From: Bdellovibrionales bacterium
GTDB lineage: Bacteria > Bdellovibrionota > UBA1018 > CAIMNF01
DNA length: 64,000 nucleotides
NCBI GenBank assembly: GCA_947502835.1
Contig: CANNBJ010000003.1
Span: forward strand, 434,001 to 498,000
Direction of reading: 5' to 3'
The notes below the pieces were generated by a model, which did no database searches, had not been told where the DNA came from, and was given only the letters and a program-made list of their open reading frames with translations. Positions 1-64,000 of the stretch are shown one piece after another. How positions within the stretch are numbered: position 1 is the first letter of the stretch; the number at the start of each line of letters is the position of its first letter. The translations under genes and the position numbers were made by a program.

Positions 1-2160
1 GTGGTCAGGGATGGTCAGGCACGCAGGATTCCCGGAAGCGAGGTGGTGTGCGGAGATCACCTGATCCTTCATGAGGGGAACCGCATCCCTGCAGATGGTG
101 AGCTCCTTTGTCACGGGCTCCCTCGGGGCGGGAAGCTGCTTGTCGATGAGTCTTTGCTCACCGGAGAGTCGGTTCCGGTGGTAAAGGATCGCGAGCATCC
201 CGGGGTCTTCGCCGGGACAGTGGTGGTCCAAGGCGAGGGGGGCATGCGGGTGGAGCGGATCGGGGCGGAGACCGAGCTCGGACGGATCGGAAAGACGCTT
301 TCCGGTGGCGTGGATTCCGGAACGGGTCTTCAGCAAGAGGTCCGCCGCATGATCCGTGTGGTGTTCGGTCTAGCGATGCTCTTGAGCTTCCTTCTTGCAG
401 TTCTGTATGTAGTCTTGCGCCAGGACGTCATTGCCGGCGTTCTGCTGGGGCTCAGTCTTGCAATGGCGATCCTGCCGAATGAAATCCCTGCGATCTTGTC
501 GATTTTCTTTGCACTCGGTTCCGCGAGGATGGCGAGGTTCGGTGTGATTTCCCGAAACCCCGCCGCCATCGAGAATCTCGGGACCATTTCCGTGCTCTGT
601 GCTGACAAGACCGGAACGCTCACACTCAATCAGATGAGTGTGGATTCCATCTGGACCGAGGCGGGCGAGTGGAGTCGCGCAACCGCGCAAAAGGCGACAT
701 CACTGCCGGAGCAGGTTCACGAGGTGATGGAATACGGGGTGCTTGCATCGAGAAAGGATTCCGGGGAGCCCATGGAGACCGCGCTTCATGCTCTGGCGGG
801 AGAATCGCTCGGGGAGACAGAACACCTGCATCCGGATTGGGTTTCCGTGCGGGACTATCCGATCGGCTCGGGCTGGATGATGAGTCGGGCTTGGAGAGGG
901 TCTGCAGGGGATTTTCATTCGATTGGAGCCAAGGGAGCGCCCGAGTCGGTGCTGCCCTTGTGTGCGCTCGAGTCTGCCCGGAGCGAGCGGATTCGAGTCC
1001 GGGTCCGGGAAATGGCGGAGGCAGGCTTGCGGGTCATTGCAGTGGCCAAAGCCCGTGTCAGGCAAGTGGATCTCCCCGAGCACCAGGACTTGATTCGCTT
1101 CGAATTCGTGGGCCTGATCGGGCTCAAGGATCCACTGCGCCCCGAGGCGCGTGAGTTTGTTCGGGAGTGTGAGAGCGCGGGGGTCCGTGTTGTGATGATG
1201 ACTGGAGATCATCCCGAGACGGCCCGTTCGATTGCACGCGATCTGGGAATGGGGCAGGGGCTCCGCACCCTGACGGGGAGCGATCTCGACTCGATCGAGG
1301 ATCGTGACTTGCTTCCGGTCCTGCATGAGGTCGGAGTGTTCTCCCGCGTGAAGCCCGAGCAGAAATTGCGCCTCGTTCGCCTCTTCCAGGCGTCCGGAGA
1401 GAAGGTTGCGATGACCGGGGATGGAGTGAATGATGCCCCGGCCCTTCGTGCTGCCGATGTCGGGATTGCCATGGGAGCGCGTGGAACCGATGTGGCGCGG
1501 GAGGCTTCGGATCTGGTGTTGATCCGGGATGATTTTGGATCGATCTTGAATGCGCTGAGGCTCGGGCGCCTGATGCGGGAGAACCTCAGGCACGCATTCC
1601 GATACATTCTTTCGATTCACCTTCCGGTGATCGGACTCTCCATCTTGCCGGTGGTGATGGATTTTCCCCTGATCCTGCTGCCTGTTCATATTGCGTTTTT
1701 ACACATCTGGGTCGAACCGGTCTCCTCCATCGCCTTTGAAGGGGAGCCTGCCTCACTTTCCACGCCGAAGGGAACCGCAACAGAGCTCTTCGATCCGGCA
1801 ACCATACGGGAAACCTTGTTCCGCGGCGCAAGGATTTTGGCCGCGGTGTTATTGGTATTGGTGTTTGCCTGGTATCGCGGCAAAGGGGAGTGGGACACAC
1901 GGGGGCTCGCATTCACAACCCTCTTGTTTTCCAATTTTGGATTGCTTCTTCTGCCTGTGGTTCGAAAGGGGGGGCGAAAAGGGGTTTGGCTCGGGGTCGG
2001 GGTGTCGACCCTGTTCAGCTACTTTTTCCTGCTTCAGTTCGAAGGGTTCCGGGAGTTGCTCCGGGTGAATCCGCTTCACCCCGTGGATCTGCTCGTATGC
2101 GCGGGTTTCGGGATTTCCTTTGCGATGTTTCCGATGCGTGCGCGATCCCGGGTTTTCTGA
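1..2160 (+). CDS. Cation-transporting P-type ATPase, 3' part only
   Basis: ATP-driven cation pump of the inner membrane, cut by the window start, so the first transmembrane segments are missing. The 719 visible residues contain the actuator motif TGES (54-57), a membrane pair around 120-175 with the sequence LPNEIP where P2-type pumps have PEGLP or PEEFP, the phosphorylation motif DKTGT (Asp202), the hinge motif TGDGVNDAP (472-480), and about six C-terminal transmembrane segments from 530 onward. The arrangement fits bacterial P2-like ATPases of undefined cation specificity rather than CPx heavy-metal pumps, because no CPC motif is visible. The GTG at base 1 is simply the window edge. The OsmC-like gene follows after 12 bases. 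The ion cannot be told from sequence alone. Confidence 0.9.
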   Translation: MVRDGQARRIPGSEVVCGDHLILHEGNRIPADGELLCHGLPRGGKLLVDESLLTGESVPVVKDREHPGVFAGTVVVQGEGGMRVERIGAETELGRIGKTLSGGVDSGTGLQQEVRRMIRVVFGLAMLLSFLLAVLYVVLRQDVIAGVLLGLSLAMAILPNEIPAILSIFFALGSARMARFGVISRNPAAIENLGTISVLCADKTGTLTLNQMSVDSIWTEAGEWSRATAQKATSLPEQVHEVMEYGVLASRKDSGEPMETALHALAGESLGETEHLHPDWVSVRDYPIGSGWMMSRAWRGSAGDFHSIGAKGAPESVLPLCALESARSERIRVRVREMAEAGLRVIAVAKARVRQVDLPEHQDLIRFEFVGLIGLKDPLRPEAREFVRECESAGVRVVMMTGDHPETARSIARDLGMGQGLRTLTGSDLDSIEDRDLLPVLHEVGVFSRVKPEQKLRLVRLFQASGEKVAMTGDGVNDAPALRAADVGIAMGARGTDVAREASDLVLIRDDFGSILNALRLGRLMRENLRHAFRYILSIHLPVIGLSILPVVMDFPLILLPVHIAFLHIWVEPVSSIAFEGEPASLSTPKGTATELFDPATIRETLFRGARILAAVLLVLVFAWYRGKGEWDTRGLAFTTLLFSNFGLLLLPVVRKGGRKGVWLGVGVSTLFSYFFLLQFEGFRELLRVNPLHPVDLLVCAGFGISFAMFPMRARSRVF

Positions 2161-2172
2161 TACAAGGAAGTC

Positions 2173-2613
2173 ATGATTCATTATCCACTTGTGTTTCAAG
2201 TCAGTTCCTCCGCTCAATCCGGCGTGGCCGCGAATTGGTCCACCCGTTCAGGCTCCATGCCCGATGCAGTGACCATGGCGATCCCGCCCGAGTTCGAAGG
2301 ACCGGGAGGCGGGTACTCCCCGGAAGACATCTATGCCTTTGCCTTGATGAATTGTTTCATTGCGACCTTCAAGGTCATTTCAGAGAAGTCCAAGCTCGCC
2401 TACGAAGGAATGGAAGCCTCGGGGACCCTCACCGTGGACCGCAATGAGACGGGCACTCCGTGGATGAAGGAGTTTGCCCTGAAGGTCGCAATCACAGGAG
2501 CTTCGGATCCCGAGCGCACCCGGAGATTGCTCGAAAAGACATCCCAGTCCTGCATGATCCTGAATTCCGTGAAGACGGGGAAGACGTTCGAGTTTCTGGT
2601 GAACGGGGCCTGA
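2173..2613 (+). CDS. OsmC-like protein
   Basis: A 146-residue OsmC/Ohr-superfamily protein. Family members are small cytoplasmic dimers, many of them thiol peroxidases that reduce organic hydroperoxides using two cysteines. The sequence has the expected N-terminal strand region, the conserved stretch SPEDIYAFALMNCF with Cys61, and a second conserved Cys127 in SCMILN, so both redox cysteines are present. It starts 12 bases after the P-type ATPase stop and is probably cotranscribed. The substrate is not known; OsmC-like members that are not peroxidases also exist. Confidence 0.85.
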   Translation: MIHYPLVFQVSSSAQSGVAANWSTRSGSMPDAVTMAIPPEFEGPGGGYSPEDIYAFALMNCFIATFKVISEKSKLAYEGMEASGTLTVDRNETGTPWMKEFALKVAITGASDPERTRRLLEKTSQSCMILNSVKTGKTFEFLVNGA

Positions 2614-2670
2614 AGGCACCACTGTTTCGTTCGATTTGTTCGCGGCTTGCGGCCATGCTAACGTTTTGGC

Positions 2671-3096
2671 ATGGAAAACAAATTGATCTTCATGCCCATT
2701 TTTGGCCAAGTTGCCCTGACTTTCATGATCTGGGTTTGGTTATATGTCACCCGCCTTTCGACCATGGCGCGGGACCGGATTGATCCCCAAGTGCTTGCCG
2801 ATGAATCAGGCTACGCGCTCTTGCGCAAGGTTGCGGGCCCCTCGGACAACTTTGAAAATCTCTTCGAGCTGCCTGTTCTCTTTTTTGCTCTTGGAATTTC
2901 GATCATCGTGAGTGGCAAGTCAGACCCTTGGTTCGGTGTCTGGATGTGGGGGTTTGTCTGGCTCAGGGCTTTGCACAGCATCATCCATTGCACCTACAAC
3001 AGGATCACGCACAGATTTGCCGCGTACTTTTTGAGCGCGTTGATCTTATGGGGACTTTGGCTCAGATTGTTCCTGAAGATTGCGATCGGTGGATGA
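2671..3096 (+). CDS. MAPEG-family membrane protein
   Basis: A 141-residue integral membrane protein of the MAPEG (membrane-associated eicosanoid and glutathione metabolism) superfamily. It has four hydrophobic segments (about 8-28, 66-84, 88-105 and 118-137). The loop NFENLFELPVLFF and the segment WLRALHSIIHCTYN match the family's conserved ENxxExxP and arginine-rich helix regions. Bacterial members may be glutathione transferase-like, but no activity can be assigned here. It follows the OsmC-like gene by 57 bases, which is compatible with an oxidative or electrophile defence role; that link is inference. Confidence 0.8.
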   Translation: MENKLIFMPIFGQVALTFMIWVWLYVTRLSTMARDRIDPQVLADESGYALLRKVAGPSDNFENLFELPVLFFALGISIIVSGKSDPWFGVWMWGFVWLRALHSIIHCTYNRITHRFAAYFLSALILWGLWLRLFLKIAIGG

Positions 3097-3113
3097 GACC
3101 CCTTGCGGGATCC

Positions 3114-3647
3114 TCATTTCACAAAACGGAGCGATTTCCCGGAATGGAAATGGAATTCCGAGACCGTATATCCGCGGAATCCTTCGCTGTTGCGAAGATT
3201 GTAGCCTGCGTTCGCATAGATCGTGAACATCAGGTTCCCTGCACAATCGCTGAATCTCAACTTGTCCACCGAGCTGTCGCCGCTTGAATCGAATTTGCTC
3301 TTCGATCGCTCAAGGCAATAGATCCCGGGTGAGAGTGCGTATTCGTCGGAGAACCATCCTTCCTCGGTTTTGGTGAGGGCGTCCTCGACATCGGTCCTGA
3401 AATTGAGCTGGGAGTGGTAGGAAGAAAACAGGTGGTTTTCGCTGGAAGGCGTACAGATTCCATCCTCAAAGGTGCACAGATGAAGCAGCTGCTGGTGGGC
3501 TTCATCGCTCTTGGTGATGAGTTCGATTTGCTCAAGAACCTGCAGGCGAGCCCCATCGGGAAGCTCGGAGAGGAGCATGGATCCTGGATAGGAGGCTTGT
3601 GCGTGTGCAGAGGACGAGAGAACAAGAGACATCATGAGGGTAAGCAT
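3114..3647 (-). CDS. Hypothetical secreted protein
   Basis: I do not recognise a family. From the ATG at 3647 it encodes 177 residues starting with a short signal peptide (MLTLMMSLVLSSSAHA, cleavage before QA). Four cysteines in the mature part suggest disulfides in the periplasm. The frame stays open upstream to a TTG at 3683, which would add 12 residues; neither start has a good Shine-Dalgarno. It is convergent with the MAPEG gene, 17 bases away. No promoter was recognised. Confidence 0.6.
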   Translation of the reverse strand: MLTLMMSLVLSSSAHAQASYPGSMLLSELPDGARLQVLEQIELITKSDEAHQQLLHLCTFEDGICTPSSENHLFSSYHSQLNFRTDVEDALTKTEEGWFSDEYALSPGIYCLERSKSKFDSSGDSSVDKLRFSDCAGNLMFTIYANAGYNLRNSEGFRGYTVSEFHFHSGKSLRFVK

Positions 3648-3782
3648 GCGGCGAAGCCTAGCAAAAAAAGCCGACAAAATCAAGCAAGTAATATGGTTTC
3701 ATGGTGTGCCACCAATGTTTCAAGAGATTCCGTTGATCAAGCGTGTACCCGGGGTCTCTCTTGTGCCGGTGTCCTTGCAGGC

Positions 3783-4655
3783 TCACTCCCGGGACAGCCA
3801 GCCGCTCTTTCGGACCTTGAGAAAAATAAAGGCACTGACCGCAATCATGAGGCCCCAGACAGCGGGATAACCCCAGCGCTCCTCGAGTTCGGGCATGAAT
3901 CTGAAGTTCATCCCGTAGACCCCCACAATGAAGGTCAGGGGCAGGAAGAAGAGGGAAACCACGGTGAGAAAGCGCATCACTTCATTGGTGCGTTGGGAGG
4001 CCAAAGAAATCTGGAGTTCAAGCAGGTTCTGAACGTCCTCCATGAGTTCGTCTGCAATGCGGAACTGTGCATCCGAGGTTTCCTTCAGGTCCTGAACCCA
4101 ATGGGCATGGGACCCCGGGAGAAATCCTGCACACTCCCGGATCACGGGGATGGTGTTCAACATCAGGCGCTTCACGACCGAGAGTCTGGAGCGGTAGCGG
4201 TGCAACTCGAGGAGTTCCTCGCGTGAGGGCTTTCGCTCGAAGATTTTCCGCTCGATTGCTTCGATCGCAGATTCGGTCGAGTCAATCACGGGCTTGAAGC
4301 TTTCAATACAAAGTTTCAGGATCCGCAACAGCAATCGGTCCGGGTCCTGTCCCGGATCAAGGTCTTTCAGGAACCGGGCTTCCCCGCGGTGGACAGTGAG
4401 AAGCAATCCGTCTTTCCGGAAGAAAGCCATCTTGCGGGTCAGGGAAAGCAGGCTGTCGGCGGCTGAAGGTGCTTCCGTGTCTGCGTATCTGAGAATGAGG
4501 AAAAGTGTGTCGCCGAACTTTTCGATTTTCGGGTAGTGGGAGGGGTCCAGGCAATCCTGAACGGAAGAGGGGTGGAGCGAGTGCAACTCAGCGAGCGAGG
4601 CCAAGACCTCCGGGGTTCGTGCCTGAATGTCGTGCCAATTTTGGGTGAGAGTCAT
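3783..4655 (-). CDS. corA: CorA-family magnesium/divalent cation transporter
   Basis: CorA-type Mg2+ channel of the inner membrane. The C-terminus has two transmembrane helices with the signature YGMNF at the end of the first and a short Arg/Lys-rich tail; the preceding 200 residues form the cytoplasmic funnel with long charged helices. The ATG at 4655 is preferred because AGGA lies 9 bases upstream, giving 290 residues. An in-frame ATG at 4736 and another at 4772 would add 27 or 39 residues, but that extension is not CorA-like and would run into the divergent gene at 4751. With the chosen start there are 95 bases for divergent promoters. Confidence 0.88.
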   Translation of the reverse strand: MTLTQNWHDIQARTPEVLASLAELHSLHPSSVQDCLDPSHYPKIEKFGDTLFLILRYADTEAPSAADSLLSLTRKMAFFRKDGLLLTVHRGEARFLKDLDPGQDPDRLLLRILKLCIESFKPVIDSTESAIEAIERKIFERKPSREELLELHRYRSRLSVVKRLMLNTIPVIRECAGFLPGSHAHWVQDLKETSDAQFRIADELMEDVQNLLELQISLASQRTNEVMRFLTVVSLFFLPLTFIVGVYGMNFRFMPELEERWGYPAVWGLMIAVSAFIFLKVRKSGWLSRE

Positions 4656-4750
4656 GCGTTCGAGTCCTGCCTTGCCGGGGGGAAGCTTTTGCCTATGTAC
4701 GGAAAAATATCCCCGCTCTTTTTTGAAAGCAAGCATGAGATCCTGATCCC

Positions 4751-6352
4751 ATGAAGTGGACCATGATTTCATGTTTGGTTTGGTTGGTTGCGGGTGCGGG
4801 AGAAGCGTGGGCGAGGAGTCCCGGGGGCATCCTCGAGGAAATCGAGGGGATCAACAAGAAAAAGCCCTGTCAGATCGATCCTGCGATGGCATATGTGTGC
4901 GACTCGATGTCGACATTTTCATGCAAGCCCGGGACCTTCGAGGATGGCACGGGAAAGGTTTTGTCCGAGGACGATTACCAAAAGAAAATCGCGCCCATTC
5001 GCGCCCGGGTTGAAAAAGTTTACGAGACTGCGGTCCTCAAGGCACTGAACGATCAGGATCCCAAATATGAGCTTGTGCGTGAGCTTGCCGTCAAGACGAC
5101 TCTCCAAAGCGGAACTCCGGGCTGCGAAATGGAAAAGAAGACCGGTCGGAACGAATGCTTCAAGAGGGTGGCATCGATCCTCGCAGCCCATCGGACGCGC
5201 GCCGAGTTCGGACCTCATATCCAAAGCCAATTTTCAGATGAAAATGCAAAAAGCGCATTTGACCATGATGCCTTCTACGAGTTGATTCGAAACGGGGCCT
5301 TCAGTTCGGCGATGAATGATGCCCACAAGAAAGCGGTGGGCATGGTCACGGATGCCACGATTGAGAAAAAGATCCGGAAAGAGATCTTCCCCGAGGTCCG
5401 CACCCTTCTGATTGAGAAGGTGAAGGAGTCGATTGCAGATCCTGAGATCGAAAGAAAGGTCATCCAAAAGATCCAGAACATCGGATTTGCGGGTGTGGAT
5501 TGCTCTTCCATGCTTTTCGGCGGTGAACAGGAGGGGAAAATCCCGGGTCTCATGTTCAGCAATGCCTATTACTCCGCCGAGGATCAGACCTTCCGTTTCT
5601 GCAACGGATTTCTCCTGAAAAACAATAGCGAGTTTTCGATTGCCATGGTGATCGCGCACGAACTCAGCCACAGCATTGATCCTTGCCATATCCAAAAGCC
5701 AATCGCGTCTCCCCCGATGAAATACAGCGAGACCTCGGATCCAAAGCTTCTGGAAGGGCAGTACCCGTTCCCCGGGCTTTTGCAATGCCTGAGAGCCAAG
5801 GAATCCATCGGGGCGGTCAATCGCCGGGAACATGTGAACTCCAAGAGTGACTCCGAAACGTCGGGGAGAAATATGTTTTTGATGCATCAAAAGGGAGCTC
5901 CATTTTGCGATCAACAAGACCAGATCGGCGAGGCATTCAGTGATTGGATGGGAGCCGAGGTTCTCGGCGATTTCATCGAGAAAAACCATTCGAAACTCTC
6001 TCCCAGGGAAAAGTTGGTGGGCTATTCGAATGTATTCCGGAGTTTGAAGGGGTGTGATTCGAGCGAGTACGAGTTTGATGCCCATCCCGAGAAGAAAAAC
6101 CGGATCGATCGGTTGATCATGGCAAATCCCGAGGTGCGTTCCCAAATCGGCTGTGGCGAACCGTCCAACGGATTGCATCATTGCAAGGCGGGCGAAACCT
6201 TTGAGGGCACGCGCGCTGTGTTTGTGGAGAAACCAAAGCCGGAGGAAAAACTCTTCCATGAGGAGGACCATGTCACTCCCGATGGGCCGAGTCCGAAGTC
6301 CAGCCCAAGTCTTCCCAAAGAGGATTTGAAAGAAGAGCGAGGTGGCAAGTGA
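4751..6352 (+). CDS. Secreted M13-like zinc metallopeptidase
   Basis: A 533-residue exported protein with a signal peptide (cleavage near residue 21, AWA-RS). It carries a gluzincin site: HELSH at 303-307 followed by Asp310, and EAFSD at 394-398, which supplies the third ligand Glu394 and Asp398. This HExxHxxD...ExxxD layout is that of neprilysin-like M13 peptidases, but the protein is shorter than typical M13 enzymes (about 650-700 residues), and the N-terminal half is a charged helical region rich in cysteines. The Pro/Glu/Lys-rich last 60 residues look disordered. The stop overlaps the next start by four bases, so the two are translationally coupled. Confidence 0.75.
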   Translation: MKWTMISCLVWLVAGAGEAWARSPGGILEEIEGINKKKPCQIDPAMAYVCDSMSTFSCKPGTFEDGTGKVLSEDDYQKKIAPIRARVEKVYETAVLKALNDQDPKYELVRELAVKTTLQSGTPGCEMEKKTGRNECFKRVASILAAHRTRAEFGPHIQSQFSDENAKSAFDHDAFYELIRNGAFSSAMNDAHKKAVGMVTDATIEKKIRKEIFPEVRTLLIEKVKESIADPEIERKVIQKIQNIGFAGVDCSSMLFGGEQEGKIPGLMFSNAYYSAEDQTFRFCNGFLLKNNSEFSIAMVIAHELSHSIDPCHIQKPIASPPMKYSETSDPKLLEGQYPFPGLLQCLRAKESIGAVNRREHVNSKSDSETSGRNMFLMHQKGAPFCDQQDQIGEAFSDWMGAEVLGDFIEKNHSKLSPREKLVGYSNVFRSLKGCDSSEYEFDAHPEKKNRIDRLIMANPEVRSQIGCGEPSNGLHHCKAGETFEGTRAVFVEKPKPEEKLFHEEDHVTPDGPSPKSSPSLPKEDLKEERGGK

Positions 6353-6804
6353 AGGACGTCTTTCAAAGAAAACGGCTCCGCAGTCTTTTCTCCGGTTTCA
6401 TGGTTGCGGTTCAGGCTCTGGTCACGGGGGGGAGTGTGGCCGCCGAGGTCAGGGATCGACTGAGGATCGAGGCGACCATGGGCGACTCCACGGTTCATTT
6501 TGAGGTCGCGGACAAGGAGGGGCGTCCGGTGATCCTGCATCACTCGAATTCCTCCCCCGAGCGCGGGGTTGAGATTACGAGGAAAGATCAGGAGTTCTTC
6601 ATCGCCAAAGGGGAGGAATTGCTCGAGCTTGTGAAGACGGAGCCATTGGTTCGTGACTCGTCCGCCTGCCCGCGGGAATTTGCATGGGTTGAGCTCAGGA
6701 GACATCTCAAGGATCCGAAAAAAGGACTGGTTTGCATCAAGTCGGGTTCGAAACCGGGCAGGATGCTCCTCAGGTTGATCGAGGTCTTGGGAGCGGACTT
6801 CTGA
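6349..6804 (+). CDS. Small secreted protein coupled to the M13-like peptidase
   Basis: A 151-residue protein starting at a GTG that overlaps the peptidase stop (GTGA). It has a signal sequence (hydrophobic 13-32, cleavage around SVAAE) and two mature cysteines. The fold is probably mainly beta; no known family is recognised. Tight coupling to the peptidase suggests an inhibitor, propeptide-like chaperone or substrate partner, which is inference from position only. A strong terminator follows. Confidence 0.6.
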   Translation: MKDVFQRKRLRSLFSGFMVAVQALVTGGSVAAEVRDRLRIEATMGDSTVHFEVADKEGRPVILHHSNSSPERGVEITRKDQEFFIAKGEELLELVKTEPLVRDSSACPREFAWVELRRHLKDPKKGLVCIKSGSKPGRMLLRLIEVLGADF

Positions 6805-6825
6805 GGCGGTGGGAGACCCGAAAAT

Positions 6826-6863
6826 AAAAAAGGCCTCCGGACGTTTGCCCGGATGCCTTTTTT
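6826..6863. terminator. Bidirectional intrinsic terminator
   Basis: A stem pairing AAAAAGGC-TCCGG with CCGGA-GCCTTTTT around an ACGTTTGC loop, with an A-run before and a T-run after. It can therefore stop transcription from the peptidase operon on the plus strand and transcription downstream of tRNA-Ser on the minus strand. Confidence 0.85.
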
Positions 6864-6867
6864 AAAA

Positions 6868-6957
6868 TGGCGGAGAGAGAGAGATTCGAACTCTCGAGGG
6901 ATGTTACTCCCTGCACCCTTAGCAAGGGTGTGGTTTCGACCACTCACCCATCTCTCC
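6868..6957 (-). tRNA. tRNA-Ser(GCT)
   Basis: A 90-nt serine tRNA with a 7-bp acceptor stem (GGAGAGA / TCTCTCC), discriminator G, encoded CCA, anticodon loop TTGCTAA (anticodon GCT, reading AGC/AGT), a long class II variable arm (CAGGGAGTAACATCCCTC region), and a T loop TTCGAAT. All arms pair. Confidence 0.95.
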
Positions 6958-7053
6958 GTGGTCGTTTCGATCCCAGAACGCTACCAAAGCTTGCACCCTG
7001 ACGCAAGAGGAGGGTTGCAAGGGGGGATTGCCTCCCGTAGACTGAAGCCACTT

Positions 7054-7674
7054 ATGAAGAAAAGCCTTTTGATCGCCCTTGGAATGCCGTTTTTTTTCAC
7101 GAGTGCGGCATTTGCCGGCTCTTGCGAGCACAAGGTGGATCCGTCCTCGATCCAGGTCAACTGGACCGCCTTCAAAACGATGCAAAAGGTTGCGGTCAAG
7201 GGTTCGTTCACTGAGCTTTCCGTGATCGGGGAGCTCGAGTCCGGGAGTCTCGAGTCCTTGCTCGGGCAGCTTGAGGCGGAGATCGACATCAAGGATGAAA
7301 GCCTGATCCGGACCGGGAATCCCGGCCGGGATCTCACGATTTTTCAACATTTTTTCAGTCATCTGAAGAAAAAGCCCCTGATCAAAGGCGAAATCCTGAA
7401 GCCATCCGGCAATGGCCGGGAGGGAACCTTCGGGCTCAAGCTCACCCTGAACAGGAACTCAAAGGAGATTCCTTTCAGGTACACGCTCTCGGAATCCGGG
7501 GTTTTCGAGGCGCATGGATCCATGGATGTGCTTGACTTTGCCCTGGAGGGGGCGCTCAAGGATCTGAACCGGACCTGCGAGGTATTGCATCGTGGACCGG
7601 ATGGTGTTTCGAAGACCTGGTCCGAAGTGGAGTTGAAATTGGTCGCACGAATCGGAAAAACCTGTACCCCATGA
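7054..7674 (+). CDS. YceI-like periplasmic protein
   Basis: A 206-residue exported protein with a clear signal peptide (MKKSLLIALG..., cleavage AFA-G). The mature part resembles YceI-family lipocalin-like barrels that bind isoprenoid or other amphiphilic lipids: it opens with a strand of the form VNWTAFKTM followed by a GSF turn and alternates strands to the end. The start is the ATG at 7054, since upstream in-frame codons run through the tRNA gene. It is the first gene of a ten-gene operon; the next gene overlaps by four bases (ATGA). Confidence 0.7.
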   Translation: MKKSLLIALGMPFFFTSAAFAGSCEHKVDPSSIQVNWTAFKTMQKVAVKGSFTELSVIGELESGSLESLLGQLEAEIDIKDESLIRTGNPGRDLTIFQHFFSHLKKKPLIKGEILKPSGNGREGTFGLKLTLNRNSKEIPFRYTLSESGVFEAHGSMDVLDFALEGALKDLNRTCEVLHRGPDGVSKTWSEVELKLVARIGKTCTP

Positions 7675-8573
7675 TCGCCTCCTTTTCCCTTCTCCATCCT
7701 CGCGATCTCGAGTCGATTCCCAAAGAGCTTTCGGTCTTCCTTTTTCCGGTGGGAGGGCTTGAGCAACATGGGCCGCACTTGCCTTTCGGAACAAAGTTGA
7801 TTCAAGCCGAAACCATGGCACGAGGAATTGCCGAGGGCCTCGGGCAGCGCCTGCCTGCCTGGAACTTCATTTTGATGCCCCTCATTCCCCTGACTGTGGA
7901 CGGAGTGACAAACCATCTCGCGCTGCCGGTGAGGCCGCATGTGGTTCGCGATGCGGTGGTTGATCAGGCGGAACATTTGAAGCGCCTCGGATTCAAGAAT
8001 TTCATTGTGGTGAACTCGCACCTCACGCCAAAGCAGATCACTGCACTGGAAGATGCGGCCAAGATCGTGAATGGGCGACTGGGATGGCTTGGTCGGAAAT
8101 TCCAGATGGTTTCCTTGAGTGGTGCCCTTGTGGATTCGAAAACGGTGTTTGAATCCCCCATGATCGCTCTCCCGGAGGAGCATGGAGGGGAGCGCGACAC
8201 TTCGGCCATTCTGGCCCATGACCCGGCTTTGGTGCTCGGAAATCACCGGGATCTGGCGCCTGTCCCCCGGCCGAAAGCAGGGGTTTCCCGTTTTTTCGAT
8301 TATCTGAATCACCGGATTGACGGGTACTGGGGAAATCCGGCGAGGGCCTCTGCCGAGAATGGAAAAACGGATGCCGCAACCGAGATGAACCTCCTGATCG
8401 AGCGTTTGATTCCCTGGCTTGAAAAAGGGCAGGGAGGGAGTCAGTTCCTGTCGATGTACCGGCATTTTCCGTTCAATGGGAGTTTTTTCAAGGCGTACAT
8501 CTTGTCCATCATCCTGTTCATCCTGATGATGGTCTGGGCGGTTTGGAGCATGCGAGATGTGTTTGAACCGTAA
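7671..8573 (+). CDS. Creatininase-like protein with degenerate metal site and C-terminal membrane anchor
   Basis: A 300-residue member of the creatininase amidohydrolase superfamily. The conserved loop is present as GLEQHGPHLPFGT with Glu31 and His33, but the bridging Asp of GTD is Lys42, and the NGHxE motif is NSHLT, so His117 is kept while the usual acidic residue is Thr119. Catalysis by the usual two-metal mechanism is therefore doubtful. One transmembrane helix near 273-292 anchors the C-terminus, which is unusual for this normally soluble family. It overlaps the YceI-like gene by 4 bases and the following lipoprotein gene by 17. Confidence 0.75.
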   Translation: MIASFSLLHPRDLESIPKELSVFLFPVGGLEQHGPHLPFGTKLIQAETMARGIAEGLGQRLPAWNFILMPLIPLTVDGVTNHLALPVRPHVVRDAVVDQAEHLKRLGFKNFIVVNSHLTPKQITALEDAAKIVNGRLGWLGRKFQMVSLSGALVDSKTVFESPMIALPEEHGGERDTSAILAHDPALVLGNHRDLAPVPRPKAGVSRFFDYLNHRIDGYWGNPARASAENGKTDAATEMNLLIERLIPWLEKGQGGSQFLSMYRHFPFNGSFFKAYILSIILFILMMVWAVWSMRDVFEP

Positions 8574-9318
8574 AACCCGTGGTGTCCTTCCGTTTCTTCT
8601 TTTGATTTTCGGATGTGCGTCTCCGCCCGTCACCAAGGTCTTGTCCCCGGTGGAGCAGATTGCCGTCGATTCAAAGCGGGCATCCGGTTTGGCGGATGAG
8701 TTCAGGAAAAAAGTCCGGTTCGTCCAGGTGCCCCGGCTCGAGCGGTTTCTCACCCGCATGGGAACGAGGCTCGGCTTGGCATCGAAGGATTTTCCCCTGG
8801 AGCGGGTCGAGGTCAGGATTCATCATGATTCCACTGCCGATTTGAAGCGGCCGTTTTCCTTTCCGGGCACGCTGGTTTCCATTCCCCTCGGGTTTCTCAG
8901 GAAAGTCGAGTTTGAGAATGAACTTGCGGCGGTGATCGCGCTTGAACTTGGACACGTGGTCAATCGCCATCTTTCGAATCGTGTGGCTTCGGACGAAGAT
9001 GCAGTTCCGGGGAAGGTCGCCTTGTTCGGGGAGGAAAGTGTGTTCGAGTGGGGCCGGGATGAGCGGGAGAGGTCGATCAAAGTCGGCACCGAGCTGCTGT
9101 ATGCTGCGGGCTATGATGTGAGGGGAATGGCGTCAATGTTTCAGCAGGAGACGGGTTTTTTCGGAATTCCGGATACCGAATCCCGCCAAAAGGAAGTAGA
9201 ATTCAATGTACGGGAAGCACAGAGAGCCAAAATCGGTCTGCTTCCCTTGGTCAAGCCTGTGGTGAGGAGCTCCGAGTTCATCCAGTTCAAACGGGAACTG
9301 GGCCGGATCCGGGGATGA
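8557..9318 (+). CDS. M48-like lipoprotein lacking the first catalytic histidine
   Basis: A 253-residue lipoprotein (signal sequence with lipobox IFGC, acylated Cys around 20). The central part resembles M48/BepA-type peptidases (LVSIPLGFL, then an ELAAVIALELGHVVNRH helix), but the HExxH motif reads LELGH at 129-133, so the first zinc ligand is missing and the protein is probably a pseudo-peptidase. The family usually acts on outer membrane protein assembly in the periplasm. It is embedded in the recycling operon with 17-base and 4-base overlaps to its neighbours. Confidence 0.7.
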   Translation: MCLNRKTRGVLPFLLLIFGCASPPVTKVLSPVEQIAVDSKRASGLADEFRKKVRFVQVPRLERFLTRMGTRLGLASKDFPLERVEVRIHHDSTADLKRPFSFPGTLVSIPLGFLRKVEFENELAAVIALELGHVVNRHLSNRVASDEDAVPGKVALFGEESVFEWGRDERERSIKVGTELLYAAGYDVRGMASMFQQETGFFGIPDTESRQKEVEFNVREAQRAKIGLLPLVKPVVRSSEFIQFKRELGRIRG

Positions 9319-10403
9319 GCATGAAGATCAAAAGCGTTTTGGATGAGGTGAAGTCGGCCATGGATGCACAAATGAGGGAAGAACAGGGCATGCAGTCGTT
9401 TCTTGAGCGCTCGAGGGCGATCCAGTCGATTGAAAAGATGCCGGGGGATGCGAGCACCCGTCGTTACTACAGGGTCAAGGCCAAGGACGGGGATCACGGG
9501 CTTCGCTCTCTTGTGGTCATGGCGATGGAACCATTTGAGGAAAAAGGGCAGTCGATTCCTTTTCTCTCGATTCAAAAGCACCTCAAGCGCAATGGTGTGG
9601 ATGTGCCGGAGGTGCTTGATTTCGATGCACGCCAGGGGTTCATCCTTCTGGAGGACCTCGGGGATACGACCCTTCTTCGCAGCCTGCAGGAGGTTTCCGA
9701 TCGATCGCAAGAGCGGGTGTTTTTCGAGAAGGCGATTGATGCCGTGGTGAATCTCCATGTGGCAACAGGACCGATTCATGCCGATGAAGCCGAGAGGTCT
9801 TCCATCGAAGGATTCAAGCTGCGGTTTGACGAGGAAAAGCTTCTCTGGGAAGTGAATTTCACGATTGAACATTTTTACGAAAAGCACCTCCAGCGGAAGA
9901 TCACCGAGGAGGACATGCGCATCCTGAAGGATGGATTCACCCGGATCTGCGCCGAGCTGGCGGCAGAGCCGACCGTTTTCACCCATCGCGATTATCACAG
10001 TCGCAACATCATGGTGACTTCAACAGGACGATTCGTGATGATCGACTTTCAGGATGCACGGATGGGGCCTCCCCAGTACGATCTGGCCTCCTTGCTCAGG
10101 GACAGTTACTACCAGCTGGATGAGACGCAGATCCAGCACCTTACCCGGTATTATCGGGAGCAAATGGGGAAAAGGGGCGCGCCGGTTCAGGATGTCGCCC
10201 GCTTCGATCGCCTCTTTGACCTGATGGCGGTTCAACGGAACTTCAAGGCCATCGGGAGTTTTGCTTCCTTCCTGAATCGCCGGGGAAATCCCGCCTATCT
10301 CAAGTTCATCGGAAACACCTTCGAGAACATTCGAAGGAATCTTCTCAAATACCCGGAGTTTTCCCGGTTAAGAGAGGTTTTGTATCAGTACTACTATTTC
10401 TAA
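9315..10403 (+). CDS. amgK: AmgK-like sugar kinase (MurNAc/GlcNAc anomeric kinase)
   Basis: A 362-residue phosphotransferase of the APH/choline kinase fold. AmgK phosphorylates MurNAc (and GlcNAc) at C1, which lets recycled cell-wall sugar bypass de novo UDP-MurNAc synthesis. Visible motifs are the nucleotide-binding start DASTRRYYR (45-53), the hinge LLEDLGD (111-117), the catalytic loop HRDYHSRNIM (224-233), and the metal-binding IDFQDAR (243-249) followed by QYDLASLLRD. The directly following MurU-like gene, four bases downstream, strongly supports AmgK over other aminoglycoside-kinase-like functions. Confidence 0.85.
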   Translation: MSMKIKSVLDEVKSAMDAQMREEQGMQSFLERSRAIQSIEKMPGDASTRRYYRVKAKDGDHGLRSLVVMAMEPFEEKGQSIPFLSIQKHLKRNGVDVPEVLDFDARQGFILLEDLGDTTLLRSLQEVSDRSQERVFFEKAIDAVVNLHVATGPIHADEAERSSIEGFKLRFDEEKLLWEVNFTIEHFYEKHLQRKITEEDMRILKDGFTRICAELAAEPTVFTHRDYHSRNIMVTSTGRFVMIDFQDARMGPPQYDLASLLRDSYYQLDETQIQHLTRYYREQMGKRGAPVQDVARFDRLFDLMAVQRNFKAIGSFASFLNRRGNPAYLKFIGNTFENIRRNLLKYPEFSRLREVLYQYYYF

Positions 10404-10407
10404 AGGA

Positions 10408-11259
10408 ATGGTGCTTGCTGCCGGTCTCGGCACCCGCCTCAGGCCCTTCACGGAACGCATCCCGAAGCCCCTCATCCCGCTCCACGGTGTTCCCTGCATC
10501 GAGTACGCGCTCCTTTCCCTTCGTGCTGCAGGAGTGGACGAGGTTGTTGTGAATCTGCATGCCCATCCGGGACAGATGAGGCGCTATCTTGATTCGCATG
10601 CTTTTGGATCCCTGCAGGTTTCCCTCAGTGATGAGTCGAAACTTCTTCTTGGGAGTGCGGGAGGCATTCGCCATGCACTCCCTTTGCTTGGAAAGAGGCC
10701 GTTTTTTTCCATGAACGCGGATGTCCTTCATCTGGCTCCTCTTCGTGATCTCGAAAAGCGTCATCATGAGCTCCGGATGCGTCACAATGTGCTGATGACG
10801 CTGGTTTTGGCCTCCGGAGAGGTTGTCGAGGGGCAGGTCGGGGAGTACCGGGAGATCATGGCAGATGATTCAACGGGTTTGGTGGAAGGGTTTGGTGAAA
10901 AGAAGCGCCATGTTCCATTCTTCACGGGGACTGCGGTGTTTGAACCCGAGGCCTTTCGCCACCTTTCCTTGGGAGAGCCTTCGGAGTTTGTTCCAGAGGT
11001 TCTCGAGCCCGCTCTTCGGGCCGGACGGGTGGGGTTTCTGCGGTCTGATGCTCCCTGGATTGACATCGGTTCTCCGGCCTTGTGGCACAGGGCCGAGCAG
11101 GAGATCCGCAGGTTGCTGGATTCCGGGAGGCTTCCGGAGTTCCTGATCAGGCGCTTGAAGAATTCCGACCCCGGACTGGGAGGAAGATTCGAGCTTGGCA
11201 AAAAACAAATCCGGTTAGACGATACCGTGCATGAGATTGAGGATTTTCGCTCTTCCTAG
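10408..11259 (+). CDS. murU: MurU-like nucleotidyltransferase (MurNAc-1-phosphate uridylyltransferase)
   Basis: A 283-residue sugar-1-phosphate nucleotidyltransferase. It has the pyrophosphorylase signature LAAGLGTRLRPFT with IPKPLIP, and the metal-binding motif MNADVLH near 103. In the AmgK/MurU route it makes UDP-MurNAc from MurNAc-1-P and UTP. The ATG at 10408 is only 4 bases after the amgK stop, in the context TAAAGGAATG, so initiation is probably by reinitiation. It starts three or four residues shorter than usual for this family. The frame is open upstream from 10372 (stop just before), but contains no ATG, GTG or TTG. The C-terminal 40 residues overlap the next start by 29 bases. Confidence 0.82.
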   Translation: MVLAAGLGTRLRPFTERIPKPLIPLHGVPCIEYALLSLRAAGVDEVVVNLHAHPGQMRRYLDSHAFGSLQVSLSDESKLLLGSAGGIRHALPLLGKRPFFSMNADVLHLAPLRDLEKRHHELRMRHNVLMTLVLASGEVVEGQVGEYREIMADDSTGLVEGFGEKKRHVPFFTGTAVFEPEAFRHLSLGEPSEFVPEVLEPALRAGRVGFLRSDAPWIDIGSPALWHRAEQEIRRLLDSGRLPEFLIRRLKNSDPGLGGRFELGKKQIRLDDTVHEIEDFRSS

Positions 11260-11920
11260 ATTTGCCCTGTTTTTGGCGGGGATGCTCCCTTCCCTGACCT
11301 GGTGCGCATTTCATCCCGTCTCCGTGCTGTACCGCCGCGAGGATTTCTTTTGGGTTTGCGGGATCGGCGTGATCCTGGGAATTCTTTTCTCGATCCTGGT
11401 CCGTAGGGGCTTCTTTTTTGCGCGGGTTCTGCTCTCGGTGATCTTCCTTGCCGGGATCGGGGTTGCATTCTTGAGCGCTGTTCTGGATCGGGATTTTGGA
11501 TCTCTGGGGATTGCTCTGGGGGCGTTTTTTGTCTTTGTGGGAGTGATGCTCTGGCTCGAGCGAAGGATTGCGTCCGCCGCTCTCAATCCCGGTCATGTGT
11601 GGTTTGAAGGCGAGCTTCGCTTGATTCCGGGACTCACGGCCCTGATCCGGGACGGGGAGCTGAGTCGGCCGGCACGGGTGAGAAGAGTCGACCCGGACGG
11701 ATTTTTTCTGTTCTTTGATCAACCATTTTCCTTCAGGCCAAATCAGAGACTCACGGTCGAAATGTCCTCTACTCACCGGAAAATCGAGGGAGAAGCGAGG
11801 GTTTCTGCTCATTTCTCGGGTGAAAAGATGGGCTTGGGGCTTCAGTTTTTGCCAAAAGACCTTTATCATTTCGGCGATTATTCCGCTTTGGTTCAGGAGT
11901 TGCGAGGAAGAGGTTTATGA
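11231..11920 (+). CDS. Membrane protein with a C-terminal PilZ-like domain
   Basis: A 229-residue protein with four transmembrane segments in the first 115 residues (about 8-25, 40-58, 65-84, 88-107), followed by a cytoplasmic beta-rich domain. That domain has a PilZ-like outline: RPARVRRVDPDGFFL, then GEARVSAHF and MGLGLQF. The RxxxR motif needed for c-di-GMP binding may be represented by RPARVRR near 140, but I cannot confirm it. Overlaps at both ends place it in the operon. Function unknown; a second-messenger-responsive envelope regulator is a guess. Confidence 0.55.
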   Translation: MRLRIFALPRFALFLAGMLPSLTWCAFHPVSVLYRREDFFWVCGIGVILGILFSILVRRGFFFARVLLSVIFLAGIGVAFLSAVLDRDFGSLGIALGAFFVFVGVMLWLERRIASAALNPGHVWFEGELRLIPGLTALIRDGELSRPARVRRVDPDGFFLFFDQPFSFRPNQRLTVEMSSTHRKIEGEARVSAHFSGEKMGLGLQFLPKDLYHFGDYSALVQELRGRGL

Positions 11921-12390
11921 GGTTTTGGAGGATCGGGAAACAAGCTGTGGGGATGGTTGCGGTGATGGCCGTTCTTTGGGGGTGCACAAAAACCCCCGGG
12001 GAGAGCTCGCCTGCGAAGGTGTTGGAAAACTACATCAAGATCAGTTTCAGCTTGAGCGGGGCTCAGGATCGAAAGCGGATGGAGGAGCTCCTGACCGGAG
12101 ACACTCTTGCTCGATTGATGTCCTGGAGTGATGACCAGTTCATGAAGGCGTTTCTCGAATCCCCGAAACGCTTCCAAGGGCTCAAGATCCTCGAAAATCG
12201 CAAAGTGAGCGACCAAGAGGTGGCTCTTACCTATGAGCTTTCCTTTGAGGAGGGGCCGAAGGAGAATCTTGCGCAGATCACCCAGAAAAAGCTCTGCTCC
12301 GTGATCAAGGTGGATGGACTCTGGAAGATCAAGGAAGTGAGAAGCATTCGCGAGTCCATTGAATACCTGAAGGAATTCACCCTTCCTTGA
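11917..12390 (+). CDS. Hypothetical lipoprotein
   Basis: A 157-residue predicted lipoprotein: positively charged start, hydrophobic segment, lipobox LWGC. The mature domain (VLENYIKISF..., ending with a strand VDGLWKIKEV) resembles small DUF4878/NTF2-like periplasmic domains, where a VDGxWKI strand is common. The start overlaps the PilZ-like gene by four bases (ATGA). No ligand can be assigned. Confidence 0.65.
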   Translation: MRFWRIGKQAVGMVAVMAVLWGCTKTPGESSPAKVLENYIKISFSLSGAQDRKRMEELLTGDTLARLMSWSDDQFMKAFLESPKRFQGLKILENRKVSDQEVALTYELSFEEGPKENLAQITQKKLCSVIKVDGLWKIKEVRSIRESIEYLKEFTLP

Positions 12391-12400
12391 GGACTGCCCC

Positions 12401-12943
12401 ATGATTCGCATGCTGATGAGCCTCTTTTTCTTTTTTTCGTTTCCCGTGCTCCTGCTTGCGTGGGTATTGAAATCGGCGTGGGTGCTGGCAGCGGGGATTG
12501 GGTGCGGGTCTTTCGGGATTCTTTATTTTTGGCTCAACTCCTACTCGGAGTTTTTGCTGCGGGTTAGGCCCTACCGACTCCACGAGGAGCTCGAGGGTCG
12601 TCTGCGGGCCCTCTGGAGGGAAGAGGGGCCGGAACGAACCGGGGTGGAATTCTTCAGTTATCGTGCAACGGATCCGGAGTTCAAGATCTGGGTTCATGCG
12701 CCGGGAAAGATCGGGATTTTTTTCAGTCAAGGATTTCTCGAGCAGGCAACAGATCTGGAAATCCGCTCCGCATTCAGGGGTGTGCATGAGATGAAGCTCC
12801 GGGAAGTGCGCAGGAAGAACAGGCTTTTCTCGGTGCGTCTCAGATTGGACCGCTGGAAGGGGCGGGAAGAAGAGTTCCGCTATTGGTTTTTGTCCTTCTG
12901 GCTTTATCCCCTTGAGAGACTCCTGAAAATTGCTAAGATCTGA
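12401..12943 (+). CDS. Membrane protein resembling a degenerate M48 peptidase
   Basis: A 180-residue protein with two N-terminal transmembrane segments (4-22, 26-45). Its C-terminal part follows the M48 pattern: a strand-turn KIGIFFSQGFLEQATDLEIRS corresponding to the substrate strand, then a helix with VHEMKL. The zinc motif is thus HE at 129-130 but Leu at the second histidine position, so activity is unlikely. It is the second degenerate M48-like protein in this operon. A weaker alternative is an unrelated membrane protein with chance similarity. Confidence 0.5.
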   Translation: MIRMLMSLFFFFSFPVLLLAWVLKSAWVLAAGIGCGSFGILYFWLNSYSEFLLRVRPYRLHEELEGRLRALWREEGPERTGVEFFSYRATDPEFKIWVHAPGKIGIFFSQGFLEQATDLEIRSAFRGVHEMKLREVRRKNRLFSVRLRLDRWKGREEEFRYWFLSFWLYPLERLLKIAKI

Positions 12944-12946
12944 GGC

Positions 12947-13201
12947 ATGTTGCCAAAACTCGATCTCACCACTTTCTTCCTCTCTGTTTCCCAAGCCGCC
13001 ATGCAATCGCTCACCGAAAAGGAACGGGATCTGGAGTTTGCCCGCCACAACATCGACCTCCTTGAGTTGATGCACGAAAAAACGCGGGGAAACCGATCGG
13101 AAGATGAGGATCAGCTCTTGAGCCATCTCCTGTTTGAGCTTCGCATGGGGTTTGTGAATGCCGAGAAGGAAGTCGCAGCGAAGGGATCCCATGGAAAATA
13201 A
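12947..13201 (+). CDS. DUF1844 family protein
   Basis: An 84-residue cytoplasmic, helical protein matching DUF1844: a start with TTFFLSVSQAAMQSL, then ARHNIDLLELMHEKTRGN followed by an acidic stretch and LLFELRMGFV. The family has no established function but is widespread in deltaproteobacteria, acidobacteria and planctomycetes. The gene starts 3 bases after the M48-like gene, and its last 11 bases overlap the PLP decarboxylase start. Confidence 0.8.
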   Translation: MLPKLDLTTFFLSVSQAAMQSLTEKERDLEFARHNIDLLELMHEKTRGNRSEDEDQLLSHLLFELRMGFVNAEKEVAAKGSHGK

Positions 13202-14513
13202 AATCACGTTTCCAAAGACCGGTACGGATCGAAAAAAGGTTCTCTCAAAACTGGAAGAGAACCGTGCCGGCGACAGCAAATGGCATGAGGGGCGCACCTT
13301 CAGTCTTGTGTACCACGAGAGTGACGAGCATACGGAGTTCCTGAAAAAAGCGTACACGACGTATTTTCATGAAAATGGACTGAACCCGGGCGCATTCCCG
13401 TCGATTCGAAAGTATGAGGCCGAGGTGGTCTCCATGGCGGCTCACTTGCTCGGGGGCGGCGAAAAGGCTGCGGGCTCCATGACATCCGGAGGCTCCGAGA
13501 GTGTCATGATGGCGGTGAAGGCGCATCGGGATTGGGCATTTTCAACAAAAGGAATTCGCGAGCCCGAGATGATTTTTGCCGTGACCGCACATCCGGCATT
13601 CGATAAGGCAGCCCACTATTTCGGAGTGAAGCCCGTGAAGGTTCCGGTCGATTCGAATCAGCGAATGGAGCTTTCCGCAGTGAAGGCTGCGCTCACGCCG
13701 AACACCATTCTGATCGTGGGTTCTGCGCCCCAGTATCCGCATGGAGTGATGGATCCGATCCTGGACCTTGCATCGCTTGCCAAGGCGAATGGGATCGGGA
13801 TGCATGTGGATGCGTGTGTGGGTGGATTCATGCTTCCGTTTTTGCGCAAGCTCGGTCGCGACATTCCGCCCTTTGATTTCACTGTGGAGGGTGTGACCTC
13901 GATTTCGGCTGACCTTCACAAGTACGGATTCACGGCCAAGGGCGCGTCGGTCATTTTGTTTCGGGACAAGGAGCTCAGGCGCTTTCAATTTTTCATCAGC
14001 AAAGACTGGCCGGGAGGATTGTTCGCATCTCCCTCGGTGACCGGGACAAGGCCCGCGGGGTCGATCGCGGCCGCTTGGGCGACATTGAATGCGCTCGGAG
14101 AAGAGGGGTATCTTGAGCTCTACTCGCGTCTTATGAAGACAGTGGATGCATATCGATCCGGCATCGAGGCAATTGGGTTCAAGATGGTCGGAAATCCGGT
14201 GGGAACTCTGTTTGCCTACACATCCAATGATGTGAACATGCACGTGATCGCAGATCTCATGGCGGCAAAGGGCTGGTTTCTTGATCGGCAGATGAATCCG
14301 GATTCAATCCACCTGACGATCACTCCTGCAAACGAACCCGCACTTTCGCAATATTTGGCGGATCTCAAGGGAGCGTATGATACCGCGCGCGCCCATCCTG
14401 AACTTGCAGGTGAGGGGATGGCGGCGATGTACGGCATGGTCGCAAAGATTCCTGATCCGACGATGGTGAATCAGTTTTTGTATCAATACATGGATCAGCG
14501 GTACGAGACTTGA
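13191..14513 (+). CDS. PLP-dependent decarboxylase/lyase, sphingosine-1-phosphate lyase-like
   Basis: A 440-residue fold-type I PLP enzyme of the group II decarboxylase superfamily. Motifs: GSMTSGGSESVMMAV (phosphate-binding loop), HVDACVGGF (Asp contacting the pyridine nitrogen), and SADLHKYGF with the Schiff-base Lys. The overall order and the HKYGFTAKGASV context resemble sphingosine-1-phosphate lyase more than glutamate decarboxylase. Bacterial homologues cleave phosphorylated sphingoid bases or decarboxylate amino acids; the substrate here is unknown. The ATG at 13191 with AAGGG upstream is chosen; an in-frame ATG at 13158 lies deep inside the previous gene. The 3' end overlaps the convergent membrane gene by 19 bases. 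Confidence 0.82.
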   Translation: MENKITFPKTGTDRKKVLSKLEENRAGDSKWHEGRTFSLVYHESDEHTEFLKKAYTTYFHENGLNPGAFPSIRKYEAEVVSMAAHLLGGGEKAAGSMTSGGSESVMMAVKAHRDWAFSTKGIREPEMIFAVTAHPAFDKAAHYFGVKPVKVPVDSNQRMELSAVKAALTPNTILIVGSAPQYPHGVMDPILDLASLAKANGIGMHVDACVGGFMLPFLRKLGRDIPPFDFTVEGVTSISADLHKYGFTAKGASVILFRDKELRRFQFFISKDWPGGLFASPSVTGTRPAGSIAAAWATLNALGEEGYLELYSRLMKTVDAYRSGIEAIGFKMVGNPVGTLFAYTSNDVNMHVIADLMAAKGWFLDRQMNPDSIHLTITPANEPALSQYLADLKGAYDTARAHPELAGEGMAAMYGMVAKIPDPTMVNQFLYQYMDQRYET

Positions 14514-16276
14514 GGGAATTTTCGCCAGACATAGCCTCCCACCCACACTCCGTCCTTGAAGATCGGACGAAAGCCGATGGGGACAAATCGGCCCGAGTGA
14601 TTCCGACCACGGGCTTTTTGTTTCATCGCAGAGAAGAGGCGTTGAAGGCTGCGGGAGTCCATCGGACCCAAAGTGGAGGGAAGGGGTGATCCCAGATCCC
14701 AACGAAGGGCGCCGGCCGGGAGGGGGTGATCGATGGATTTCCCTCGCAGGTGAAGTTCCTTTTCCCAATACACACCGAAGATTTCAAGCAGATCCCGCGG
14801 ATGAAGTCTGGATTGATCGGGAGTGGTCCAGATCATGTGTCTCCGATTCTCAAGTCCGACAAGACTTCCTGCGGGAAGGGCGGAGAAGAGTGCCTCAGCT
14901 GAGTTTGAAAGCGAAAATCCAAGCACTCCCCGGGTAAGCTCGACTCCTTGGATTCCGGAGTGCTCCGGGATCAGCTCCTTTGAAACCCACTGCGAGCCTT
15001 GGAGTTTTTCCAGGCCGCTGGAAATCCAAAGAGCGATCCCTCCGAGCAGAGCCGGGCCCGCAAGGGAAAATGCAATGAGTGAGGGAAGGTCCCAACTCAC
15101 CCCGAGAGAGATCAAGGCAAGGAGACCGAGGGCAAGGAGTGACCATCGGGCACCGCGAATGAATGCACAGAGAGTGCCGATGAAATAGATTCCCCAAGAA
15201 AGAAAAATCATCAGGGGAATCAGGAGGTCCGCAGGATCGAGAATCCCGGGATCGGTGAACCGGGCGGCGAGCCAGGAGAGGAGGGTGATGAAGAGTCCGT
15301 AGGAGAAAAGGGCCCGGAGGGCGTCGGACGACAGCATCCGGTACACGCGTTGGAACACCCTGTGTTTGTATTTCAGGAAATCGACATAGTAGAGGTAGGC
15401 GATGCTGCTTGCGGAAAGGTACAGGGGTGAGAGGATAAAGGCCAACGCTTGATATTCCTCGTCAACATCCCATTGGGTGAGTGCCAGATGGTAAAAGAGA
15501 ATGGAAAAGAAAAAGGGGAGCTCGATCAAAGGAAGAGTCAGGCCCGATTTCAGGGAGAAGGCCAGTTCGCGTCTCGAGGGAATGCGAAACCCCCGGAAGA
15601 GGTTTCCGGGAATCCCAAGGGAGGGAATTCCGGCAATCGCGCAGGTTTTCAAAGTGAAATGGGTGGAGAGGCTGATTCGCAAGGCGGTATTCACAAAAAA
15701 TACGAAAGCGATTCCGGGCATGCCGTACTTTTGTGCGACCGTGAGCAAAAGAATTGCATGGAGAAGATCAAGGCCGCTCAAGGACCAAAAGGGACGCCGG
15801 GTCCGGGATACGCTGAAGAGAAAGGACTGGAGGGTTTTCAGGAGCCATTCACAAAAGACTCCGATCACGCCAAGCATAAGAATGAGGATCAGAATCGGGG
15901 ACAGAGGTTCTGCAAGGAATCGGGTGGCCAATCCGCACCCGATCAGGAACACGAGGATCAGAAGCAAAAGACCGCGCCATGCACTTCTCCAGGCAGCATG
16001 GATGGATCGCCGGAATTCCTTGTGCTGGCGATTGTGCCGGAGTCTTGAGAGCTCAGCCCTCAAATCCTCAAGCGAGCTCCAGCGATAACGGACCATAAAC
16101 TCGGTCAGATAGCGGAAGATCAGATAAAGAAAGGCATGGCGTGCCGGGATGAGATTTTGAAAACTCTCCCACTCGGCGTAGCGGGTCAACAGGAGAAGAC
16201 CTCGCTGCAACAGAACATAGCGAAGTCGATGCATGCAATACGAGAAAGAGCGGGAGAGCAGGATCAATCGCTCCAT
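14495..16276 (-). CDS. Polytopic membrane protein in operon with a reverse transcriptase
   Basis: A 593-residue protein I cannot assign to a family. Residues 1-90 are basic and mostly soluble. Roughly 95-420 hold ten or more hydrophobic segments. Residues 430-593 form a soluble C-terminal domain. Segment spacing vaguely recalls Wzx/MATE-type flippases, but no diagnostic motif is seen. It begins 18 bases after the reverse transcriptase stop with GGAG 11 bases before the ATG, so the two are almost certainly one operon. The gene's tail overlaps the convergent decarboxylase gene. A role as membrane effector or transporter partner of the reverse transcriptase is inference. Confidence 0.7.
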   Translation of the reverse strand: MERLILLSRSFSYCMHRLRYVLLQRGLLLLTRYAEWESFQNLIPARHAFLYLIFRYLTEFMVRYRWSSLEDLRAELSRLRHNRQHKEFRRSIHAAWRSAWRGLLLLILVFLIGCGLATRFLAEPLSPILILILMLGVIGVFCEWLLKTLQSFLFSVSRTRRPFWSLSGLDLLHAILLLTVAQKYGMPGIAFVFFVNTALRISLSTHFTLKTCAIAGIPSLGIPGNLFRGFRIPSRRELAFSLKSGLTLPLIELPFFFSILFYHLALTQWDVDEEYQALAFILSPLYLSASSIAYLYYVDFLKYKHRVFQRVYRMLSSDALRALFSYGLFITLLSWLAARFTDPGILDPADLLIPLMIFLSWGIYFIGTLCAFIRGARWSLLALGLLALISLGVSWDLPSLIAFSLAGPALLGGIALWISSGLEKLQGSQWVSKELIPEHSGIQGVELTRGVLGFSLSNSAEALFSALPAGSLVGLENRRHMIWTTPDQSRLHPRDLLEIFGVYWEKELHLRGKSIDHPLPAGALRWDLGSPLPSTLGPMDSRSLQRLFSAMKQKARGRNHSGRFVPIGFRPIFKDGVWVGGYVWRKFPQVSYR

Positions 16277-16294
16277 GGGTATGTCGTCTCCATT

Positions 16295-17587
16295 CTAGCG
16301 GTTCCTTTTGGCAATGAGAGAGGGAATGCCATGATTTTGAAAGAGTGTCTTTTTCCGCATGCTTCGAAACGCACGAGGTCCTCTTTTGCCTGTAATGGTC
16401 TCGGCAAGGGTCAGGCAAACCTCATGGTCCAATTGAAGAAGTTGCCCCCTGTCATTGCCAAGGCCCATCAGTTTATCCATGTACGGGTGCGGATGTCCCG
16501 ATCGGATTCCATAGGCGCGCTCAAGGCCGCGGGCCACAGCGGAAAGGCGTTCCTCAAGAGGGAGATCCGGGAGAACTGCGAGGGTTTTCCGTACGATACG
16601 GTTCAGGTGCCGCTGCAAAACGGCCTGTTTTTTGGAATGGATCCGGAGAGTTCCATTGAAGTGGATCTCATACCCGAGAAAGGGCACGGTCTGTCGTCCC
16701 TGAAACCCCGATCCGGACCAACGAAAGGTTTGAAGTTTGTCAGCCCGCACCTCGAGCTCAAGTGCCGAGACTTTCCGGAGGAATCCTGCTGTGATTTCCT
16801 GAAGCCTCCGGGGTTCGGGGTGTACGAAGAAAAAATCATCCCCGTACCGGCAATAGATCGCGTGCGGGGAATCCACCAATTGTTCCTCGAAATACCGGTC
16901 GAGAATCCCAAGATACAGGTTCAGGATCAGGGGTTGCAGGGGAGATCCGGTGGGCACCCCGTACCTGAGGTGAAAGGAGCCGGGGGTGTCTTTCCATTCA
17001 AGCTCCGGACGAAGCGCCCGGGTGAAGAGTTGAATCAAAACCGGATTTGGAAACAGTGTGGAATCCGGAAGAATCTCCGAAAGAATCGGCCAGAGAGCCG
17101 AACGGGGGTGGACCGGAATCGATTCCCCGCATTTCTTGATGTCCGCGCGGAGGACATACAGTGCCCGATCCTTTTGCTTGGTCTTTTTTCGATAGCCTTT
17201 GAGTTGGCCAAGAATGTGTTCAAAGGCGGTTTCGACCGAACGTCCTCGGATGAAGGAGTGGGCATGGGGCGATTGGATCCGCTTGAGAGAGGGCTCCAGA
17301 ATCTGCCGGAGCAGTCCGTGTGCGAGCTGGGAGTGGAGCGGGAGCTCGACGATCTCGCGGGTCTTGTCGAGCTTGATTTGTTTCAGGATCAGGGGCTTTG
17401 ATTCCGGGAGTGTTCCCGCAAGAAGGCATCGTGCGACACGGAACAGGTGTTGCATCCTGGTTTCTTCAAGCTCGAAGGGAGACTCGGGAAGCCGTTGAAA
17501 CCAGTCCTTGGTCCGGATTCTTTCCCACTCGCGAGCCAACATCATCCAGATCCGGATTGCACGAACCATCATAAAGGGCGATCCCAA
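16295..17587 (-). CDS. Stand-alone reverse transcriptase-like protein
   Basis: A 430-residue RNA-directed DNA polymerase of the RVT_1 type. Motifs in order: SFIRGRS (111-117, motif 2), LRADIKK (146-152, catalytic Asp149), GVPTGSPLQPLILNLYL (210-226, motif 4), YGDDFFF (248-254, catalytic Asp250/Asp251) and VPFLGYEIHF (301-310, motif 7). All three catalytic aspartates are present. After Asp149 the usual FxxI/FDSI is replaced by KKCGESIPV. No maturase-specific, HNH, integrase or protease domain is attached; about 120 thumb-like residues follow motif 7. No group II intron was recognised. The sequence lacks the retron NAxxH and VTG signatures, so an unknown-group (Abi/DRT-like) or new class is likelier. 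The start has two further nearby ATGs (17572, 17569) and is uncertain by a few codons. Confidence 0.85.
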   Translation of the reverse strand: MGSPFMMVRAIRIWMMLAREWERIRTKDWFQRLPESPFELEETRMQHLFRVARCLLAGTLPESKPLILKQIKLDKTREIVELPLHSQLAHGLLRQILEPSLKRIQSPHAHSFIRGRSVETAFEHILGQLKGYRKKTKQKDRALYVLRADIKKCGESIPVHPRSALWPILSEILPDSTLFPNPVLIQLFTRALRPELEWKDTPGSFHLRYGVPTGSPLQPLILNLYLGILDRYFEEQLVDSPHAIYCRYGDDFFFVHPEPRRLQEITAGFLRKVSALELEVRADKLQTFRWSGSGFQGRQTVPFLGYEIHFNGTLRIHSKKQAVLQRHLNRIVRKTLAVLPDLPLEERLSAVARGLERAYGIRSGHPHPYMDKLMGLGNDRGQLLQLDHEVCLTLAETITGKRGPRAFRSMRKKTLFQNHGIPSLIAKRNR

Positions 17588-17769
17588 GGGGGGGATTGTC
17601 TTCGGTCCCCGAAGAGTTTAATCCCGCGCAAGCGGGATTTTGCCCGTGGATGAAAACCGCAGTTTCTCACAATCGGGCATGGGTAAGGAGCTCAAGTCTC
17701 CTTGATCCTTGGGATCTACCCTTGAGTATGCAGGAAGGAGTGGGCTTCGGCAAGGCTTCAGGGGAATCC
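17588..17769 (-). ncRNA. Structured leader upstream of the reverse transcriptase (candidate ncRNA)
   Basis: The 182 bases between the surface-protein stop and the reverse transcriptase start contain four consecutive stem-loops: CTCAAG/CTTGAG (17691-17696 with 17721-17726) enclosing GATCC-TTG-GGATC; TGCCCG/CGGGCA (17641-17646 with 17674-17679) enclosing an imperfect GAAAAC/GTTTCTC stem; a perfect 8-bp stem AATCCCGC/GCGGGATT with a 4-base loop (17620-17639); and CTTCGG/CCGAAG (17600-17614). Read on the coding strand, they end 10-15 bases before the first start codon. The region has no convincing ORF. It could be an RNA template or cofactor of the reverse transcriptase, or a regulatory leader. 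Confidence 0.45.
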
Positions 17770-19761
17770 TCAATAGGTCGGGAAGTTCACATTGACCTCC
17801 TGGAAGAGTCGGCTCAGGTAGCGATCTCCTGTTGTCAATGACTTCAGGATTACAGGTTGATTCCTCGCATTCAGGCCGATGAGTACGGCCTTTCCGTTTG
17901 CGGCCATCACAAACGCATAGGGAGCAATTGCATTGGAATTGAAGGCGGTGGTGCCGACCTGCTGGGCATCCGCCTTGATTCCGAATTTGTCATAGGCCTT
18001 TTTCAGGCTTCGGAACCAGAACAGGGAGCCCCCGGACTCCCGGATGAGTTGCTTTCGAGTGGGCGCGAGGTGGCATCCAAGTACCGGGTTCTGCGCGTGT
18101 CGAATGACCATGACCAATTTTTCATCTATGCTTTTGACCAGGTTCTTTCGGGTGGAGTATTTTCCCGGGAGTGCCTTGATCTCCCCCCTGTTGGTCGAAA
18201 TGGTAACGGAGTAGGGTTGATCGGCCGAGATTTCCGGGAACTTTGCCACGGGCTTCAAACTTGCTCGCGCGAGGTTGAAGATGGCGTTATGGGTGACTCC
18301 ATCGGCCTCAAAGCCGCAGGGGCCGTTGTTTTCGAGATCCGATTTGACAGCACGCTTGTCAAGGAAAGTGTCCATCTTGATCGACTTGCTGTACTCAGAC
18401 TGCTCGCCACTCGGATTCTGGGCTCGACAGCTGAAGGTGTGCACTTCATTCACCATTTTTCCAGAATTTTGTTCGAGATAAAACAGATACCCGGATTGCT
18501 CCTTGAACGGGTGGACGGTCTCCTTCAGAGGCAGATACTGGAGAGTGTCGCCCCACTCGATCTGGACTTTCGGGAGGAATGCGCATTCCACAGAATGGTA
18601 GAGCTCGCTTGACGGAAAGAAAATGAACTCTTGCCCCTCACTGTTGAACCAACCCAGAGCGTCCGGCACGTACTGTTGGAAGGCATTCTCAAAGTCGAAC
18701 TTGGCTGGATCGGAAGTTTCCCGCGCGAGAGCCAAGGCATCCTCGTATTTGGCAAGAGCAGTTGCATGGGTTTTCTTGACGGCCGCAAGTCGCGCGAGGG
18801 CTGCTCTGGCGTTCGTAATTGCCTTTGCCGCGGCGGTTCTCGCAGCGGCAAGGGATTTAACTGAGTTTGCCACATCGGCATTCGCAGCCTTCAGGAGGGC
18901 TTGAGCTTCCGAGAGTGCCTTTGCCGCCTCTGCTGCAGAGCTTGCGGAAGCAGAGGCGTTTGAAGCAGCCGTGACCGCTGCCTTCGCAGCACTCGCTGCC
19001 GCGGTTTCTGCCGATGCGAGTCTCGCATCAGCTGCGGAGGCAGCGCTCTTGGCAGTGGCGAGGAGTCTTTCACGAGAAACAAGCCCTGCCTTTGCGCTCG
19101 TGACAGCGAGGGTGGCAGACCGGAGTGCAGCTACGGCCTTGTCGTAGGCGGCTTTCGCCGCGTTTCTTATCGCGATGAGTTTCGGATTTCTCGGATCTTT
19201 GTTGGCCTGAGCCAAGGCCTCAAGGTAAGCCGCCTTCGTGGAGCTTTCGCTTGCACTCGCGGCGCTCAGGGACTTTTCAGCGGAGGAGACTGCGGCCGAT
19301 GCCGAGCTGGCCGCCGATTCGGCCGCGGACAGAGCGGAGGACGCTCTTGCGGCCGCCACTTTCGCAGCACTCTCCGAGGCATCCGCGGAGGTCTTGGCCC
19401 TGTTCGCAGAAGCCGCAGAGGCCGCAGCCGTCCGGGCTGCGGCTGCCTTGGCTTGGGATTCCTTGAGGGCCGCTGTTTGGGTCGATGCGGCACTTTTCGC
19501 GGCAGTGAGCTTCTCTTGGTGGCTCGCTGTTGCGCTCGACAGGGATTCGACCGCATTCGCGGCAGAAGCATCCGCTTCATCGGAGGCGGATTGAGCGGAG
19601 CTCACATTGCTCTCGGCTTTCTTGACAGCATCGAGGAGAGCCTCAAGGTCACTCTGGGCCCGAGCTTCGCCCTGAAGGACAAATGCCATCACGATACCAG
19701 AAACCATCGCGAGGTGGCCGAACTTCTGTGTAGAATGCACAAACCAAATGATGTTTCTCAT
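17770..19761 (-). CDS. Alanine-rich exported coiled-coil protein
   Basis: A 663-residue exported protein. A hydrophobic signal (about 15-35, cleavage ARA-QS) is followed by some 320 residues made almost entirely of Ala, Ser, Lys, Glu and Thr in helical repeats, predicted to form a long rod. Residues 360-663 form a cysteine-containing globular domain that I do not recognise. The opening after the signal (QSDLEALLDAVKKAE) matches those of the two giant proteins downstream in the window (NLSALKSALDRAE; DLDALKNAMDLA), so the three share an N-terminal rod module. The ribosome binding site AGGAGG lies in a hairpin, and a conserved palindrome sits 73-86 bases upstream. A fibre or surface layer role is inference. 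Confidence 0.7.
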   Translation of the reverse strand: MRNIIWFVHSTQKFGHLAMVSGIVMAFVLQGEARAQSDLEALLDAVKKAESNVSSAQSASDEADASAANAVESLSSATASHQEKLTAAKSAASTQTAALKESQAKAAAARTAAASAASANRAKTSADASESAAKVAAARASSALSAAESAASSASAAVSSAEKSLSAASASESSTKAAYLEALAQANKDPRNPKLIAIRNAAKAAYDKAVAALRSATLAVTSAKAGLVSRERLLATAKSAASAADARLASAETAAASAAKAAVTAASNASASASSAAEAAKALSEAQALLKAANADVANSVKSLAAARTAAAKAITNARAALARLAAVKKTHATALAKYEDALALARETSDPAKFDFENAFQQYVPDALGWFNSEGQEFIFFPSSELYHSVECAFLPKVQIEWGDTLQYLPLKETVHPFKEQSGYLFYLEQNSGKMVNEVHTFSCRAQNPSGEQSEYSKSIKMDTFLDKRAVKSDLENNGPCGFEADGVTHNAIFNLARASLKPVAKFPEISADQPYSVTISTNRGEIKALPGKYSTRKNLVKSIDEKLVMVIRHAQNPVLGCHLAPTRKQLIRESGGSLFWFRSLKKAYDKFGIKADAQQVGTTAFNSNAIAPYAFVMAANGKAVLIGLNARNQPVILKSLTTGDRYLSRLFQEVNVNFPTY

Positions 19762-19766
19762 GCCTG

Positions 19767-19784
19767 CCGCCCTCCTTTGGGCGG
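19767..19784 (-). promoter_or_regulatory. Hairpin enclosing the ribosome binding site
   Basis: CCGCCC and GGGCGG pair around a 6-base loop; the AGGAGG Shine-Dalgarno is half in the loop and half in the stem, 9 bases from the ATG. The same arrangement precedes the two other alanine-rich surface genes (27632-27649 and 39392-39411) although the surrounding bases differ, which suggests a conserved translational control element. Confidence 0.6.
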
Positions 19785-19833
19785 TCCCTTAGCCGTGTCT
19801 TGATTTTCTCACTTGGGATTCTGGTTCGGAATG

Positions 19834-19847
19834 TGTCCGGGCTGACG
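19834..19847 (-). promoter_or_regulatory. Candidate operator, TGTC-N6-GAC palindrome
   Basis: Copy of the motif found upstream of all three surface-protein genes, here TGTCCGGGCTGACG with one mismatch in the palindrome. It is preceded on the plus strand by the shared bases CGGAATG. See the copies at 27700 and 39470. Confidence 0.5.
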
Positions 19848-19918
19848 TTTCAAGATTTTTTAAAGAAAAACAGATAGAAGTGAAAAATCAATGGTTTCAG
19901 AAGACTTTTCAGGGCCGC

Positions 19919-19948
19919 CTTGACACACCCGAAAGGGCGTCCATTAGC
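19919..19948 (+). promoter_or_regulatory. Possible heat-shock-type promoter of clpB
   Basis: CTTGACA at 19919-19925 followed after 13 bases by GTCCATTA resembles the sigma-32 pattern CTTGAAA / CCCCATNTA more than a sigma-70 promoter (the corresponding -10 would be ATTAGC). A start near 19953 would give a short leader carrying the GGGAG ribosome binding site. Expected for clpB, but the match is modest. Confidence 0.35.
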
Positions 19949-19965
19949 AAGATGGGAGAAGCACT

Positions 19966-22566
19966 ATGAGTCAAAACTATACAAGATCCATGATGAGCGC
20001 TTTACAGGCAGCCCAGAGCGAGGCCCACCAGCGGGAACACCAGGCTCTTGGTCCCTATCATCTGCTTTTTTCCTTGATTTCTGGCGGGGCAGGCGAGGAG
20101 TCCTCGGTCGGGAGCCTGCTGAGTGTGTCCGGCGTGAACCATAAAGCGCTGAAAGCCACGCTCGAGCAAAAGCTCGGGGCAGTTCCCAAAGTCTTATCCG
20201 GCAGTGCCCAGCTGTACCCGACCCCAGAGTTTCAAAAGCTGCTTGCGCTCTCGGAGGGAGAGGCAAAAAAACTGAAAGACGAATTCGTGGCCCCCGAACA
20301 CTTTATCCTGGCCCATTTTGCAGGAAGCGTATCGGGATATGACTCCGTCAGAACCTTGAAGGACGCAGGGCTGGTCGAGTCTAAATTTCGGGAGGCCCTT
20401 ATGAAGGTTCGCGGCAACTCCCGCATTCAAGACGAGGAACCTGAGTCCAAAATGAATGTTTTGAAAAAATACTGTCGTGACCTGACCGCCCTTGCTCGCG
20501 ATCAGAAGCTCGATCCGGTGATTGGACGGGATGAAGAAATCCGCCGTGTCATGCAGGTGCTGTCCCGCAGGACCAAGAACAACCCGGTCCTGATTGGAGA
20601 ACCCGGGGTCGGAAAGACCGCGATCGCAGAGGGTCTTGCGCTCAGAATTGCAAACGGGGATGTGCCCGAAAGTTTGAAGGACAAGCGCGTGCTGGTGCTG
20701 GATCTTGGAGCCCTCATCGCCGGCGCAAAATTCCGCGGCGAGTTCGAGGAACGTTTGAAGGGAGTACTGAAAGAGGTCACAGAATCAGCAGGCGAGATCA
20801 TCTTGTTCATTGATGAAATTCACACGCTGGTCGGAGCCGGAGCCTCCGAGGGCGCGATGGATGCTGCAAACCTCCTTAAGCCTGCACTCTCTCGCGGAGA
20901 GCTTCATTGCATTGGGGCTACGACGCTCGATGAATATCGAAAATACATCGAAAAAGATGCAGCCCTTGAAAGGCGATTCCAGCCCGTGCAGGTGGATGAG
21001 CCCAGTGTCGAGGACACGATCTCAATCCTTAGGGGCTTAAAAGAGCGCTATGAAGTTCATCATGGGGTCACGATTCGCGATGCAGCACTGGTCGCCGCAG
21101 CCACGCTCTCTCATCGCTACATCATGGATCGATTTTTGCCAGATAAGGCGATTGATTTGATGGATGAGGCGGCCTCGAAAACCCGTATTGAGCTTGATTC
21201 CAGACCTGAAAAGATCGATCAGATCGAGCGCAGGCTCATCCAACTCGAAGTCGAACGCCAGGCGCTGAAGAAGGAGCCCGACCCTGCCTCGCAGACGAGG
21301 CTCTCGGTCGTCGAAAAGGAACTCTCGGGATTGAAAGAAGAGTCGGTCAGGCTCAAGTCGATCTGGGAGGAGGAAAAGCGTCTTGTCGATCAGGTCAGTT
21401 ATCTTAAGGAGCAGATCGAAGAGGTAAAGCTTCAGTCCGAGGGGGCGGAGAGGCGAGGAGAGCTCGAAAGAGCAGCCGAGCTCCGCTATGGAAAACTTCC
21501 AGCACTTGAAAAGCAGTTTTCTGAACTCAAAGCCTCCCGCACGGGCGCGCAGGAGACCATGTTGCTCAGTCAGGAAGTAAGCGAAGAAGACATCGCCGAG
21601 GTGGTTTCGAAAAAAACCGGCGTGCCTGTCACTAAGCTCGTCGAGAGTGAAGGCCAGAAACTTGTGCATATGGAGGAGCGCCTCTCCACGCGTGTGATCG
21701 GTCAAAGGGCCGCACTTGAAGCTGTGTCAAATGCGGTCCGACGCTCGCGTGCAGGACTCAAGGAAGCGCATCGACCCATCGGGAGCTTTTTGTTCATGGG
21801 TCCGACCGGAGTCGGAAAAACCGAAACCGCAAAAGCGCTTGCGGAGTTCTTGTTTGATACCGAAGGTTCGATGGTCAGGATCGACATGAGCGAGTTCATG
21901 GAAAAGCACTCGGTGGCACGCCTGATCGGTGCCCCTCCCGGTTATGTTGGCTATGAAGAGGGCGGAGTGCTGACCGAAGCGATCAGGCGGAAGCCCTATT
22001 CGGTGATCCTGCTTGATGAAATGGAAAAGGCGCATCCGGATGTGTTCAATCTGTTCCTTCAGATTCTGGATGATGGTCGCGTGACCGATGGACAGGGGCG
22101 GACGGTGAATTTTTCAAATACGCTCATCATCATGACCTCGAACTTGGGTTCGAGCCTCATTTTGGGCGAGAAGAACCCGGTCATTCGGGATGCGAAAATC
22201 CAGGAGATGATCCGCGCGAAGCTCAAGCCGGAACTTGTGAACCGGATTGATGAGATCGTGGTGTTCAATCAGCTTGAGAAATCGGATCTCACCCAAATCG
22301 TAAGCCTTTATGTCGAGAAGCTGAACGCACAGCTGAAGGACAGGGGAGTGGTGCTGGAACTCACGGATTCGGCGCGCGCGCAGCTGCTGGAAGAGGGCTA
22401 TGATGCCGATTTCGGAGCACGCCCGATGAAGCGGGTGTTTCAGAAGCGGATTCAGGATCCGTTGGCGATGAGCCTGCTTTCGGGCAAGTTGGGTGCCGCT
22501 TCGGGAGCCGAGGCCCATAAGATCCGCGTGGAGTATGACGGGAAAAACGAAAGGTTTATCTTTTAA
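19966..22566 (+). CDS. clpB: ClpB disaggregase
   Basis: An 866-residue Hsp100 chaperone that extracts polypeptides from aggregates together with DnaK. It has the N-terminal Clp domain (1-150), AAA-1 with Walker A GEPGVGKT (211-218) and [12 protein letters not shown], the long coiled-coil middle domain (about 400-525) that distinguishes ClpB from ClpA/C, and AAA-2 with Walker A GPTGVGKT (612-619), pore loop GAPPGYVGY and LLDEMEKAH. Length and domain order are those of a normal ClpB. GGGAG lies 9 bases before the ATG. It sits alone on the plus strand between two surface-protein genes. Confidence 0.97.
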
Positions 22567-22628
22567 AGACTTTGCTAATACAGTCGGTGATTCCAGACAA
22601 ATCAAATCCAGGGATTTTGCAGATTGAA

Positions 22629-25600
22629 CTAGTACTCGATCACGATCAGTCCATCCCCCCCGGTGCCATATTCGATATTTCCGCTCGAAATGCCTCCCAT
22701 CCCGATTCCGCTCTGGTAGTCAGGATCTTCTTGATTCGCTGCTTGCCGTTTCGATCCCGGGATCAAAATGGATTGATCGCCCGAGGCGAATCCTGAGCCG
22801 CCACCACCGCCTCCGGAGACAAAGTACATAGTGGATCCAGCGCCACCGCCACCTCCGAAATATCCGCCACCACCTCCACCGCCTCCCGCATAGAGCCAGT
22901 CTTCTGACCAGATCGAGGATCCACCGTAGCCACCCTTCATGCTGGTCCCGGCGGTGGCATCACCACCCCCCGAGAGGCCGCCCTCTTTTTGGGTTCCTCC
23001 ACCTCCACCCAAGTGCCCACTCGAGTAGACTGGGACCAAAGTCAATGGCAATCCCTGCGAGCCCGCTTCTCCACCCCCGGCTCCTCCTGGCATATTGGCA
23101 TACGTACCGGCCCCCCCGCCTCCTCCTGCCGCAATCAACACATCCTTGCCTCTGAAAACAAAGCTTCCTCCGCCGCCCGTCGGAGTTGAAACCGAACCCC
23201 CTCGAGAGCCTCCACCGGCAATTCGATACCACCAGTTTGTGCATTCAGAACAGTAATTGAACATATCAGCAGGCCCCATTCCGCCCTGACCAACTCGCAC
23301 ATTGAGTACCTCTCCCGGAGTCACAGTCAAGATCGCGCTCGTAAATCCTCCGCCCCCGCCGTGATTCCCTGGGTCCATATAAATTCCGCCGCCTCCGGCG
23401 CCCCAGGCCTTGACCGTGACTTCAGTGCAGTTCTCGGGAACCGAAAAGTCTTGGTTGAAGTACGAGTCATCTGAGCCTTCCTCCGAAATCGCATTTTTAT
23501 GGAGCCTAAAGGTAAAGACCTTCTTTCCCGGCTCACACCCGGCTTGGGAAGCGACCCTGATCCTGAATGCAGAGCTTGTTGCAGCCACGAGACTTCGGGA
23601 AGTTGCAGTCAGAGTGTAGCCGGTACCTGCTTTATCAATGCTCAGATCTTGAAAGCTCGCTTGCCCCGAAACTGCGTTTCGGATCGGAGTCCCGGAAAGG
23701 GTTCCGCCGCTTGGATTGGTGCCAAGTACAAGAGTGATTTTGGCAGAGGAGGTGCCTATGGTGTTGCCCATACTGTCTTGAACTAGAACTGCAGGCTGGG
23801 AACTCCATGCGACACCCTCAGGTCCGCCACCGGGTTGCGTTGAAAATGCGAGTTTGTGAGGTGAGCCCGTTGAAATTGAGAAGGCAGAGCTGGTCGCAGC
23901 GATCAGACTCCCGGAGGTTGCGGTCAGAGTGTATCCATTGCCGGGGCGATTCAGGTAAAGGCCCGAGAAAGTCGCGACCCCAGAAACCGCCGCCTTCGAA
24001 GCTGTTCCGGAGAGGGTCCCATTCCCGGGGTTGGTGCCGATCGCAAGAGAGATGCTGGCCGAAGAACTGGTGATCGTATTGCCTGCACCGTCTTGAACGA
24101 TGACCTCGGGTTGAATGGTCCATGCGTTCCCTGCAATCCCGCCCCCGGGCGGCACAGTGAAGGCAAGTTTGGATGGGAGGCCGGGGCTGACCGCGATCGA
24201 AGCTGAGGTTGCAGAGAGGAGTCCGTTTGAGGAAGCCGTGATCGTGTGGGAGCCCGCGCTCCGAAATGTGATCGTGAACGTTCGGGTGCCTGCACTCAAG
24301 GCAGTAGCGGCCGGTAGAATCGCCTGCGGGTCGGTGGAGGTCCAAGTGACTGTGGGTGTTGCTGTATTCACAAGGGCCCCTGCTGGATTTCGGGCTTGAA
24401 CGGTTACCGAGAAGGAAGTAAGGGCGGTGGCCACGGTGGGGGCTACGGTGATCGCAAGCCTGGTCGCTCCGGTAGTGATGCTGAAGCCGGGACTCGTGGC
24501 AGAGGCAAGTCCCGGTGATGTTGCAGTCAGAGTGTATCCTACGCCCGCACTGTTGATCCTAAGGCCTGAAAAAGGCCGCACTCCGGAAGAGGCCGCACCA
24601 CTTGCGGTGCCCGTGAGGGTCCCCGAACCGGGATTTGTGCCAATCGCTAGAGTGATGCTGGCAGTAGATGAGGTCACGGTATTGCCTCCGGCATCTTGAA
24701 CGGTGACTACAGGTTGGGTGGTCCAGACGGCGTTCGGAGCACCGCCTCCGGCCGGCGTGGTGAAGGCGAGTCTTGATGCCGCTCCGAGCGTGATGTTGAA
24801 TGCAGCACTGGTGGCGGAGACGAGACCGGGTGAACTTGCGATCAAGGTGTATCCGGTTCCGGATCTATTGATGCTGAGACCTGAGAACGTCCTCACCCCG
24901 GCAACAGCCGCGCCAGTTGTAGTGCCCGAGAGGGTTCCTGCGGATGGATTGGTTCCAATCGCGACTGTAATGGCCGCTGTGGAGGTGGTCACGGGATTTC
25001 CGTTTGCATCTTGAACGACGATACTCGGCTGCTGAGCCCACGCAGCTCCACCGGAACCGCCTCCGGGCTGGGTGGTGAAGACGAGTCGAGTGCCTTCTCC
25101 TGCTGAGACATTGAACGCAGAACTGGTCGCAGAAGTCAGGCCAGGAGAAGTGGCAATCAGGGTGTAGCTCGCACCGGATTTATTGATGCTTAAGCCCGCA
25201 AACGATGCTTCGCCCGAAGTTGCAGCGATCGCGGTAGTTCCTGCGAGGGTGCCGGAACCTGGATTTGCGCCGATGGCGAGGGTGATCAGGGCGGTAGAAT
25301 GAGTCACGGTATTTCCACTCGAATCCAGTACGGTCACCACAGGTTGCGATGCCCATATTGTTCCGGCAGGGCCTCCCTCCGGCTGTGCATCGAAGGCAAG
25401 TTGGGCCGGGGCACCGGCGCTCACGCTCAGGGAGCCGGTGGTGGCCTGGGTGAGATCAGGGGATGAGGCCGTCAGGATGGCCGAGCCTGCAGTTCTCAAG
25501 GTAACGGACAGGGTTGCCTGACCTGCGGTAAGCGCGCTTGCTGCTGGCAGAATCGCTCGCGGATCGCTTGAGGAGAGGGTCACAATCGGAGATGCGGTGG

Positions 25601-27626
25601 AGACGAAGTTTCCGTATGAGTCGTGAGCCTGAACCACGACCGGGAAGGCAGTGCCGGCGGTGGACGAACCCGGACGCGAGGAGAACACAAGCTTCGAAAC
25701 TGCCCCGGCCGAAACCACAATGGCTTGTGATGTGATCGAAAGCGAGCCACTGGTTGCGGTCAGAGTGTGACTGCCGGCGGTTTTCAGGATGGCATTGAAT
25801 GTGCCTGTGCCTGAAGAAAATGATGCACTTTCAGGAAGTGTAGCTGATGTGTCGGAAGACAAGAAGCTCAGGGTTTGAGAGTAGGAGGGTACCACGTTCC
25901 CCACGGAGTCTCTCGCGGTCACCGTGAACGAAGTTTGAGCTCCTGCAGTGACGGCAGAAGACAGCCCCGTGATCACCAGTTGAGACGCAGCTCCAGGAAG
26001 AATCGTGACGGTGACGGTATTTGCGACCGCCGCACCACTCAGGGCGGCGCCCAAGACACAAGAGCCGCTCGTGGAACCGGTAAAGGTTGCGGTGTAGGTT
26101 CCGGGGGATGGTGATGAAACAGCACCAAAGCTTCCGGTTCCGCCGATTAAGCTGCTTGTGAATGCGATCTCAGCGAGGCTCGGGAGTCCAGAGGAGGTGG
26201 TGTTCCCAAAAGCGTCTTTGGCGATGAGTGTAGCGTTGATGCTGGAGCCCGAGTTGAGACTCGAAGCAGACGCGCTCACGATGCTGGAAGCGGGGGAATA
26301 GTTTGCAGGATTGACCGTGAGTCCTCCAGACGTCACTGAGAGGGTGCCAGCGGATGCAGTGAGTGTTCTTGAGCCCGCGGTTTTCAGAATCGCATTGAAT
26401 GAGCCCACACCATTGGTGAGCATGACAGCTGAGGGCAGTGTGGCAGCGGGATCGGAGGAGGCAAGGGCGACTGAGCCGGAGTATCCACTTGCTGTGTTTC
26501 CGGAGGAATCCTTTGCGGTCACCGTGATCGCAAAGGAGGAGCCTGAAATCACGGATGCGGGAACTGAGCTCAAGACCAAACGGGTTGCGGGGCCCGGAGC
26601 GGGCGGGTTCGGATTGTCACCTGAAGGATTGGCGTTCGAATAGGCGCGAAGCGCAGCATTGTACGCAGCCTCCGTTGAGGAGACTCTCCGGGAGAGTGCT
26701 GGCAAAAGGGTGTTGAATCTTGCGATCAAGGACCGCTGTCTGGCAACTGCACCCATCGCCGTCTGAAGTGCGGCAGTCGCAGTTTTGGATGCCTCCGATG
26801 CACGCGCGGAAGCGGCGCTTGCCTCGGAAAAGGCACTTGCGGCGGCAATCGCAGCCTCGATAGCCGCAGTGGCCTTTGCCAGGGCATCGGACTGGGTGGA
26901 CCGGGCTGAACTCAAGGAGGCGAGGACTGCCGAATGGGTCTTCGTGGCGCTCCCCAAGGAAGCCTCGGCAGTGAGTGCCTTTAGTTGTGCGGCCTTGAGC
27001 GCAGAGGAGGCGTTGACCGAGTTTTGGGTTGCTGTGTTCCGCACGGTAGCCGCAGCAGTAAGCGCATTACGCAAGGAGGTGTTTTTTGGTGCTGCATTGA
27101 AAGCAGCCAGGGCGGATTGGTAGGCTGCTGTTGCTGCGGTCAGGGCGGAGGTCATGGCTTCGGAACGGGTGCGTGCGGCGGTGAGGACCGAATCCGCAGT
27201 TGTTTTTATTGCAGCAAACGCAGTGAGTGAGGCTTGAGCTTTTGCGGCCTCATCCGTTCGTGTGGTCACCAGGAGATTCGCCCTCGAAAGATTCCGACTT
27301 GCGGTGGTTTTCGCAGTAACAGCCGCACGGGACGCAGCCAGTTTTTCAGTGGTGAGTTTCGCAGCTGCGGTTGCGGCAGAAGTGGCGGCAGTCGCAGCGG
27401 CAGTTGCGCTTGCTTGCTCAGCAAGAAGTGCCGGAAGATTGGCTGAGGCGGAGTCTGCATCGCTTTTTGAGGATTGAAAGCTTGCCTTCGCGGCAAGAAA
27501 GGATGCCTCCGCCCGATCAAGTGCCGATTTCAGGGCACTCAGATTCTGCGCGATCGATTGGGATCCAAGGGCAATGGAAATGAGGATTCCAAAGCCGAGT
27601 TTTAGTTTGATCCTGATCGCACTCAT
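22629..27626 (-). CDS. Large exported Ig-repeat protein with glycine-rich C-terminal domain
   Basis: A 1665-residue surface protein. Signal peptide (cleavage near SIA-QN), then about 310 residues of Ala/Ser/Thr-rich helical rod, then about ten bacterial Ig-like/filamin-type modules of the form LxFxxxPxxxxAGxxF...VxVxDxxGNxV (residues about 350-1390). The last 280 residues form a glycine-rich domain with a characteristic start VTVKAWGAGGGG and poly-Gly loops, as in glycine-rich cell-surface domains. Cysteines are nearly absent from the Ig region. No autotransporter barrel, LPXTG or type IX sorting domain is seen. A start hairpin and an upstream palindrome are shared with its paralogues. An adhesin or extracellular fibre is likely; the export route is unknown. 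Confidence 0.8.
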   Translation of the reverse strand: MSAIRIKLKLGFGILISIALGSQSIAQNLSALKSALDRAEASFLAAKASFQSSKSDADSASANLPALLAEQASATAAATAATSAATAAAKLTTEKLAASRAAVTAKTTASRNLSRANLLVTTRTDEAAKAQASLTAFAAIKTTADSVLTAARTRSEAMTSALTAATAAYQSALAAFNAAPKNTSLRNALTAAATVRNTATQNSVNASSALKAAQLKALTAEASLGSATKTHSAVLASLSSARSTQSDALAKATAAIEAAIAAASAFSEASAASARASEASKTATAALQTAMGAVARQRSLIARFNTLLPALSRRVSSTEAAYNAALRAYSNANPSGDNPNPPAPGPATRLVLSSVPASVISGSSFAITVTAKDSSGNTASGYSGSVALASSDPAATLPSAVMLTNGVGSFNAILKTAGSRTLTASAGTLSVTSGGLTVNPANYSPASSIVSASASSLNSGSSINATLIAKDAFGNTTSSGLPSLAEIAFTSSLIGGTGSFGAVSSPSPGTYTATFTGSTSGSCVLGAALSGAAVANTVTVTILPGAASQLVITGLSSAVTAGAQTSFTVTARDSVGNVVPSYSQTLSFLSSDTSATLPESASFSSGTGTFNAILKTAGSHTLTATSGSLSITSQAIVVSAGAVSKLVFSSRPGSSTAGTAFPVVVQAHDSYGNFVSTASPIVTLSSSDPRAILPAASALTAGQATLSVTLRTAGSAILTASSPDLTQATTGSLSVSAGAPAQLAFDAQPEGGPAGTIWASQPVVTVLDSSGNTVTHSTALITLAIGANPGSGTLAGTTAIAATSGEASFAGLSINKSGASYTLIATSPGLTSATSSAFNVSAGEGTRLVFTTQPGGGSGGAAWAQQPSIVVQDANGNPVTTSTAAITVAIGTNPSAGTLSGTTTGAAVAGVRTFSGLSINRSGTGYTLIASSPGLVSATSAAFNITLGAASRLAFTTPAGGGAPNAVWTTQPVVTVQDAGGNTVTSSTASITLAIGTNPGSGTLTGTASGAASSGVRPFSGLRINSAGVGYTLTATSPGLASATSPGFSITTGATRLAITVAPTVATALTSFSVTVQARNPAGALVNTATPTVTWTSTDPQAILPAATALSAGTRTFTITFRSAGSHTITASSNGLLSATSASIAVSPGLPSKLAFTVPPGGGIAGNAWTIQPEVIVQDGAGNTITSSSASISLAIGTNPGNGTLSGTASKAAVSGVATFSGLYLNRPGNGYTLTATSGSLIAATSSAFSISTGSPHKLAFSTQPGGGPEGVAWSSQPAVLVQDSMGNTIGTSSAKITLVLGTNPSGGTLSGTPIRNAVSGQASFQDLSIDKAGTGYTLTATSRSLVAATSSAFRIRVASQAGCEPGKKVFTFRLHKNAISEEGSDDSYFNQDFSVPENCTEVTVKAWGAGGGGIYMDPGNHGGGGGFTSAILTVTPGEVLNVRVGQGGMGPADMFNYCSECTNWWYRIAGGGSRGGSVSTPTGGGGSFVFRGKDVLIAAGGGGGAGTYANMPGGAGGGEAGSQGLPLTLVPVYSSGHLGGGGGTQKEGGLSGGGDATAGTSMKGGYGGSSIWSEDWLYAGGGGGGGGYFGGGGGAGSTMYFVSGGGGGGSGFASGDQSILIPGSKRQAANQEDPDYQSGIGMGGISSGNIEYGTGGDGLIVIEY

Positions 27627-27631
27627 TCCTG

Positions 27632-27649
27632 CCGCCCCCCTTTAGGCGG
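27632..27649 (-). promoter_or_regulatory. Hairpin enclosing the ribosome binding site
   Basis: CCGCC and GGCGG pair around an 8-base loop. The AAAGGGGGG purine tract that serves as the ribosome binding site lies in the loop and runs into the 3' stem, a few bases before the ATG. Equivalent in position to the elements at 19767 and 39392. Confidence 0.6.
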
Positions 27650-27699
27650 ACCAAAAACACACATCTCCACGATCTCAAATCGGATTTTGTACCGGAATG

Positions 27700-27713
27700 T
27701 GTCAGGTGTGACA
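27700..27713 (-). promoter_or_regulatory. Candidate operator, TGTC-N6-GACA palindrome
   Basis: Perfect half-sites TGTC and GACA separated by 6 bases, 74 bases before the start codon, flanked by the shared CCGGAATG. The wider flank is also similar to that at 19834: both have CTTGAAA on the distal side (minus strand). Confidence 0.55.
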
Positions 27714-27771
27714 TTTTCAAGATCGCCTGAAGAAACAAAAAGGATGATAACTCAGATATTTGATTGAACTT

Positions 27772-30700
27772 TCAGAATCCACTTGGGCTGACCGGGGTGA
27801 GAAGATTGTCACCAGTCCGGTTGTAGTCATTGTTCCCGAAGCACTTCGGGGTACCGGAGCTGTCGATCGCGCAGATGGATCCTCCGACCGGCCCTGCGGT
27901 GACCTTGGCAACGTCGATCATTCCAGGAACTTCAACGGCCCTTCGGTAGGTGCTGTTGATGTTTCCAAGTCCAAGTGCGCCATGGACATTATTCCCCCAG
28001 CAAACCAATTGATTCCCGTTACTATTCGCCCGGGTTCCGCAGGTTACATTCGCGTTTGAGGCAATGGAGGTCATTCGGGTGAGGGGTTCATTTCCTTCCG
28101 AAATCGTAACCGTGACCGGGGTATTTCTTGCGGTGATGGCGCCATCACCCAGGGTTCCAAAGTTATTGTATCCCCAGCATCTCACCGTATTGTCCCGAAG
28201 GAGTGCACAGCTGAATTCAGTTCCTGTTGAAATCTCGATGGCGGTGTTGATTCCGGTGACATAAGCCGGTGTTGAAATAAAGGTCGTGCCGCCACTGGTA
28301 CCGTTTCCGACCTGTCCGTAGCTGGAAGATCCCCAGCACATGACTTGCCCGCTCGAAAGAAGAGCACAGGCGTGGTGGTATCCTGCCGAAATCCGGATTG
28401 CGCCCGAAACGTTGAGCACATTTGCGGAGGGGGCGTTTTGGTTGATCAATGCGCCATGGCCCTGCTGCCCATTGTTTCCAAGCCCCCAGCATTTCACCGT
28501 TTGGTTCGAGAGGAGTGCGCAGCCGAAGAAACGGCCAATACTGATTTGGGTGGCGGTCGTGATTCCTAAGACAGTCACAGGGGCTGGTCGTGATGTGATG
28601 GTGCCATCCCCGTTGGCACCGTTTGAGCCAGTGCCCCAGCAACGGATCCCGCCGGAAACGATCACGCAAGAGTTTCTGTCTCCGACGGCAAGGGAGCTCG
28701 CATTGGTGATTCCTAGAACCGTGACAGGATTCACAACTTTTTGAACTGTGGAATTGTCTCCCAAGGATGGGCTGGTTGGAGTGGCTGTACCCCAGCACCG
28801 GACCGAGCCTGTGGTGAGGAGTGCGCAGGTGTGGCCATCGCCCGATGCCACCGCTTGAACAGCGCCAAGGCCAGAGAGGATTGAGCCCGTTTTTGGGAGT
28901 GAAGTCTTCGCAACGGTACCAAGACCGGTTTCTCCATATTCACTGTAGCCCCAGCACTTGATTTTCTTGCTTGAGTCCAGCGCGCAACCGAAGTTTTCTG
29001 CCATTGAGAGAGAGGTTACGTCTGAAATTCCCTGCGGAGTAATCGGGGTAGAGGCGTCCGTATCTAAGCCGTTGCTGAATAATCCGAAGAAATTCCGTCC
29101 CCAACACCGAAGAGACTTGTCCGAGAGGATCGCACAGAAGGTATAGCCACCCTTTCCCGCGATGATCGATGTTGCCGTGTTGATTCCAGTGACCTGGGTC
29201 AGTAGTCCGTTCGGGGTAGAAGAAACGGTTCCATCACCATTAGTGCCATAGGAGCGGCTTCCAAGACATTTGATGGTCGAATCGCTCATGAGAAAACAGG
29301 TGTTGTGTGCGGACGCCGAAACCCCAATGGCTCCTGAGAGTCCAAGGACAGCGACCGAGCGGGAGGAGTTCACGCTATTGTTGTTGCCGAGTTGTTTGTA
29401 GACGTTATAGCCCCAGCACTGTGCAGAGCCGTTGGCGAGGACGACGCACGCATGATTGTTCCCAACCGAGAGGGCAAGGGGAGAGTCGGTTTTCGCGGTG
29501 GTGATTCCAAGAACCTGGACTGCAAGATGATTACTGGTCGAGGTCGCGTTTCCGAGTTGGCCATAGAAATTGTATCCCCAACACCAGACAGTTGCATCCG
29601 AGCGGATCGCGCAGGTGGAGGCGAAGCCTGCCGAGATGGCGACAATGTTTCTCAGGACTCCGGCATTGTTTGAAACTGGATACGGAGTGCTTACAATGGC
29701 AGCAGTATTGACGGTAGGATGACCTGATTGCCCCGCCGTGTTCGGGCCCCAGCATTTCACGGTCGTGTCAGCAAGGAGAGCGCAGTTGTGATAGTTCCCC
29801 GTGGCGATGGCTGTGGCATTTGTGATGCCGGTCACCGTCACCGGGGTAAGGCTTGCGGTGGTGGTACCATTTCCGAGTTGACCCCACAAGTTATCACCCC
29901 AACATTGAATGGTTCCGTTTGACATCAAGACACAGGTGAATCCCTTGTACACGGCGCTTGTGGTATTCAATCCGGCGCCATTTCCGATTTGTACCGGGAC
30001 CACATCGGAGGTTACCGATCCGCTCGCACTCAGGCTGATGCTCGCAGTCGAGGATCCGCAGGTGCGACTCAAAGTCGCGGTTTTTGATCCCGTCGATGCA
30101 GGATTTGCGCGGTAGGAGACCGAGCAGGCTCCTGATTTCAAGAGAGCTCCGGTACCGCATCCGTCTGATACAATTGTAAAATCGGTGGAGTTGCTGAGAA
30201 CAGGGGCACTGCATGAGGCGGATCCAATGCCCGTGTTGGTGAACACCGCTTCCCTTGTGTAGGAAGTTCCTCCGACCCGAACTTGGCCAAGATCAACTGT
30301 AGTTGCAGCATGGGTGGTAATGACAGGAGCAAGGGCCTTTCCGGTAACGCTCAACCCATTTGCAGTGGTTGAGTCCGAGGAGTTGTGCACGTTCAAGCAC
30401 TCCCGGCTCAAGGTGGTTGCAAGACTTGCAGCCGAGCCAGGTCTTGGTGCGACCTTTACCAGACAACTTGAACCTGCAGCAAGGTTCGAAGTGCCACAGG
30501 TGTCGGAGACAATTACGAAGTTGGCATTCGACTCAAGTGTGGGAGCACTGCAGTTGATTGCCTGGGTGGAACCGGAGTTCGTGATGGTGAAGTCAAGTCC
30601 GGCTCCGGTTTCTCCAACCCCGATCCAACCATAGTATCTGGAGGAGGGGCTGAAGGCGAGAGTGGTGGTGGGATAGATCGAGATCGAGGCCTGGGCACGG

Positions 30701-33700
30701 TTGGAGACGGCTCCACCCGCAGTCACGCTGTACTCGAAACTCCCCGAAACCTGCCCAATGTCGCCCAGGATGGAGACACTGCAAAGACCACTTGAGCAGG
30801 TGCAACCGTAGTCTTCTGTCACATTCACAAGGTTCGAAATGGCACAATCGGTGGCGAGGTCGCCATCCGGGTCCGTATACGAGAGTTGGATCAGGTTCGG
30901 GCGCGCAGAGGAGGCAAAGGTGGTGGCAGCAGAAAGATCCCTTGCCACAGGCGGGCTTCCCAAGGTCAATCCACTAAAGCACGCGCTTGCGGAACCCGCT
31001 ACAGCAAGAATGGACTTTACCGAACCGTCATTTACGAAGACATCCCGGAAAGTCGCAATCCCTCCATCGAAAGGAATCCCACTTGATCCGCCGAGTCCAC
31101 CGGTGAGGGTTTTACCGCTGCAATTGAGTCCGTCTATTGCGGACAATAAGACTATTGTCTCGGTGTCATTGGTTACGGGATTGGAGTAAGCATCATACCC
31201 GGTGAGAACGGGTTGGATCGTGAATGGTGCTCCAATGCTGATGCTCCTTGGAGATGGTTCTGTGCTGAATGCAATGGTTTGAATCCGGCCCGGAGCAACT
31301 CCGAGGCCTGAGATGCAGGTTGAAATTGATCCTGATACGATTTCGAGCGATCTGATCGATGTGCTGATTGCTTGGACTGTGTCGATGATCGAAACTCCAG
31401 CGATGAACTTGCCTGAGGTGCTGCCAGACAACCCACCCGATACACGGCTCGAATCGCAACTGCCTCCTTCATTTCCAAATAGTGCGAGGGATGTACCCGA
31501 TTCGCCAATGGCGATATTTCCGAAGGAGTCCACCAAGGAAAGCTGAATGCCAAAGTCTTCCCCGGCAGTGACCGAGATCGGTGCTGAATCGACATTGATC
31601 GCACTCGGTGCGCCGGGCAGTATGTTGATTGAGATCGGATTCGGAAATTCTCCCAAGGAAGGGTGGGACACTCCAATAGTGAGCTCTCCGCTCAGCATGC
31701 CTGTGAAATTCACGGTGTAAACACCATCTCCCTGGTGTTTCGGAGAATCAAAAGTTCCCTTTGCATCCTGAGCGAGCGTGAAGAATCCGAGATCACTTGC
31801 ATCCGGAAGATCGAGTGGGGCCGCATTTCCGAATGCATCAAATACACTCAGGGTCAGCGAGACTTCCGAGCCTGCTGACACAGATTCGGATTTGGAAGCC
31901 AGGATGGCACTTGAGAATGTTGCCGGGCCCGGAGAAACCGTGATGTCCGGCGAGCTTGATGTGACCTTGTTATCCGTCAAGGTTACAGATTGCAACCCTG
32001 CCGTCCGGAAGCCTATCTCGAAGCTGCCCACGCCTCCCGATAAATCGACGCTTGCAGGAGCCCCGGCGTTTGTGTCGGTGGTCACGAGGGTCAGGGTCCC
32101 CTGGTATTCTGTTGCCAGCCTGCCGCTTGCGGTGCGCGCTTCGACAGTGATGGAAATCAAATCTCCAGCACTTGAAGTTACCGAGGATGCAATCAGGGAG
32201 AAACTCGCCGGTGTATTGAATGCTTCAGTAAGCCATTTCGCGGATGTTGACCCTGAGGCATCACTCAAGATGCTTTCGGAGTCTTGGGTAAAGGATTGCA
32301 CTCCGGATAGGAGATATTTCGTCGAGGCTTTTTCATCCGGAATCAGGAACACACCACCGTTCAGGGAGATCGGTTCCGTAAGCCGAATCGAGAGGTTGAA
32401 ATTCGGGTCGAATGATTCAAGGATTCTCCCCCCGGTGGATGAATCCTGGATTCCTGCCGGAACCGTGGTGAAGTTGAAACCATCACTTGGAGTGGAGTCT
32501 TGCCAGCCAAAGACGAAGCCTTTCATCACTTTGGTGGAATCGTGGGTCTCGGCAGGAAAAGAGATCGCTGAGGTGTATGCTCCATCCATGGGCAAATATG
32601 CAAGGTCATACCCCAGGGTTTTCGAGTCAAAACTTGGATTCACAATGACCGCGAGCGGAATCCCGGTGGTGAGGTCGGCGTAAAGGACGACTAAATCCTT
32701 GGCTGCCGATTCCGCAACACAATGAGCCGGTGCGAGCACCCCGATTTCGCTTTCATACTGAACGAGGGCGCCGGCACACGTTTCAACACCTCCGGAAACC
32801 TGAACCAATGCCCCGGGTATCGGAGTTGGAGTGGCAAGTGACTGTACCAGAATCTCTTCACTCGATGCCTGCACTCCATCTGCTGAAACCGTGATGGTAT
32901 GTGTGCCTGGTGTCGAAAGGATTGCATTGAACGATGCCCGCCCTTCCGAGAGACTGATGCCTTCGAGATTCACTCCGGGATCCGAGCTTGTGATCGAGAG
33001 CGGGCTTGAGCTGTTGGTGGCTTGGTTTGAGAATGAATCATAAGCCTCGACATTCATCGAAATCGAATCTCCAGCCGTAATCGATGTGGAGTATCCGCTG
33101 AGGATAAGAGTGCCGAGTGCACCAGGAAGAATTTGGATCGGGCCCGAGGAGACGCTCAGGGAACCGCTCGTTGCTGAGAAGGTTCTCACTCCCGCTCCTC
33201 TAAATGTAATCGAGAACGCACCGACACCCGACGACAGTGCAGCAGCTGCGGGAGGGGAGGCGCCATCACTCAAAGTGAAGCTGGTGGTCGCGGTGTGTGA
33301 AGTGGCGACATTTCCGTTTGAATCTTTTGCAGTGACAGTGACGTTAAATGAATTCCCGGCAGAGGCGCTCGATGGAACTCCGGAGAGGACAAGCTGGCTT
33401 GCGGCACCTGGGTTGACCGTGATCGTTCTTGTGCTGGTGACAGTGCCGCCCCCAATCGTCGCACCGAGGACAACGGAACCTGCGAGGATTCCGGTAAAGC
33501 TTGAGGAATAGACATCTGATCCGGAGTTTGCAATCGAACCGAAACTTCCGCTGCCTCCGATGGAGCTGGTGGTAAAGGCCACCGCACCGACTCCGCTCGG
33601 ATTTGTGTTTCCATACGCGTCCCGTGTGGTGAGTGTTACCGTGATGGACTCAGCGGACACAACCGAGCTTGATGAAACTGACAAGGTACTTTGTGCAAGT

Positions 33701-36700
33701 GAGACTGCCCCTGGATTCACCGTGACCGAGGTCGAGGTGACACTGAGTGCACCACTGGTTGCGGTAAAGGTTCTACTCCCCGATCCAGTGAAAGTAATGG
33801 AGAAGCTTCCCGTACCGCTAGACAGATTTGCAGGAGCAGGAGGAGATGCGCCATCACTCAACACAAAACTAGTCGAAGAAGAGTGGGAGGTCGCAGTGTT
33901 TCCAAAAGCATCCACTGCGGTCACACTCGCTGTGAATGCCCCTCCGGCAGTAACGCTTGCAGGAACCCCAGAAAGCACAAGCTGGGTTGCGGATCCCGCG
34001 CTCACAGTGAGTGTTGCGGTGGCGGAGGCGAGTCCGGTGGCAGCGGCAGTGATGGTACGCGATCCGGCCGTTCTAAGCGAAAAAGAAGGAGCGCTCTGAC
34101 CGCTGACAAGAGACGCAGATGCAGGGAGAACGGCTTGGGCGTCGCTTGAAGAATAGGTGACGGAGTTTGTGGCGGAAAGTACGCGGTTGCTGTTTGCATC
34201 CTGGGCTTCAACCGTTGCGCTGAAAGAGGTTCCGGCAGTTGCCGTGGTGGGAACAGTTTTGAACACGAGCTTTGTTGCGGCACCGGGACTCACTGTGATT
34301 GCCGGGGAAGTTACCGTATATGCTCCGCTTGTTGCAGTAATAGTATAGGATCCGGCTGTTTTCAGGGTGACGGAAAAAGACCTGGTTCCACTTACCATGG
34401 CAGCTGCGGCAGGAGGTGTGGCAGCAGCGTCGGTGGTAGTAATCGAGGTACTGGTTACGTAAGAGGTGACCTGATTGTTGAACGCATCCTGTGCCGCCAC
34501 TGTAGCGGTAAACGCGGTTCCGGAAATGGCTGTGGTTGGAACCGTTGTGAAGGCGATTTTTGACACTGCAGCCGCAGATACGGTAATCGCGTTTGAAGTA
34601 GCCGAGGTGAGTCCTGTACTGGAAGCCGTGATTGTTCGTGAGCCCGCCGTTTTCAAAGTGACTGCAAAAGCCTTGCTTCCGGACGCGAGAGTGGATGCGG
34701 CCGGAAGAGTGGCGTCTGCATCACTTGAAGTAATTGAAACCGATCCTGCAAAAGCGGTGGCTGTGTTATTGAAGGCATCTTTTGCAATCACGGTCGCATT
34801 GAACGATGTACCTGCGGTTGCAGATCCCGGAACAAGAGTGAACGCAAGCTGGGTTGCGGATCCTGCGCTCACAGTGAGTGTTGCGGTAGCGGAGGTGAGT
34901 CCGGTGGCAGCGGCAGTGATGGTGCGGGAGCCGGCTGTTTTCAAGGTAAAGGAGCGGGAGATCTGACCGCTGACCAGAGCCGCAGCTGCCGGGAGAACGG
35001 CCTGAGCATCGCTTGAAGTGCAGGTAATGGAGTTTGTGGCCGAAGTGACGCGGTTATTATTCGCATCCTGTGCCTCCACGGTGGTGCTGAATGCAGTACC
35101 CGCTGTGGCAGTTGTGGGGGGAGATTTGAACACCAACTTGGTCGCGGCACCGGGATTTACGGTGATTGCAGTTGTGGCGGAGCTAACCCCTGTACCGGAG
35201 GCGGTGAGGGTGACGGAGCTCGCTGTCCTCAAAGTAACAGTGAAGGTACCGCTCCCGGAGGCAAGCGAAGTTGAGCTTGAGGGACTCGGAGCCGCAGGAT
35301 CGGTCGATGATAGCGTCGGTGTAATGGAATGGGAGGTTGCATTGTTACCGAATGCATCTTTATAGGAGTAATTCAAAGAGAATGAAGTTCCGGAAACTGC
35401 CGAAGCGGGAGGAGAGTTGAAAACAATTCTCGACGCTGGCCCATGGTTCACAGTGAGATTCACGGAATTATTTGCTTGGGATCCTGAGATTTGTGCAGAA
35501 ACCGTGACTGCCCCAGCGGCAGTCCCCGTAAAGGTTGTGGTATAGACTCCGGATCCAGCAGAAATGACGCTTCCAAAAGTGCCGCTTCCTCCGACTGTGG
35601 AAGCAGTGAAGGCAAAGGAGCCTGTCGCGGGAAGATTTGTTGGATTTTGATTACCAAAAGCATCTTTTGTGGTCAAAGTAAGGGTGATCGAGGATCCAGA
35701 AGCAACCGAAGCGGCGGATGCACTGAGAGTGCTCATGGATGCCACATAAACTCCGGGCCCCACATTCGAATTTCCAGTTGCAAGCAGGCTGCCTGAACTT
35801 GCAGTGAGGCTTGCCGAGCCACTCTTCTTGAAGGTAGCGCTGAAAGTTCTGCTCCCGGAGGATAGAGATGAGGTGCCAGGCAGTACAGCACTTGGATCAT
35901 TTGAAGTAAAATTGACCAAACCTGCGAATCCGGTCGCGACATTGGCATTTGAATCAAACGCAGTGACTGTGAAATTCACAGGGCTTCCAGCTGTGCTGGT
36001 CGAAGGAAGATTTGTCAGGACAAGGCTGGTTGCCGGTCCCGGAACCACCGTCACACTTGCGGTGTTTGTCAAAAGTGTGCCTTCCATGGAGGCTGAAAGG
36101 GTGACCAATCCTGCAGTGGTTCCTGTAAAGGAGATCCGATATGTCCCGTCCTGATCGAGGATCGGGTCACTGAATGTTCCTTTACCTGCACCGGCACTCA
36201 AGGTGATTTCAATTTGTGAAGGATCGGGAATCCCTTGGGGTGAGAGGTTCTGGAAGGCGTCCCGGGGGGTGATTGTGGCTTCGATCGAGGATCCTGAAAC
36301 CACGGTGGCGCTTGTGAAACTGAATGAGCTCGTCTCAGCAGAGTAATTCGATGGTAGAATCCTGATTGCGGTGGTGGTTGCCTCCACTGTCCCATAGGTG
36401 AATCTCAGGGTTTGATCACCCGACGTCACCAATGCGCCATTGAATGTGGCGGACCCTTCAGTAAACGCGAGCTTGGTTTCAAAAGTTCCCCTCGAATCGG
36501 TGGAAGACACTTCAAAGGAGGAGTTGAACGTTCGAGCGATGGTTCCATTCGCCGTAAGTGCGATTACATCAAAAGAAATGGCGTCACCCGCCACTGACTC
36601 CGAGGGGACTGATGCAAGTTCAATTGAAACCGGATCAGAGAGTGCGGACTGGATCCACGAGGTGATCTCGGAGCTTGAATAATCGACGAACAGGGATCGA

Positions 36701-39387
36701 TTGCCTTTGGTAATAAAAAGATGACCCAAGGCGCGGTATCCAGTGGATGCGGTCTCATCTCTCACGAGGACTGCTCCTCCATCGAGGGAGAAATCAGGGT
36801 CATTCGAATCCACTACTCCGTGGATGGCATCCTCGAAGGTTGGAAAGAGAGCAGTTCCTGTTTTTGAATCAAGCAGGGTCCATTCCTGATTTCGAACATT
36901 GTTTCCATCGCTGATCTCATCGAGACTCCAGCCAAAAAGAAATCCACGGTCCACACTCGAAGAATCCGTAAATTCGGTTGGGATCCTGATCGGGGTGCCC
37001 GAATAGGCTTGAAATGCAATGAATGCGATATCGTACCCTTGCATCTTGGCTTCATAATTTGAATGGACTTTCGAGTAGACTCCTCTGGATTCACTGAGAT
37101 CTGGAAAAACCGCCCTGAGTTCAGCCGCTGCCACTCCGGATATGCAGTGTGCAGGGGCGATGACCCCGGTTTCTGTTCCATCCGAGACCAAAAGTCCAGA
37201 ACATGCCTGAGGGCCTCCACTGATCTGGACCAGGGAGGGCGGAATTCTCGGACTGATCTCGATTCCTGCGGAAACTTCCGATGCCTCTCCGAGGGACACG
37301 CTGAAGGTCTGAGTGCCGGGAGTGTTGAAGTAAAGGGTGAGATCAGTGGCGCCCGAGGAGAGAGTCCCCCCTTCGAACGTCATGAGGGGATCGGTGCTTG
37401 TGACTTTCAGGGATTCCTTTGATTGTGTCACCAGATTCGAGTAGGCATCGTAGGCCAGAACTTTTGCCATAATCGGTTCGCCCGGAAAGGCGGAGAGCAA
37501 GTAGTCCGTAATTAAAAAAGAGGAGACCGAGGCGGGATAAACCGCAATTTCGTCTGATTCGACGCTTAGGCCGCTCGCAGTTGCAGAAATTGTGGTCTGA
37601 CCGGCCGTCAGAAGAGAGAAAGAGAGGGTTGCGGTACCGGAGCTCAATTCCGCTTTGTTCGGGAGCTTGGCTGCGCCATCTGTCACCACCAACTGGACCG
37701 GACCTTTGGTTGATGTGACAATGTTTTTGTTCAAATCAAGTACGTTCAGGGAGATCTCAAAGCTCGATCCTGCCTCAACAGACTGCGGGATCCCCTCGAA
37801 AGCAAGTGAGCTTGCCGGACCTGGAGTCACGGTCACTTCGGCCGTAGAGTTGATCATCGTGCCGGCAGCCGAGGCGCTGATGACGAGTGCTCCAGCCTTC
37901 ACTCCGGTCAGGGTGGAGGAATAGACACCGGACCCCGTGCTGGTTACAGGGCCGATCGTGGAGGTTCCTCCCACAAGACTGGAGTTGAAGATCACCCCGG
38001 CTGCAGCCGGAGCATTCGAGGGAGCGAGGTTTCCATAAGCATCCTTGAGAGTGAGGGTGAGGGTGATGCTTTGGCCAGAAACTACCGAATCGAGCACTGC
38101 CAGTACCGATGTATCCGCTGAGAAGGTCGAGGGAGTAACAGCAATCGAATTTGATGTCGTAGAAAGATCTCCACTTTCAAGAGTGAGGCTTGCGTTGCCT
38201 GCGGTGCGGAGAGCTACTTGGAAGGACCCTGTTCCTTTGGTGAGCGTGATGGGAGAGGGGAGCTCGGCATTCTCATCCGAACTCAAGAGGGAAACAGTTT
38301 CAGCGTAGGCTGTTGCGACCTTGCCTTTCGCGTTCAAGGCGGTGACCGATACAGGGAAGGAGGAGCCTGCGACACGGGTTGAGGGAACCGATCCAAACAC
38401 CAATTGCGTGGCAACCTGGGCATCATATGCCGTTTCATACTCGTTTTTGGCCTTGATATAGGCAATATCGGCAAGTCCGAATGCAGAGAGGGTGGAGCTT
38501 ACCAGCATCTGGGCCTTGGTGGCGTTTGTCCTGCCCTTGACCAAGTTGAAGTTCGCTTGCGACACCGCAATCAAGGCTGCATTCCGGTCACTGAGGGCAT
38601 TCTTGTTTGCCACCGTTTCCGAGTTGAAAGCCCCAAGTGCGGAGTTGTATGCGGCAGTCGCAGTGGCGAGTTTCTCAGCCTCCGCATCTGACTTCGCTTT
38701 TGCTGAATTGCGCTGAGTCACAGCGGCAGTGGTTGCGGCGGTAGCCGCGTTGACCTTGGAGGTTGCCGAAATCAGTTTTGAGCGTGAGGCGGCCAACGCT
38801 TTATCGGCAGCGGAGAGTGCGGAGATCGCTGCGGTATTTTTTGAGATCAGGATTCTGTCTTTCGGATTTTTTGCCAAAGCAGCTTTTGCCAGATCCGCCG
38901 CGGTTTTTGCACTTGCCTGAGTTGCGGTTTTCGTGAGGAGATCCGTCTGTGCCTTGGAAAGATCACTTTGCGCCAGAGCAAGGGTTTGTGCGGTTTTGGT
39001 CACATTCGCCTCGGCAAGGCTCAAGCTCCTTGCAGCGGCTGAGGCCGAGGTTGTGGCAGTTGAACGAAGGGTGGTGGCTTTAGAGAGTTCTGATTTCTTT
39101 GTTGCCAAACTCACGTTGGAGGAATTGTAGGTTGCGATTGCGGCTGTGGAATTTCTTTGAGCCTCCGCTAGAGCCGCCGTCAGGGCTGTCGTGTCCTTGG
39201 AAGCATTCTCGGCCGCGATTACCGCGGCGTTGTAGGCCGCAAGAGCGTTCTCGCGCGCGAGCGCTGCGAGGTCCATTGCGTTTTTGAGAGCGTCCAGATC
39301 CCCGGCAAAAGAAGTCCCAAGACCTGTGAAGCACAGGCCCAGTCCCAACAGGATTCTGAGTGTTCCGCAAACGTACCGCAATCCCAT
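27772..39387 (-). CDS. Giant exported Ig-repeat/RCC1-repeat surface protein
   Basis: A 3871-residue protein. Order: signal peptide; alanine-rich helical rod (to about 325); about 21 Ig-like/filamin-type modules; two inserted trypsin-fold domains (coded around 36640-37235 and 32205-32815) that keep the PAHC histidine and a YDIA/YDLA aspartate but have Asp or Asn in place of the catalytic serine; a cadherin-like module; two choice-of-anchor-D-type modules with CxxP...CGT cysteines; and fourteen RCC1-like units with a QCWGxNxxGQLGNG pattern (27772 to about 29995), enough for two seven-bladed propellers. Adjacent Ig modules are nearly identical at DNA level in places. A multi-domain adhesin is most likely. 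The start hairpin and upstream palindromes match the other two surface genes. Confidence 0.85.
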   Translation of the reverse strand: MGLRYVCGTLRILLGLGLCFTGLGTSFAGDLDALKNAMDLAALARENALAAYNAAVIAAENASKDTTALTAALAEAQRNSTAAIATYNSSNVSLATKKSELSKATTLRSTATTSASAAARSLSLAEANVTKTAQTLALAQSDLSKAQTDLLTKTATQASAKTAADLAKAALAKNPKDRILISKNTAAISALSAADKALAASRSKLISATSKVNAATAATTAAVTQRNSAKAKSDAEAEKLATATAAYNSALGAFNSETVANKNALSDRNAALIAVSQANFNLVKGRTNATKAQMLVSSTLSAFGLADIAYIKAKNEYETAYDAQVATQLVFGSVPSTRVAGSSFPVSVTALNAKGKVATAYAETVSLLSSDENAELPSPITLTKGTGSFQVALRTAGNASLTLESGDLSTTSNSIAVTPSTFSADTSVLAVLDSVVSGQSITLTLTLKDAYGNLAPSNAPAAAGVIFNSSLVGGTSTIGPVTSTGSGVYSSTLTGVKAGALVISASAAGTMINSTAEVTVTPGPASSLAFEGIPQSVEAGSSFEISLNVLDLNKNIVTSTKGPVQLVVTDGAAKLPNKAELSSGTATLSFSLLTAGQTTISATASGLSVESDEIAVYPASVSSFLITDYLLSAFPGEPIMAKVLAYDAYSNLVTQSKESLKVTSTDPLMTFEGGTLSSGATDLTLYFNTPGTQTFSVSLGEASEVSAGIEISPRIPPSLVQISGGPQACSGLLVSDGTETGVIAPAHCISGVAAAELRAVFPDLSESRGVYSKVHSNYEAKMQGYDIAFIAFQAYSGTPIRIPTEFTDSSSVDRGFLFGWSLDEISDGNNVRNQEWTLLDSKTGTALFPTFEDAIHGVVDSNDPDFSLDGGAVLVRDETASTGYRALGHLFITKGNRSLFVDYSSSEITSWIQSALSDPVSIELASVPSESVAGDAISFDVIALTANGTIARTFNSSFEVSSTDSRGTFETKLAFTEGSATFNGALVTSGDQTLRFTYGTVEATTTAIRILPSNYSAETSSFSFTSATVVSGSSIEATITPRDAFQNLSPQGIPDPSQIEITLSAGAGKGTFSDPILDQDGTYRISFTGTTAGLVTLSASMEGTLLTNTASVTVVPGPATSLVLTNLPSTSTAGSPVNFTVTAFDSNANVATGFAGLVNFTSNDPSAVLPGTSSLSSGSRTFSATFKKSGSASLTASSGSLLATGNSNVGPGVYVASMSTLSASAASVASGSSITLTLTTKDAFGNQNPTNLPATGSFAFTASTVGGSGTFGSVISAGSGVYTTTFTGTAAGAVTVSAQISGSQANNSVNLTVNHGPASRIVFNSPPASAVSGTSFSLNYSYKDAFGNNATSHSITPTLSSTDPAAPSPSSSTSLASGSGTFTVTLRTASSVTLTASGTGVSSATTAITVNPGAATKLVFKSPPTTATAGTAFSTTVEAQDANNNRVTSATNSITCTSSDAQAVLPAAAALVSGQISRSFTLKTAGSRTITAAATGLTSATATLTVSAGSATQLAFTLVPGSATAGTSFNATVIAKDAFNNTATAFAGSVSITSSDADATLPAASTLASGSKAFAVTLKTAGSRTITASSTGLTSATSNAITVSAAAVSKIAFTTVPTTAISGTAFTATVAAQDAFNNQVTSYVTSTSITTTDAAATPPAAAAMVSGTRSFSVTLKTAGSYTITATSGAYTVTSPAITVSPGAATKLVFKTVPTTATAGTSFSATVEAQDANSNRVLSATNSVTYSSSDAQAVLPASASLVSGQSAPSFSLRTAGSRTITAAATGLASATATLTVSAGSATQLVLSGVPASVTAGGAFTASVTAVDAFGNTATSHSSSTSFVLSDGASPPAPANLSSGTGSFSITFTGSGSRTFTATSGALSVTSTSVTVNPGAVSLAQSTLSVSSSSVVSAESITVTLTTRDAYGNTNPSGVGAVAFTTSSIGGSGSFGSIANSGSDVYSSSFTGILAGSVVLGATIGGGTVTSTRTITVNPGAASQLVLSGVPSSASAGNSFNVTVTAKDSNGNVATSHTATTSFTLSDGASPPAAAALSSGVGAFSITFRGAGVRTFSATSGSLSVSSGPIQILPGALGTLILSGYSTSITAGDSISMNVEAYDSFSNQATNSSSPLSITSSDPGVNLEGISLSEGRASFNAILSTPGTHTITVSADGVQASSEEILVQSLATPTPIPGALVQVSGGVETCAGALVQYESEIGVLAPAHCVAESAAKDLVVLYADLTTGIPLAVIVNPSFDSKTLGYDLAYLPMDGAYTSAISFPAETHDSTKVMKGFVFGWQDSTPSDGFNFTTVPAGIQDSSTGGRILESFDPNFNLSIRLTEPISLNGGVFLIPDEKASTKYLLSGVQSFTQDSESILSDASGSTSAKWLTEAFNTPASFSLIASSVTSSAGDLISITVEARTASGRLATEYQGTLTLVTTDTNAGAPASVDLSGGVGSFEIGFRTAGLQSVTLTDNKVTSSSPDITVSPGPATFSSAILASKSESVSAGSEVSLTLSVFDAFGNAAPLDLPDASDLGFFTLAQDAKGTFDSPKHQGDGVYTVNFTGMLSGELTIGVSHPSLGEFPNPISINILPGAPSAINVDSAPISVTAGEDFGIQLSLVDSFGNIAIGESGTSLALFGNEGGSCDSSRVSGGLSGSTSGKFIAGVSIIDTVQAISTSIRSLEIVSGSISTCISGLGVAPGRIQTIAFSTEPSPRSISIGAPFTIQPVLTGYDAYSNPVTNDTETIVLLSAIDGLNCSGKTLTGGLGGSSGIPFDGGIATFRDVFVNDGSVKSILAVAGSASACFSGLTLGSPPVARDLSAATTFASSARPNLIQLSYTDPDGDLATDCAISNLVNVTEDYGCTCSSGLCSVSILGDIGQVSGSFEYSVTAGGAVSNRAQASISIYPTTTLAFSPSSRYYGWIGVGETGAGLDFTITNSGSTQAINCSAPTLESNANFVIVSDTCGTSNLAAGSSCLVKVAPRPGSAASLATTLSRECLNVHNSSDSTTANGLSVTGKALAPVITTHAATTVDLGQVRVGGTSYTREAVFTNTGIGSASCSAPVLSNSTDFTIVSDGCGTGALLKSGACSVSYRANPASTGSKTATLSRTCGSSTASISLSASGSVTSDVVPVQIGNGAGLNTTSAVYKGFTCVLMSNGTIQCWGDNLWGQLGNGTTTASLTPVTVTGITNATAIATGNYHNCALLADTTVKCWGPNTAGQSGHPTVNTAAIVSTPYPVSNNAGVLRNIVAISAGFASTCAIRSDATVWCWGYNFYGQLGNATSTSNHLAVQVLGITTAKTDSPLALSVGNNHACVVLANGSAQCWGYNVYKQLGNNNSVNSSRSVAVLGLSGAIGVSASAHNTCFLMSDSTIKCLGSRSYGTNGDGTVSSTPNGLLTQVTGINTATSIIAGKGGYTFCAILSDKSLRCWGRNFFGLFSNGLDTDASTPITPQGISDVTSLSMAENFGCALDSSKKIKCWGYSEYGETGLGTVAKTSLPKTGSILSGLGAVQAVASGDGHTCALLTTGSVRCWGTATPTSPSLGDNSTVQKVVNPVTVLGITNASSLAVGDRNSCVIVSGGIRCWGTGSNGANGDGTITSRPAPVTVLGITTATQISIGRFFGCALLSNQTVKCWGLGNNGQQGHGALINQNAPSANVLNVSGAIRISAGYHHACALLSSGQVMCWGSSSYGQVGNGTSGGTTFISTPAYVTGINTAIEISTGTEFSCALLRDNTVRCWGYNNFGTLGDGAITARNTPVTVTISEGNEPLTRMTSIASNANVTCGTRANSNGNQLVCWGNNVHGALGLGNINSTYRRAVEVPGMIDVAKVTAGPVGGSICAIDSSGTPKCFGNNDYNRTGDNLLTPVSPSGF

Positions 39388-39391
39388 AAAT

Positions 39392-39411
39392 CCGCCCCCC
39401 CTCTGGGGCGG
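39392..39411 (-). promoter_or_regulatory. Hairpin enclosing the ribosome binding site
   Basis: A 7-bp stem CCGCCCC/GGGGCGG with a 6-base loop; the purine tract GAGGGGGG used for initiation spans loop and stem, 4 bases before the ATG. This is the strongest stem of the three copies. Confidence 0.6.
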
Positions 39412-39469
39412 CCAGGAGACCTCAACTCTCTAGATATATACTCCCACGGAGCCTTGAATTTCCGGAATG

Positions 39470-39511
39470 TGTCCGATCTGACAAAAGGAGTAACTCATGT
39501 CCGAACTGACA
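39470..39511 (-). promoter_or_regulatory. Tandem candidate operators, two TGTC-N6-GACA palindromes
   Basis: TGTCCGATCTGACA at 39470-39483 and TGTCCGAACTGACA at 39498-39511, 28 bases apart and differing at one base. The proximal copy is flanked by CCGGAATG as in the other two surface genes. Two near-identical palindromes about three helical turns apart suggest a cooperative dimeric regulator. Confidence 0.6.
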
Positions 39512-39580
39512 CACTTGAAATTCAGGATCCTGATTCGTATCGGATTTGACGGGGGAGGCTTGACCGGAAAATCGGGTGTG

Positions 39581-40972
39581 TCACGAAAAAATTTTCCCTG
39601 GATTCAGAAGTCCGTTCGGGTCGAAGGTTTTCTTGATCCCCTTCATGATTTCCAGTTCGGGACCAGAGCGGGTGAAATGGAGGGCGTGACGCTTCAGGAG
39701 TCCGATTCCATGCTCCGCCGAAACCGAGCCCTTGTGGTGTTTCAGGATCTCGAAGAGTTCGTGGTCCGATTTCCGTGCTGACTCCTGAAATTCGAAATGG
39801 CCCATGGTTTCAGGCTTTTTTATGAAGATGTGGAGATTTCCGTCCCCGATGTGGCCGAAAAAATACACAGGCCATCCCGGGAGCGCATCCTGATACCGTT
39901 TTAGAATGGTGGAATAGAATTCCGGGAGCTTTGCCACGGGGACCGACACATCCTCTTGATGGACAAGGGATCCGTGAAGGATGCTCTCGGCAACTCCTTC
40001 GCGGTACTGCCAGAGGGATTTTTTTTCGCGTTCATTCTGTGCGATTACGGCATCAAGGATCAGACCGTCTTCGAGAATTTTTTCGAGTCGCGCTTCCAGC
40101 GAGGAGAGACTCGTGTTCTCCACCTCCATGAGCGCATACACCTCTCCTGCAGTTTCCACCGGAAATGGAATCTTGAAGTGTTCTGTGACGGACTCCAGGG
40201 ATTTATGATCGAGACACTCAAAAGCACTCAGTTCCGGGAAAGTCTTCCGACAGGCATTGAAGAACCCGATGAGTTCGGGAAACCCCTTCAGAGAGAAAAA
40301 CAGAACCTGGGTTTCCTTCGGCAGGGGCGCAAGCTTCAGGGTTGCTTCCGTGATGACTCCCAGAGTGCCCTCGCTTCCGATCATGAGCTGGCGCAGATCA
40401 TAGCCCGTGTTGTTTTTCTCGAGCTCCGAGTTGAAGGTATGGATGGTTCCATCCATTGTGACGAGCGTGAGACCCAAGACCCAATTCCGTGTGTTCCCAT
40501 ACCGGATCACGCGGATCCCGCCTGCGTTGGTTGCGATGTTTCCTCCCACTGTGGATGAGCCTTTTGATGCAAAATCCACAGGCCAGGTCAGTCCATGGGG
40601 CTCGCAAAATTTGTGAACGGCTTCGGTGATGGCACCCGCCCCCGCCTGCAGTGTGAGTGCCCCTTCATGAATCGGGCCGATATGGTTCAATTTCGTAAGC
40701 GAGAGAACCACCTCGCCACGGGTCGCAACTGCTCCGCCGGAAAGGCCGGTTCTTCCACCGGAGGGAACGATGTCGATCCGGTGTTCGTTTGCTGATTTCA
40801 GGATTTTGGATACTTCTTCTGTGGATGCGGGGAACAGAATTGCGGATGCATTCGGAGTCAGCACCCGACTCCAGTCTTGGGCGTGGTAGGAGAGGGAGTC
40901 CGGATCGGTACGCACTTGTTCCGCTGGAAGGAAGCCGCCAACTTCAGTCAAAAATTTGTCGAGTTTTTTCAT
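39581..40972 (-). CDS. FAD-linked 2-hydroxyacid dehydrogenase (GlcD/D-lactate dehydrogenase type)
   Basis: A 463-residue flavoprotein of the VAO/PCMH family. The FAD-binding half has PSGGRTGLSGGAV (70-82) and KGSSTVGGNIATNAGG; the C-terminal substrate half has GHIGDGNLHIF and SAEHGIGLLK, the metal/substrate-binding signature of D-2-hydroxyglutarate, glycolate and D-lactate dehydrogenases. No iron-sulfur partner gene is nearby, so a single-subunit D-2-hydroxyacid dehydrogenase is favoured. Which acid it oxidises cannot be told. It lies 193 bases upstream of the giant surface gene on the same strand. Confidence 0.88.
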   Translation of the reverse strand: MKKLDKFLTEVGGFLPAEQVRTDPDSLSYHAQDWSRVLTPNASAILFPASTEEVSKILKSANEHRIDIVPSGGRTGLSGGAVATRGEVVLSLTKLNHIGPIHEGALTLQAGAGAITEAVHKFCEPHGLTWPVDFASKGSSTVGGNIATNAGGIRVIRYGNTRNWVLGLTLVTMDGTIHTFNSELEKNNTGYDLRQLMIGSEGTLGVITEATLKLAPLPKETQVLFFSLKGFPELIGFFNACRKTFPELSAFECLDHKSLESVTEHFKIPFPVETAGEVYALMEVENTSLSSLEARLEKILEDGLILDAVIAQNEREKKSLWQYREGVAESILHGSLVHQEDVSVPVAKLPEFYSTILKRYQDALPGWPVYFFGHIGDGNLHIFIKKPETMGHFEFQESARKSDHELFEILKHHKGSVSAEHGIGLLKRHALHFTRSGPELEIMKGIKKTFDPNGLLNPGKIFS

Positions 40973-41035
40973 TGAGAACAGAATGCCCTCGAGTTCGCAA
41001 GGGGGTCAAGGCAACTTCCTCGTCAAGAAGTAAAT

Positions 41036-41063
41036 TTGCAATGGTAAAATTTTCCCGTAGAAT
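41036..41063 (+). promoter_or_regulatory. Probable sigma-70 promoter of spoVG
   Basis: TTGCAA (41036-41041), 16-base spacer, TAGAAT (41058-41063). It would give a leader of about 165 bases before spoVG. Confidence 0.5.
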
Positions 41064-41233
41064 ATGAGTCAAGGTCTTGTTTTGTGTCGGCTTGGACAAC
41101 GCGTTCAGGTTTGCATTGGAGCAGGAAGGTCAACCAAAGTTCTTGAAGTGATTCATGAATGAGGCTTTGAAGCCGATCGGAGGAGCAACAGGGATGTTGC
41201 AATGAAATCGGTGAAAAGCGGAGGAGAAAGAGA

Positions 41234-41551
41234 ATGGAAATCACCGAAGTGAAGGTTTTTCCAGTCAGCGAAGAGAAACTCAAGGCGTACGTTACGATTG
41301 TCCTGGACGAGTGTTTTGTGGTCCGGGACCTCAAGATCATCAACGGAGCCACCGGTCTTTTCGTCGCAATGCCCAGCAAAAAGCGTTCAGATGGAACCTA
41401 CAAGGATGTGGCCCATCCCCTGAACAAGTCAACCCGGATGGCGATGGAGAAGAAAATTCTCGAAGCCTACCTTTCTGAAATCAAGAAAGGCTCCGGACAT
41501 GCTGGCATCCCTGAGGACGATGGTCTTCAGGAGTTGGCTTCCAACGAGTAG
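41234..41551 (+). CDS. spoVG: SpoVG family regulator
   Basis: A 105-residue SpoVG protein: start MEITEVKVFPV, LKAYVTIVLDECFVVRDLKIINGATGLFVAMPSKK in two pieces of the conserved fold, then an Arg/Lys-containing C-terminal helix. SpoVG proteins bind DNA and RNA site-specifically and act as global post-transcriptional or transcriptional regulators in Firmicutes, spirochaetes and others. GGAGGAGA precedes the ATG. The protein is a normal length. Its presence in a Gram-negative non-sporulating setting is known for some deltaproteobacteria and relatives. Confidence 0.95.
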   Translation: MEITEVKVFPVSEEKLKAYVTIVLDECFVVRDLKIINGATGLFVAMPSKKRSDGTYKDVAHPLNKSTRMAMEKKILEAYLSEIKKGSGHAGIPEDDGLQELASNE

Positions 41552-41649
41552 ATCACTCCGTTTTATTCCCTTTCATTCCAATGAGCCTATCCTTGCGCTA
41601 GGGGAAGGGCTGTGTTATCCCTAACTTATCCGCTATAGCTTCAGTATGT

Positions 41650-41724
41650 TGGGGCGTCGGCAAGTGGTAAGCTAGCGGATTTTGATTCCGCCATTCCAAG
41701 GTTCGAATCCTTGCGCCCCAACCA
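41650..41724 (+). tRNA. tRNA-Gln(TTG)
   Basis: A 75-nt tRNA: acceptor TGGGGCG pairing CGCCCCA, anticodon loop TTTTGAT (anticodon TTG, reading CAA), T arm CAAGG-TTCGAAT-CCTTG, encoded CCA. The 3' end is repeated further downstream (see the element at 41704-42005). Confidence 0.95.
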
Positions 41725-42005
41725 TCTTTCTTTTTATTCCTAAAAATCACATCGCCAAACTTCGGTCTTCCCTCCACGCGGAGTACTGCCTGTACACCTT
41801 GGTCGGGTCGCCTTGTTTGTCTTCCTGATTTTTAGGAATAAAAAGAAAGATCATTGCTGGGGGCGCTAGGATTCGAAGAGAAGCTTCCCGTGCAGACTGA
41901 ATGTCTGCCTGCGAGCGTGATGCGAGCAGAGGGAAGCTGAGTGGCTAGGCGGAGGAGTGGCTGAGCCGCGACGAGCGCTTAGCCGAATCCTTGCGCCCCA
42001 ACCAT
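41704..42005. repeat. tRNA-Gln-associated structured repeat element
   Basis: A 22-base perfect direct repeat of the tRNA-Gln 3' end (41704-41725 and 41984-42005) brackets 258 bases. Inside are a perfect 26-bp inverted repeat (41724-41749 with 41826-41851); an inverted, diverged copy of a tRNA 3' end next to it (41852-41877, minus-strand core TTCGAATCCTAGCGCCCCC); and a region 41870-41990 that can fold into one long branched structure: AGGATTCG with CGAATCCT, AGCTTCCC with GGGAAGCT, GCAGAC with GTCTGC, and GGCTAGGCG with CGCTTAGCC. No ORF of note. It looks like a small mobile or integration-derived element at a tRNA gene. Confidence 0.65.
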
Positions 42006-42034
42006 TTCTTCTTTAAATCCCTTTTCAAATCGTC

Positions 42035-42249
42035 TCACTTGTCCTCACTTCGGTCGCGCCCGAGTTCATGCCATTTGGCAGGCTTTAGAGCTTTTTTGAG
42101 AGGACATACTGAAGCATCCGCTTATTGAGCATAAGATCCGCAACGATCCGCTTGGGCCGCGTGATTTCCTCTTCCTGCTGTTTCGGTTTTCGAGGCTCGG
42201 GAACACTGTTAGCCCGGTTTTTTGGGAGGAGGTCCGCTGGGTGGGTCAT
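42035..42249 (-). pseudogene. IS3-family transposase remnant (end of OrfA, start of OrfB)
   Basis: A 54-codon minus-strand frame (42249 to 42085) ends with RPKRIVADLMLNKRMLQYVL and SKKL, which matches the end of IS3-family OrfA (pattern LVADLxLDxxMLxxVLxKK). It contains AAAAAAG just before its stop, the usual -1 frameshift signal. In the -1 frame the reading continues KALKPAKWHEL, as at an OrfB start, but stops after about 19 codons at 42035. The rest of both genes is missing. Recognised by eye; too short to name the group securely. Confidence 0.5.
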
Positions 42250-42260
42250 CCCGGACTCAC

Positions 42261-42290
42261 TTTACAGTGATCTTTCAGAGTTGTTAGACT
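42261..42290 (+). promoter_or_regulatory. Probable promoter giving a leaderless mRNA
   Basis: TTTACA (42261-42266), 18-base spacer, TAGACT (42285-42290). The -10 ends 6 bases before the ATG at 42297, so transcription would start at or next to the start codon. No Shine-Dalgarno is present. Confidence 0.5.
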
Positions 42291-42296
42291 GTTTTC

Positions 42297-44165
42297 ATGA
42301 ATCATGGCTCAAGAGTCAAAGATTCTCTGTTCGTGTTACTTTTCTATGGTCTTCAAACTCCAGTATCCAGCGCCCAGGTGATCTCTCCTAATTCTGTCCC
42401 CAGTGCAGGCACAATAAATCTGAATGAGCTGGGCAAGCCCTCTATTCCTTCTTCCAGTGAGGGGTGCCCCTTTACCTCACTAAAGGACTCGGCGGATCCC
42501 AACGACCAAAACCTAGTCAGAATTCAGCAGGAACTAAAGGATAAAATTGATGATCTTAAGAACTGCATTGCACAAAACAATAGTGCCATAAACCCTTCTC
42601 AACAAAATGGACAGACTCAAGGTGGACAGACTCAAGGTACGCAGCCTCAAGGTACGCAGCCTCAAGGTACGCAGCCTCAAGGTACGCAGCCTCAAGGTAC
42701 ACAGCCTCAAGGTACACAGCCTCAAGGTACACAGCCTCAAGGTACACAGCCTCAAGGTACACAGCCTGACCTCGACTGCCTGGGTTGGGAGAAGAAACTG
42801 GATGAGGAGTTCAGTCGAATCTTGAAGCAGAGAGTATTTGCATCAGGCACGGATTACCAGATTTGTGCCGAGGGGGCCGAAACCCAGAATCCTGGAACGG
42901 GAGCAGACGAACTTTCCGCCCCAAATCCGATGCCTCCACCACAGGCTCCTTCTCCGCCTCCGGTTCAAACCTTGAGTTCAGGAAATGACTGTTTTGAAAG
43001 GGTAAAGAAGCAAAAATTTGATGCAGCTAAAAAGTACTGCACCAGTGAGAGAGTCCAACAAGCGACCAACTATGTGAACTCGCTGAGCACCAGTGTCGAA
43101 ACTTTGATTGAATACGCAAAGAATGATACGAAAGGCTGCCTTCAAAAGGACGGCGGGGCCTCGTTGACTCTTGCTGTGAAGGCCCTTTCAAAGGTTGCCC
43201 AGAGTGGAGGCGCTTTGATGTCAAGTCCGGGTGCAATAGTAGCGAGTGCGGCGGGAGCGGTTGCGAATTTGGCTACAGACGCAGTGAGTCTCGCTCGTAT
43301 CGCAGACCTCAACAAGAAAAAGCATAACCTGGAGATTGGGGCAAACTTTGCGGATCAGGCCTGCGTTCTCTTTCAGGCGAATAAGTCTGACCCGAATTGG
43401 GGATGCACCGATGCCAAAAAAGAAATCGTGAAGAGCATGCGGATAGCGAAGATTGAAAAAGATGCCGTGGGATCTTGCAGGACAGGCGATGTATCAAGTT
43501 TGATGGATGGTTTTGCTCACACCGAGATCCGTAACGATTCGGATAAAAACTTTTCGGAGCGGGAAGAGGTTCTGAGTCAGTTAAGTTCGAGTACGGTAAA
43601 GGCGTTTAAGGAAAAACTAAAGCAGGATCGTGAAAAATTGGGAACCCTCGGAGCCAAGGGAGGAGTCTCAAATTATTTCGGATCTCTTGATGTAAAAGTG
43701 AATATTTGTATGTCAACTCCTGGAGTGTGGACCCGGGAAGGGAAAAAGAATGGTGTTTTGGGACGTGGAAAGAGGGAGGGGAGCGAGATTCGGTCCATGT
43801 GTGAGAAGTTGCTGGCATGTTATCCAGACCGTCCAAGACCGGGTCAGGATGGAAAGCTTGAAAACAACTCTTGTGAAATGGCGCTGGACCGGGATGACTA
43901 CCTTGCCCGGCTAAAAAGAATCAGTGTTTTGAGTATGAATGACGGCGCACTTGCTCCAAAGACGCTGTCTACATCGGAGAAGGGGCGAATGACCGATCGG
44001 CAAATCATGGAATTTTATCGCAAGAACCAGGAGCATGACCGAGAAAAAATGAAGTCACTCCAGCAAAAAAAGTTCAAACAGGTCATGTTGGAGCAATTTC
44101 CGGATGGAAAGCTCCCATTGGGGTGTAATTTGACCAGTCTACAAGAAGGATTATGGGGAATTTAA
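42297..44165 (+). CDS. Exported protein with a GTQPQ repeat linker
   Basis: A 622-residue protein with a signal peptide (cleavage near VSS-AQ). No known family. Residues 114-158 are nine 5-residue units GTQPQ, coded by a tandem 15-base repeat. A Pro-rich stretch follows at about 210-225. The rest is helical and charged, with about 17 cysteines in the mature part (CxxxxxxC-type spacings), suggesting disulfide-linked domains in the periplasm or outside. The gene looks more AT-rich than its neighbours and lies directly behind the tRNA-Gln element and the IS remnant, so it may have been acquired with them. Initiation is probably leaderless. Confidence 0.65.
   Translation: MNHGSRVKDSLFVLLFYGLQTPVSSAQVISPNSVPSAGTINLNELGKPSIPSSSEGCPFTSLKDSADPNDQNLVRIQQELKDKIDDLKNCIAQNNSAINPSQQNGQTQGGQTQGTQPQGTQPQGTQPQGTQPQGTQPQGTQPQGTQPQGTQPQGTQPDLDCLGWEKKLDEEFSRILKQRVFASGTDYQICAEGAETQNPGTGADELSAPNPMPPPQAPSPPPVQTLSSGNDCFERVKKQKFDAAKKYCTSERVQQATNYVNSLSTSVETLIEYAKNDTKGCLQKDGGASLTLAVKALSKVAQSGGALMSSPGAIVASAAGAVANLATDAVSLARIADLNKKKHNLEIGANFADQACVLFQANKSDPNWGCTDAKKEIVKSMRIAKIEKDAVGSCRTGDVSSLMDGFAHTEIRNDSDKNFSEREEVLSQLSSSTVKAFKEKLKQDREKLGTLGAKGGVSNYFGSLDVKVNICMSTPGVWTREGKKNGVLGRGKREGSEIRSMCEKLLACYPDRPRPGQDGKLENNSCEMALDRDDYLARLKRISVLSMNDGALAPKTLSTSEKGRMTDRQIMEFYRKNQEHDREKMKSLQQKKFKQVMLEQFPDGKLPLGCNLTSLQEGLWGI
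42636..42770 (+). repeat. Nine tandem 15-bp repeats within the 42297 gene
   Basis: Nine in-frame copies of GGTAC[GA]CAGCCTCAA. The first four copies carry GTACGCAG and the last five GTACACAG, so the array grew from two sub-blocks. The last copy ends in GAC instead of CAA. A unit change keeps the reading frame. Confidence 0.95.
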
Positions 44166-44373
44166 ACCGTCTGTTCCTTCGGGGTTCAGCCCTCAAGGTT
44201 TCCTGCTTTGCTGCGATGCTGAGAGTCGGCCAAAGTTTTTAGGAAAAAGCGCACAAATTAAACTGAACTTATTTAATCTCTGCTTCGGATCATCGGTTAT
44301 TCTGATCAGAGATGAAAAATTTTTCTAATTAAACGAGTGACGAAACCAAAAATATGGAATAGAACGCCTTCAG

Positions 44374-45300
44374 ATGCTTGGGAAAGCGGGATTGTTCTGG
44401 ATGTTGTTTTCTCTGACCACGGTGAGCTTCGGTGCCCATGGCTCCGATCCCTTCACTTCCTTCTTCGAGTTCTTGACGGCGCTCGAGGAGATGCCGGTGG
44501 AGCAGTTCGTAAGGAACGCCGATGAAACCCCCTCCGCGCGGATCGCGGAGTATCACAAAACCCTGTCGGACCTGGATCCTTCGAATTTCGATCGTTGGAA
44601 CCAAAAGCTCCGCCTCATCCACTCTCCGGGGCTCACAAGCGGCACCCACTATTGGGAACTCCACGCCAAGACCAGTACCGGAACCATCGGCTTTCATCCA
44701 CAGGCGAGAGAAACAGGGTTCGAGTCCATTGCGGATTTTTTTGAGTCCGTGAAGTCTGACGCTCCTGAGCGGTTTCAGGCCAGAGTCCGGCTTTCCTCCG
44801 AACAGGATTTGAATCGTTGGCTTGGAATCATGAGTGAGCGCAGTCCTGAGGCCTTTGAAACGGCCGTTCTCAAGGTGTCCGTCATTCGTTCGATCGGATT
44901 TCGGGAGAAGCCCGAGTATCGGATCCCGGTGGAACCGAGCGGACCGCCCCAGCCGATCGGGTTTGTCCAAGCAAATCAGGGAGTCGAGCAGGGTGCTCCC
45001 CTTCGAACGGTTGAGGAGTTGATCGCCGCGTATGAGTCATCCACCCCCGAAGAGTTCCTCAACCGCTTGCAAGCCCTTTCGCAGCTAAAGGCATCGCGTT
45101 TGCTGGGAGCGGTGAAAAAAAGAAATCCGGATTTGTATTTGGCCATGCTTAAAAAACTTCAAAGCCGGACACGGATCGGATACTCCACCTCAGTCGAACC
45201 CGAGGTGATCCCGCCAGAAGCGGATGCGGGTCCCCGTCAGCCGATCGGTTTCAAACAGGCGCCAAAGACCTGTTCGGATTTTCTGAAGCCCGAGCGATAA
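44374..45300 (+). CDS. Hypothetical exported protein with recurring IGF motifs
   Basis: A 308-residue protein with a signal peptide (cleavage near FGA-HG). No family recognised. The mature chain contains two similar helical stretches (EFLTALEEMPVEQFV and EELIAAYESSTPEEFL, each followed by a short helix) and repeated short motifs PQPIGFVQA, RQPIGFKQA, GTIGFHPQA. It ends in CSDFLKPER, close to CPESLKPER at the mature start of the NTase-2H protein coded at 57118. It is convergent with the PIN-PhoH gene, 8 bases away. A weak -10 (TAGAAC) ends 8 bases before the ATG, so it too may be leaderless. Confidence 0.65.
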   Translation: MLGKAGLFWMLFSLTTVSFGAHGSDPFTSFFEFLTALEEMPVEQFVRNADETPSARIAEYHKTLSDLDPSNFDRWNQKLRLIHSPGLTSGTHYWELHAKTSTGTIGFHPQARETGFESIADFFESVKSDAPERFQARVRLSSEQDLNRWLGIMSERSPEAFETAVLKVSVIRSIGFREKPEYRIPVEPSGPPQPIGFVQANQGVEQGAPLRTVEELIAAYESSTPEEFLNRLQALSQLKASRLLGAVKKRNPDLYLAMLKKLQSRTRIGYSTSVEPEVIPPEADAGPRQPIGFKQAPKTCSDFLKPER

Positions 45301-45308
45301 CTCCGGGA

Positions 45309-46832
45309 TCAGTGCTTCTCGATTTCCTTGAAGACCAGGTCAAAGAGGTCCGTGGTCGGCGAGCGAAGCCCTTCGATCAGAAGAGTGTGGCCTGTGAGGG
45401 CGCTCTTTTTGAACGCCTCGCTGTTCACCACCTTGAAGAAAGGACTCGCATTCTGGGAAGTGACCTGCTTCAGATCGATTTGCCCGAGATCCCCCATGAG
45501 GACGATCTTCGAGCCTTCGCCGATCCGTGTGAGCAAGGTCTTCAACTGGATGTGCGTCAGGTTCTGGGCTTCATCGATGATGATGAGCGCATTCGAAATG
45601 CTGCGTCCGCGCGAGTATCCGAGTTTCAGAGGCTCCATCCCGAAGTTTCTCAGGATGTCATTGGGCTTGCTTCCCATTCGGGTCCGAAGTGCCGTGATTT
45701 GGCTTGATCCAAAAATCGGCTCGAGGTTGTCGACAAAAGAGTCATGCCAAGGCCCTGTTTTTTCGTCAAAATCCCCTTTCAGGAATCCAAGCTCATCCTC
45801 GCCGCCAGTGTGCTGATAGGGTTTGGCGTAGTAGATCTTTTCGTACACATTGCGATCAAGTTGTTGCAGGGCCGCCGCCATGGTGATGAGGGTCTTTCCG
45901 GAACCGGGCTTTCCGAACAGGGTGACGGCAGTGACCGTGCGGTCCATCAGAAGCTCAAGCGCGAGACGTTGCTCCAGGTTTTTGGGCCGGATGTTTTTGA
46001 TGGTCTCGTTTTGTTGGATCTTGAGTCCATGCAGGCTTTGGTCCGAGCTCTTGTAGCGCAGGATAATCGGCCCGACGCCCTCCTCGGCTTCCCGAACCAG
46101 AACAAACTGGTTGTCGTAGAAGTCGGAAGGATCCTCGACCCTGTACTTCCAGGAGCGCTCATCGGTGGAGGTGAAGAGTTGCTGCAACTCCTCGTCCGGA
46201 AGAATGTGTTTTTTGAAGCCTGTGTAAGTGAGTTCCTCATCCTTCGGAATGCGGACCTTGAGCCCCGGGCCCACAGGCGTGCCGACCGGAATGTCGTTCA
46301 AACGGGCGAGTACACCAAAGGCGGAGTCATGGGTTACGAGAATGATTTTTTCCTTCGGATTTGTGTGCTGGTATTGCAAGACCGCCGCGAGGATGCGGTT
46401 GTCCGGATTCGATCTTGAATCGAGATCAAGCTGGCGAAGGGCCGCGGGGGACTTGGAGCCGATCGGACCCACGGTCAGGAGTTCCAGAGTGGACCCGTTC
46501 TCAAGCGAGATTCTCCGGCTCAGGGAGCCATCCCCGGTGCTTGCCTTGAAGAGGCGGAAGAATTCCCGGGCGGCCCAGCCGAGTCTTGAATCCGTTTTCT
46601 TGGAGTCCAGCTCACGAAGTGTTTGCTCGGCGATCGCAACAGTTTGGCCGTTTCCATAATCGAGGAACGCGGAGGGCTTCTCGAGGAGCACGTTGGTGTC
46701 GAGGACAAAGGTCGTGAATGCGGAGGGGGACGTGGAGGAATCAGGAAGCAAAGATTCCGGACACGACATCGCCATCGCAATCCTCGGGTTCAAGACGAAA
46801 ATACCGATCACCAGTACCTGCAGGAGTTTCAT
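45309..46832 (-). CDS. PIN-PhoH ATPase with an N-terminal signal peptide
   Basis: A 507-residue protein with the domain order of YlaK/PhoH2: a PIN ribonuclease domain (41-185; acidic residues Asp45, Asp144, Asp169) and a C-terminal PhoH ATPase/helicase domain with Walker A GKPGSGKT (307-314) and Walker B IIIDEAQN (Asp420, Glu421). Known relatives are cytoplasmic and unwind and cleave RNA. Here about 40 extra residues precede the PIN domain, forming a signal peptide (MKLLQVLVIGIF..., cleavage AMA-MS). The start at 46832 has the strong ribosome binding site GAGGAAGG 7 bases upstream. A weaker internal ATG (codon 20) would remove the signal. Either an exported RNA enzyme or a misleading N-terminus. 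Confidence 0.85.
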   Translation of the reverse strand: MKLLQVLVIGIFVLNPRIAMAMSCPESLLPDSSTSPSAFTTFVLDTNVLLEKPSAFLDYGNGQTVAIAEQTLRELDSKKTDSRLGWAAREFFRLFKASTGDGSLSRRISLENGSTLELLTVGPIGSKSPAALRQLDLDSRSNPDNRILAAVLQYQHTNPKEKIILVTHDSAFGVLARLNDIPVGTPVGPGLKVRIPKDEELTYTGFKKHILPDEELQQLFTSTDERSWKYRVEDPSDFYDNQFVLVREAEEGVGPIILRYKSSDQSLHGLKIQQNETIKNIRPKNLEQRLALELLMDRTVTAVTLFGKPGSGKTLITMAAALQQLDRNVYEKIYYAKPYQHTGGEDELGFLKGDFDEKTGPWHDSFVDNLEPIFGSSQITALRTRMGSKPNDILRNFGMEPLKLGYSRGRSISNALIIIDEAQNLTHIQLKTLLTRIGEGSKIVLMGDLGQIDLKQVTSQNASPFFKVVNSEAFKKSALTGHTLLIEGLRSPTTDLFDLVFKEIEKH

Positions 46833-47020
46833 GAGCCGCCCTTCCTCTCGTTTCGAATTTTCGGCACATCATCAAAATATCCTGAATTGGTCAAACAAAT
46901 TGCAGACCCTGACCAAATGCTGATGTTCGGGCCGGAATTTCAGCGTTTTTGAAATGGTTCGGATTGAATGGAAAGAGGAAAGAAAATTGAATTCGTGGAA
47001 CCGGGCGATCGATTTTTGAA

Positions 47021-48781
47021 TCAGGGATTCACATGGATCTGCGTCCATTCGCCTTGAGAGCTAGCCTCAAACGGAGGACGGATCGAATGTGTTTCTTCGG
47101 CGGGAGTTTTGAAAGTGAGGCTTTGCACACAACTGAGAACTGTTTCCTTCGCACTTGCGGCAATCATCCGGGCGATGAGAGGGCCATAGGTGCGCGGGTT
47201 TGTTGCCACCAGTCCCGCTGCCATCGACAGGTCGTAGAGAAATGCGGAGACCCGTGCCGCAGGAAGGGAGGACTCCTGTTCATAGCGGATTGCCTGGGCG
47301 TGTTTCCAAACCGCAAACGGGGTTGCGATGATGGCGGAGTAGAACAGAAAGTGGGGGAGTGCGTTCGAGGGGGAGTTCAAGGTGAGAAGGTCGGCATTCT
47401 TCAGGTTGTTCGGAATCTGGTACCAAAGGGTTCGTTCCAGCTGCGTGCCCTTGAGTTTCACTCCCGCCACATCGACAGTGTAGCGGGCATGTCCCGTTGC
47501 TTCGCGTACATCGCTGAGCGAGTTGAATCCATCCTTCAGCAGGTTGCTCGCGATTGAATTCTGCATGATCTCGAGGTTCATCGACCGGCCGGTGGGGGTG
47601 AACCAGGAAACGCTTTCGAGGCCGTTTCGAAGTGCTTTGTTCCAGGCTCCGAAACTGTAGGAGGTCACGAGCAGCCGGAGTGCCATCTTGTAGGTTCGTT
47701 CCCAAAAATTGGTGGGATCGACTGGTGAAAAGGCATTCCGGAAGGTGGAGCCGTAGATGCCGAGAACAAGGGCGTATCCAATCGTCAATTGGGTGAAGGT
47801 GTGATCGACATGACCGCGGCAGATCAGGTAGGTGAGAAGTTCCGCGCTTCCCACTTCAAGGATGGTTTTGATTCCCGCTTGGACGAATGCCTGCCGGTCC
47901 GGCTTCACATAAACCGCATTCCACCAATTCGTGAGCCGATTGCGAGCACCCTCGGGACGATCGAAGAACTTCACGCGGACTGAGCCGCTTGAGGGATCGC
48001 CCTCCACCACGGGTTTGTGGATCACCCAAAACACCTGAGGGCGGCCGCGACCCCGGTTTGCCCACGCACGAACCCGGGCGATATAGCGTTTCCACTCGGG
48101 ACTCTCCGTTTCGAGCTCGCTCTCAAGAAAGAAGTGCGATGATCCGGTGGCCTCGTCCACCATCCGGGGATAGAGCTTGCCTCCCACGAGTTTGGGTTCT
48201 GCAAAGCCGACTCCGGGGATCACCACACGGAACTCGTCAATCCAATTGCCGCCCTTGTTCACCCGGTCGAGAAACAAGACCTCTCCGATCCTCCGGATTC
48301 CGGATTCGCGGTTCCACTCGGGAATGGACATGAAGGTCTTGGCGTTCAGTTTTTTCAGGCGCCACGCGCGATCACCCGACTTCTCGGGGAGGAGGAGTGC
48401 TGCTTCGATCTCCTGTACCCTTTTCTTTCCGAGTTCCGGGATCTGTTGGTCGACTCTCTCCTTCAGGGCAACTTCCAAGCGAAGAATGTCTTCATACACG
48501 CGTGCCTGGTCCCGAGCCATGGCGTCGCCGAATCTTCGCGCTTCGGCATCTGACACCGGTCGATCCTCATCCGGGAGAACGAGGTCCCCCGGCTGCGACT
48601 CGGGAATCTGAAAGTCATCAATGAAGGGGACGTCTTCTCCGGGCGGAGGCAAGTCCTGCGCACGGGTGGTGGCGGAGAAGGAAAAAAGGAGAACGACGTG
48701 CAGGAGAAATCCTGCAAGCAAGGCGGAAAAAAAACTGCGGCCCCGTGCATGGGGTGCACGGGAGGTACTCAGGTTCTTCAT
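47021..48781 (-). CDS. Signal-bearing multi-pass membrane protein
   Basis: A 586-residue protein of no known family. It starts with a long signal sequence (MKNLSTSRAPHARGRS..., cleavage TRA-QD), an acidic/Pro-rich segment, a charged region of about 200 residues, then about five hydrophobic segments between 290 and 540. Two signal-bearing membrane proteins nearby (49137 and 55934 genes) have a similar layout: signal, soluble part, then a membrane part of four or five helices. The ATG at 48781 is chosen because codon 1 is then followed by a regular signal peptide; the frame is open 24 codons further upstream. No Shine-Dalgarno; a -10 lies 13 bases upstream. Confidence 0.65.
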   Translation of the reverse strand: MKNLSTSRAPHARGRSFFSALLAGFLLHVVLLFSFSATTRAQDLPPPGEDVPFIDDFQIPESQPGDLVLPDEDRPVSDAEARRFGDAMARDQARVYEDILRLEVALKERVDQQIPELGKKRVQEIEAALLLPEKSGDRAWRLKKLNAKTFMSIPEWNRESGIRRIGEVLFLDRVNKGGNWIDEFRVVIPGVGFAEPKLVGGKLYPRMVDEATGSSHFFLESELETESPEWKRYIARVRAWANRGRGRPQVFWVIHKPVVEGDPSSGSVRVKFFDRPEGARNRLTNWWNAVYVKPDRQAFVQAGIKTILEVGSAELLTYLICRGHVDHTFTQLTIGYALVLGIYGSTFRNAFSPVDPTNFWERTYKMALRLLVTSYSFGAWNKALRNGLESVSWFTPTGRSMNLEIMQNSIASNLLKDGFNSLSDVREATGHARYTVDVAGVKLKGTQLERTLWYQIPNNLKNADLLTLNSPSNALPHFLFYSAIIATPFAVWKHAQAIRYEQESSLPAARVSAFLYDLSMAAGLVATNPRTYGPLIARMIAASAKETVLSCVQSLTFKTPAEETHSIRPPFEASSQGEWTQIHVNP

Positions 48782-48794
48782 TCGGAGCCGGGGG

Positions 48795-48824
48795 AAAATA
48801 CCAAAGCAGAGTTTTTTAGTCGAA
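48795..48824 (-). promoter_or_regulatory. Possible promoter of the 48781 gene
   Basis: On the minus strand TTCGAC, 18-base spacer, TATTTT, with the -10 ending 13 bases before the ATG. The leader would be only about six bases and carries no ribosome binding site. Confidence 0.4.
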
Positions 48825-49136
48825 AGAAAAAGTAAGGGAAAACAAGGCAACAAAACGAAAAAAATTGAACCGGCCTCCGGTGAAGGCAGACTGAGGGGGC
48901 ATCAGTGGATTTTCTGCGGGGTGTTTAGAAAAAATATTGCATCCTGCTGTGGCTCTGTTAAAAACCCCGAGCCGATTTAGAGCAATTGCGGGCAGGACCA
49001 GCTAAACGCTATCCGGAGCTTCCCCCTGAAAGGGACGGGAGATCTCTCCGGCTCCTTTTTGTTTTCCACCCGCTTTTTCCTTCCTCGGTGCAGACAATGC
49101 TGTCAACAGACAACGCGGTCAATGGAGGCGTGGCGA
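48825..49136 (+). promoter_or_regulatory. Divergent intergenic region with a structured leader before the 49137 gene
   Basis: No ORF is supported in this stretch. It holds GGCTC/GAGCC (48951-48955 with 48969-48973) and a compact set of stems at 49011-49060: GGAGC pairs with GCTCC, enclosing TCCC/GGGA and GGAG-ATCT-CTCC, followed by TTTTTGTTTT. Read on the plus strand this looks like an intrinsic terminator or attenuator 77 bases before the start of the 49137 gene. No riboswitch class was recognised. Confidence 0.4.
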
Positions 49137-50366
49137 ATGAAGAGAGTCGACGAAACAACTGTCAAATCATTGGGTTCTGAAGTGCAATGCATGCTGCGCG
49201 GGTGGTTTCTTCCCGCGGCGGTCTGCATCGGGTTCCTCGCAGGGAGCGTCGTCGCTCGGGCGGAGGTTCTGACGCTCGGATATGCTCTGGAAACCAAGAA
49301 TCTTCGCGTGGAGATCCAAGTCGGTGAAGTCGATTCCGAATCGCAGTACGAAGAGTCCATTTCCGGCCTGACGGAAGTGTTGCAGGGCGATCAGGCAGGA
49401 AATCCGGAGGCGCCGATCGAGCTTGCCTGGATCAATGGTCCGGATTCCCTTCGCGGTCCTTCGGGTGTTGAGGAGGATCGGTCGAGGCCTGCGAGATTCG
49501 TTCGGAGGTTGAAGGAAAAGCTTGCACTCAGGGGAGTTCACGCCTCCCGCGAGGGCGGAATTGAGTTTGACCCGGGGAGAGATCCGAAGCCCGAGGTCAG
49601 GTCCCGCCTGACAGATGTTTATCTGGATCACTCGAAAATCACCTGGACCGTGGTTCGTGTCCTGACCAATACGGGCGTGCGCGTGGGCACCTTGATGTAT
49701 GCGGGGTTGAATTTTTATCAGGCACTCACCGTTGGAATCGGCGTGTTCACTGCGTGTACGGCAGTTGCCTGGAATTCCAAGCATTTGCTTCATTTCGAGG
49801 AGAATTTCAGGCTGTATCACGTTTTTTCAAAGCAACGATTCCCGGCGCTCCGGAAGTTGCTCGAGCAGCCCTCGGTCGAGCGACGGATCCGCAAACCCCA
49901 TTATTATCTCAATTGGGGTTTGCTCGAGACCCTGTTCGGAGCCGTCATTCTTTTTGGAGAGAACACGGCCCGCTCCCTCTGGGGTCTCGACCTGGAAGTT
50001 CCCGGACTCTGGCCGTTCCTGCTCAGTGCCGGGGTTTCCACGGCGAGCCAGGGTGTTGCCGATCTTGCGGTAGCCAAATACGAGCAATTGTCGAAGGCCT
50101 CCGGAATTCCAAAAAAGCTGCTCGACGCGAATCTCTACAAGCGCCTCGCCTTCAATTCGGTCGTGAGTGTGGCGGGATTCACCATGATCAACACCGCTTT
50201 TTTGCCCGTTCAGGTGACAGGGTGGGTGTTTCTCGGGGCGCTTTCCGCCTACGGGTTCTCCATGTCGAAGTATCTTGACCGGAAGACCGTTCGCGGAGCC
50301 GATCCGTGTATCTCCTCCCTCTCGGAGAAGGGTGCGGGCAGTGGTGTGGACCCGGACGTGAAATGA
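49137..50366 (+). CDS. Signal-bearing multi-pass membrane protein
   Basis: A 409-residue protein of no known family. GGAGG at 49124-49128 sits 8 bases before the ATG at 49137, which supports this start over upstream in-frame codons. A signal sequence (hydrophobic about 20-40, cleavage ARA-EV) is followed by about 140 polar residues, then about six hydrophobic segments from 185 to 385. It lies between a divergent membrane protein of similar layout and the exported AAA+/peptidase gene, 181 bases upstream of the latter on the same strand. Confidence 0.65.
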   Translation: MKRVDETTVKSLGSEVQCMLRGWFLPAAVCIGFLAGSVVARAEVLTLGYALETKNLRVEIQVGEVDSESQYEESISGLTEVLQGDQAGNPEAPIELAWINGPDSLRGPSGVEEDRSRPARFVRRLKEKLALRGVHASREGGIEFDPGRDPKPEVRSRLTDVYLDHSKITWTVVRVLTNTGVRVGTLMYAGLNFYQALTVGIGVFTACTAVAWNSKHLLHFEENFRLYHVFSKQRFPALRKLLEQPSVERRIRKPHYYLNWGLLETLFGAVILFGENTARSLWGLDLEVPGLWPFLLSAGVSTASQGVADLAVAKYEQLSKASGIPKKLLDANLYKRLAFNSVVSVAGFTMINTAFLPVQVTGWVFLGALSAYGFSMSKYLDRKTVRGADPCISSLSEKGAGSGVDPDVK

Positions 50367-50444
50367 AGGTCGTTTCACTGCGGTGTGGATTTTCAATTCA
50401 ATGAATTTAACCGAAAAAAAAGCGGATTTGTTGAAATTTAGGTT

Positions 50445-50473
50445 TTGAATCCGGAGGTTTCTGCAAGTAGAGT
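50445..50473 (+). promoter_or_regulatory. Probable promoter and structured leader of the AAA+/M41 gene
   Basis: TTGAAT (50445-50450), 17-base spacer, TAGAGT (50468-50473). The predicted leader of about 68 bases contains GCATC/GATGC and TCATG/CATGA pairings. An 8-bp inverted repeat TCCGGAGG/CCTCCGGA (50450-50457 with 50523-50530) spans the promoter and leader just before the ribosome binding site GGGGAG. Confidence 0.5.
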
Positions 50474-50547
50474 CGCGCGCATCATGAGAGGATCTGATGC
50501 GACCTGATCAGGGAGCATGATTCCTCCGGACGGGAAGGGGAGTTCAG

Positions 50548-53500
50548 TTGAAGACGACAACAGGTGGCAGGAGTCTCGGGATTCGCGTTTTGGTGTTGGT
50601 TTCATTTTTGGTCATTCCGCCGGCGTTTTCTGGCCCGGGGGATCCGTTTGATGCCTTGAAGGAAACCATCCGGTATTTTGAAAAGTCCTCCGCCGGAGCG
50701 GACCCCGCCGCAGACTTGATCCGGATCCGCTCGCTCAAGGGGCAGACCTTCGAGGAAGTGTATCACCTGTGCAAAAAGCAAATCGTTCTCGAATCCCACG
50801 CACCGAAATTGAATGTGGACCGTCTGATTGCATGGGTTGAGGTGCTTTCCAGCATGGCCGGGTCCGCCGATGTTCGCTTGGTCGGATGGCTCAAGAAGGA
50901 AGTCCTCCGGGCCTATTCTTCGCATCCGGACATCCGCGAGCTGAGCGGGTTTCTTGATCAGACCATCGATCTTCTGAGGGGCGCTCCCGCCCAAAAGGAG
51001 CTTCCGAGAATCCGGGACGTCGAAAAATCAACGCATTCCGCGGTCGTGGCGGTCCGGAATTCCGGAATCCTCGAGGACCGCTTGATCCGGTTTGTGGAGG
51101 CGATGAACTCCGAAAAGTTTTCGGGTCTCAATTCCGCGACAGCCCAGGTCCTGACCTCCGACATTCGCGCACGCCAGGAGCGCCGCCGATACCTGCCCAT
51201 TGTTGCCAGGGACGCCGAGATTGATGCTGCCATAGATGTGCTCTTGCGGATGAAGGGGAAGGCACCTGTGATTCTCGGGGAAACCGGGGTCGGGAAGAGC
51301 TCTGTTGCGGAGGGGATCGCCGCAAAATTGCTTTCCGGGGACGTGCCCGAAGGGCTGCACGCGGAGAAGTTGAAGAACTCGGTGGTCATGGTGACGAATC
51401 CTGCGAAGATCGCATCGCTCGTGGATGATCCGAGTCCTCGCAGTGTTGCGATGGCGCTCAATTGGTATTTCAACCAGGCGAAGACCATTGGCAAGCTGAC
51501 CCAAACCCATGTGATTGTCGTGATCGACCAGGCCCACCAGCTTGTGGGTGCGCAAGTGGATGCGCTGAAGGCCTTGCTCGATGACGGATCCCACTCCATG
51601 ATTCTGGTCGGTGGGGCAAAGCAGGCGGCATTCACGCTGATGGCCGATGAGCAGTTTTTGAGCCGGATCGAACCCATCATGATTCAGGAACTCGACGAGG
51701 CGGCCACCTTCGACCTGATCAAGAGGGCTGCGCTTCCCGAGATCGAGAGAAACTATCACCTCGTGATTCCCGATGAAGTGGTCACGGCCGCAATCGAGCT
51801 TTCCGCCGAATTGCAGCCGGACCTGAAGCGTCCTGATGCACCCATCAAGCTATTGCAGGATGCGGCGATTTTCATCAGCAGGACATCAAACGGCGAGGCG
51901 GGTTCCGTCACCTTGTCGGCGCTGTACAGCCTGGCAGCCCAGAAGGCTCGGCTTCCGGTGGTTTCCCAGGATCGCGCGCGGTTCATCTCCGTGATGGATG
52001 AAGTGAAGGGCAAGATCAAGGCGGATGTGCGCGGCCAGGATCCTGTGGTGGACAAGATTGTGAACCTGTTTGCGGCAACCATGACCGCGAAGGGACGGAA
52101 AACGCGTGCGGCGGTGATTGTTGGGACGACGGGAACGGGAAAGTCCCTCATTCCCTCAAGACTTACGCACTATTTCTACGGAACCCAGACGCGCATGCTC
52201 AAGATCGACGGAAATCAGCTCAAGACTGATGACAGCGGGTTCTATCTCTTCGGTCCGAAGTCCGGATATATCGGAAGCGACAAAAACAAGGGACTCCTGG
52301 CAAACCATTTCGACGGGCCCGGGAAAGGTTCAAGCATTGTGCTGGTGGATGAACTCGACAAGATGCACCCCCAACAGGTGGAACGTCTCATGGAAATCAT
52401 CGATACCGGGAAGTTCATCGCGGGCGATGGCAAGACCCGTTCAACGGGCAGGGTTCTCTGGCTTTTCACTTCGAACAAGGGGGCGACCAAGTTTTTTCCG
52501 CCCGAGTTTGTGAAATCCGCCACCGTTCCTGAGGTTCAAAAGCGACTGCTTTCCATTTCAGAGGCGGAGGTCCGCGAGGCCTTTCTTCAGCAGGAATCGT
52601 TTGCGAAATCGGATCAGGTCCTGAAGCCAGAGGTTTTGGCCCGAATGGACGAGATGGTGCTCGTGGCCCCGATCCTGAAGGAAACCGCACTCGAAATCGC
52701 AAGGATCAAGATCAAGGACGAAATCGAGGGCTATCGCCAGCAGGGACTCGGAACCCTCGAAGTGGATGACGGATTTGCTAATGCCATCGTGAATGAGAGT
52801 TATGATCCCGTGTTCGGCGTGAGGGAGCTTGAGAGGAATGTCAGGACAAAGATCGGTGAAATTTACGATGCGCTTGTCAAGCAAGCGGGGCCTTCCGGCT
52901 CGGTCAGGATCGAAACGCTGATGCCGGAACCCGGGGCCAGCATCATCCGCTTCAAGGCTGGCAACGAACGCGGGGACTCGGTGATGGTGAATGGACCGAA
53001 GCTCGCGTATGAGAATCCGCTGTTTGATCCGGTCGAGAAGGAAAATCTCCGGAACCTCGAGAGTGCGTTGAACGCGAAAGTGTATGGACAGGGTTTCTAT
53101 GCCAAGAAGCTTGCGGAAAGCATCCAAAAGAGTGTTGTGGATGCGGCTTCCAACAAGCCGGTCTCCGTGTATGCACTCGGCATGACAGGAAACGGGAAGA
53201 CTGAAATGGCCCGCGCTCTCGTGATGGCGAGGTTCGGGTCGCTGGAATCCCTGTGCAAGCTCGAAATGGGTCAGGTCGGAAGTGTCAAGGACCTCTCCAA
53301 CATCTTTCAGTCCTCGGTCGGTTATGTGGGGTCGGATCAGCCGGGCCAGTTTGAACGGTTTCTGCAAACCCACAAAAAAGGAGTGATCCTCTTTGATGAG
53401 ATGGGCAATGCCGGGGGCAATGACAAGAATGCAAAAGAGGAGATCGGAAAGTATCTCTATTCGATTCTTGACGACGGGATCTGGGTCAGTCCCGTGACCA

Positions 53501-54798
53501 AGAAGACGTACTCGCTCCGTGATTACGTGTTCATTTTCACAGGAAACGAGGCCGAGAAGATTTTTGCGGGAAACTCCCAGGATGATCTTTTGCGTGCGAT
53601 TTGGAAGGATCACAGCTCCGAGGAAAAGGCACGGGAGCTTCTTCGCCAAAGCGGGCTCAGTCCGGCGTTTGTCGGCAGGATCGGAAGTGTGGTGCTGACG
53701 GAGCCGCCGGTGAAGGAAACCAAAGAAAATATCGTAAGAAAACTCCTCGGCGAGTGGATTTCCCGGGTGGAGTCCAAGCAACCGGTCAGGATCATTCATG
53801 ACGCAAGCTTCGTCGAGATGGTGAGCAAGCTTACCTATTCCGCAAGTGAGGGAGCGCGCTCGGTGATCAATTTCGTGAATACCACCCTTGGTTCCGCTGC
53901 ATCAAAAGGCGTATTCGAGGTGGATTTCTCAAAGGCATCGGGTGCGAATCGGGCGGAGGTGAGACTTTCGCTTGAAGTGAAGATCCCAAGCCAGCCTTTT
54001 TACAAGGTGGTTCCGGATGAGACTCTGGCCAAGCTCATCGTGACGGTGGTGCAGGAGGGCGTTGAAATCGCGAAGATCGAGTCGGACTTCACCAAATCGG
54101 CACGATTCATCAAGCAGATCCGGATGGTGGATGCCTATGCGACGGCGTTTCACGAGGCGGGGCATGCGATCTTGAATGATCCTTCAACCTCGGGAAGGGT
54201 GCTTCAGCACTTGACCATCATCCCGGCCGACCATTACCTAGGATACGCGCGATACGAGGACCTTCCCGGATTCAAGACAAACTACACACTCACAGATCTG
54301 CGAGCGCGTCTTGCCACCCTGGTCGCAGGCTCCGAGGCCGAGCTTTTGATCGGTCGGGAGATGAATTCGGGACAGGCGGGTGACTTGAAAGAAGAGAGAA
54401 GGCTTCTCACCCGTGCCGCAACCACGTGGGGGCTTGTTCCGGAGCTCATGGGGGCGAAGGTGGATGACAATGGTGTTGCGAATTTCACCGGGAGCCAGGT
54501 TCAGGTGTTCAACGAGTTTGCCGAACGTGAGCTCGAAATTGCCAGGGAAACTGCGAGGAAATTCATTCTTGAGAATTGGGTCCTCGAGTACAAGGTTGCG
54601 GAGGAATTGATGAATCGCGGGGAAATCTCGGGGGTGAGGTTTCGCGAGATCCGCGACGCAGTTGCAAAGATGAGTTCCGCAGAGAAAAAACAGTTCGCGA
54701 AAGTGAACTCCCCGCAGAAGGTGAAACTCATGCTTTCGGATCTCGACAAGGAAAGCTGCGCTGATCTCATGAAACGCGCAGCCAGGGGATCCGACTGA
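50548..54798 (+). CDS. Exported triple-AAA+ (ClpB-like) protein fused to an FtsH-like M41 peptidase domain
   Basis: A 1416-residue protein starting at TTG with GGGGAG 8 bases upstream. Signal peptide (hydrophobic 12-27, cleavage AFS-GP). AAA-1, Hsp100 D1-like: Walker A GETGVGKS (244-251), but Walker B is VIDQAH, with Gln328 for the catalytic Glu. AAA-2 and AAA-3 are D2-like: Walker A GTTGTGKS (526-533) and GMTGNGKT (878-885), Walker B VDELDK (Asp601, Glu602) and FDEMGN (Asp950, Glu951), pore loops GYIG (573-576) and GYVG (925-928). The C-terminus is M41-like: HEAGH (1202-1206) and SGQAGD with Asp1279 as third zinc ligand. FtsH has one AAA module and two transmembrane helices; this fusion is not a known family to me. 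Unfolding plus proteolysis outside the cytoplasm would need external ATP. Confidence 0.85.
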   Translation: MKTTTGGRSLGIRVLVLVSFLVIPPAFSGPGDPFDALKETIRYFEKSSAGADPAADLIRIRSLKGQTFEEVYHLCKKQIVLESHAPKLNVDRLIAWVEVLSSMAGSADVRLVGWLKKEVLRAYSSHPDIRELSGFLDQTIDLLRGAPAQKELPRIRDVEKSTHSAVVAVRNSGILEDRLIRFVEAMNSEKFSGLNSATAQVLTSDIRARQERRRYLPIVARDAEIDAAIDVLLRMKGKAPVILGETGVGKSSVAEGIAAKLLSGDVPEGLHAEKLKNSVVMVTNPAKIASLVDDPSPRSVAMALNWYFNQAKTIGKLTQTHVIVVIDQAHQLVGAQVDALKALLDDGSHSMILVGGAKQAAFTLMADEQFLSRIEPIMIQELDEAATFDLIKRAALPEIERNYHLVIPDEVVTAAIELSAELQPDLKRPDAPIKLLQDAAIFISRTSNGEAGSVTLSALYSLAAQKARLPVVSQDRARFISVMDEVKGKIKADVRGQDPVVDKIVNLFAATMTAKGRKTRAAVIVGTTGTGKSLIPSRLTHYFYGTQTRMLKIDGNQLKTDDSGFYLFGPKSGYIGSDKNKGLLANHFDGPGKGSSIVLVDELDKMHPQQVERLMEIIDTGKFIAGDGKTRSTGRVLWLFTSNKGATKFFPPEFVKSATVPEVQKRLLSISEAEVREAFLQQESFAKSDQVLKPEVLARMDEMVLVAPILKETALEIARIKIKDEIEGYRQQGLGTLEVDDGFANAIVNESYDPVFGVRELERNVRTKIGEIYDALVKQAGPSGSVRIETLMPEPGASIIRFKAGNERGDSVMVNGPKLAYENPLFDPVEKENLRNLESALNAKVYGQGFYAKKLAESIQKSVVDAASNKPVSVYALGMTGNGKTEMARALVMARFGSLESLCKLEMGQVGSVKDLSNIFQSSVGYVGSDQPGQFERFLQTHKKGVILFDEMGNAGGNDKNAKEEIGKYLYSILDDGIWVSPVTKKTYSLRDYVFIFTGNEAEKIFAGNSQDDLLRAIWKDHSSEEKARELLRQSGLSPAFVGRIGSVVLTEPPVKETKENIVRKLLGEWISRVESKQPVRIIHDASFVEMVSKLTYSASEGARSVINFVNTTLGSAASKGVFEVDFSKASGANRAEVRLSLEVKIPSQPFYKVVPDETLAKLIVTVVQEGVEIAKIESDFTKSARFIKQIRMVDAYATAFHEAGHAILNDPSTSGRVLQHLTIIPADHYLGYARYEDLPGFKTNYTLTDLRARLATLVAGSEAELLIGREMNSGQAGDLKEERRLLTRAATTWGLVPELMGAKVDDNGVANFTGSQVQVFNEFAERELEIARETARKFILENWVLEYKVAEELMNRGEISGVRFREIRDAVAKMSSAEKKQFAKVNSPQKVKLMLSDLDKESCADLMKRAARGSD

Positions 54799-54828
54799 TT
54801 CGGTTGAGTCTAAAAATTTATTTCATTG

Positions 54829-54857
54829 AAAAACGGCCTGAAAATGGCCGTTTTTTT
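54829..54857 (+). terminator. Intrinsic terminator after the AAA+/M41 gene
   Basis: CGGCC and GGCCG pair around TGAAAAT, with A-run before and seven T after. Thirty bases after the stop codon. Confidence 0.9.
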
Positions 54858-54877
54858 ATTTCCTGAGTGGAATTCTC

Positions 54878-54907
54878 TTGCATAGATCCGACCCTTTGGA
54901 ATATCTT
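54878..54907 (+). promoter_or_regulatory. Probable promoter giving a leaderless mRNA
   Basis: TTGCAT (54878-54883), 18-base spacer, TATCTT (54902-54907). The -10 ends 8 bases before the ATG at 54916 and no Shine-Dalgarno is seen, so transcription would begin at the start codon. Confidence 0.5.
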
Positions 54908-54915
54908 CCGGGTCC

Positions 54916-55767
54916 ATGATTAAGGCACTGATTGTTGGGTTCGTGTTCTTGGGATCGTTCACCGCGCATGCACAGGTGCCTGCGCTTCAAAAAGTGATTG
55001 CTTTGGCAAGCACGCAAGGAAAAACAAGCACTGAGGCTGTGACCCGGAGTCTTTTGACCCAGTTGGAGAGCTCTTCTCAGAGCGGTTTGGCAAGTGTGGT
55101 TAAGAACGACCCGGTCTATACCTTCAACAATGGTAACTTGAATGAAGAGACTCTTCGGTACCTCGGAAGCGAAGCCCAGAGTGCGCTTCTTCAAATTGGA
55201 AAAAAGACCACCTTCAAGGCGGTGTCCGCACTTCCCGAGTTCGAAATCGCGCTCAGCTCTGTGAGCTCACTTGAACATGCCGCCGATAACATTCCACTCA
55301 GCAAAAACGGGCAACTTAAGTCTTCGATCTCTTCGGATGTGGTCATTGAAAGCGATATCCGCTCTTTGGGCCTTTCTGAGCCAGTCGCTACGGATCTTGC
55401 AAACGAGCTCAAGGCCTTCAAAAAGGAAACAGGGCTCTTCTACACCAATCGCGGGATGTGCAAGGGTCTGGATGACGAAGCCGCAACGAATTTCGCAGCG
55501 TTCGTTCGCGATGCCCGTGAGAATCTCAAGCGCACCCGAGCCAAGTGTCCGGGACAACTGTATGGATCGATCGCAGAAGTGTGGATTCACTTCCAAAAGC
55601 GGATGGGCCGTGAGGGTGATGCTCTTTGGCGCGCTGTGGAAAAGAACCAAACTTGCTACACCGCAGGTAAACTTCGTCCGGGAGTTCTCAGTGCTGTGAA
55701 CCAGATCTCCCAGAAAAACGGCGGCCAAGTTCCCGCAGAGAACGAGCCAAGCGGCTGTCCGCTCTGA
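54916..55767 (+). CDS. Hypothetical secreted protein
   Basis: A 283-residue exported protein (signal MIKALIVGFVFLGSFTAHA, cleavage AHA-QV). No family recognised. The mature part is predicted largely helical and has four cysteines, all in the last 110 residues (MCKG, KCPG, TCY, and GCPL at the extreme C-terminus). It is monocistronic between two terminators with its own promoter, which suggests strong independent expression. Confidence 0.7.
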   Translation: MIKALIVGFVFLGSFTAHAQVPALQKVIALASTQGKTSTEAVTRSLLTQLESSSQSGLASVVKNDPVYTFNNGNLNEETLRYLGSEAQSALLQIGKKTTFKAVSALPEFEIALSSVSSLEHAADNIPLSKNGQLKSSISSDVVIESDIRSLGLSEPVATDLANELKAFKKETGLFYTNRGMCKGLDDEAATNFAAFVRDARENLKRTRAKCPGQLYGSIAEVWIHFQKRMGREGDALWRAVEKNQTCYTAGKLRPGVLSAVNQISQKNGGQVPAENEPSGCPL

Positions 55768-55791
55768 TTCAGTCGAGGTAAGTTTCTTAAG

Positions 55792-55824
55792 AAAGGGTCA
55801 TGCCGGGTCGGCGTGGCCCTTTTT
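55792..55824 (+). terminator. Intrinsic terminator
   Basis: A 10-bp stem GGGTCATGCC/GGCGTGGCCC (two G-T pairs) with a 5-base loop, followed by five T. It closes the 54916 gene. Confidence 0.88.
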
Positions 55825-55867
55825 CAATTTCTTTCATTTATTGGGGCATTTTCAGGGTTTCTTCCCT

Positions 55868-55926
55868 GTCAGGTTTCGGTCAAGGCGGAGTGTTTGATTT
55901 ACATGGTCGACTTTGATCTGTAAAAT
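55868..55926 (+). promoter_or_regulatory. Direct-repeat element and leaderless promoter
   Basis: GTCAGGTTTCGGTCA at 55868-55882, then TTTACA (55898-55903), a 17-base spacer and TAAAAT (55921-55926). The -10 ends 7 bases before the GTG at 55934. The 15-base repeat recurs upstream of the 59178 and 63650 genes. Confidence 0.6.
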
Positions 55927-55933
55927 ACGGTTC

Positions 55934-57151
55934 GTGCTTCATCCCGCATTTTGTCTGGCCAAAAGAGGGTTCGCTGCTCTTGTGTTGATCGCCTTGATCA
56001 ATCTGTTCTGTTCCATTCCCGCATTTGCAAATATTCCAGAGAGTGACTTTACCAATGTGCAGAGTCTTTCCGACGCCGATCGCGTGGTCGATGCGCTCAT
56101 GAGCAGGACTGGTGGGCAAGGCGAGATTCTTCTGTATCAGACCGGCGACCGGCTTCCGGATGAGCTTCAGTGGATCATCAAGAGGCTCTCCCAGAAGCGG
56201 CTTCAGGTGACTGTGGTACGGGTGAACGAGGAGACGCTTCAGGCGGAGTGGAAGGCTCTTGAGAAGGCCCCCCTTGAGTATCAGGAGCTGATCACCTTCC
56301 GGCCCGGCAAGGAGTTCACGTTCCGCTCGCTCCTTGATTCAGGACGAACGCTCATCAGCAAACTCTTTGGGATTCAGAGGATCCGAGACCTCAGTCTTTG
56401 GATTCCGGTTCCCCGCAAACCCGACATAGTGAAGCTCGACCGGGTGAAGGGCATGTATGCGGGAGCAACCGCGAGTGCCTCACTGGGGCTTTCGTATGTG
56501 AGCTCCTATCTGAAGAACGGGGGAACCCTGGATGCCTCGCTCCTGACTCCCATGCTGAGTCTTGGAGCGTGGGTGTACTTCAATGTGAATTCCTTTCGCT
56601 CCCTTGGTCAGGTGATGTCACAAGGGAAATCCATTCAGCCCACGGCAGAAGGTTGGAGAGTTCGAACGAACTCTCCTTTTTTTTGGGCAACGAGCTACCT
56701 CCGGTCCATGTTGACCAATGCCATTGTTCAAGTTTCAGCAACCGGGCTTGCGGGTGCCCTCACTTCGGAGGCAATCCAGACCAATCTCACGAATTCCGTT
56801 TGGAGTGTGGTCAGTCGCTCGGAGATCGACAAGTACATCGCATCGAAAACCCCATCCACCCTCGACGAGGCGGGACATGTAGTGATTCAGGCCGGTCAGT
56901 GGTCCGAGCGCAAGGCCGCCAATGTCAATTTTTGGTGGAATTTTTCCCACGGGATGGTGAAGAATCTTCACTTGTTGAACTTCGATCCCCAGTTCATGAC
57001 GATCGTATTCGGGGGACTCGCGGCGATCAATCTCGGGTTTTTTCTGAAGGACCAGATTCCGGAATGGGTTGAACGGGTATCACGATTTGGATTTGCGATG
57101 AAGGAGAGGGTGGCGTCATGCAATGCGCTGTTAGTCGTCGAGCGAAATTAA
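55934..57151 (+). CDS. Signal-bearing multi-pass membrane protein
   Basis: A 405-residue protein of no known family. A signal sequence (hydrophobic about 12-30, cleavage AFA-NI) is followed by about 130 polar residues and then hydrophobic segments at about 165-185, 195-215, 245-275 and 355-375. The frame is open from a TTG at 55913, but that codon would lie upstream of the -10 hexamer; GTG at 55934, 7 bases after the -10, is preferred. The next gene overlaps by 34 bases in another frame, so the two form an operon. Confidence 0.65.
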   Translation: MLHPAFCLAKRGFAALVLIALINLFCSIPAFANIPESDFTNVQSLSDADRVVDALMSRTGGQGEILLYQTGDRLPDELQWIIKRLSQKRLQVTVVRVNEETLQAEWKALEKAPLEYQELITFRPGKEFTFRSLLDSGRTLISKLFGIQRIRDLSLWIPVPRKPDIVKLDRVKGMYAGATASASLGLSYVSSYLKNGGTLDASLLTPMLSLGAWVYFNVNSFRSLGQVMSQGKSIQPTAEGWRVRTNSPFFWATSYLRSMLTNAIVQVSATGLAGALTSEAIQTNLTNSVWSVVSRSEIDKYIASKTPSTLDEAGHVVIQAGQWSERKAANVNFWWNFSHGMVKNLHLLNFDPQFMTIVFGGLAAINLGFFLKDQIPEWVERVSRFGFAMKERVASCNALLVVERN

Positions 57152-59076
57152 TCCTGTCGCTTTTTGTTAGTGGTGCGATTTCGGTCACTGCGCCGGCATA
57201 CGCATCCTTGGGGTCATGTCCCGAATCCCTGAAGCCCGAGCGAAGGCTCGACACCTTTTCGGAATATCCGGTGTACAAGGGCGAAAAGGTCCAGATCATG
57301 GAGTTGAATCCGGAAGACCCCACGCAAGCGGTTTGGGCCGGAGGTGTGGCGACCGCGATGAGACATGTGGGTCCCGAAGTTGCAGCGGCAAAGCCCGTGA
57401 TTGATCGGGTGGTCGGGCCCTCGACCGAGACTTTCGACATTGCAGTGGGCCTGAATGGTTCAGCTGCCCGCTATGCGCTTTTTGGATCTGCAAATGACCT
57501 CGACATCCTGGCTCAACTGGTTCTCAAGGTGAAGAGTGGTTCGACAAACGAGCTGTTCGATGCCCATAGCAAACCGGTGCAAATGGTCACCCGGTATCTT
57601 CAAGAGCATGTGGAACAGGTGCTCAAGGAGAATCCGACCTATCGATTCATCGAGCTGAAGGCCGGCGAATACATGGATCCTGAAACAGGTGAGAAGGCCG
57701 GAATCAAATGGTGGCTTGAGGATTTCAGACGCGGGTACAAGGTGGTTCGTGAGCCAACCGGTCCGAGGCGCGTGACCCTTGCCCAAGTCATCGCAGAGCC
57801 TGCGCGGATCAAGATTGATTGGGCCGTGCCTTCCCCCCTTGATTCCTTGAATGCCTATGATTACACCGAAGTGACTACAATTTACATTCTCGGAATGAAG
57901 GTCGGGAACAACCAGCCAAGACTCAGGATCTCAGATGTTCCGGGCGCGAATGAGTCCCTCGTGGTGAAAGCCACGGGAATCAATCTGAGTAAAGAGGACC
58001 TTCGAAAGTCGATTGAGCTCTCGGTGGGTGAGAATCCAGTGACTCTGGAACATGTTCATCAGGGACTCATCAAGACAATCGAAAAGTATTCGGATCTTGA
58101 CCGTCTCAAGGTGTTGAAGCGTGTGTTTGCGCTTCTAAGTTTTTGGGAGAACCCACTGGATTTCAAGCTGATCACCGGAATTCCTGTCAGCTCCGAAGAA
58201 GTGATGCGGCAGGTGCAGGACATTCTCGCGCTCCCGAGAGTCCGGGAATATTCCAGAATCCGCTCAAGGGCGGATGTGCGGATCATCGCACGCGAGCACG
58301 GAGTGGAGCTTGGTTCCCATGATGAGGATTGGATTCGCGAAGTGAAGAAGGATTTCCATCTTCAGGCAAATACTCTTGAGGCGATTGAGGACGAGGTGAG
58401 GGGATTGCTCGAACAGGAGCTGACGGTTGCGTTCCAGAGATATCCCCACATTCCCGAATACATCGAGTTTGTGCGTGCCCGTGCGCCCTATGTTGTGGGC
58501 CATGAGCTATCCCGAAACGGTGTGTTTCTTGCGCTCAAGCCCGATGAACGCTTTCGCACCATTCTTTCAAAACGGATCGAGGGATGGAAGAAGAAGTATC
58601 CTGCGCTCGATTTTGTGGAACCTTCGGATGCCCATATGACGATTCACTTCAGCGGGCGGATGTCGGATCCGGCTCTCGATGCCTGGATCGCGGAGGCAAA
58701 AAAGAATTCAAGCGGGATTCCAACCGCAAGCCAAGGCGGATTGCACATCATGGGCAAACAAAACCAAGTGATTGCCATGAAGTTCCCCTCCTCGCCGGAA
58801 TTTTCGGCACTTGCGAAATCCATGCGCGCGTTCTCGACAAAGGTCGGAGGCACGCCGGAAAAAACCTACCTTGAGTTCACTCCCCACATCACCATTGCAA
58901 GCATCAAAGGGAAGGACTCCCCTGCGGTGCAGGCCCAGGTCAGGCAATTCCTGAGTGAATCCACGGGAACGCTTTCAGACGCATCATTTGAGGGGTTTGA
59001 GATCTGGACGAGGGGGGCCGGGGGCTCTGGGGCGGCGGAGCCCGCGCCGAAGGGGAAGTATACCAAGCTCCGTTAG
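57118..59076 (+). CDS. Exported nucleotidyltransferase-like/2H phosphoesterase fusion
   Basis: A 652-residue protein with a signal peptide; either cleavage at AYA-SL or a lipobox LGSC with Cys34. Residues 110-131 contain GS followed after 11 residues by DLD (Gly114, Ser115, Asp127, Asp129), the pattern of Pol-beta-type nucleotidyltransferases. The C-terminal 160 residues carry two HxT motifs, HMT (506-508) and HIT (590-592), with the spacing of 2H phosphoesterases, which act on 2',3'-cyclic or 2'-5' phosphodiesters in RNA or nucleotides. The middle part is helical and unassigned. AGGAG-type purines precede the ATG. The nucleotidyltransferase call rests on one motif; the 2H call is firmer. Confidence 0.72.
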   Translation: MQCAVSRRAKLILSLFVSGAISVTAPAYASLGSCPESLKPERRLDTFSEYPVYKGEKVQIMELNPEDPTQAVWAGGVATAMRHVGPEVAAAKPVIDRVVGPSTETFDIAVGLNGSAARYALFGSANDLDILAQLVLKVKSGSTNELFDAHSKPVQMVTRYLQEHVEQVLKENPTYRFIELKAGEYMDPETGEKAGIKWWLEDFRRGYKVVREPTGPRRVTLAQVIAEPARIKIDWAVPSPLDSLNAYDYTEVTTIYILGMKVGNNQPRLRISDVPGANESLVVKATGINLSKEDLRKSIELSVGENPVTLEHVHQGLIKTIEKYSDLDRLKVLKRVFALLSFWENPLDFKLITGIPVSSEEVMRQVQDILALPRVREYSRIRSRADVRIIAREHGVELGSHDEDWIREVKKDFHLQANTLEAIEDEVRGLLEQELTVAFQRYPHIPEYIEFVRARAPYVVGHELSRNGVFLALKPDERFRTILSKRIEGWKKKYPALDFVEPSDAHMTIHFSGRMSDPALDAWIAEAKKNSSGIPTASQGGLHIMGKQNQVIAMKFPSSPEFSALAKSMRAFSTKVGGTPEKTYLEFTPHITIASIKGKDSPAVQAQVRQFLSESTGTLSDASFEGFEIWTRGAGGSGAAEPAPKGKYTKLR

Positions 59077-59167
59077 TCAGAGTTCGGTCAAAACGGAGTC
59101 AGAGGTTTGTCATTTTCCTCTTTGATTTCAGGTAATTATTCAAAAATTGCCATTTTGACGCTATGCT
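59076..59167 (+). promoter_or_regulatory. Direct-repeat element and promoter of the 59178 gene
   Basis: GTCAGAGTTCGGTCA at 59076-59090, then 48 bases to TTCAAA (59139-59144), a 17-base spacer and TATGCT (59162-59167). The -10 ends 10 bases before the ATG at 59178. The same 48-base distance is found before the paralogue at 63650. Confidence 0.6.
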
Positions 59168-59177
59168 TCATTGCGTT

Positions 59178-62100
59178 ATGAAAAGGCTTTGGTCCACTCG
59201 TGTTCGTTTGGTCATGTGTTTTTTCCTGCTTCTTGGGGCTGTTGCCTATGCCACCCGGGAAAACGATCCACTCAAGCGCACCTATCAGGAAACCTTCGAT
59301 GTGGTGTTCGGAGTGGAGAACAAGAGTGCCATTTTTCCAGGGCCGGATGAGAGAACCGGTGGTTTGTTTTCCACAAAGGATTCAGACGAGGTTGTCCGCA
59401 CGGTGCCGCTTCGTAATCATCCCGCCTACGAGCAGGCCTTGGGGAGGGTGCGATCCTTAAAGCAGATGATCGAGTCCGAGGCCGTGAAAAGAGGCAATCT
59501 TGCGGACGATCATCGTAAGTTCGAGAACCTTCTTGAAGTGATCGTGAAGTATCTCGATTTTCAGAGAATTTTCCATCTCAACTATCTTGCAAACCTTCAT
59601 GAAAAATCCGCTGCGCCGGGAGCCTTCCGTGTTGATGAACTGAATCTGAATTTGAGTTCCCGCTTGGGATTGAAACTGGTGCTTCGGAAGGATCTGATGG
59701 CGAAGTACCATGTCCGCCATACTGCGGAAGCTGACAGGGCGGAGGTGTTTCTTCCGCCCTACGAACGGGTTCAGATGGAGGCGACTGCTCTGGCCCGGGT
59801 CAAAACAAAGTTGGAATACCAGAAATTCATCCATTTCACCCACCTCAGGGATTCCCTCGTGAATCGCTGGGCCTTGAAACGGATCTCTCCCTCCGGGATC
59901 GAGGAGGGAATCTCGCTTCCGCCCCAAGGGTATGATTCTTTTGCCGGTGAAAAAGCGGATCGTTCCGGGAACTTCGCTTTTTCAAGGGACCTTGGCGTGG
60001 AGGATCGCTATCAGGCGCGGATCAAGGATGTCCTCCCGCAACTGCAAGCTGAGCTCAAGGACAAGCCTTTGGGTTCAGAGGAGGAGTATCGGGAGCTCAT
60101 TCAGGACTATTACGGATGCTTTTCCCAGCTCTCTACCTTTCCATTGAATCCTGACCTCCTGATTGCGAACCTGTTCGACGTCGAGGAGCGGACCCTCGAG
60201 GGCTCTTCCCAGCAAGTGATTCTGGAAGGGAGCTTTCCCGAGGATGATCTCTCTCCCGCAGCCATTGCAAGGCGAACCAGCCACAATGCGTTTCTTGTGC
60301 GCAGAAGCGGGGTTTTGAAGGCGCTTCTTTATCAGGTGAAAATGGATCTGGTCGTCTGGGAGGGGGTTGTGAATCTCGACAACGAGGGGATGATTTCGGA
60401 GCAGGCATTCTTGGATTCTGAGAAACTCTTGAAAATTCCCAAGGCGGATTTGGCGCGAGCGGAAAAGGTGGTCGATGGATTCCTTGCACGCGTGGAGCAG
60501 CCCTGGCGCTCGAAAATGGCATCCCGGATCGAAGGATTCTACCGAAGTGGGAATCTGAAGCCGGAGGCTCTCTCCGCAAAAGAGCGGAAAGAGGAGTTCT
60601 TCAAGCAAACCCTCAAGGTCGCGGGCGAGGCGATGTTCCATTTGGGGCAAGCCGATCGGTATGACCAATTGAAGAAAAAGTTCGATCATTTGCCATCCAA
60701 AGTCGTGGAGTCACTGGATCACCAAAGAGTGCCGCTTGAAGTGGAGTGCGCCGCGCAGGGAACGGGACTCGTCGGTCCCGTGCTTGCGAGTTCCTGTGTC
60801 GCCAGGGTGAAGTCTGACCTTTATTTGTCCGGGTTGGACGCAACTGCGGATGCAGGGATGTCGTGGGCGATTCCCTGGAACGCGGACCAAATCCGATCCC
60901 TTCTTGCCGCAAAGATGCGTTTTCTTGAGGAGCATGATCCCAAAAAGTGGGAGCAGGTGAAAAATGTGGTTCATGATCCGGTGCTCGACTATTTTTTCAA
61001 GGAGCTCACCACCAGCCAACAGACGGTGATCATGGAGCGAAAGCTTGAGATTCAGGTGAAGAAACTCGAGATCTCGGAAAAGCTTGGAAAGTATCTTGCG
61101 CAGAATCCGGGGACTGTCATGGAGGAAACCAGCCTGTATCGGGAGATGGCAAAGCTTCAGGAAAAGATCGATTCCGTGGGACTTGATCCGCGGGAGTCGA
61201 CGCTGAACGAGGAAATGTATGAGGAGGCGGCACACAAGGTGCTTTCAAGAAGATTCGTGGAACTCGATACGCCGCCACCACCTCCTCCGCCTGAGGTCAC
61301 CATCCAGGAGAAGAGTAGCGTCGAATTCCAAGGGAAAAGGACGATCCTCGCGCCGGACAAATCGCAGGTGACAAAGGGGGGGATTTCTTATGAATTGGTA
61401 AGGGAATCGGAGTATCATCACCGGGAACGCACCAAGCTCGAGATCGGGCGTGTGTTCAGCATGCTTGGATTCGGCTTGGATTTTCTTTCAGAGTATTTTC
61501 AAACGCCTGAGCTTTTCAAGAATCAGATGAAACTTGCGGCTGATTTCAGGTTCGAGTCCTGGTACCCGAAGCCCGACCAGAAGACGGCACAGGCGCTTGG
61601 GGGCCTTCTTGGCACGGGGCCGCGTGAAAAGAGAGGAAGCGCCTTGAGTGAGATCGCCAGGTCTGCCCACTCGCAGAAGCTGCTCTCGGAAGTCGTGATT
61701 GAGGGAATCTATGTCCGGGCGCCCTTTCTTCGAGTCCGTGAGGGAGATGACCTGAAGGCTCCGACAGGACTTGAGCGTCTTTTCAAAGCCTATTCGACGG
61801 TGACAGGTTGGAATCGTTCCCTTGCAAGGGCGACTTTCGATTCTCTCGTGGGCACGGCCCTTCGGAATGATGCAGGCAAAGTGGAGGATGCTCTTCAAGC
61901 GAGGCCAGACCTTCCGGGAGAAGACCCCCAGTTCAAAAGGATTTTCAGGGCCCAGGCGACCCAGCGTGGTCTCTTTCATGCGACCCTTTGGGGAAACAGG
62001 CAGGAGAGGGTTGGCCGCTGGGAGGAGGACCTCAAGCTGGAAACCCGTACCACCGAGGAAGTTTGGAATGATCGGTTCCATTTCATCTCGTCGGTTTTGA

Positions 62101-63500
62101 TGCTTGTGATCTTAGGCTTCGTTCTCATTCAAATTCTTCCCGTTCTGGCGGCTGCATTCGGAGCCTCGGTGACCGCGGCAGGGGCCGCGTTTTCAGGATT
62201 CTCAGGCGGGTTGATTCTGGGAGTTCTCAGCGGGAGCAATTACTTGTTGCAGCTGTTTTTTATCAGCACGATCGTCGTCCAGGGGAATGTCGCGTTTTAC
62301 GTCCTTCCGGCCCAGATGAAGTACGAGCGCGAGATCGCAAACTCCACCGTGGGGCTCACCGGGGGTTCCGAAAGGATCCTTCTCCCCTCCGAGCGCGTCG
62401 CACAGGAGCAGTTGAGTCTGCGGGATGAAGAGATCCAAAGCGCGAAGTTGATGACGGGATTCGGTGCCGCCCTCCAGATTGCCTTTCTTCCCATGCAGGT
62501 GAAGGGTTTCTTGCGATGGTCAGGGGCGAGCGGCCGGGCTGCATTGAGCCGTTTGGGCGCCACCAGTCCGGAAGTTGCCCGGGCAATTCAACCCATTTCG
62601 CTCAATTCCTTGGTGAAAGAACACGGGGTTGCGAAGGGAGGGCGGATGTATCTTGAGCGGTATCGGGCCGCACTTGTGGCGAACAAGGCGATTTCATCCG
62701 TGAACGGCGGTGCTGTCATTGGCGATGTGGAGCACATGCTCACAAACTCCTTGCATGCAAGGCTTCCCGACTCGGCATCGCTCACGCCACTTCTTCAAGC
62801 CAGAATCGTCTCGATCGGAGACGAGGTCCTGCGCTTGAGGGAAAGAGCCATGCGGTATTTCAAGATTGTCGGAGGGGGGAAGCCTGAAACCATGGAGGAG
62901 GCGATCAGGATCTTCATCGGGAAGGAACTCGGTCACATCAAGTTTCGTCTTCAGGATCCTATGGTTCGGATTGGAATCGAGGAGAGCTTTTACCGGGCCG
63001 TTCTTCAGGGACAGATTCCCGAAATTGCGGCAGGATCGGAGAAGCATCTGATCACCGTATTCCTGCATTTGCGGGAGATGGAAAGCCTCATGGGTGAAGC
63101 GGTCTTTCTTCAATCGCAGGTTCAAAGGATTCAGGCATTGGAGGCCGCGGCGGGAGCTTCGGTGGATACAGGCGCGATTTTCGCCGAGTTTTCGCGCTTG
63201 CAGAACTTCCGCACCCTTGAGCATCTTTTGGAATGGGGGGCGCGTCGTTCGGAGCTGCAGGCGTCGGGTCTCGGACGGGTTCTCGAAGATGCCCGCAAGG
63301 CAACGCGAGACTACAAGATTCTCATCGATGACATCTCGAAGCTCACTCCCCGTGAGCAACACATCTACAAGGCGATGCGGGGAAATGTGCATGTGGTTGT
63401 GACTCAGGATCTGACCTTGAGACTTGGGGCCTTCGATCCCGCAGGTGTGGAAAGAACGGAATTCCTGCTTTTGCCCGGAAGCGAAGTCCTGTCTCCTTGA
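59178..63500 (+). CDS. Large exported/membrane protein, first of a paralogous pair
   Basis: A 1440-residue protein of no known family. Signal sequence MKRLWSTRVRLVMCFFLL..., cleavage near AYA-TR. Residues 30-900 are charged and helical, with a Pro-rich TPPPPPPPEV linker near 700. Two or three hydrophobic segments lie at about 970-1050, followed by a helical C-terminal part with a glutamine-rich coiled coil. The upstream ATG at 59163 lies within the -10 hexamer, and the paralogue starts at the position corresponding to 59178. The N-terminal motif GLFSxKxxxEVxxTVPxRN is shared with the gene at 63650. Confidence 0.75.
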   Translation: MKRLWSTRVRLVMCFFLLLGAVAYATRENDPLKRTYQETFDVVFGVENKSAIFPGPDERTGGLFSTKDSDEVVRTVPLRNHPAYEQALGRVRSLKQMIESEAVKRGNLADDHRKFENLLEVIVKYLDFQRIFHLNYLANLHEKSAAPGAFRVDELNLNLSSRLGLKLVLRKDLMAKYHVRHTAEADRAEVFLPPYERVQMEATALARVKTKLEYQKFIHFTHLRDSLVNRWALKRISPSGIEEGISLPPQGYDSFAGEKADRSGNFAFSRDLGVEDRYQARIKDVLPQLQAELKDKPLGSEEEYRELIQDYYGCFSQLSTFPLNPDLLIANLFDVEERTLEGSSQQVILEGSFPEDDLSPAAIARRTSHNAFLVRRSGVLKALLYQVKMDLVVWEGVVNLDNEGMISEQAFLDSEKLLKIPKADLARAEKVVDGFLARVEQPWRSKMASRIEGFYRSGNLKPEALSAKERKEEFFKQTLKVAGEAMFHLGQADRYDQLKKKFDHLPSKVVESLDHQRVPLEVECAAQGTGLVGPVLASSCVARVKSDLYLSGLDATADAGMSWAIPWNADQIRSLLAAKMRFLEEHDPKKWEQVKNVVHDPVLDYFFKELTTSQQTVIMERKLEIQVKKLEISEKLGKYLAQNPGTVMEETSLYREMAKLQEKIDSVGLDPRESTLNEEMYEEAAHKVLSRRFVELDTPPPPPPPEVTIQEKSSVEFQGKRTILAPDKSQVTKGGISYELVRESEYHHRERTKLEIGRVFSMLGFGLDFLSEYFQTPELFKNQMKLAADFRFESWYPKPDQKTAQALGGLLGTGPREKRGSALSEIARSAHSQKLLSEVVIEGIYVRAPFLRVREGDDLKAPTGLERLFKAYSTVTGWNRSLARATFDSLVGTALRNDAGKVEDALQARPDLPGEDPQFKRIFRAQATQRGLFHATLWGNRQERVGRWEEDLKLETRTTEEVWNDRFHFISSVLMLVILGFVLIQILPVLAAAFGASVTAAGAAFSGFSGGLILGVLSGSNYLLQLFFISTIVVQGNVAFYVLPAQMKYEREIANSTVGLTGGSERILLPSERVAQEQLSLRDEEIQSAKLMTGFGAALQIAFLPMQVKGFLRWSGASGRAALSRLGATSPEVARAIQPISLNSLVKEHGVAKGGRMYLERYRAALVANKAISSVNGGAVIGDVEHMLTNSLHARLPDSASLTPLLQARIVSIGDEVLRLRERAMRYFKIVGGGKPETMEEAIRIFIGKELGHIKFRLQDPMVRIGIEESFYRAVLQGQIPEIAAGSEKHLITVFLHLREMESLMGEAVFLQSQVQRIQALEAAAGASVDTGAIFAEFSRLQNFRTLEHLLEWGARRSELQASGLGRVLEDARKATRDYKILIDDISKLTPREQHIYKAMRGNVHVVVTQDLTLRLGAFDPAGVERTEFLLLPGSEVLSP

Positions 63501-63549
63501 GGAAGATGCCCGAGAGGGGCGGGGTTGTTCCATGATTGAAATTGAAACA

Positions 63550-63641
63550 GTCAGGTTTTGGTCAGTCCGAGGTCAGGAAAGCGTCATAAATTATTGTTTT
63601 CATTATATAAAATTGCTTTTTTCACGGCATAACGCTATGCT
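63550..63641 (+). promoter_or_regulatory. Direct-repeat element and leaderless promoter of the 63650 gene
   Basis: GTCAGGTTTTGGTCA at 63550-63564, 48 bases to TTGCTT (63613-63618), a 17-base spacer and TATGCT (63636-63641), with the -10 ending 8 bases before the ATG. The bases GCTATGCTTCA around the -10 are identical to those before the 59178 gene. Confidence 0.6.
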
Positions 63642-63649
63642 TCACGTTC

Positions 63650-64000
63650 ATGATCAAGCTCAAAAAGGTTCGTGGGAAGGTCTTCCTCTCTGTTCTTTTT
63701 CTTTCGGGGCTTGCGTGGCTTGCCTGCGCATCTCAGAAGCCTGATCCACTGGCGGTAAAGCTGGAGTCGGTTTCAGTGGAGTTGTTCGGGGCATCTGACG
63801 CCTTCTCCTCAAGCGGGCTCGGTAAGGCCAAATCCACGGGATTGTTCTCTCCCAAAGGCAAAAGCAACGAAGTCCCAACGGTTCCCATTCGGAACAATGC
63901 CGCTTACACCGATGTGATGCTCAAGATCAAGGACCTGAAGAAGACGATCGAAGAGGAGTCGGAGAAGCGCTCAAGTCTTCCCTACGACAGCGACAAGTTC
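63650..64000 (+). CDS. Paralogue of the 59178 protein, 5' part only
   Basis: The first 117 codons of a gene cut by the window end. Signal sequence MIKLKKVRGKVFLSVLFL... ending WLACAS, which could be a lipobox. From residue 60 it aligns with the 59178 protein: GLFSPKGKSNEVPTVPIRNN against GLFSTKDSDEVVRTVPLRNH, followed by AY, LK and an IE-E-KR-L--D--KF pattern. The promoter region is also duplicated, so gene and promoter were copied together. Confidence 0.8.
   Translation, partial: MIKLKKVRGKVFLSVLFLSGLAWLACASQKPDPLAVKLESVSVELFGASDAFSSSGLGKAKSTGLFSPKGKSNEVPTVPIRNNAAYTDVMLKIKDLKKTIEEESEKRSSLPYDSDKF

What the first reader, a model, noticed from the sequence alone, without database searches (positions are those of the whole stretch)
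50548..54798. Exported HSP100-like triple AAA+ protein fused to an M41 zinc peptidase
One chain carries a signal peptide, one D1-like and two D2-like AAA+ modules with pore loops, and an FtsH-type HEAGH...D peptidase site. Bacterial AAA+ proteases are FtsH, Lon, ClpXP/AP and HslUV, all cytoplasmic-facing; I know no D1-D2-D2-M41 fusion. The signal peptide places it outside the cytoplasm, where ATP is normally absent, so it may act in a host or prey cell, or in an ATP-supplied compartment.
Basis: partly seen in the sequence, partly recalled or inferred. Interest (0 to 1): 0.85.

Follow-up and report, generated by a model that had tools for sequence, protein, structure and literature searches.

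The report
Exported ATP-driven protease, Bdellovibrio phylum
This gene encodes a real, catalytically intact three-motor ATP-driven protein-degrading machine that carries an export signal, belongs to a family found across the Bdellovibrio phylum, and sits beside other exported enzymes that need ATP, so it probably works outside the cell where ATP should be scarce, perhaps on the contents of another cell.

Summary
Observation confirmed. Window 50548-54798 encodes one 1416-aa chain: signal peptide, helical N-domain, D1-like and two D2-like (ClpB/ClpC-type) AAA+ modules, and an M41 zinc peptidase. It is not an assembly error: about 40 of 369 Bdellovibrionota genomes (14 families) carry the D2-M41 fusion. 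Of 30 members with an intact 5' end, 27 score a signal peptide by rule (controls 2/55). D2b Walker A/B, sensor-1 Asn, Arg finger, HExxH and the zinc Asp are kept wherever alignable. In the window protein D1 has lost its Walker-B Glu (DQ). No fusion appeared in 321 genomes of other phyla, in plasmids or in viral contigs.
Large exported genes beside them carry the same motif at either end. Some neighbours are NTP-type enzymes: exported PIN-PhoH (window), CCA-adding-enzyme-like nucleotidyltransferases (one fused to the protease), ATP-grasp. Most likely this is an extracytoplasmic HSP100-FtsH hybrid in a tagged, exported toolkit that uses ATP from prey or host cytosol. Export (by sequence) and catalytic conservation are well supported; the place of action and the tag's role are inferred.

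The parts
50535..50542 (+). Shine-Dalgarno-like AAGGGGAG, 5 nt before the TTG start
   Evidence: read; AAGGGGAG also precedes the TTG of the relative in L034
50548..54798 (+). exported triple AAA+ / M41 protein, 1416 aa
50548..50631 (+). signal peptide MKTTTGGRSLGIRVLVLVSFLVIPPAFS^GPG
   Evidence: heuristic SP test in family vs controls; single TM-like segment
50632..51177 (+). N-terminal helical-looking domain (residues 29-210), no Pfam match
51178..51987 (+). D1-like AAA+ module (about residues 211-480), Walker A intact, Walker B DQ
52006..52872 (+). first D2-like AAA+ module plus ClpB_D2-small (about residues 487-775), pore loop GYIG
53032..53922 (+). second D2-like AAA+ module (about residues 829-1125), pore loop GYVG
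54103..54747 (+). M41 peptidase domain; HEAGH 54151-54165, third ligand Asp 54382-54384
54757..54771 (+). C-terminal Cys motif CADLM (residues 1404-1408)
   Evidence: 39/40 family members have Cys in the last 30 aa
45309..46832 (-). exported PIN-PhoH ATPase/RNase, Cys motif after the signal peptide (SCPESLLPD)
   Evidence: second, SP-less copy elsewhere in the genome
57118..59076 (+). exported LigT/2H phosphoesterase, Cys motif after the signal peptide (SCPESLKPER)
44374..45300 (+). 308-aa protein that looks exported, with C-terminal TCSDFLKPER
   Evidence: no Pfam; the rule-based SP test missed it
47021..48853 (-). exported 610-aa protein, C-terminal SCVQSL
49059..50366 (+). exported 435-aa protein, C-terminal PCISSL
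54916..55767 (+). exported 283-aa protein 121 bp downstream
55913..57151 (+). exported 412-aa protein, C-terminal SCNALLVVERN

Best explanation
It is an ATP-dependent unfoldase-protease sent out of the cell by the Sec route. Strongly indicated by sequence: one chain holds HSP100-type AAA+ modules (D1, D2, D2) ending in an FtsH-type zinc peptidase; the last motor and the peptidase keep their catalytic residues in essentially every relative; the chain has a cleavable-type signal peptide and no second membrane span, so its body lies outside the cytoplasm. Inferred: it forms a hexamer in which D1 (ATP-binding but hydrolysis-dead here) stabilises the ring, the two D2 rings pull substrate through GYxG pore loops, and the M41 ring cuts it. 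Inferred: the terminal Cys motif links or sorts it together with co-exported partners carrying the same motif. Inferred: the toolkit uses ATP from a cytosol not its own, most likely that of prey or a host cell opened or entered by the bacterium.
For: Architecture and catalytic residues. Signal peptide in 27 of 30 complete-5' members by rule, two more by eye, and in the last an ORF with a signal peptide lies 13 bp upstream; controls 2/55, one of them a true FtsH anchor; no second TM in nearly all. Phylum-wide spread. Exported NTP-type neighbours: PIN-PhoH nearby with a separate SP-less copy in the same genome; partner domain with CCA-adding-enzyme fold, GG...DxD invariant, Foldseek 1.7e-5, Z 13; the same partner fused to the AAA-M41 chain in L103; exported ATP-grasp. 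Cys motif in 39/40 and in 7/7 adjacent partners over 800 aa. Literature: a Sec signal peptide suffices to put a reporter into the Bdellovibrio supernatant (PMC12622784); prey contents are released into the prey periplasm (PMC4289276); Plasmodium HSP101 is a known HSP100 that works in a vacuole outside the parasite (PMC7355975).
Against: No experiment on location. Whether this uncultured organism preys on anything is unknown; only its phylum, via an 84%-identical named Bdellovibrionales record, points that way. A densely sampled genus (g89, 24 genomes) lacks the family. The genome has no recognisable NTT ATP/ADP translocase. Apart from partner genes the neighbourhood is not conserved between genera. 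A Sec-exported multi-AAA chain would have to fold and bind ATP after export.
Confidence: 0.55

Rival explanations
1. It works in the bacterium's own periplasm as envelope quality control, the signal peptide perhaps staying as an anchor, with ATP supplied by an unknown route or leaking in.
For: The sequence puts the body in the periplasm. HSP100 and FtsH relatives are quality-control machines.
Against: Bacterial periplasm is not known to hold ATP (general knowledge). The gene is patchy, in about 40 of 369 genomes, unlike a housekeeping factor; neighbours include RNA- and nucleotide-type enzymes.
Confidence: 0.17
2. It is part of a secreted conflict (toxin-like) system in which AAA-M41 unfolds, activates or degrades proteins, and variable partners (nucleotidyltransferase, FGE-like, ATP-grasp) are the effectors.
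For: Variable large exported partners next to or fused with the protease, patchy distribution, variable N-terminal parts.
Against: No known toxin or immunity domain found; PADLOC matches are only the generic AAA part.
Confidence: 0.18
3. The signal peptide does not function and the protein is a cytoplasmic AAA+ protease.
For: ATP is in the cytoplasm; no protein-level data exist.
Against: Signal peptides persist in highly diverged relatives while ClpA, ClpB and PhoH controls have almost none; partners are exported too.
Confidence: 0.06

Closest known systems
FtsH (AAA+ / M41)
   Same: M41 peptidase with HEXXH and third Asp at the C-terminus of an AAA+ chain; profile matches FtsH structures at 4.6e-23
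   Different: motor modules are ClpB/ClpC-type, three instead of one; one signal peptide instead of two TM segments; body outside the cytoplasm; extra beta-rich linker; Cys tail. The same genome has two ordinary M41/FtsH proteins as well
ClpA/ClpC/ClpB (HSP100)
   Same: D1 and D2 modules, D2 pore loops GYxG, ClpB_D2-small domain
   Different: an additional D2, covalently fused peptidase instead of ClpP partnership, no Clp_N domain found, exported
Plasmodium HSP101 in PTEX
   Same: HSP100 that works outside the producing cell's cytoplasm, in a vacuole (PMC7355975)
   Different: a eukaryotic translocon motor without peptidase; the resemblance is functional analogy only
class II CCA-adding enzyme / poly(A) polymerase (partner domain)
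   Same: fold and GG...DxD motif of the exported partner domain
   Different: about 13-20% identity, exported, embedded in long chains, several with FGE-like domains

Membership tests
FtsH family (M41 AAA+ proteases) | M41 domain with HEXXH and third Asp ligand | tested here: met
   Pfam M41 2.2e-13; residues conserved in all members
FtsH family (M41 AAA+ proteases) | FtsH-type AAA module directly before M41, full-length FtsH match | tested here: not met
   NCBIfam FtsH_fam matches only residues 1195-1343, 44.5 bits vs cut-off 600; the AAA module is D2/ClpC-type
FtsH family (M41 AAA+ proteases) | two N-terminal TM helices placing the AAA domain in the cytoplasm | tested here: not met
   one N-terminal hydrophobic segment only, in nearly all of the family
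ClpA/ClpB/ClpV equivalogs | score above NCBIfam equivalog cut-offs | tested here: not met
   ClpA 220.8 vs 993; ClpB 220.1 vs 1232; ClpV 203.1 vs 885
ClpA/ClpB/ClpV equivalogs | D1 + D2 AAA+ modules with Walker and pore motifs | tested here: met
   with D1 Walker-B Glu replaced by Gln and no canonical D1 pore loop
Sec-exported protein | n/h/c signal peptide with a type I cleavage site, conserved in relatives | tested here: met
   rule-based test, not SignalP
hexameric ATP-dependent protease | hexamer formation and ATP-dependent degradation | not testable with these tools
   needs purified protein

The most novel reading that the evidence does not exclude
Bdellovibrionota export a Cys-tagged set of ATP- and NTP-dependent machines (HSP100-M41 unfoldase-protease, PIN-PhoH, tRNA-nucleotidyltransferase-like, ATP-grasp) that dismantle or reprogram another cell's cytosol using that cell's ATP: a bacterial ATP-driven extracellular proteolysis and RNA-processing system with its own terminal sorting or linking tag.
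Probability: 0.4. Interest if true: 0.93.

Novelty: new variant of a known kind. Interest (0 to 1): 0.8.

Why it matters
The ATP-dependent bacterial proteases known to me work in or face the cytoplasm. A phylum-wide, catalytically conserved family with signal peptides implies that ATP-driven unfolding and degradation happen outside the producing cell's cytoplasm. That makes testable how predatory or parasitic bacteria process another cell's cytosol, and whether a Cys-motif tag sorts or joins exported machines.

Tried and rejected
Assembly error or chimera: rejected, the fusion recurs in about 40 genomes. Ordinary FtsH: rejected, the genome has two separate M41/FtsH genes. Cys motif as a general tag of exported proteins: rejected for this genome, as 400 kb of contig C1 shows no enrichment of the motif. 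With a loose motif definition the enrichment in all exported neighbours within 8 kb is modest (18/119 vs 5/98); the strong signal is in the family itself and in large adjacent partners. NTT nucleotide transporter as support for ATP use: absent here. Nucleotidyltransferase fold in the window LigT protein: suggested by GSANDLDI but not supported by profile comparison (that profile has only two sequences). Sequence search of PDB with the partner profile: nothing convincing; only the fold search showed the CCA-adding fold. Literature search for an exported AAA+/M41 protein or this Cys motif: nothing found in the held library. One Pfam call failed on a frame error and was repeated without that protein.

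Full report
The observation. The ORF at 50548-54798 is real: 1416 aa, TTG start with AAGGGGAG 5 nt upstream. Pfam finds AAA_2 twice, AAA three times, ClpB_D2-small and Peptidase_M41; NCBIfam shows a ClpA-like D1-D2 stretch (196-771), a second D2 (831-1124) and an FtsH-like peptidase (1195-1343), each far below the equivalog cut-offs of the named families. So it is none of the named proteins but a composite of two known kinds.

Not an artefact. An 84%-identical full-length copy exists in a named Bdellovibrionales MAG, and a D2b+M41 profile finds the fusion in about 40 of 369 genomes of the phylum, spread over 14 families. The genome also has two ordinary M41/FtsH genes, a ClpA and a ClpB, so this is an addition, not a replacement. 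In the genomes sampled from other phyla (20 mixed, 10, and 291 from one phylum, partly overlapping) no fusion was found; viral contigs and plasmids gave only AAA matches.

Export. A rule-based signal-peptide test finds one in 27 of 30 members whose 5' end is intact. In two of the other three it is visible by eye (L090, L101); in the last (L103) an ORF with a signal peptide lies 13 bp upstream, probably a frameshift. The same test gives 2 of 55 ClpA/ClpB/PhoH/FtsH controls, one being a true FtsH anchor. In nearly all members there is no second transmembrane segment before the motors, unlike FtsH. Between the two closest copies, codons 29-97 change mostly at third positions, so this stretch before the first in-frame ATG (codon 103) is translated; the TTG, the SD-like site and the hydrophobic core are kept. 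Export is therefore well supported by sequence, not by experiment.

Catalysis. Across 40 members the D2b Walker A, Walker-B Asp-Glu, sensor-1 Asn, Arg finger, HExxH and the third zinc Asp are conserved wherever the region is present. HExxH was used to pick the members, and the P-loop to choose the rows of alignment A6; the other sites were not selected for. D2a is mostly intact (Asp or Asn before the Glu). D1 is optional: about half the members have it, others have a different N-terminal part; in the window protein and G011 the Walker-B Glu is Gln (Lys in G002), the classic binding-but-not-hydrolysing state. The predicted structure of D2b-linker-M41 is confident (pLDDT 91, pTM 0.83) and matches ClpC/ClpB D2.

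Cys motif. 39 of 40 members have a Cys within the last 30 residues, against 3.9% expected per member from their Cys content; in 28 it is the only Cys after residue 45. The motif mostly reads C-x-x-hydrophobic-hydrophobic: CADLL, CSKIL, CEALF, CKKLF, CASLL; 22 of 40 fit a strict form. All seven adjacent same-strand exported partners longer than 800 aa carry the motif, either after the signal peptide or at the C-terminus; in L090 the protease ends NRCADLLSGKL and the next gene reads NRCADLLSGRD after its signal peptide. In L103 protease and partner are one chain and the junction has no Cys, which suggests, but does not prove, that the motif serves to join them. In the window, exported neighbours of 308, 412, 435 and 610 aa, PIN-PhoH and LigT carry similar Cys motifs. 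A 400-kb sample of the same genome shows no such enrichment, so it is not a general feature of exported proteins there.

ATP and RNA enzymes outside. The window locus has an exported PIN-PhoH (Pfam 4.9e-39 and 3.8e-17) while the usual SP-less copy sits elsewhere, and an exported LigT/2H phosphoesterase. Partners elsewhere have a domain with invariant GG...DxD; its model (pLDDT 78) has the fold of class II CCA-adding enzymes (Foldseek 1.7e-5, VIA Z 13.0), and several continue into FGE-sulfatase-like domains. In L104 an exported CP_ATPgrasp protein lies beside the protease. These are nucleotide-using enzyme types, which makes an ATP-containing place of action more likely than the protease alone would.

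Mechanism and place. The most likely working model is a hexamer with substrate pulled by two D2 rings into the M41 chamber; this is inferred from the families. Where ATP comes from is the open step. Sec signal peptides carry a reporter into the medium in Bdellovibrio (PMC12622784), prey contents are released to the prey periplasm (PMC4289276), and an HSP100 that works outside the cell's cytoplasm is known in malaria parasites (PMC7355975). So a prey- or host-derived ATP pool is plausible, but the lifestyle of this uncultured organism is unknown, an NTT transporter is absent and one densely sampled genus lacks the family.

Verdict. A new architecture of AAA+ protease with a new predicted location, made of known domain kinds: new variant of a known kind, with a real chance of being the core of an undescribed exported, Cys-tagged toolkit.

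Noticed in passing
window 45309-46832 (-): An exported PIN-PhoH protein with intact-looking Walker A and B, while the genome has a second copy without signal peptide.
   Followed up: partly
L090, L094, L098, L103, L112, L118, L128: Large exported proteins next to the protease gene; L090/L094/L103/L118/L098 share a CCA-adding-enzyme-like domain, L090/L094/L103/L112 end in an FGE-sulfatase-like domain. L128 has four tandem genes with GG...DxD-like motifs (weak profile match), each with a C-terminal Cys-LL motif.
   Followed up: partly
L104 2701-5895 (-): Exported CP_ATPgrasp protein with the Cys motif (LCEEILKT), between two protease copies.
   Followed up: partly
L104 2-2644 and 5989-9960: Two diverged AAA-M41 genes in one locus.
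   Followed up: no
L124 7468-12099: Exported triple-AAA relative without the M41 site (no HExxH), but with a C-terminal Cys motif.
   Followed up: no
window 59163-63500 and L159 651-5006, 5082-9440: Three tandem exported proteins of about 1450 aa (the first has no Pfam match) following the protease locus.
   Followed up: no
window 27772-39387 (-): 3871-aa giant protein with Invasin_D3 / Ig-like repeats and RCC1 repeats.
   Followed up: no
window 22629-27626 (-): 1665-aa protein with Invasin_D3 and glycine-rich domains.
   Followed up: no
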